Shown: positions 1-27,128 of the stretch, piece after piece | Layout of the letters: the number at the start of each line of letters is the position of its first letter | How positions within the stretch are numbered: the first letter of the stretch is position 1 | Virus record (IMG/VR): IMGVR_UViG_3300017776_000143 | Span: 1 to 27,128 of that record | DNA: 27,128 nt | Source: a virus | Direction: 5' to 3' (one strand) | Notes under the pieces: generated by a model | The model's database searches: none | What the model was told of the DNA's origin: nothing | The model's input: the letters and a program-made list of their open reading frames with translations, nothing else | Program-made: the position numbers and the translations under genes

Positions 1-198
1 ATTTGCAGAAGAACTAAGATATGGATAATCATAAACAGATTGAAACATACCGTGAGTATAATTCTTAATGTTCTGTTCAGTAGTCCCACTTACGTAAGTT
101 CCGCTCACGATTGTACCAGTGATGGGGATTGCTTCATGTAATAATGTTTTTGTAGTAACGATATCATTTGTAGATAGTGATTTATAAGTTGTAGCCAT
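1..198 (-). CDS. Phage structural protein, N-terminal fragment (cut by window edge)
   Basis: An open frame begins with ATG at 198 and runs without a stop to the left edge, giving the first 66 residues of a longer protein. The protein starts MATTYKSLSTND and is rich in Thr, Ser and Tyr. It follows the 304-aa gene after a 20-nt gap, in the same direction and with a weak GGA ribosome-binding site at 207-209, so it should belong to the same late operon. From memory this type of N-terminus occurs in structural proteins of marine T4-like phages, but I cannot name the function. The rest of the gene, and any domain that would identify it, lies outside the window. That it is a real gene is well supported by start, spacing and frame; the structural role is inferred from position. 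Confidence 0.72.
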   Translation of the reverse strand, partial: MATTYKSLSTNDIVTTKTLLHEAIPITGTIVSGTYVSGTTEQNIKNYTHGMFQSVYDYPYLSSSAN

Positions 199-218
199 AA
201 TTTAGTTCCATTCCTTTA

Positions 219-1133
219 TTAAACTTTTTTGATATATCTGACAGGTAGTTCGACAGAATATCCGGTTGTAGCACCCATAACTCTGATAATGGTGTCAATT
301 GCTTGATAATTGACAGCATCAATAGTAAGATTAGAAGAGAGTCCTATTTCGTTAAATAGGAAAGTGCTATTTTCTAGGTTATCAGATGCTTTAATTGCGA
401 AACACAATCTAGTGCCTCTTCTTCCTGCGATTGAAGAATCGCCTGTAACGTCGTTCGCCACTATTTCTTTTACATATCCAGAGTTGTTTCCTCCAGAACC
501 CATTGTAAAATAATAAGTTGCAATGTTGTCGTCATCCAAGAACGAGAATGATGCGATATCAGTACCAAGAGCAATAGATCCTAATCTATGATCCATTTGT
601 ACGATATACTGAGTTTCTTTTAAGTCTGGATCGATCTTAACAGTAGAAGTCAGATCAGATGTGTCTAGCCCTTGATCAAAGAAAATAGTAGTATTATTAC
701 TCTCCAACGAAAACCCGTTGATGATTCCGTCAGTGTTTGAACCAATAGAGGTTATAGTATCATCATCCACCGCAATTAAATGCATATCGTAAGTACTGTA
801 TTTTAAGCCTTTACTAGGCAGTCCTTTGTCTTGATTAAGTTTGATTACTGGTAAATATAATAAATTAGATCTAGAGATCGTAATCAATTTACTCTTCATT
901 GTCGATGTATTGTTTGTGAACGCTTCAAGTACGGGAGTCTGTAGGATCTCCAGATCGTAGTATGCAGAGCCACTTGAATGATTCTTGTCATAAAGTCCAT
1001 AATTAATCTCATCGTCACCCAATGCAAACTTTGCGACGTTAAAACTTCCGTCACCCCTTGCTAACCTTTTTCTACCTGTATCTGTTAAAACAGCGTCTAG
1101 GATTATATCCCCAGAATTATCTAAAAAACCCAT
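219..1133 (-). CDS. Virion structural protein with N-terminal GR-LA-DDE motif (304 aa)
   Basis: The 304-residue protein opens with MGFLDNSGDIILDAVLTDTG followed by RKRLARGDGSF and then KFALGDDEINY (residues about 10-46). The same pattern is found at the start of the 342-aa protein at 5898-6926, so the two are likely paralogous in their N-terminal domain. The rest is polar and looks beta-rich, with many Asn, Asp, Thr and Ser and no signal peptide or membrane segment. The start is supported by a GAGGA site at 1141-1145, seven bases upstream of ATG. It is preceded by the longest gap in this half of the operon (57 nt), which holds short repeats. The virion role is inferred from the neighbours and from remembered resemblance to T4-like marine phage proteins. 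Attachment to a tail or neck part through the shared N-terminus is a guess. Confidence 0.8.
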   Translation of the reverse strand: MGFLDNSGDIILDAVLTDTGRKRLARGDGSFNVAKFALGDDEINYGLYDKNHSSGSAYYDLEILQTPVLEAFTNNTSTMKSKLITISRSNLLYLPVIKLNQDKGLPSKGLKYSTYDMHLIAVDDDTITSIGSNTDGIINGFSLESNNTTIFFDQGLDTSDLTSTVKIDPDLKETQYIVQMDHRLGSIALGTDIASFSFLDDDNIATYYFTMGSGGNNSGYVKEIVANDVTGDSSIAGRRGTRLCFAIKASDNLENSTFLFNEIGLSSNLTIDAVNYQAIDTIIRVMGATTGYSVELPVRYIKKV

Positions 1134-1152
1134 ACTTTCTTCCTCATATATG

Positions 1153-1178
1153 TAAATAGTATTTCATCATAAATAGTA
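1153..1178. repeat. Direct repeat TAAATAGTA x2 in intergenic gap
   Basis: The 9-base sequence TAAATAGTA occurs at 1153-1161 and again at 1170-1178 (plus strand), a 17-base period, between the 639-aa and 304-aa genes. The second copy is part of CATAAATAGT, which recurs exactly at 25578-25587 in the gap before the gp25-like gene. It may be a binding or promoter element, but in AT-rich DNA a chance match cannot be excluded. Confidence 0.4.
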
Positions 1179-1195
1179 AAACATTATCATTTATG
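1168..1195 (-). repeat. Imperfect AT-rich palindrome spanning the stop of the 639-aa gene
   Basis: Read on the minus strand, 12 bases (1184-1195) can pair with 12 bases (1168-1179) around a TGTT loop, with one G-T wobble and one A-C mismatch. The outer seven pairs, CATAAAT with ATTTATG, are perfect. The stem includes the TAA stop codon (1191-1193) of the 639-aa gene. No run of T follows on the minus strand, so it is not a standard intrinsic terminator. It could be a weak RNA hairpin that shields the 3' end of the upstream message, or a dyad for a DNA-binding protein. Confidence 0.35.
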
Positions 1196-3110
1196 CTTTA
1201 ATTACCTTATTCTTTTTGAACGTTACGTTAATATCTATCAACTTCCCTGTATTTTTGCTGCGTATACGGAATTTAAACTTACGAAACTTCTCTTCACTAG
1301 AGTCGCTGGATGCTAAGATATTGTCCGTTGAAACACCAATGTCGATGTATTTCCCTTCAGCATCTTCTAGATTTGTCAATGACTCTTTTGGCAATAAGTA
1401 CTGCCTAGGAGATAAACCAATCTTAACGTACTTTTTAAACTTTTTTTCCTTCTGAGACGGTGGTTCGGGCTTTGCCAACGACACAATTCTAATTCTAGGA
1501 TATAGTGTCTCCCCTTCCTTCACCAACACAAACTCGTATATCGGAGATGGATTAGATACAAATCCATTCCTATCTTGAGTCCTAAACATGTAGTAATAAG
1601 TTTGATTTGGAATCACGGTATCTTCGTAAGCAGCAGAATAGGCATCGTGAGATTGAATTACCTTATAGTTTTCGTTTGAAAACTCTTGATACACAACCGG
1701 CTTCTTGTTCAATCTAAAGAACTCAAAATCTGCAGGATCGTCTGACTCGAATATAATCGGTAGCCCTTCTTCTATATTTTGAGCCTTGTACTGATCCTTA
1801 AAGTGTGAAGTGTCCGAAGGGTTAATATAAACGGGTACCTCTGCCCTTTTGTCTACCATCTGGTTAAACATTATCAAGACTTTGTTATCTACGCCTCTAT
1901 AAGTTATTAACTCAACATCAGGGGCAATCGGGGGCGAATCTAATATGAATATACTCTCCTTATAATAAGGCTCTTCGATAAAAACAGCATCCTCTTCAGA
2001 GGTTTTTAGCATGTTGACAACCCTTACATCATAAACGTATTCCTTTCTATAGGCAACCTGTGTATCGAAAAATAAAAATGTTTCTAAATCTGTATAGTTG
2101 AAAAAATAGTGTACACTGTACAGATCTCCCTCATCACTTTGCTTTTCTACCCTAAAAGCGACAGGAAACGCATTACCTATAGGCATGTTTTTGATCATCT
2201 CTTTAGCCTTTACTTTAAAAACCTGTGCTTTTAAAAAAGATTCAAAGTACTCACAAGCAGATTGCTCTTTGGATGGTTCATTGATAACCTTGTCACTTGC
2301 CTCTTCTACGAACGACACGAAGTCATCATATCGATAGACGCAAACTAATGAAGATAAAACTCTTTTTTCTTGCTCACCCAAATAACTAAACTCAGAATTT
2401 AAGTTAAAATCAACCGGCTGAGATGACTTGTTGTCATTTCTGGTTGATACTAGAAAATCTATAAACTCACTATCCAATTCATATTGTTCTAATAGATTGC
2501 AGATCTCAGTTTTTTCAACACCACTCAGTTTAAACTTCGAAAACATAGGAAACATTTCTCTCTTATTATCACTGTCTACGTAGACTTTGGCTACCTCTTT
2601 ATTGATGAATTCTACTCTATTGTATCCGGGTAAAATATTTCTAGACTCTCCAACAACCTGTGTTCGGATACCAGAATCATTAAAGTAGTCTATACTTCTC
2701 TGCCTTTCATTGAAGAAGTCTTTGCTTAATACTCTGTCAGGGCTTTGCTCGTCACCGTTTAATTTATAAGAAGTGAACATTAATTCCCTTATAGACATGT
2801 CAATCATTTCGTTTGTCATCAAAAGCCAAGCATTTAGCGATGGCATTAGGGCAAACAAGTTAGAATTGTGCAATTGTGTAGTCAGGTTTTGATATATAGA
2901 AGCAAAATAGTTGTACTCATAGTCAATATCTGCGTACAACTTTGATCCCATATCTATTTCCATAGTACTGTCAGGATTTTGTGGAGTTTGTTCATTTATC
3001 AGACTCAAATACAAGTCATTCCTTTCGTAAGGAACCATATAACTGTGATTTAAGTTGTATGAAACTCCATTGACTTCTATCAAGTCTTGATTTACTGTAT
3101 AATATTTCAT
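1191..3110 (-). CDS. Uncharacterised virion protein with FN3-like domain (639 aa)
   Basis: I do not recognise the family. The first 300 or so residues are acidic and aromatic-rich, with predicted helical stretches (for example around NAWLLMTNEMIDMSIREL). Residues about 391-533 look like a fibronectin-type-III or other Ig-like domain: a PPIAPDVELITY start, a buried-hydrophobic beta pattern, and an end reading TYYYMFRTQDRNG followed by SNPSPIYEFVLV, typical of the last two FN3 strands. Residues about 555-639 form a Lys-rich tail ending in alternating beta-type sequence. No signal peptide or membrane helix is seen. The ribosome-binding site is weak (GAGAG at 3121-3125, 10 nt from ATG). The gene lies 13 nt after the 924-aa gene, so translation may depend on coupling. 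FN3/Ig domains are common on phage virion surfaces; a baseplate-peripheral or tail decoration role is inferred. Confidence 0.75.
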   Translation of the reverse strand: MKYYTVNQDLIEVNGVSYNLNHSYMVPYERNDLYLSLINEQTPQNPDSTMEIDMGSKLYADIDYEYNYFASIYQNLTTQLHNSNLFALMPSLNAWLLMTNEMIDMSIRELMFTSYKLNGDEQSPDRVLSKDFFNERQRSIDYFNDSGIRTQVVGESRNILPGYNRVEFINKEVAKVYVDSDNKREMFPMFSKFKLSGVEKTEICNLLEQYELDSEFIDFLVSTRNDNKSSQPVDFNLNSEFSYLGEQEKRVLSSLVCVYRYDDFVSFVEEASDKVINEPSKEQSACEYFESFLKAQVFKVKAKEMIKNMPIGNAFPVAFRVEKQSDEGDLYSVHYFFNYTDLETFLFFDTQVAYRKEYVYDVRVVNMLKTSEEDAVFIEEPYYKESIFILDSPPIAPDVELITYRGVDNKVLIMFNQMVDKRAEVPVYINPSDTSHFKDQYKAQNIEEGLPIIFESDDPADFEFFRLNKKPVVYQEFSNENYKVIQSHDAYSAAYEDTVIPNQTYYYMFRTQDRNGFVSNPSPIYEFVLVKEGETLYPRIRIVSLAKPEPPSQKEKKFKKYVKIGLSPRQYLLPKESLTNLEDAEGKYIDIGVSTDNILASSDSSEEKFRKFKFRIRSKNTGKLIDINVTFKKNKVIKA

Positions 3111-3123
3111 TTATTTTTCACTC

Positions 3124-5898
3124 TCAGTCTAACTTTAAATAGAAATATCTAGATAATATTTCCCTATCGGATGTAGATCCTTGCCCTATTTGAATTTTAG
3201 AGTTCTGAAATCTCTTGAATTTGCAGAGAACACCTCCTGTTTGATTGGACACATTGTTTGCAATAGATCTTGCATTTTCAATATCCGTTAACTGTCTCCA
3301 ATCTGGATTCATGTTCTCGTCAAGCCCTGCAAGATAAAAAACCATGAAAGTATTATCTAAAATAAATCTGGATAATGGCATTTGTACTTCAGATCCTTTG
3401 CCGTTTTTTGCATATCTAAAATATTTTTCAGTTGAAAAATGTAATATGGGGTGTGGCTTTTCTGCAACGTTACTGGAATAGTTGAAATTGTAATCAAAAC
3501 TTCTGCTGTTCTTTTCGCCTTGAATAAAACTTTTCCTATCAAGCATGCTATATCCGTCTCGATTAATCAACATTCTCATGACAACATCTTCAATTTTAAC
3601 TTTTTCGAAGAATATGCTTTGTTTGATATCATCTCTTTTTTCTTCAATTTTTTCCAAATCATCGTCAGTTATAATCTCAAGTGTTCCATAGTTTGACTGA
3701 ACAGAATTGAGTAGGTTTTCTCCATTGTCGATACCAGAAGAATATCTCTTCTTTGAAATTTTTGGAATGTCAATTTTTGTATCAATAGAGTCTATTGTAT
3801 TATTCTCTATCGTTCCGCCCATAGTTGTCAAGAAGGATTCAAACATTCCTGAGCCGTTCTTAAGTTCGTTGATCGTGCCATCATAGCCTTCTGGGTTAGT
3901 GTTTAGCAGGGCATTAGACAGCCCGTCATCTACAATGTCTCCTCTTTCTAATATATTGGCAAATATATTTAGATATTTCTTGACTATGTCTTCTGAAGAA
4001 TATGGATCGATCCCAGAAAGAGACGAAGGAGTTGCGAAACCGAGATTCTTTGATTCAATATTGATCGGTACATTATGGTTCTGTTTTTCTAAATCCATTC
4101 TGGCTTCATATTCAGACTCTGATATCGCGACAGTGTCCGGAGGAACAATTGCGACGACACCATATTTGAAAGCATCTGGAGATACACTTATATCCCAAGT
4201 TCTAGTATACGTTAATACTTTGTTTTGGTTTTTTGCGGCATTTGCTGATTCGTTGTTAATCGCTGCTGTGGGAAAGTACCTTCCTGCGGCAAATAAAAGA
4301 TCTTCAATTATTCTTTTCATGTTTTCTAGTTTTCTTCGCTCAAATGTGGATATGTCAGATATGTCCGTAAATCCCTCACTGTTGGCTAGCGAAGAGTACA
4401 GTTTTCCTGTAAGCGCTTTAAACAATTCATCAGTCGCAAATGCTTGCACGAATAACTGATTATCAGGTGGAAAGATTTGTCTTAAATCAGATTGTGCCTG
4501 TGCATTCAGTTCATCTCTCAGTTCATTGTAGTTTTGAGGATTGTTGTGTATATATGTTATCGCCTGATTAAATCTAGATAACAAAGTCTTTACCGGATCT
4601 ATAAACTTTTCTGCATATATAAATATTGGATCTAAGAAGTCAATCTCTAATTTGTAAGTATATTCTCCATCGGTTAAGTTCTCAAAACTTATATCTGACA
4701 CTTCATAGTAAATTATATCATTTGTGAGTTTGGCGGTGGATATCAAAACTTCTGTGTCCTGAAGTGTGGTTACGTCGAAAGAATCTTTTCTGACTCTGTA
4801 CACTCTGGTGCTCAGTACTTCAAAATCTGACAGTACTGCATTTGAATTTGATGTCAGCAGATTATCATATATGAATTTGGCACTAGAGTTTCTTCTACAC
4901 AACTCTCTTATGTTTAGGTAAAAGCGATTGTGTGTTCGAATCTCGCCATCGTCATTATGAACATAGGAAGAGTACATATCACTAGTGATCCCTGAGTTTA
5001 GGGAACTTTGATTGCCAGTAGCCAAAGACACCTGATCTATCACTTGATCATAATCGGATATACGATCAGGGCGAATAATTTCTTGTATTCTCTCTGTTAG
5101 TCTAAAATCCTGAACTTTGCTCGATGCTGCCATACCATCTTCTAAAATACGACACTCGTCAATATCTTTATAGAAAAATTCTATTGTTTCTGAATTTACT
5201 GGTATTTGAACTCCATCTATCAGGGAACTAGCATTAAAAAAGCAAACACTATGCATGTAACAAAACTCTACCTCAGTTTTATTCGTAAAAGATAAATCTT
5301 CTTTTATTATCTTAAAATCATAAAACCTATTCCCATCATCGTCAAAAGTAAAGTCACCATAATTTTTAATCAATTCGTTGCTGTATTCACTGAACATTAT
5401 AGATTTTGTTTCCAACAGTCCGTCACGATAAGCGCTTTTGATATCCAAGTAGTGATCCTCTAAGCCATCTATAAATTGATTGTTTCTGGCGATACTGGTG
5501 GAATTAAAGGCGCCCGAATAGAAACTTAGGAACTCTTCATAAACGATATCAAAATTATTCAAGAAGCCAATACTAGCCTTTTGAGTCATATATTGAAAGA
5601 GTAGGCTCTGCTTTGCTGGGCTTATTCCTATTTTGTTCACCGGATTCCAGTAAGAGTCTAGAAAATCTGCAAAATTTCTAACCCTTTCATCTCTGGAGAA
5701 CACGACAAATAATTGCACGTTGTTCTTGAAAGTGTCGGACAAGAGATAATCGGCAATACCGCTATCATCTTCCACGGTATCATGCACTGATGCATCGATC
5801 ATCACTTGGTACTCTTCGTAGTTACCAGTTGCGGATTCCAAGAAAATGCGATTACATTTAAAACTTGGAACTAAATCGTCTAAAGTACATGCTGCCAT
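3124..5898 (-). CDS. Uncharacterised large virion protein (about 924 aa)
   Basis: The frame extends to a TTG at 5904, but ATG at 5898 is preferred: an excellent GGAGAGGA site (5905-5912) sits six bases upstream of it, while the TTG would abut that site directly. With this start the gene overlaps the stop of the 342-aa gene by one base (TAATG), a classic coupled junction. The protein begins MAACTLDDLVPSF and has no signal peptide. It appears mostly mixed alpha/beta and soluble, with a charged helical stretch at about residues 736-770 (DDDLEKIEEKRDDIKQS) that may form a short coiled coil, and a C-terminal part ending YFYLKLD. I recognise no named family. Its size and place after the giant protein suggest a baseplate or tail component. 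T4 gp7 and gp10 are large wedge proteins in a similar neighbourhood, but I see no sequence evidence of homology. Confidence 0.75.
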   Translation of the reverse strand: MAACTLDDLVPSFKCNRIFLESATGNYEEYQVMIDASVHDTVEDDSGIADYLLSDTFKNNVQLFVVFSRDERVRNFADFLDSYWNPVNKIGISPAKQSLLFQYMTQKASIGFLNNFDIVYEEFLSFYSGAFNSTSIARNNQFIDGLEDHYLDIKSAYRDGLLETKSIMFSEYSNELIKNYGDFTFDDDGNRFYDFKIIKEDLSFTNKTEVEFCYMHSVCFFNASSLIDGVQIPVNSETIEFFYKDIDECRILEDGMAASSKVQDFRLTERIQEIIRPDRISDYDQVIDQVSLATGNQSSLNSGITSDMYSSYVHNDDGEIRTHNRFYLNIRELCRRNSSAKFIYDNLLTSNSNAVLSDFEVLSTRVYRVRKDSFDVTTLQDTEVLISTAKLTNDIIYYEVSDISFENLTDGEYTYKLEIDFLDPIFIYAEKFIDPVKTLLSRFNQAITYIHNNPQNYNELRDELNAQAQSDLRQIFPPDNQLFVQAFATDELFKALTGKLYSSLANSEGFTDISDISTFERRKLENMKRIIEDLLFAAGRYFPTAAINNESANAAKNQNKVLTYTRTWDISVSPDAFKYGVVAIVPPDTVAISESEYEARMDLEKQNHNVPINIESKNLGFATPSSLSGIDPYSSEDIVKKYLNIFANILERGDIVDDGLSNALLNTNPEGYDGTINELKNGSGMFESFLTTMGGTIENNTIDSIDTKIDIPKISKKRYSSGIDNGENLLNSVQSNYGTLEIITDDDLEKIEEKRDDIKQSIFFEKVKIEDVVMRMLINRDGYSMLDRKSFIQGEKNSRSFDYNFNYSSNVAEKPHPILHFSTEKYFRYAKNGKGSEVQMPLSRFILDNTFMVFYLAGLDENMNPDWRQLTDIENARSIANNVSNQTGGVLCKFKRFQNSKIQIGQGSTSDREILSRYFYLKLD

Positions 5899-6926
5899 TA
5901 ACAATCCTCTCCATCATTATCACTAGTATATAGTTCTGTTCCGGGAGTTTGTTGATAATCTTGAGACACAAGATTGCTATCAAATATGTTTCCTCTCTTT
6001 TCTCTAGCAAATATCTTCTCTCTTTTGGTTTTTTCGTCTATGCTGCCATCCATAGATATGTCAAAATAAAACTCTACGAATTTATTGTCTATAGGAGCCT
6101 CTGATATCTGCTCTTCGATCTCTTCTTGATCCAACAATATACCATCGACGATTGGCTGAACTTGTTTCTTGAACATCTTAGGAACCAATATTTCTTTCTT
6201 ATCTTCGTCTTCTGTAATTTCGTATACTTCTAGTGAGAACGAATCATTCAGCAAATCGACATTTGCTTCAGCAATATCTAGAACAATAAAGTCATCTACT
6301 ATTCGAATGAATAAGCCTTCTTCAGACTCGGATATAAATCTATCTGTCTCTGGATCCGAGATACCTTTAAAGTCTTTTCCAGTCAACATAGGCTGAGCAT
6401 TAAGATCTACTTGAATCTGAGGTACACTAATGATCGGCTTTTGGCACATGAATGGCGACGAGCAACTAATATTTGAATCATAAGTCGTTGATCTAGAACT
6501 GTTGAACCTTCCTTCCATAAACTCCACTCTCCATGCCGCAGTATATTGATTTCCTAATTGTGACTTTCCAAGAGGTAGTACTTCTCTCAAGCCATCATAA
6601 TCTTGAAAAACGGATGGATCAGTTTTTAAATCAGTTACATTTGATTCGTGATATGTGTCTCCGATTTTGTCGTGAGTTTGTTTTTTTACTTTCGCCTCTA
6701 AGTCTGTAAAGTTTGTCTGGCATCTTATAGAAGGGGAGTTCTCTTGGATCCTAGGTTCAATATCATTATTGTCCTCTACGATTCCTGCTCTGGCTGCGTC
6801 ATATAATATGTCGTCATCAAAGAAAGCATAATAAACGGGCTTGAATTTGCCTGCTGCTAACTTTTGCCTGCCGTAAGACGACAATTTGAGTTCTAATATT
6901 TCTTCTTTTTTGTTAAAAAACGTCAT
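5898..6926 (-). CDS. Virion structural protein, paralogue of the 304-aa protein at its N-terminus (342 aa)
   Basis: The protein starts MTFFNKKEEILELKLSSYGR, then QKLAAGKFKPVYYAFFDDDI and LYD (residues 1-43). This matches the N-terminal signature of the 304-aa protein at 219-1133: Gly-Arg, then Leu-Ala-x-Gly, then an aromatic strand, then Asp-Asp-acidic and Tyr. The remainder is very acidic, includes a Gln/Glu-rich helix (DQEEIEEQISE) and ends DNDGEDC with a terminal Cys. There is no signal peptide or membrane segment. The start is supported by an AAGGAG site at 6934-6939, seven bases upstream; that site overlaps the TAA stop of the giant gene (6938-6940), so the two are tightly linked in translation. 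Its stop overlaps the ATG of the next gene. A virion role is inferred; the precise position in the particle is unknown. Confidence 0.8.
   Translation of the reverse strand: MTFFNKKEEILELKLSSYGRQKLAAGKFKPVYYAFFDDDILYDAARAGIVEDNNDIEPRIQENSPSIRCQTNFTDLEAKVKKQTHDKIGDTYHESNVTDLKTDPSVFQDYDGLREVLPLGKSQLGNQYTAAWRVEFMEGRFNSSRSTTYDSNISCSSPFMCQKPIISVPQIQVDLNAQPMLTGKDFKGISDPETDRFISESEEGLFIRIVDDFIVLDIAEANVDLLNDSFSLEVYEITEDEDKKEILVPKMFKKQVQPIVDGILLDQEEIEEQISEAPIDNKFVEFYFDISMDGSIDEKTKREKIFAREKRGNIFDSNLVSQDYQQTPGTELYTSDNDGEDC
5905..5912 (-). promoter_or_regulatory. Ribosome-binding site deciding the 924-aa start
   Basis: The minus strand reads GGAGAGGA TTGTTA ATG. The six-base spacing fits the ATG at 5898. 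The upstream TTG at 5904 directly follows the site with no spacing and is therefore an unlikely start. Confidence 0.75.
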
Positions 6927-6937
6927 TTGCTATCTCC

Positions 6938-9900
6938 TTAAAAATCTTTCGGCTTCAGCCTGTCCACGAAACCGGCTAAATTTGGAAAAATACTAACCAA
7001 ATTACTATAAACCACCAGAATGAGTATGTTTTGCTTTGCTCTCTTTACGTAGTTTCTTTTTCTTCTGCTGCTCAATTTGTCCCACTGCTTGTTTCTGTCT
7101 CTCAAGTCATCTTTAATCAATCTCTTGAACTCTACCAATATTGACATTTTGGCATCTCCATAGTTGAACGCATCTTCTTGTTGAGTTTCTTGTGCAGAAA
7201 ATACAGACTCTCCTGTTCTTTCAGGAAGTTCTGATTGGGACGATCCGACTTCTTCGCCGATTGCTTGTACAGCCACGACATCTTCATTCAAAACTGGCTC
7301 TCCGATAAGATCTGCTGTAGAGTAATTACCACTGCCTTGAGTTACATTAGAGCCAGTATTGCCTTCTGTAGGTTTCTGAAGGTGGACATCTACGCTTAAT
7401 CTTACGTTCTCGACTAATGAGAAATAGTCATACGGCCAGTTATACCCAACCGTTGAGTGGTTAGCGATTGGCTTTCCTAAATCTTTATCCATCTTTTCAT
7501 CATATGAGAAATTTCCTCTTTGCTTGACTTTGAATATTCTCCATCTAACTTTCTTAAGAATGTTCATGTTCGGACTAATGTCTTTCAAAGAGCCGAGCAT
7601 TCCTTCTGGAGATAGAACGTGTGTTATAGATTGCTGATCTTCATCAACTTTCTTTACATCTTCTGTTATTACACCCTGCCACAATCCGTTAAGATCGTCT
7701 CTTTCTAGAGTTTTCGTAAACTCAAATACATACATCGGAATTGGTTGCACGTCATAATTAATAAAATCTAAATGTGGAGGGAAGACATATTCTTTCATCT
7801 TTTGAATTTGTCTCATAACTTCTGTATCTTGCGACATTCCATTTTCCAACTTCAAGTTCAAGTACTCTGGAATTCCATCTCTATTCGATATGTACGGTAC
7901 TGCAACGACAGCCTCTTTAACAACCTTAGTCTTAGCAGTAACCCCCATTTTAACCGGCTCTTGGCTAAAACCAACCAGTTCAGCCAGTGATTTAACTGGA
8001 TCAGAATTACTGTGCATAAATTGTCCAGATCTAATGGTTGAGGGATTTTTGGTAATGTTCTTTTCGTTCTGTGGGGCATACTGTGGTAAAGTTTTAAAAT
8101 ATGCTAAACCTCTTTGGACTAAATCGCTAGACGCTGTAGCACCACCACCATTGTATCTAATCGCTCCGCGCACAAATTGTGGCTCAAAATAAGTATACGA
8201 CGAGGTATCTGAAGCCGCTAATGCAGATACTGCTGGATTTTCTGGTATCAGCCCAAATCTTCTAACTTTTGCCTTTCCAACTCTTCTTCCTGATTTGAAT
8301 TTTTTGGAAAAAGGTTTCGTAGCGGTAATTGTTTTGTTAATCCTAATAGCCTCTTCGTTAAGGCTTTTGTCACTTTGAGAGGCTAAGACAGTTCTTCCCC
8401 CAATCAAATCCGACAAAGAAGCCCTAGAAGCGTCTGTCATATTCGTCTTTAAAAGTTTTCCAACAGTTAATTGATTATTATTTTTTTCTAAAATCGAAGA
8501 GATGTAACCCGGTATCAATACTTTGCCACTAGATGCAGAAAAGCAATCAACTTCAACCTGATCGTCAAAAGTTGGAGATTGTTCGCTATAAACTACTCCA
8601 ATCGAGAAATCTGCTAAGAAATCTTCAGGCACTCCAGTGGGATACTCTCCTTGAGAGTATTCTACAGAAGAATAGTTTTTGGTAACAACCAGCAGCGGAG
8701 CATAACTACTAGGACGATCAATTGGGTAATAACTTGCCGCCCATTGCCCTTTGTAGGTGCCCTCAGTTGTAGCAGTAATGTTTAATGATGCCCCAGCCTC
8801 ATCAGCCAGTTTTAGCACTGTGGAGCCTGTAAAGTCTGATGATCCTGTCAATTTTTCCAAAGTGTAGGCTGAAGTATCCTTGAATACATCAAATATTTTA
8901 AAGTTGTTAGCCACAGATCCTGTATTGTCTAAGGTTTGCCCAGAAACACTCTCAACGTCTTCTTCTCTTAATTCTGTATCGATAATTATGTCTGTGTCTG
9001 GGTTGAGAACTTGTATTGCACCACCTTCAACAGCAAACTCGTCAGCCCCAACAAGACGACGTCTATTGATTTGCTTCTTAAAGTATGGGAACAAAGTATT
9101 TTCTGCATTGACATTGTACGAAGAACTAAGCCCTGCGTCATCACAAGACGATACATCTGGCTTGACAACAACATATTTTGGATTAGGAATTGCTAATTCA
9201 GTACCTAACTGTTGATATTCAACAGGCATATCGATCATTTGCATGAAAATTCCCTTTTCTGCTTCTTTGGGAAACTCTCCATATTGATGCCACATACCAA
9301 TTGGATTCAAGACACCGCTAAGTTTATGTACTGTGGACAGTGTAGAATGAACTGAACTCAAAGTATCTGGCTCTTGTCTAGATCCTGAAAGACTAAGTTG
9401 GCTGGTGTATATATCGTCGGAAGTAACATCAGACTCAAATTCAGCATTATATTCTCTATTTAAGTATTTAGAGAAGTCTAATATTGGAGTCTCAAACTTA
9501 GATTCAATAACCCATGAATTTCCTTCTCCTCCAGACTTCACTTGCTTAAATAAATTGAAAGATGCGTCAACTTGCATAGCGTTATCATTGATCGTAAACC
9601 CTTGCGGCCCAAAGGTACCTCTGTCTCCGAAAGATCCAGACTCATGATTCAATTCATATCTTAAAAATTCAATATTTGTATTCTCTATGATCTCGTCTAG
9701 AGTATGTTTTCCTGCTCTTTTTGGGGTAAATGTATAGATAGCCCAAGCCTCTCCGTCATAATAGGGAGGAGTAAATGGCGCATTATACCCATTTGTCGAG
9801 TCATACATCATATAAGTGGTATTATTATTTCCGGTACCTTGCGGAGTACTTCCAGATATTGATCCAAACTCAACAGCAACTCCACCAGCACACGGTGGGC

Positions 9901-12900
9901 CGAATGCGTTGGGTTGAGAGTACATCGTTATAGTCTCCACTTCTGCGTAAGAATTGAGATTAGGGCGTGGATAATTTACTTTCTCGACGCTGTATTCTAG
10001 TGCAGATCCAGTCAAGCCTTGATATTCGTTCAAAAAGTAGTTTGTTCCACTTGGAGGACGATTGTGGTACCTGTCATATGTACCTGAAGGATCAGAAGCA
10101 TTTGTAATAATGTCTGCTGCTCCACTAAACTCAACGTATGGGTGTTGTTTTCTAGACTTGTACACTCTAAAGATAGAACGATAAGTTGGCAATATGTTTG
10201 CATGATTCGCTATCACAATTCCAAAGTCAGGATCATTTTCAGGTTTTGATATAATTTTAGATGATTTTCCTCCTCTCAGGAAGAATTCCATAACTTCAGA
10301 GAAGAAATTACTTGACATTAATTTATAATTTGAGTCTGATGCTTCTCCTATCTTAGCCTTAAGGTTGAAAGAAGAACTAGGATGTGGATTGGTATCAACA
10401 ATATATTCTTTTGACATGTATGCTTCTGGAACTAACAGTGTTTCAAACGGAAGCCTATCATCAAAGAATTCATTACTAATCATATGATTTACACCGCCAT
10501 AAGGATCCTTGAGACTTGCTGTAGCCATCTTTGACGTCATGATAGGGTAATCTACTGCCATACCAGACTTAATAGTGTTATAGAGCAATCCCGGAGACAT
10601 AATAGCATCAAACACAGGACGCGTCTGTGCCATCACGTTATTATCTGGGAACTCGATATCAGTATCGTCCGGATTTGCTTCCTGTGCTGTTATACCTTTT
10701 CCATAAGAACCGGCAAATGCTTCGCACATCTGCACAGTCCTAGACTGAGGGTAGAAGCCATCATATGGTAAGAAACTTTTAATCGCGTCACAAGTAAGTG
10801 TAAGTTTGAGTGGAATAAGTTCTAAATCGCCTGTATTGTCTTCGATAAAGTCCTCTATATCCCTAATGTTTGTACTAGTAGAGTATTCTCTTAAAAACTC
10901 TGATGAGTTTCCTCTCTGGTTTTTAGCCACAGTTGCTCCATCATCCAATGATGCTCCTGTGATTTCAAGCCAATAGTTTTGTGCAAAGTATGATCTCTCA
11001 TCATTTCCGTCTGCAATAATACCTTCAACATGGGAACTTATTCTGTATTCAGGTACCAAAGAGAAGTGCTTGTTGTTTCCTCTGATTCTTTCGTACCAAG
11101 AATTATAATCGTCATCCATTGGTGCAAGTCCAGATAAATCCGGAGTTGTCCACCTTGAAGTGTTATCGAACATTCCATCAGTATCATATCCTAGTGATCT
11201 AGTTAGCGCAAAGTGGTTTGATCTAAGTTTATACCCTTCGTGAATTAATCCTAAATTAGATTTTGCAGTAGGATTACGTAAAGATCCGGGAGACTGTAGT
11301 GTATGAGGATATGCATATCTAGGTTGTGGCTTTATTTCTTGGAACCTTATGCCCCTAAATATACCGTTGACTCCGCCCCCAAGTCCAACTAAACTAGCGA
11401 AAGAGTCATTTCCGGTTTCTGTTATTGTAGCATTTTTTGCTGTTCCTGTGACTGATGATGTCAATGCAAAGGATCCAGTATCAGATGCTACGGTGAATGC
11501 TGCAGACATGTCCGTATTAGACTGCACAGCAGCCGTCAAGGCGTTGAAGAAAGCATTGTCGGTTACACCACTTGCATTGACTTGCGTTGCGCTAGGAGAT
11601 GAACTATGGACGATTGTGAACGTTGTTCCGTCAATAGCAATTGTATCACCTGCTGTTGCTCCAGATTCGTCTGTACCTCCGGCGGTGTTATTGGTGATTG
11701 TGAAACCAGCATTGCCGTCATCAGAGCCAGTAAATACTTGAAGAATATCTCCGTTATATATGGCTCCTGTTATAGATGAAGTTAAAGAGAAAGATGCCGT
11801 ATTAGAACTGGTAGCAATATTGATCGTGTCATATGCAGTATTTGTCTTGATTGCTGCAGATAGAGCATTCCAGAACTGGGTGCTCTTAGACGCGTCTGTT
11901 CCTGAATATCCAGAGACATCTATGTATATATAATTTGTGGGAGAATCGTTTGATTCATCCCCAGTCAAGTCAACTGCGAAGAATCTATCTCTAGAGTTTT
12001 CTTCGTCTCTAATCTTGATGTGATCTAAGTCTTGAATTCCGATTGGTGACGTACCGCCTGCAGCGCCTGCTAAGTTTTGGAATGTCGCTCTTGCGCCATT
12101 TGTGTTTTGTGCGAAAGATACATTCTTAGCAGTTCCAGTAACAGAAGAAGTCAGACTAAATCTATGATATCCGCCTCCGATGCTGGCTATTGCGATTGTA
12201 TCAAACACAGTGCCACCCTTAATTGACTGCGAAAGGGCATTGTGGAAATTTGTTGTAGATCCTGTTCCTAGTCCACTACCGATATTGATTGAGAAAGTTT
12301 GCCCATCAATTGTAATGGTGTCGCCATTCTCTGCTCCTGATTCATTTGTACCAGCAACTCCTGCGCTAGTAACTGTAAATGTGGCTGCGTCGCCTGAAAT
12401 ACTAGGATTTTCTGATGATCCTGTGACTTTTGAAGTTAACGTGAATGCCCTAGGAGTACCAGAAGAAGCAGTTGCTGCATTGAATCCGGTGCTAGTTTGA
12501 ACTTTAGATCTCAAAGATTCCCAAAATACAGCGTCTGAGACGCCACTGGCTAACACTTGTACTGCAGTTGGAGATCCAGAATGAACAATAGTAAATGTTG
12601 TCCCGTCAATAGTAATGGTGTTTCCATTGACAGCGCCAGAATCGTCAGCACCATTAAGGAATTTAGAGTCTAACTTGGCAAACGTTCCTCCACTAGTTCC
12701 ACCGTTTCCAGAGCCACCGCCGTTTCCGGCAGCACCAGTGATATAGTTTGTAACTGTGAATGTTCTAGGATTGTCAGAGGCTTGGACTACGCTAAACCCT
12801 TCTGCTTCAATTGCTGTCTCTATTGTATTCCAAAAATCTGTATTCGATGCTCTTGTTGAGTCAACATAGATTGTGGTAAATCCAGTCCCACCGTTAACAG

Positions 12901-15900
12901 ATGCTGAATAATTTAGCCCACCAGTATTTGAATCATCTTTATCGACAACAATTTTAAATCCATTTGCGTTTTGTCCTGAGACTGCAAAGAAATCAATATA
13001 ATGCCCATCTACCGCACCAGACTCGTTGGTACCTCCCTCAGAGTTCTTGGTGACGTTGAATGATGCATCTGAGGATGCGATTACACTATTGTCCGCAGAG
13101 CCAGTACTATCTGCCTGTAGATTGAATGTCGCCACCTCTCCTACCGAAGATGTGCTAGTGACTGTAAATGAAGAACTGGCATCAATTTCTGCTTTGAGTT
13201 CATCCCAAACCTGAGTGTTTGTTACGCCTGTTATTCGGACGTTTGTAGCGTTAGTATATGTTCCCGGATCGTCGTCTAGAGTAAATGCAACTCCATCAAT
13301 TGTAATCGCATGTCCATCTACTGATCCTCCAAGATCTACACCACCTGCGGAAGGGGAGACTAGGGAAGATATCAATGGAGAGTCTTCCGTATGAGTATTA
13401 GAGTTTGCTGCTGTTCCTGCGGTTGTCGCTGTGATTGTGAACGAAGCACCAGAATTACTAGCATTATAACTCGCAACGCCAGAATCAATTGCCGATTCAA
13501 GATTCCCCTGAAGAGTAGAGTCATTAACCTGATTATTGGGTAATCCGTTTTGACTAGTAAAGTGTGTACCATTTCCAACAGTTAAATTAACCTTAAGCCC
13601 TCTTGGGGTAGAATCTGGTATAGTTGTAAATGATGCTAAATCCGAGGTTGCGGAGGGGAAAGAACCTTCTTGCCCTAATTTAAACCAGTGAACTAGACTT
13701 GCTGCTGCGTCATGCCTAAGTAAATCTTTTATCCTTCCGTCATGGTATGCTTCTGATGCCTCATTGGCTGTCAGAACTTTATCCCATATTGCCAACTGGT
13801 TTAACCTACCAGTTAAATCATAGTTACTTGCACTACCTGCAACATTGGCTACAACTATTTCTGTGAACGTGTGACTGAACGCTGTAGCAGTTCCAGAAGT
13901 GGAAGGTGAACTTTGAGCAGCCCCATTCAAGTAAAGTACCGCTGACATACTGGAAACGTCAAATGTTATGACATAATGATTTAAGTCTGCTATGTTTATT
14001 GCTGAAAGACTGAATGTGAAAAGTTTGAGTGTCGATGCATTTTCATAAAGTCTAAGGTTCAGATTTCCACCGCCGGATGAATAATTTACCAATAATGCCC
14101 CAAAACTAGAATTTCCTCCGGAAGAATCAAGAGAAACAATTGATTGAAAACCACCTTCAGAACTATTATAAGAAGCATAGAAAGATATACTAATATCACT
14201 TCCGCCATTAATCGTAGATGCTGCTGGATACGAACCGTTATTGATTATGCCATTACTGGTTGTGCCACTAAGGCATGGTTCAAAAGTTGACACAAACGTT
14301 GCAACTTTGGGAGATGCTTGAGAGTTATTGTGATGATTGAACGAAACTGTGGTTCCATTAATCGTAATACCTGTATCTTCAATTGAAGTCATAGAGTTAA
14401 CTTGTGCTGATCCTGAGTTAATCGAATCTAGTTCTCTAAAGCCTTTTAATTGATCATTGGTGGCTGCTGGAGAACCGATTGATGCTGATGGTGCAAATTC
14501 GTAGTTTGCATTTGAACTTTCTAGTTTAGCAGTTACGAAAAACCTAGCATAGTTTAACTGCGTACTTAGAGATACAATTTGTCCAGTGATATTGGATGAT
14601 GCATCTTGTGGCTCTACGTCAAAACTAGATGTGTGATACCATTTTGTATCGAGTGCTGATAGTGCGGTTTCAGTAAACTGTTCATATGAAAGATCGAAGT
14701 ATGTATTAAAGCCTGATAAACCGGCAATCGTAGAAGATAGTTCATTGAAGTACGTGGTTGCACTTTTGATTGTTGCAAATTTAGAATCTGTAAAAGCAGG
14801 ATGATTGGTAATCACATTCAAATCATATGATGTGGTTGTTGATACATCGTTGATGTTGCCAGTTCCTATTAGGTTACTATCACTTCCGTCATCTCCAAAA
14901 GTATATCTGAATACTTGAGCAGAGGCAGAAGGGAAGTTAGGAGAAAACTTTCCACCATTATAAAGTTTTGCTGCAAAGTCTGCTAGTTCAGTGCCGTCAT
15001 CTGGATCTGGACATACATCATATACGGTGAAATCAGAAACTTCTACCGCCGAATTCCACTGAGATGTACCATTATCTCCCATTAAAAGATGCCCAGTTGG
15101 TGAATACTGCGTTGTAGTGAAGGTGTTAGAACCGGATAGTTTTGTATCAGGCACAGTAGCGCCGTGAAGTACGCCATCGACATACAATCTGTGTACAGCA
15201 GGCAGATTTTGGTGACGGAACAGTGTGAATTGTCTCCACTTGGAATCTCCTCCAACATTTGTAAACGTCGTTTCATGGAATGCCGGATTTCCTAAATTAT
15301 CTTGCACAAAATGCCTATATATCAAATTGTGCTGAGCGTCCGAGCCATCATCTGAATCAAAAAACAATTCGCATGAGATAGCACTACCACTCATCGCTTT
15401 GTAAAGAAATTTTGGACGTCCAGTATCTAGAGATCCGTCTGTTATCTTAAAATAGCCAGATAATACTATATCATCAACATTGTTTCCATATTCAACATTT
15501 CCGGATAAGTATTGAGAGCCACTAACTTGTAGCGCTTTTTTGAAAGTAACCGGAGATACACTTGCATTAGTTCCAACTACAAGAGAATTATCATAATCAA
15601 TTTCTACTCCTTTATAGTTTGATGTGTGAGGGTATATGGTATGTCCATCTATCGCTAACTCATAACTCGCATCAAAATGCAAATAGGATCTTTCACCACC
15701 TACAGGTAATCCACCTAATGTGAAAGTAGATGCTGCATTTGCTTCAGGGATGATAGCACCTGATACCTCAAACGTTCCTGTTGCTTGAGTTCCAAGCACT
15801 GTCCTTTCGTCTGCTGTAAATCGGAATGACGAACTTACGGCAGGACTAAACGCAGACACGGCAGTGAATCCACCAGTCCCATTTGTTCCTTGTACATTTG

Positions 15901-18900
15901 CGCCTGTTATCTCAAAAGAACCCGATGCAGCGATACCAGTTGGCTGCATACCTTGTACATTGAATGCTCCGGAAGCAAATTGCCCAAATCTTGTTGCCCC
16001 TTTAAGACTAAAAGATCCTGTTGCAGACGATCCACTTGTAATTAATTGAAAGTTATTTTGCCCATTGTGAAAGTGATGATCTTGATTTTGCAAAACACCG
16101 GGAGCACCGGCAGAATTAGAGGCTGCTGTTCTGGGATTTGATCCAGTAAAATTAGTTCTGGAGTCCATGTTCCAAATTGATTGAGATGGGATTATGTTTG
16201 TTAAAAATCCAGAATCTTTTAAAACTTGTATCTGTCTGTTGAGGCTTCCTTCTTTGAACAAAGAAGCGGTGACATTAGTTTCTCTTCTACCAATCTCGTT
16301 TAGCCTATGATAAGATCCAGTTTCGCTAATATTTGTATTGTAAAGTTCGTTCTCGCCTTTTGCCCAAAATCTAGATATAAAGTAGTGTCTATGCCTAGTG
16401 CTATATTTTGTGTGCTTAACGTATCTAGGGAATATAATTTGTTTAATATTTTTTATCAAGATTTCTGCATCTTCAGTATTGTTTGAGTAGTAGCCATACA
16501 AAGATTCATATAAAGTTTCATTCTTTTGCATTACAGTATCATTTCTTAACTTTAAACTATCAAAATGAAATTTCATATTGACGTAAGGATACTTGAAAGT
16601 GAATTCTGAATTGTTGTATTTTACCTTTGCAGTATTTGGAATGTTTGCCGTGACTCTGGATTCCTGAACGTTTTCAGAATTTAAGTTGTAGCCGTATGAT
16701 TTTTTAAGTGCATTGTTAGCATTGGTATCGTTATTGCGGATCTGTTCCCAAGAAGGGTATCCGTATGCAGTAACTCCATCAATTCTTTGATTAATTACAC
16801 TTTGGCTCACAGTTGTCTCAGTAGAATGCTGGTGAGGAAATCTAGAAGTTGTTCCACTAGGCTCTGAAAATCCTGATAGAATGTGTCCTGCCAATGAAGA
16901 AGTTGCTGCTGAAGCCGTGTGAGATTGTTTAACCCATTGATACTGAAAGTCTGATTGTGGTATCTGGTGTTGTATCCAATAGTTGTCGTGATCTTTTTCT
17001 TGTTCTGAAGCGTCCCACTTTGAGTTTCTATTGACTTTGTGAAAAGATGGATTTTCTCCACCAAGAACCGAATCTGTCCCACCAAAAGCAGAGTGACGCG
17101 TTAGGTGAGTCAATAGTCCATACCTATTTCCGTGTATATCTACTAGATGAAGTAGGCTTCCCTCTTCACCACTTCCAGATCCACGAACCTGCAAGTTTCT
17201 AAATGGCAGTGCATTATAGGCACTATGCTCTTTTCCGTGCATGTCCAAGAATATTTCAGACATAGTTTCGAATCCACCGGGGGCAGAGAACTTACTAGCC
17301 ATAACATATTTACTGGCAGTAGAGCCAGAAGTCTGTTCGGACGAATCCTTAACCCCTGCTAAGTATAAACTAGAGGTATTGAAATTAGATGCAACATTGC
17401 CTTCAGCAGATGTTGCTCTAGCCACCAAACTGGCTTCTAGGTTTGTTTCTGGTAATACAGAGTTGACAGTGTTGTGTAAATTTGTGTCCACATCATTGTT
17501 TTTAAAGAATGTTTTGTTTTGATTTCTTCCGAATGTGTGAATGAATTGATATTTTTTATTATAGTTTCCTACCTGCGATCCTGTTGTTTGAATGTTTTTA
17601 ATATTTACTGGACGTTTTGCTCTTTCTTCTCGGTAATATCTAGCCTTAGCCTGATCTGTTCGGAAATGAGGGGCACCTGATTGATTAGAGTGAGGGTACG
17701 GATAATCTGCCCCAACTATACCAATTGATCCACTAGCGTTTTCAACATTGTTGATTAGGATCTTGTATCCTTCGGGGCGTGTGCTTTCACCATCGTTGCC
17801 TGCATTTATTGGTGTATGCCTATGCTGGTGTCCACCAACCCATCTTTCTGTGAACGGAGATTGCATTGGAATCTCGTTTGTATTATCCGTAGTGTCTGAA
17901 TGGACGTTGGTGACGTCAATTGAGCCGTCTGTGCCCAGTATTCCACTTACTTCACTGGTATACCCAGTAGAGACTGAAGACGCCATTATATTAAAGGGTA
18001 TCACCATTCCGCCGGGATAAATTCCATCATATCCACCAGACATATCATGGTGAAATGCAGGGAATCCGTGAAACGCACTAAATGCTCTTTTTATCTTTGT
18101 CGTAACTGGTGTTTCGTCGTTGCAATCTTTCAATGATTGGAACATGTCGTTGTTAGTCAAGATATATCGCAAAGGAAATGCCCCAAATTGCCCATAAGTT
18201 GCAGGAGACTCTGACACTTCCTTGGTTGCACTCCAGATACTATCTCTTCTTTTTCTTTGCTCGTAGTTTGTTCCACCATGAATAACCTCTTGCTTATCAA
18301 CAGCAAAATGTTGTGCTGTAGTGAAAGAGCGATTTAAGACTGAGTTTCTTGCTTGGAAGACTTTAACACGGGTATCGTTAGAGCCAGATGCCGATCCTGA
18401 CAAAGGAGGGCGATCTCTTTCTGCTCTTTCGAGCCACCAAAAGCAGTTTTCGTTTTCAGGGGTTCCGCCAACTGGTGCATGCCCAGTTTTCCAAGGATAC
18501 AAATGGCGATTGATGGTGTTCATTCCCCCTTCTAGTGTGGGAGTTTTAAATTCAATTGTGGGAAATTTGTGTGTATATTTATCTCTAGAAAAAACGTAAT
18601 TTTCGATTACGTTGTTGACGCCATCAGAATGAGCCAATGAGGCTGGTACCAAAGCAACTAGCATCTCTCCTAAAGAATCATCCAGCCATTTATAGTAATC
18701 AATATACTTGTCTAAGTCTGGCTCATTAGCCACTCTCTCAAAAAAGAGTTCTCTTAGATTTCTTAAGTCTTTGTATTCTTGTCTGTACTTGTCAACAGGG
18801 CGTCCAATTAAATTGTTGAAGTCTGTTACGGATGACATGAATTTTATCATCTCTTCGGATACAGTTTGTGCCATTGACTTCTCAAAGGCAATATAATAGT

Positions 18901-21898
18901 CTTGCGGTAAGGTTTCTTTGGTAAATTGGATATCATCTTGTTGGCGTATATCGATCATATCATCGCCTTGCAAAATCTCAGGATAAGTTGATCTAGCAGC
19001 ATTAATATATTCTACGTCAATGACTTTTTCATCATTAGCCAAGAAGTGATCACCCCTACCATGGTAAAATTTTCTTTTAACATTTTCAAATGCTGGCATA
19101 TATCGTCTTTCGCCAGAACCACTGGTGATATCTAAGGATATAAATTGTCCACTAGCGTCTGATGTGGATAAAGTTTGAAAGTCCCAATTTAGCAATAGTG
19201 TGTCTATTTCTGGTATTTTTATATCATTGACGTCATCTTCCATTAAGTATGCCGATCTCATTGGAGACTTAGCACCTATATTATTACTGTCATATGAGTG
19301 CTGTAGTAATGTCTCATCGTCTAGGTAGTTCATCCAATATCTCACAAACCCAATCTTGTGATCAGATCTTTCTTGAATAGAACCAGTAAAGTTTGTTCTT
19401 CTCGCTCCTGCATAAATACGTTTCGAAGAGTTCAAGAAATTGTGGGCATTAGCCTGAGTTACGGATGACGAAAACTGAAAGGAGTTGATGGTGGAATTAC
19501 CGTCTGTATTGTATCCCACAAAATCAATTAAATAGTTTGCACTAAGAGACGAACTTAATATAAAATCAGTTGTTGGGTATTTTTCATTTCGAAGTCTAAA
19601 CGAAAAAAGCCACTCATTATTGTCATACATGTTATCATAAAGAGACGATGACATATGAATCCCTAAAACCGAGGATGATAAATGGAATCTCACCCTCTTG
19701 GACTCTACTGCATCTCTTTCGGAATACATTTGGATTTCTGAATAATCTGTGCCCGGAATTGTATAATCATTTCCATCTGAAGAATCTGCTTGGTGCATAC
19801 CCATGATCACTGATTTTGTGAATGGCGTGTTGAACCCATTAGCAGAATTCCAATATAATTTGTTCGGCAAAATTACTTGCGTCTCAACAGATACTGGTAT
19901 GTACTTTTCAAAATCAGCACCGGAACCGGAAATAAAACTAACACCGTCAGAGCCACTGGCATATTGATATATGGTTCCAGCAAACCTGTCAGGATGGTTA
20001 AAGTCAACAAACTTTTCTTTAGTCGCTCTAATACTATAGCGATCCTTTATTTCAAAATCGACATTGTCGCCATAAAAATTAATTTTTACAACATCTTCGT
20101 CAATCCCAAATGCATGCAACACATTTCTAAATGCCTTGTTGGTTCCCTTCTCTTTATAAATATTGATCAGAGACGAGTATACATTTTGATATATTTGATT
20201 TTTTACATTGTGAATCCTCATTTCATAGTTTTCGTCTTCACTTCTAGCAGCCAATGCTTCAATAACAGATGCGTCTGCAAATAACTCTGGAGCAACAAAG
20301 CCAGCATTTGTCAAAAGCCTGTCAGCAAATGGCAAAGGCTTCACACTACCTTCGGTATCTGTATTGTCATCTTGATTTGTAATCTTAGTTTGGAAGTGTG
20401 CATAGACATCTTTAAGACTATTGAGATCTTGAATATGTAGGTATAGATTGTCATAGTAACTAGCCATAATATGAGTGAGTATTGCAACATTACCGTCTTT
20501 CTTATCTTCGTCTAAGATCCAACCGGGTACTGAGTTTATCAAAGATGCGTTATTTCCTATATCATGAACACTACCAGATGCCCTTAGACTCGCCAAAACA
20601 CTGACATAGTCGGGATGTGATGAGTAGATTGTGGGATCTTTGAATTCTTTTGGTGCTGCACCTGCCAACACTATGGCAGAATCTGTCGATCTTGCGCCTG
20701 AAGTATACCCAGTCCAAGTTCCGTTCGAGACACGCCCAGAGTAGTCCAAGACTCTAGAGTCTAGACTGGCAGTCGCTGTGATTCCTTCATTGAATTTATA
20801 ATAAACACCTAGTTTTGTATTCGCTTCGTCAGTATTTGTCCCTCCACCAATATTAATCCAATAGTGCCTACCAATTTCTTTTGAAGTTCTCTCTGTTTTC
20901 CAATATCTGAATTCGTCTAGAGATCCAGAAAACTTTCCGGCACCCTCTTGGATTGTTGGTGATCCAGAAGGAGCAGTCTGTAGTGCTCCAATATAGGAGA
21001 TTATCGAACCAGTAACATTTCCTAGTGCTGCCGAACTGATGGATTGTTGATGGTTGAGTTGCCCATTAAGATAAAAGTTAGCAGCCAAGTTTGAGCCAGA
21101 GTTCTTAAGGGACAAAGCGATGTGATTCCAGTCTGTGATCGATGCTGTTGTGACATTTTGCCCAAAAGATTGATTCTGAGTTCCACTGGTTCCACTTAAA
21201 GCGGTGAATAGGAAAGGAGAGCCACTAGAAGCACCAGTAAGTTCTAATCGAAGCCTACCATATTGTGCTGAACTAGAAGCCTCACCATTCCACAAGTCGA
21301 ATAATACCTCTTTTTCTGTTTTTGATGTGTCGAATGCAGTCTTTTTCACCCACATTTCAACTGTAACACCCTCTTCTAAATTAAATTTGAGGTTTGATTC
21401 TCTTGATTTGTTTGAATCAAGTATATTGGCGTCACCATGTTGCTTCTTAAGTCCTATAAAATCGGACTTGTTTGGGCCGCCAAATGTCTTGATATGCGTA
21501 TTCGTATTTGATTTTCCGTATCCACCAATGATTGTTCCACTTAAGGTACCCCAAGTTGGATATCCCATGTTGACATGTCCATTGAATCTTGGGTATTTGT
21601 GTTCAAAAAGGTACATATCGATGAATGTGGAGTCGAAAAGCCAGTCATATTTCTCCTTTTCAGATCCATCATATGGATAGGTATTGCGGATTCTTTTAAA
21701 GCCATCCACATAGTATCTCTCAGCCGAACCAAAGTAAGCAAAGTTCTTTGGATCGCTGTAATCGACGTTGGGCATGAATCTAATCTTATCTTTATTGTAA
21801 GATTCGATGTATTCTTGCGATTCTACTTCATTAGCCATGTCTTCTAGGCTTGATGAATGAATTATTTTTGTTGAATTGAATAAGTCTTTAAGTTTCAT
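6938..21898 (-). CDS. Giant virion protein with laminin-G-like domains and tandem repeats (4986 aa)
   Basis: One uninterrupted frame of 4,987 codons including the stop. Approximate layout: residues 1-165, conserved-looking N-terminus; 168-375, LamG/concanavalin-like domain (VEMWVKK, DWNHIALSLK, FYLNGQ, LDEFRYWKTERT); 690-890, a cryptic related domain (KRIYAGARRTNFTGS, VRYWMNYLDDET); 900-1950, long segment with PFTERWVGGHQHRH and YGYPSWEQIR and several HxH motifs; 1953-2064, 16-residue repeats; 2065-2340 and 2550-2745, two more LamG-like domains; about 2750-3510, an array of roughly 100-residue repeats; 3510-4986, conserved-looking C-terminal part with VRWRIFKVKQRG and YNWPYDYFSLVE near 4796-4830 and a basic helix close to the end. 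ATG overlaps the 489-aa gene by 11 nt; the ribosome-binding site is weak (AGAG). LamG folds often bind glycans, so a receptor-binding or baseplate/fibre role is plausible but inferred. From memory, giant proteins of this kind occur in marine T4-like phages without assigned function. Confidence 0.85.
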   Translation of the reverse strand: MKLKDLFNSTKIIHSSSLEDMANEVESQEYIESYNKDKIRFMPNVDYSDPKNFAYFGSAERYYVDGFKRIRNTYPYDGSEKEKYDWLFDSTFIDMYLFEHKYPRFNGHVNMGYPTWGTLSGTIIGGYGKSNTNTHIKTFGGPNKSDFIGLKKQHGDANILDSNKSRESNLKFNLEEGVTVEMWVKKTAFDTSKTEKEVLFDLWNGEASSSAQYGRLRLELTGASSGSPFLFTALSGTSGTQNQSFGQNVTTASITDWNHIALSLKNSGSNLAANFYLNGQLNHQQSISSAALGNVTGSIISYIGALQTAPSGSPTIQEGAGKFSGSLDEFRYWKTERTSKEIGRHYWINIGGGTNTDEANTKLGVYYKFNEGITATASLDSRVLDYSGRVSNGTWTGYTSGARSTDSAIVLAGAAPKEFKDPTIYSSHPDYVSVLASLRASGSVHDIGNNASLINSVPGWILDEDKKDGNVAILTHIMASYYDNLYLHIQDLNSLKDVYAHFQTKITNQDDNTDTEGSVKPLPFADRLLTNAGFVAPELFADASVIEALAARSEDENYEMRIHNVKNQIYQNVYSSLINIYKEKGTNKAFRNVLHAFGIDEDVVKINFYGDNVDFEIKDRYSIRATKEKFVDFNHPDRFAGTIYQYASGSDGVSFISGSGADFEKYIPVSVETQVILPNKLYWNSANGFNTPFTKSVIMGMHQADSSDGNDYTIPGTDYSEIQMYSERDAVESKRVRFHLSSSVLGIHMSSSLYDNMYDNNEWLFSFRLRNEKYPTTDFILSSSLSANYLIDFVGYNTDGNSTINSFQFSSSVTQANAHNFLNSSKRIYAGARRTNFTGSIQERSDHKIGFVRYWMNYLDDETLLQHSYDSNNIGAKSPMRSAYLMEDDVNDIKIPEIDTLLLNWDFQTLSTSDASGQFISLDITSGSGERRYMPAFENVKRKFYHGRGDHFLANDEKVIDVEYINAARSTYPEILQGDDMIDIRQQDDIQFTKETLPQDYYIAFEKSMAQTVSEEMIKFMSSVTDFNNLIGRPVDKYRQEYKDLRNLRELFFERVANEPDLDKYIDYYKWLDDSLGEMLVALVPASLAHSDGVNNVIENYVFSRDKYTHKFPTIEFKTPTLEGGMNTINRHLYPWKTGHAPVGGTPENENCFWWLERAERDRPPLSGSASGSNDTRVKVFQARNSVLNRSFTTAQHFAVDKQEVIHGGTNYEQRKRRDSIWSATKEVSESPATYGQFGAFPLRYILTNNDMFQSLKDCNDETPVTTKIKRAFSAFHGFPAFHHDMSGGYDGIYPGGMVIPFNIMASSVSTGYTSEVSGILGTDGSIDVTNVHSDTTDNTNEIPMQSPFTERWVGGHQHRHTPINAGNDGESTRPEGYKILINNVENASGSIGIVGADYPYPHSNQSGAPHFRTDQAKARYYREERAKRPVNIKNIQTTGSQVGNYNKKYQFIHTFGRNQNKTFFKNNDVDTNLHNTVNSVLPETNLEASLVARATSAEGNVASNFNTSSLYLAGVKDSSEQTSGSTASKYVMASKFSAPGGFETMSEIFLDMHGKEHSAYNALPFRNLQVRGSGSGEEGSLLHLVDIHGNRYGLLTHLTRHSAFGGTDSVLGGENPSFHKVNRNSKWDASEQEKDHDNYWIQHQIPQSDFQYQWVKQSHTASAATSSLAGHILSGFSEPSGTTSRFPHQHSTETTVSQSVINQRIDGVTAYGYPSWEQIRNNDTNANNALKKSYGYNLNSENVQESRVTANIPNTAKVKYNNSEFTFKYPYVNMKFHFDSLKLRNDTVMQKNETLYESLYGYYSNNTEDAEILIKNIKQIIFPRYVKHTKYSTRHRHYFISRFWAKGENELYNTNISETGSYHRLNEIGRRETNVTASLFKEGSLNRQIQVLKDSGFLTNIIPSQSIWNMDSRTNFTGSNPRTAASNSAGAPGVLQNQDHHFHNGQNNFQLITSGSSATGSFSLKGATRFGQFASGAFNVQGMQPTGIAASGSFEITGANVQGTNGTGGFTAVSAFSPAVSSSFRFTADERTVLGTQATGTFEVSGAIIPEANAASTFTLGGLPVGGERSYLHFDASYELAIDGHTIYPHTSNYKGVEIDYDNSLVVGTNASVSPVTFKKALQVSGSQYLSGNVEYGNNVDDIVLSGYFKITDGSLDTGRPKFLYKAMSGSAISCELFFDSDDGSDAQHNLIYRHFVQDNLGNPAFHETTFTNVGGDSKWRQFTLFRHQNLPAVHRLYVDGVLHGATVPDTKLSGSNTFTTTQYSPTGHLLMGDNGTSQWNSAVEVSDFTVYDVCPDPDDGTELADFAAKLYNGGKFSPNFPSASAQVFRYTFGDDGSDSNLIGTGNINDVSTTTSYDLNVITNHPAFTDSKFATIKSATTYFNELSSTIAGLSGFNTYFDLSYEQFTETALSALDTKWYHTSSFDVEPQDASSNITGQIVSLSTQLNYARFFVTAKLESSNANYEFAPSASIGSPAATNDQLKGFRELDSINSGSAQVNSMTSIEDTGITINGTTVSFNHHNNSQASPKVATFVSTFEPCLSGTTSNGIINNGSYPAASTINGGSDISISFYASYNSSEGGFQSIVSLDSSGGNSSFGALLVNYSSGGGNLNLRLYENASTLKLFTFSLSAINIADLNHYVITFDVSSMSAVLYLNGAAQSSPSTSGTATAFSHTFTEIVVANVAGSASNYDLTGRLNQLAIWDKVLTANEASEAYHDGRIKDLLRHDAAASLVHWFKLGQEGSFPSATSDLASFTTIPDSTPRGLKVNLTVGNGTHFTSQNGLPNNQVNDSTLQGNLESAIDSGVASYNASNSGASFTITATTAGTAANSNTHTEDSPLISSLVSPSAGGVDLGGSVDGHAITIDGVAFTLDDDPGTYTNATNVRITGVTNTQVWDELKAEIDASSSFTVTSTSSVGEVATFNLQADSTGSADNSVIASSDASFNVTKNSEGGTNESGAVDGHYIDFFAVSGQNANGFKIVVDKDDSNTGGLNYSASVNGGTGFTTIYVDSTRASNTDFWNTIETAIEAEGFSVVQASDNPRTFTVTNYITGAAGNGGGSGNGGTSGGTFAKLDSKFLNGADDSGAVNGNTITIDGTTFTIVHSGSPTAVQVLASGVSDAVFWESLRSKVQTSTGFNAATASSGTPRAFTLTSKVTGSSENPSISGDAATFTVTSAGVAGTNESGAENGDTITIDGQTFSINIGSGLGTGSTTNFHNALSQSIKGGTVFDTIAIASIGGGYHRFSLTSSVTGTAKNVSFAQNTNGARATFQNLAGAAGGTSPIGIQDLDHIKIRDEENSRDRFFAVDLTGDESNDSPTNYIYIDVSGYSGTDASKSTQFWNALSAAIKTNTAYDTINIATSSNTASFSLTSSITGAIYNGDILQVFTGSDDGNAGFTITNNTAGGTDESGATAGDTIAIDGTTFTIVHSSSPSATQVNASGVTDNAFFNALTAAVQSNTDMSAAFTVASDTGSFALTSSVTGTAKNATITETGNDSFASLVGLGGGVNGIFRGIRFQEIKPQPRYAYPHTLQSPGSLRNPTAKSNLGLIHEGYKLRSNHFALTRSLGYDTDGMFDNTSRWTTPDLSGLAPMDDDYNSWYERIRGNNKHFSLVPEYRISSHVEGIIADGNDERSYFAQNYWLEITGASLDDGATVAKNQRGNSSEFLREYSTSTNIRDIEDFIEDNTGDLELIPLKLTLTCDAIKSFLPYDGFYPQSRTVQMCEAFAGSYGKGITAQEANPDDTDIEFPDNNVMAQTRPVFDAIMSPGLLYNTIKSGMAVDYPIMTSKMATASLKDPYGGVNHMISNEFFDDRLPFETLLVPEAYMSKEYIVDTNPHPSSSFNLKAKIGEASDSNYKLMSSNFFSEVMEFFLRGGKSSKIISKPENDPDFGIVIANHANILPTYRSIFRVYKSRKQHPYVEFSGAADIITNASDPSGTYDRYHNRPPSGTNYFLNEYQGLTGSALEYSVEKVNYPRPNLNSYAEVETITMYSQPNAFGPPCAGGVAVEFGSISGSTPQGTGNNNTTYMMYDSTNGYNAPFTPPYYDGEAWAIYTFTPKRAGKHTLDEIIENTNIEFLRYELNHESGSFGDRGTFGPQGFTINDNAMQVDASFNLFKQVKSGGEGNSWVIESKFETPILDFSKYLNREYNAEFESDVTSDDIYTSQLSLSGSRQEPDTLSSVHSTLSTVHKLSGVLNPIGMWHQYGEFPKEAEKGIFMQMIDMPVEYQQLGTELAIPNPKYVVVKPDVSSCDDAGLSSSYNVNAENTLFPYFKKQINRRRLVGADEFAVEGGAIQVLNPDTDIIIDTELREEDVESVSGQTLDNTGSVANNFKIFDVFKDTSAYTLEKLTGSSDFTGSTVLKLADEAGASLNITATTEGTYKGQWAASYYPIDRPSSYAPLLVVTKNYSSVEYSQGEYPTGVPEDFLADFSIGVVYSEQSPTFDDQVEVDCFSASSGKVLIPGYISSILEKNNNQLTVGKLLKTNMTDASRASLSDLIGGRTVLASQSDKSLNEEAIRINKTITATKPFSKKFKSGRRVGKAKVRRFGLIPENPAVSALAASDTSSYTYFEPQFVRGAIRYNGGGATASSDLVQRGLAYFKTLPQYAPQNEKNITKNPSTIRSGQFMHSNSDPVKSLAELVGFSQEPVKMGVTAKTKVVKEAVVAVPYISNRDGIPEYLNLKLENGMSQDTEVMRQIQKMKEYVFPPHLDFINYDVQPIPMYVFEFTKTLERDDLNGLWQGVITEDVKKVDEDQQSITHVLSPEGMLGSLKDISPNMNILKKVRWRIFKVKQRGNFSYDEKMDKDLGKPIANHSTVGYNWPYDYFSLVENVRLSVDVHLQKPTEGNTGSNVTQGSGNYSTADLIGEPVLNEDVVAVQAIGEEVGSSQSELPERTGESVFSAQETQQEDAFNYGDAKMSILVEFKRLIKDDLRDRNKQWDKLSSRRKRNYVKRAKQNILILVVYSNLVSIFPNLAGFVDRLKPKDF
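11370..13500 (-). repeat. Protein-level tandem array of about 100-residue repeats in the giant gene
   Basis: Six units carry a start motif of the type SGA-x-x-G-x-TITIDGTTFTI, at about 13270-13325, 12950-13025 (divergent), 12580-12640, 12300-12350, 11960-12050 (divergent) and 11610-11680. A partial unit without this motif precedes them near 13380-13540. Each unit continues with a short helix (like FWNALSAAIKT), then a strand reading FTLTSSVTGTAKN, then a Gly/Thr linker. The units differ in DNA far more than in key protein positions, indicating old duplications. A Gly-rich linker (AGNGGGSGNGGTSGG) lies near 12700-12740. Function unknown; the pattern suggests a beta-rich stalk or adhesin rod. 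Confidence 0.7.
15705..16040 (-). repeat. 16-residue beta-type repeats in the giant gene
   Basis: About seven consecutive units of 14-17 residues follow the pattern Ala-(Ser/Thr)-Gly-(Ser/Thr/Ala)-Phe-x-(Leu/Val/Ile)-x-Gly, for example ATGSFSLKGATRFGQF, ASGAFNVQGMQPTGIA, ASGSFEITGANVQGTNG and ATGTFEVSGAIIPEANA (residues about 1953-2064). The regular Phe spacing suggests a small beta solenoid or stacked beta-hairpins leading into the second LamG-like domain. Confidence 0.65.
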
Positions 21899-23357
21899 AT
21901 TTCTCTACTCTAAATTTAAATGCCTTGTTTATTGGTTTGTAGTCAGCGATAAAGTCATCATAAAATGCCAACAGAATCCCATATGAATATCCGGGCTCAA
22001 GAATAGACATATCAAAATCGAAATAACTTCCTGAGCCATCAAAAGATAACTCTGTGAATTTGATACTTCCCGTAGCATGTTCAATAACTTTGTAGTTGTC
22101 GATAATTCTAAATATTTCATACGATCCTGATGTTGGAATATACAATTGAGGTTCTGCAACTGCTCTTGTGTAAATAGTTGGACTCCAGCCTTTTAATCTT
22201 GTATAAACTCTAAATCTTGCTGTTTCGTTACTTTCGTAAACTTTCTTTAAATTAGTGATAGAGACATAATAGTCGTTTGTTTTTGTTGTTGTTCCAGTGT
22301 ATCTGATTTCTGGATAAATTGTTCCAGTGTGAAATTGTGTTGAACCAGAGAACCACACGTCGTGTAGTGTCTCGGATGTTCCCGTGAGAGCAACAGAAGC
22401 GCTGTATATACCAGTAGATATATGAGATCCCGTTACTGTAACAAGGGCTGTTCCGTTTGGAGCAGAGTTCGATGACTCGTATAGGGACACTAATAAGTTT
22501 CCTGTCCCAACAGAAGGAATGTTTTTTAATCTCCCACCGATATTGTTATAAATATACAGATCATTTAAGTTATCTACTGCCGGAGCAAGTGATGAACTGT
22601 AATAAAAGTTTGATCGATCATCCTTAATCGATGAATCCCATCTCGCCTCTATAATAGGGCGGTTAAACCAATACTCTGAATCTCTTGCAGAGAATTTTTT
22701 AGTATAGTAACTGTTTGAGTCTGCCTCAAAACTTGATGAGAACTGAATAACATGTCCATAGTTGTTTCCTGAATTTAGATCTTCGCTCAAAACGTCTTCA
22801 ACGTATCTTGTTATATCTACTTCAAAATTTTCAAGCCCTGTATCAAATTCTTGTTCCATTAAATAATCAGTCGTTACATTTACGTCAGTTGATGTATTTG
22901 AAGCACCAGCAGTTGCCCACGCTGTTGTGGAAGAGGCAGAAAGCCAATTTGACTGTCCAATGTCAGTGAACTCATCCAAATCCATACCTATCCCTTCATC
23001 CCATGCTCTTCTAAGGGGATGGGCAACTAGTTTGTAATTTCTAGGTAGAGTCTCTGGATGTTCGACGTTGTGCAGTTTCATGAAAAATTTAACAGAGCCA
23101 GAAGAAGGTAGGATACTTGCATCTCTATCTTGCTTGATAGTTCTTATTCCTTCGTTGAGATCAGTCTCGTTAATTGGGAACTTAATAAGTATTCTTGCTT
23201 GCTCAACAGAACCAGAAGTCACTTGTCCATATAATTTGAATATCTCTAATGAATCAGCAAGCCCAGCATTACCTGAAGTCTTTCTAGATCTTAGTGCTTG
23301 ATTGAATTGATTTGTTATTGTGTTGTCAGCAATTGCAGTGTATCTTTTAATAGCCAT
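21888..23357 (-). CDS. Beta-rich virion structural protein (489 aa)
   Basis: The protein starts MAIKRYTAIADNTITNQFNQ, an N-terminus I associate with structural proteins of T4-like marine phages. Residues about 1-240 have the look of a DNRLRE/carbohydrate-binding-type jelly roll: a strand reading ARILIKFPI near 55, a WDEG loop, then FEVDITRYVEDVLS near 182 and IQFSSSFEAD near 205. Residues about 270-350 resemble an Ig-like strand domain (LLVSLYESSN, GIYSASVALTG, VWFSGSTQFHTGTIYPEI). The C-terminal 100 residues form another beta-rich part. No signal peptide or membrane helix. The start overlaps the gp6-like stop by one base (TAATG) with a GGAGC site at 23366-23370, and the end overlaps the giant gene, so all three are likely made in linked amounts. 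A baseplate-attached or fibre-adaptor role is inferred from this position; domain names are by eye only. Confidence 0.8.
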   Translation of the reverse strand: MAIKRYTAIADNTITNQFNQALRSRKTSGNAGLADSLEIFKLYGQVTSGSVEQARILIKFPINETDLNEGIRTIKQDRDASILPSSGSVKFFMKLHNVEHPETLPRNYKLVAHPLRRAWDEGIGMDLDEFTDIGQSNWLSASSTTAWATAGASNTSTDVNVTTDYLMEQEFDTGLENFEVDITRYVEDVLSEDLNSGNNYGHVIQFSSSFEADSNSYYTKKFSARDSEYWFNRPIIEARWDSSIKDDRSNFYYSSSLAPAVDNLNDLYIYNNIGGRLKNIPSVGTGNLLVSLYESSNSAPNGTALVTVTGSHISTGIYSASVALTGTSETLHDVWFSGSTQFHTGTIYPEIRYTGTTTKTNDYYVSITNLKKVYESNETARFRVYTRLKGWSPTIYTRAVAEPQLYIPTSGSYEIFRIIDNYKVIEHATGSIKFTELSFDGSGSYFDFDMSILEPGYSYGILLAFYDDFIADYKPINKAFKFRVEKYET

Positions 23358-25168
23358 TATTTAACGCTCCCTTTAATATCGATTGTTGGAAATTTAACCT
23401 CAAATATACAATTCAGAGGACAAGCAACGAACCTGCCATCTGGAGTTGTGTTTGCTCCGATTTCTATTCCACTTCTAGAGTATGCTCCTCCGTTTTTATT
23501 AGTGACATGCACATCTGTTGTATCTGCTACCCCTTCAATCTTATTGAGCGTGGCATATACTTCTGTGTAACTAAAAGGCTCGGCAATATCGTAGTGTCTC
23601 AAGAAGCGGTTTCTAAGCGTCCTCAGACACTCGTCAAGGACTTTAAATTTATCAAAGCCACCCTTAGTCACTATGGTGAAAGAAATGCCTAGATTGAGTA
23701 TTTTTGCGTCCATAATGTCCAAAGTATCATTAACCATCCGGTACTGATTCAGCCAAGTTTTAATATTGTTTTTGATAATATCATTTGAAGTAGTGAGGTT
23801 TCCTGCACTATTTTCTGATATTATGTACATGTTTAGGTTTCTCTTAAACGAATCTTTGTCTTGTAGTACGGCGCACCTCTTAATTGCTCCAAACTTTGGA
23901 GGCATATTATAAACCAAAGATTTATAGTCTTCTCTTGTCACTGCTCGATTCTGTGCTGCAAAGAAAGATTTTGTTCTGATTTTTAATTCATCTGTGGTGG
24001 GTATGTTGGCATGCCCAATGATTGGATCATCGTTTGAAGATTCTAGAGAGTTTTTTACCTGAGCGAGTTTGGCAGAATCTAACGTAGTTTCATCTTCAAA
24101 ACTGTATATTGCTCTTGTAATTTGTGTTACAGATCCAACTGAAGCATTTGGATTATTACTACTATTAACTCTGAATACTACATTTAGGACAGTGTTAACC
24201 GGTGATACTCCGAACTTATCAGTTCCCAAAAGATTACTAGGATCGAAATCTGTATTCGTTATATAGTCTCTCCCAAATTGATCTAATACTACATTACTAG
24301 GATCAACAACCTTGTCGATTTTTATATCCTCTTCAGATCCAAAGCCAAAGATTAGGTGGGTTTCACCCCTGTTTCTCTCAATGACAAACCTTCTTGGTAC
24401 CGCAGTAGGCTTAAGCAACATTGGTGCAGCCTCTCTGGTGGAGGAATCATTGTTTGGAATCTCGCGATAGATAACATCTTGCCCAAGGTGTTCAACTTCG
24501 TAATATTCATGCCCTTCTCTATCGGTGCAGTCTAGTATTTCTGCTACATTAGTGTCGCCCAACAAAATTTTATTAAATTTCTTGAATGCCCCAACAGTTA
24601 AGTTCTTTTCTGCCAATCTACCAGAGACTACTCTTCCAATCGCTTTGATAATATAATGGGTTGGAAGCCCAGTGTTGGTGTTAACTCTTCCCACGACAAT
24701 CTCATTAGTAGAGTCCCGAAAATCTACATCTTCAGTTAAGATAAAGTTTTCTCCTGCTGTAGATGCCAATTCTGTTCTTCTCTTCAGAATCGGAATGAAT
24801 CTAGAGTCTGGAGCCAATCCAGTAGAATCTGATGGGATTAGTATGAAAAACGAAACATAACCGTGAGCAGATGGTTTACCTCTGTACTTATATCCCATTT
24901 GGCGTGTCAATTTTACTACATTATCATATTCATTTGCAGTATCCAAGAAGGACTCGTTTGCTTGGTAGTCCAAGTAGAAAGACAGGATATCTCCAGTATA
25001 AGCCACTTGATCGATCACAAGCGAACCAAAAGAAGCATCGTTAAAGTCTTTGTATGTGTCTGGATAGTACCTTCTAGCGTGATTAATTAAGTCTTGCTTA
25101 ATTGAATTAAAATCTCTACTAGTGTATTTGATGGGTACTTTTTTGTTTTTATCATCGTATTTAGCCAT
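23357..25168 (-). CDS. Baseplate wedge protein, gp6/baseplate J-like (603 aa)
   Basis: A structural protein of the contractile-tail baseplate. In T4, gp6 forms the inner ring that holds the wedges together and, with gp25 and gp53, contacts the tube and sheath. The hallmark is the N-terminal stretch at about residues 16-80: YTSRDFNSIKQDLINHARRY, then FNDASFGSLVIDQVAYTGDI, then LSFYLDYQANESFLDTAN. A second typical feature is RAVTREDYKSLVYNMPPKFG near residue 410, followed by beta strands, and a C-terminal part with TEVYATLNKIEGVADTTDV. The length is near that of T4 gp6 (about 660). The start has a GAGGG site at 25175-25179, six bases away. It lies 13 nt after the gp25-like gene and overlaps the next gene by one base. 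Family assignment is firm; exact contacts are inferred from T4. Confidence 0.92.
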   Translation of the reverse strand: MAKYDDKNKKVPIKYTSRDFNSIKQDLINHARRYYPDTYKDFNDASFGSLVIDQVAYTGDILSFYLDYQANESFLDTANEYDNVVKLTRQMGYKYRGKPSAHGYVSFFILIPSDSTGLAPDSRFIPILKRRTELASTAGENFILTEDVDFRDSTNEIVVGRVNTNTGLPTHYIIKAIGRVVSGRLAEKNLTVGAFKKFNKILLGDTNVAEILDCTDREGHEYYEVEHLGQDVIYREIPNNDSSTREAAPMLLKPTAVPRRFVIERNRGETHLIFGFGSEEDIKIDKVVDPSNVVLDQFGRDYITNTDFDPSNLLGTDKFGVSPVNTVLNVVFRVNSSNNPNASVGSVTQITRAIYSFEDETTLDSAKLAQVKNSLESSNDDPIIGHANIPTTDELKIRTKSFFAAQNRAVTREDYKSLVYNMPPKFGAIKRCAVLQDKDSFKRNLNMYIISENSAGNLTTSNDIIKNNIKTWLNQYRMVNDTLDIMDAKILNLGISFTIVTKGGFDKFKVLDECLRTLRNRFLRHYDIAEPFSYTEVYATLNKIEGVADTTDVHVTNKNGGAYSRSGIEIGANTTPDGRFVACPLNCIFEVKFPTIDIKGSVK

Positions 25169-25181
25169 TTACTTCCCTCTC

Positions 25182-25562
25182 TTAGATTGCCACAGAAAAT
25201 GCCATAATAGCACCTGTGTTATTGATACTGAATCTGATTGTAACTAGTAATTGATTTGCACTTATATTGTCATTATTTTCTTCTGTGCTAAACAAAATAT
25301 CATGAATTTCCAAAAACCCCATGTATTGCTTCACTTGTTTTTTTATCCTAGCCCTGATTACAGAATAAGTTGAAGCATTGTTTTGTTCGAATAAAAACCT
25401 TTTCATTCCTACTCCAAAGTTTGGATCCATTATCCTCTCTCCCGGACTAGTAAGGAGAATCATCTTAAGATTTTGTTGTATAACTGATACAATCGTTTGG
25501 TTGTTTTCATAGCCGTTTGAATCGCTAATCGTTAATGGAAGTCTTGGTGAATAGTTGGACAT
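25182..25562 (-). CDS. Baseplate wedge protein, gp25/GPW family (126 aa)
   Basis: Small wedge component of the contractile-tail baseplate; in T4 and related systems it bridges the inner baseplate and helps start sheath assembly. The family signature is clear: ILLTSPGER (residues about 35-43) followed by DPNFGVGMKRFLFE (46-59), then a helix (TYSVIRARIKKQVKQY) and strands ending in SINNTGAIMAFSVAI. The frame also contains an ATG at 25578 (132 aa), but that codon has no ribosome-binding site and lies inside the CATAAATAGT element, whereas ATG at 25562 has GAGG eight bases upstream. The older name of lysozyme for gp25 does not fit its structural role. It precedes the gp6-like gene by 13 nt, the usual partner. 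Identification is firm; the start is well supported. Confidence 0.93.
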   Translation of the reverse strand: MSNYSPRLPLTISDSNGYENNQTIVSVIQQNLKMILLTSPGERIMDPNFGVGMKRFLFEQNNASTYSVIRARIKKQVKQYMGFLEIHDILFSTEENNDNISANQLLVTIRFSINNTGAIMAFSVAI

Positions 25563-25569
25563 AATAGTT

Positions 25570-25574
25570 ACCTC
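25570..25574 (-). promoter_or_regulatory. Ribosome-binding site deciding the gp25 start
   Basis: The minus strand reads GAGGT followed, eight bases after GAGG, by ATG at 25562. The alternative upstream ATG (25578) would have this site inside its coding sequence and nothing comparable before it. Confidence 0.75.
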
Positions 25575-25577
25575 AAC

Positions 25578-25587
25578 CATAAATAGT
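25578..25587. promoter_or_regulatory. CATAAATAGT element before the gp25-like gene (candidate)
   Basis: The plus-strand sequence CATAAATAGT (ACTATTTATG on the coding strand) lies in the 29-nt gap between the 509-aa and gp25-like genes and is identical to 1168-1177 in the other long gap. It resembles the T4 late promoter TATAAATA, but read on the strand opposite to the genes. Whether it is a promoter, an operator or chance is open. Confidence 0.3.
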
Positions 25588-25591
25588 TATT

Positions 25592-27121
25592 TTATCTATT
25601 TTGATTCAAAGTAAGAATCGCTTGATCCCTTTCTTGCTCTAGTCTCTTTATAAAGTCAGATGCATCTTCTTCAAAACTGTCCCTATAATCATTAAAATCA
25701 CTTAAACTAGTTACGTCAAACCCAAATAATTCGGTGAATGCTTGAGAAAAATCAAATTCTGACATACCACCTTCAGGGGTTGGATTCGAAGTATTGGCTG
25801 GTGTAGGCGTTCCCAAATATATTTCATAAAATTCATAATATCTCCGCTTTGCCTCTGAGACGGACAAACCTTGGCTCAATTTAAGTTGATTATATTTGTC
25901 GTTTATTATAGAATCTAAGTCCGATATACTGCTGGCGTTATAGGCATAAACAATATTGTCTTTTAGAGTAGAAGGATAATTTTCAAAATTTACATCAGCA
26001 TACACATCATACATGACTCTGTAAAAATAAATCGAAAATGTGTAATATCTCAAACCTATTCTCATAAGTCTGTTGTATTGCGATATCCCATCTGCGAACC
26101 TACTTTCACTAAGAACTCTATCCCATCCTGCTCTGTTTGCTATATCAGCCTCTTCAACCATTAGCCCAAGATAAGTTAAATAATCTCTTAAATCTTTACG
26201 GAAGTCGCCGGCTCCGATGGGCAAATAAAACAAATCAGACATTAATCCTATGATTCTCCAAAGTTCTAAGTCTTCTTTATTGGAAAAATCTATATCAAGT
26301 GCATCTTCAAGATCAGCATAAAGCGGCTGATTTAAAACCACTTCATCACTATTTTGCCCGAAGGCTTCCAAGATTGGCTCTTTAGAGGAGTATTGATTTG
26401 GTAAATCTACCTCTTCTACATAGTCATCATGATTTTTCTTAAGAAAACTCAAGAATTTTTTGAAAAAATCTTCCAAGAAAGATACGAATTCTGTATATTT
26501 CTCAATAGCCAGTTGTGCTTTCTCTTGAGTTAATTGCTCTTGTTCTGCTGCTATCTCTTCTAATGATCCTCCAACGAAACTGCCAGTATCTGGATCTGCT
26601 GCAGGGTTTAGATTATCTCCACGCTTAAGATCTGCTAGCCTCTTTCTTTCCTTTGGTTCCAAGAATGAAGTTGCTAGGTATAGCAAGCCTAGTGGGCCGA
26701 TAGGTGGGCCGGGAGCAAATGGAACAAGGTTCATAGGCAAAGCCATTAACGATGCTGCTGGTGGAGGGATGTCAAACCCTGCTAAAGACGCACCTTGTCT
26801 GATCTTAGATGCAATCTTGATATTGGGATCGAACTGTTCTGCGAATCCTTTGAGAATCAAAGGCACAGTCATTAGAGCCAACTTTCTTGCAGTTGCAGAA
26901 TACTCTGGATTTGTTGAGATACCTGATTGTTGTTCTAGAACTAAATTATCCAACTCTTTGTCCTGAGATTCAAAGGCAGATGGATCTTGATCTAGTGTTT
27001 CAATATTTCTCTTGATAGTGTCTTTTGTTTCAGCAAATATCAAAGATATTTCAGGCTTCTCTGCTGTCAAAAGGATCTTGTATAGTTCTATGACTGATTG
27101 CTTTAAGTGATCCACTTTCAT
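25592..27121 (-). CDS. Uncharacterised virion protein upstream of gp25 (509 aa, 5' end uncertain)
   Basis: The first in-frame ATG is at 27121, only seven bases from the window edge; no stop precedes it, so the true start may lie further right. The protein is mostly helical. Residues about 112-155 form an unusual hydrophobic, Pro/Gly/Ala-rich stretch (GFDIPPPAASLMALPMNLVP, then PGPPIGPLGLLYLATSFLEP) ending in KERKRL. Residues about 183-236 look like a long charged helix or coiled coil (EEIAAEQEQLTQEKAQLAIE then FFKKFLSFLKKN). The C-terminal half is Tyr/Asp-rich and helical, ending in a coiled-coil-like EQERDQAILTLNQ. I do not recognise a named family. Its place directly before the gp25 and gp6 genes suggests a tail or baseplate part. 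The hydrophobic stretch has too many prolines for a plain membrane helix but could insert in or contact a membrane. Confidence 0.72.
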   Translation of the reverse strand: MKVDHLKQSVIELYKILLTAEKPEISLIFAETKDTIKRNIETLDQDPSAFESQDKELDNLVLEQQSGISTNPEYSATARKLALMTVPLILKGFAEQFDPNIKIASKIRQGASLAGFDIPPPAASLMALPMNLVPFAPGPPIGPLGLLYLATSFLEPKERKRLADLKRGDNLNPAADPDTGSFVGGSLEEIAAEQEQLTQEKAQLAIEKYTEFVSFLEDFFKKFLSFLKKNHDDYVEEVDLPNQYSSKEPILEAFGQNSDEVVLNQPLYADLEDALDIDFSNKEDLELWRIIGLMSDLFYLPIGAGDFRKDLRDYLTYLGLMVEEADIANRAGWDRVLSESRFADGISQYNRLMRIGLRYYTFSIYFYRVMYDVYADVNFENYPSTLKDNIVYAYNASSISDLDSIINDKYNQLKLSQGLSVSEAKRRYYEFYEIYLGTPTPANTSNPTPEGGMSEFDFSQAFTELFGFDVTSLSDFNDYRDSFEEDASDFIKRLEQERDQAILTLNQNR

Positions 27122-27128
27122 GATATTC

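Follow-up and report, generated by a model that had tools for sequence, protein, structure and literature searches.

Do two proteins of one phage tail operon attach to the particle through the same N-terminal module? The question arises from a 27,128-base virus record (the window, meaning the whole stretch of DNA analysed), in which a preliminary description noted that a 304-aa and a 342-aa virion protein begin with a similar signature and then differ, and suggested that one docking module serves two related attachment sites. Both ORFs lie where it placed them, the 304-aa ORF at 219..1133 and the 342-aa ORF at 5898..6926, each on the minus strand and separated by 926-aa and 639-aa ORFs. In the 304-aa protein the strings it quoted correspond to residues 16-31 and 35-45, and in the 342-aa protein to residues 15-28 and 33-43.

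Results

The tail operon occupies the minus strand, as do all window features described here. As listed, it starts with a 509-aa ORF, followed by two genes that serve as operon markers. One encodes a gp25-type baseplate wedge protein (25182..25580; PF04965, E 2.5e-13; phrog_261, E 1.1e-15), and the other a gp6-like baseplate wedge protein (23357..25168) with 31% identity (E 1e-90) to gp112 of Flavobacterium phage immuto, annotated as a baseplate wedge protein. After the gp6-like gene comes one for a 489-aa protein, whose relative in immuto (E 1e-8) is encoded by the next gene there. A 4986-aa ORF (6938-21898) then precedes the 342-aa ORF; its translation contains recurring ITIDG-type segments, its only Pfam match (PF05354, E 2.2e-4) falls below the cut-off, it matched no PHROG, and its DNA showed no tandem repeats. 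Between the 342-aa and 304-aa genes, the 926-aa ORF (3124..5904) matches no PHROG and passes the cut-off of no Pfam family, and the 639-aa ORF (1191..3110) has no Pfam or PHROG match. Downstream of the 304-aa gene, the window edge cuts the next gene after its first 66 codons (1..198).

We collected relatives from viral contigs, taking the best 80 of 170 for the 304-aa protein and 54 for the 342-aa protein. The 134 related loci (20,426 ORFs) hold 124 ORFs of each family; some contigs contribute two loci each (L001 and L081, for instance), and these are not counts of independent phages. From 107 and 108 distinct 304- and 342-family sequences, 104 and 100 had a usable start, and removal at 85% identity or more left 89 and 91 locus sequences for the whole-family alignments, A1 and A2. 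Two further alignments, A3 and A4, comprised every second A1 or A2 locus sequence, with three phage records added to A3. For a background of real proteins, we used 12 operon families drawn from 107 ORFs of nine loci, leaving out families with fewer than 15 distinct members.

Compared one on one, the two window proteins are only modestly alike. BLASTP aligned them with 17 of 45 residues identical (E 8e-4), and the Smith-Waterman score of the full proteins was equalled by 18 of 2000 shuffles, which would be compatible with convergence or chance. Restricted to the first 60 residues, the real score was equalled in none of 5000 shuffles. Profiles were far more decisive against a chance likeness. 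Whole-family profiles aligned residues 1-76 of the 304 family with 1-74 of the 342 family (hhalign E 3.3e-6), and the N-termini (first 80 columns) reached E 1.1e-9, 96.4% probability and a score of 49.8, as against 20.8 for the best of 200 column-shuffled profiles. The match was also reciprocal and exclusive. Among the 12 operon families, the 304 module matched, besides its own family, only the 342 family (score 48.8; next 15.3), and the 342 module only the 304 family (45.6; next 23.0). Searched against the 20,426 ORFs of the 134 related loci, the 304 N-terminal profile (first 75 residues) also recovered 79 ORFs of the 342 type and the corresponding 342 profile 121 ORFs of the 304 type, with no other ORF matched by either at E ≤ 10. 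We therefore regard convergence or chance as very improbable.

Homology of the two N-terminal modules is thus well supported by sequence profiles, over a stretch of about 45-75 residues (906..1133 for residues 1-76 of the 304-aa protein; 6705..6926 for residues 1-74 of the 342-aa protein). The remainders, in contrast, gave a hhalign probability of only 0.7% when the C-terminal parts were compared, which led us to reject homology along the full length and bears out the earlier impression of one module carrying different outer parts.

Each module type occurs once at full strength in all 13 IMG/VR marine contigs of 160-194 kb, where every further match to its profile was the module of the other type. 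No third copy appeared at E ≤ 1 in 16 records, of which those from IMG/VR may be fragments. The window's own record was also searched at the DNA level, with a badly designed pattern, and gave no match. Gene order is fixed, with the 342 gene upstream of the 304 gene on the same strand in 114 of 114 loci containing both, at a distance of 4.2-8.7 kb and with two long ORFs between them in 91 of the 114. In ten loci the 304 family was seen alone, and in ten others the 342 family alone, to which contig ends may contribute.

The two types differ in how strongly they are conserved. The 304-type consensus reads LT..GR..LA.GDGSF.I.KFALGDDEINY, and mean column identity is 79% for the 304 type versus 51% for the 342 type; moreover, the more distant records W01-W03 gave a full-strength match for the 304 type only. 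Both observations would fit homologous N-termini that merely persist from an old duplication, their conserved residues now in different roles and engaging no common partner. We consider this quite unlikely, given that several identical positions, T, G, D and Y among them, are conserved in both types.

The conserved 304 pattern is reminiscent of the N-terminal domain of the phage P2 tail fibre gpH (PF12571, Phage_tail_fib, alias DUF3751), and we therefore tested that domain; the comparator was thus picked for its motif and not by blind search. The P2-type profile combined nine phage fibre N-termini and two viral contigs. Residues 13-43 of the 304-aa protein (1005..1097) aligned with P2 residues 6-40, referred to here as block 1, with hhalign probabilities of 86-92% and scores of 37-42 (best shuffled controls, 19.4 and 18.1 in 200 shuffles); the whole-protein 304 profile gave 64-79%. 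The block-1 pattern, LTxxGxxxLA..G..I..xAVGDG near the N-terminus, is thus present in the 304 family. Against the 12 operon families, the P2 profile scored above 17.2 only for the 304 family and two families described below. In a PHROG scan, two 304-type relatives weakly matched tail-fibre profiles, in each case at the N-terminal end of the profile (phrog_1780 at 6-42, phrog_10153 at 7-42 and phrog_381 at 6-37; E 0.07-0.43), although matches of similar quality link other family members to PHROGs of unknown function. Separately, phrog_1623 (virion structural protein) matches two of 90 A1 members, with a best E of 2.8e-4. The 304 module resembles block 1 of the P2-type domain and may be its distant relative.

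The 342 module did not match P2 directly (hhalign 0.3-0.8%) and connects to it only through the 304 module; merging both module types lowered the P2 match to 30-40%. Pfam scans of the 304-aa and 342-aa proteins gave no PF12571 match, none of 90 A1 members matched PF12571 at E ≤ 1, and its curated cut-off of 23 bits was exceeded in none of 16 records. The C-terminal sequence of the 304-aa protein had hinted at the second conserved block of the P2 domain (block 2, residues about 85-129), a candidate we rejected after comparing that part with P2 (0.3% and 1.9%).

Block 2 lies in the genes next door. PF12571 matched weakly in eight of the 16 records (best E 0.01-0.03), always at profile positions 87-121. 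In L005 and L014, the two loci read in detail, the matching segment is the C-terminal end of the gene that immediately follows the 304 gene. The first downstream family aligned with P2 residues 85-128 at 92% probability (E 5.5e-7), and its C-terminal part at 96% (E 8e-9), with a score of 49.3 as against at most 21.9 in 150 shuffles. The P2 block-2 pattern GGFxIREIGLYDxxGxLIAVAN is absent from the 304 chain and carried by these next genes. In L005 the pair spans 10916-12016 and then 12609-13808, with a counterpart in L001 at 12595-13812, and its motif reads YITxVGLYxxDNELLAVAKLSEPLKK. The window's own partial ORF (1..198) matches the N-terminus of the first block-2 gene (homologue L001|10936|12039, E 2e-38), whose full-length relatives end in block 2.

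This arrangement recurs across the related loci. Two block-2 ORFs follow the 304-type ORF in 108 of 124 loci, one in nine and none in seven, and a block-2 ORF upstream of it was found in 0 of 124. In each of the 117 cases the first block-2 ORF is no more than 42 nt away from the 304 gene, and the motif ends no more than three residues from the C-terminus in 223 of 223 strong matches reaching the end of the model. An HMM built exclusively from P2-type sequences detected 28 of the 20,426 ORFs, of which 27 were of the block-2 kind and one, matching at profile 7-37, was of the 304 type; no single ORF among the 20,426 contained both blocks. A plain Pfam scan found PF12571 in 13 of 44 block-2 proteins (best E 0.028; one score was 12.9 bits, versus the cut-off of 23) and the immunoglobulin family PF00047 in 22 of 44, lying ahead of block 2 in the first member (residues 16-48). 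In Microcystis phage Mel-JY01 (L136), a weak PF12571 block-2-like match (E 0.03) lies close to the end of an ORF of 722 aa (25653-27818) that is not part of the pair immediately following the 304-type gene. We do not claim PF12571 membership, since scores stay below the cut-off and the blocks reside in different chains.

Structure models separated the two ends of the 304-aa protein. Its C-terminal part (residues 84-304; 219-884) was modelled mostly with high confidence as a beta-rich domain, a predicted beta sandwich, whose best solved matches were common Ig-like and pilin folds (Z 6.3 or less). The N-termini of both models are of low confidence. Foldseek searches with the whole models returned no convincing match, the 342 model had no fold match at E ≤ 0.001, and PDB chains gave no useful sequence match for either family. 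The best 304 match in BFVD was an unnamed protein, A0A1B1IUS2 (E 2.3e-10).

Low confidence in a monomer model is what one would expect of a segment that folds only in an oligomer. The module, which is short and contains a helix, could accordingly be an oligomerisation or folding cap, such as a trimer-forming N-terminus, in place of a baseplate docking site, and the T4 periphery proteins gp9-gp12 are trimers (PMC3004832). P2 block 1, however, belongs to the N-terminal end of the fibre, for which an orientation towards the baseplate has been suggested (PMC6363177), and we judge the cap explanation unlikely.

Discussion

We favour, at roughly 55%, the reading that the 304-aa and 342-aa proteins are baseplate or fibre-attachment proteins carrying paralogous copies of one docking module distantly related to P2 block 1. 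It builds directly on the homology of the modules, the single copy of each per large contig, the fixed baseplate-to-fibre gene order and the resemblance between the 304 module and block 1 of P2. The module would plug each protein into a baseplate-side partner, and the unrelated remainders, including the beta sandwich of the 304-aa protein, would face different neighbours. Docking gains indirect support because the 304 type resembles P2 gpH block 1, and the P2-type fibre N-terminal domain has been suggested to contact the baseplate on account of its location (PMC6363177). The shared module would then be the baseplate-facing end of both proteins, with the remainders serving two related but distinct positions. 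On this reading, both proteins would be present in the particle and would dock to a common or related partner. Because the modelled N-termini are of low confidence and the 342 type lacks a direct P2 match, the two related attachment sites proposed in the preliminary description are an inference. In the literature searched, which includes PMC7077304, we found no virion proteomics of cultured relatives.

A more specific idea, which we offer tentatively and hold to be doubtful, is that a P2-type anchor has been split. Block 1 would be on the 304-aa protein and, in diverged form, on the 342-aa protein, and block 2 on the downstream tandem pair. The anchor would be rebuilt between chains at the fibre base, and two block-1 and two block-2 proteins would yield two related anchor sites. 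In P2, both blocks occupy one fibre chain; here they are spread over separate proteins, and the 304-aa protein, unlike P2 gpH, runs on into its own beta domain, with the Pfam cut-off reached by none of the proteins seen.

Sharing of a module among baseplate proteins has a precedent in T4. There, gp10, gp11 and gp12 are baseplate proteins with one ancestral module in common, to which each has its own additions (PMC3004832), the common fold being a helix plus a small beta sheet, the 'flower' motif. The 304-aa and 342-aa proteins resemble them in that one phage has several proteins built on one ancestral module with different additions. They differ in that the 304 and 342 families match no solved structure by sequence; in T4, the common part came to light through structure and not through sequence. 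Immuto, Mel-JY01 and the uncultured phage LR756508 carry the same N-terminal module as the 304-aa protein. In the annotated genomes of immuto and Mel-JY01, the 304-type gene likewise follows baseplate wedge genes, its product is shorter (219 aa and 211 aa, respectively), and in immuto the region is flanked by these wedge genes and by genes annotated as tail fibre and tail spikes. Unlike the window, all three phages have the 304-type module only, with no separate 342-type module found.

In the literature searched, neither a shared module nor a split anchor of this sort was named. Module sharing as such is known from T4 gp10-gp12; the 304/342 pair itself, its proposed connection with the P2 anchor and the placement of two anchor blocks on neighbouring genes are new. 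Genes of the 304 and 342 families recur in many environmental contigs, some of 160-190 kb, and they lack functional annotation, relatives in cultured phages included. The link to the P2-type fibre anchor provides an initial, testable idea about the mounting of fibres in this group, and a domain split across adjacent genes, if true, would clearly illustrate the way in which baseplates become complex.
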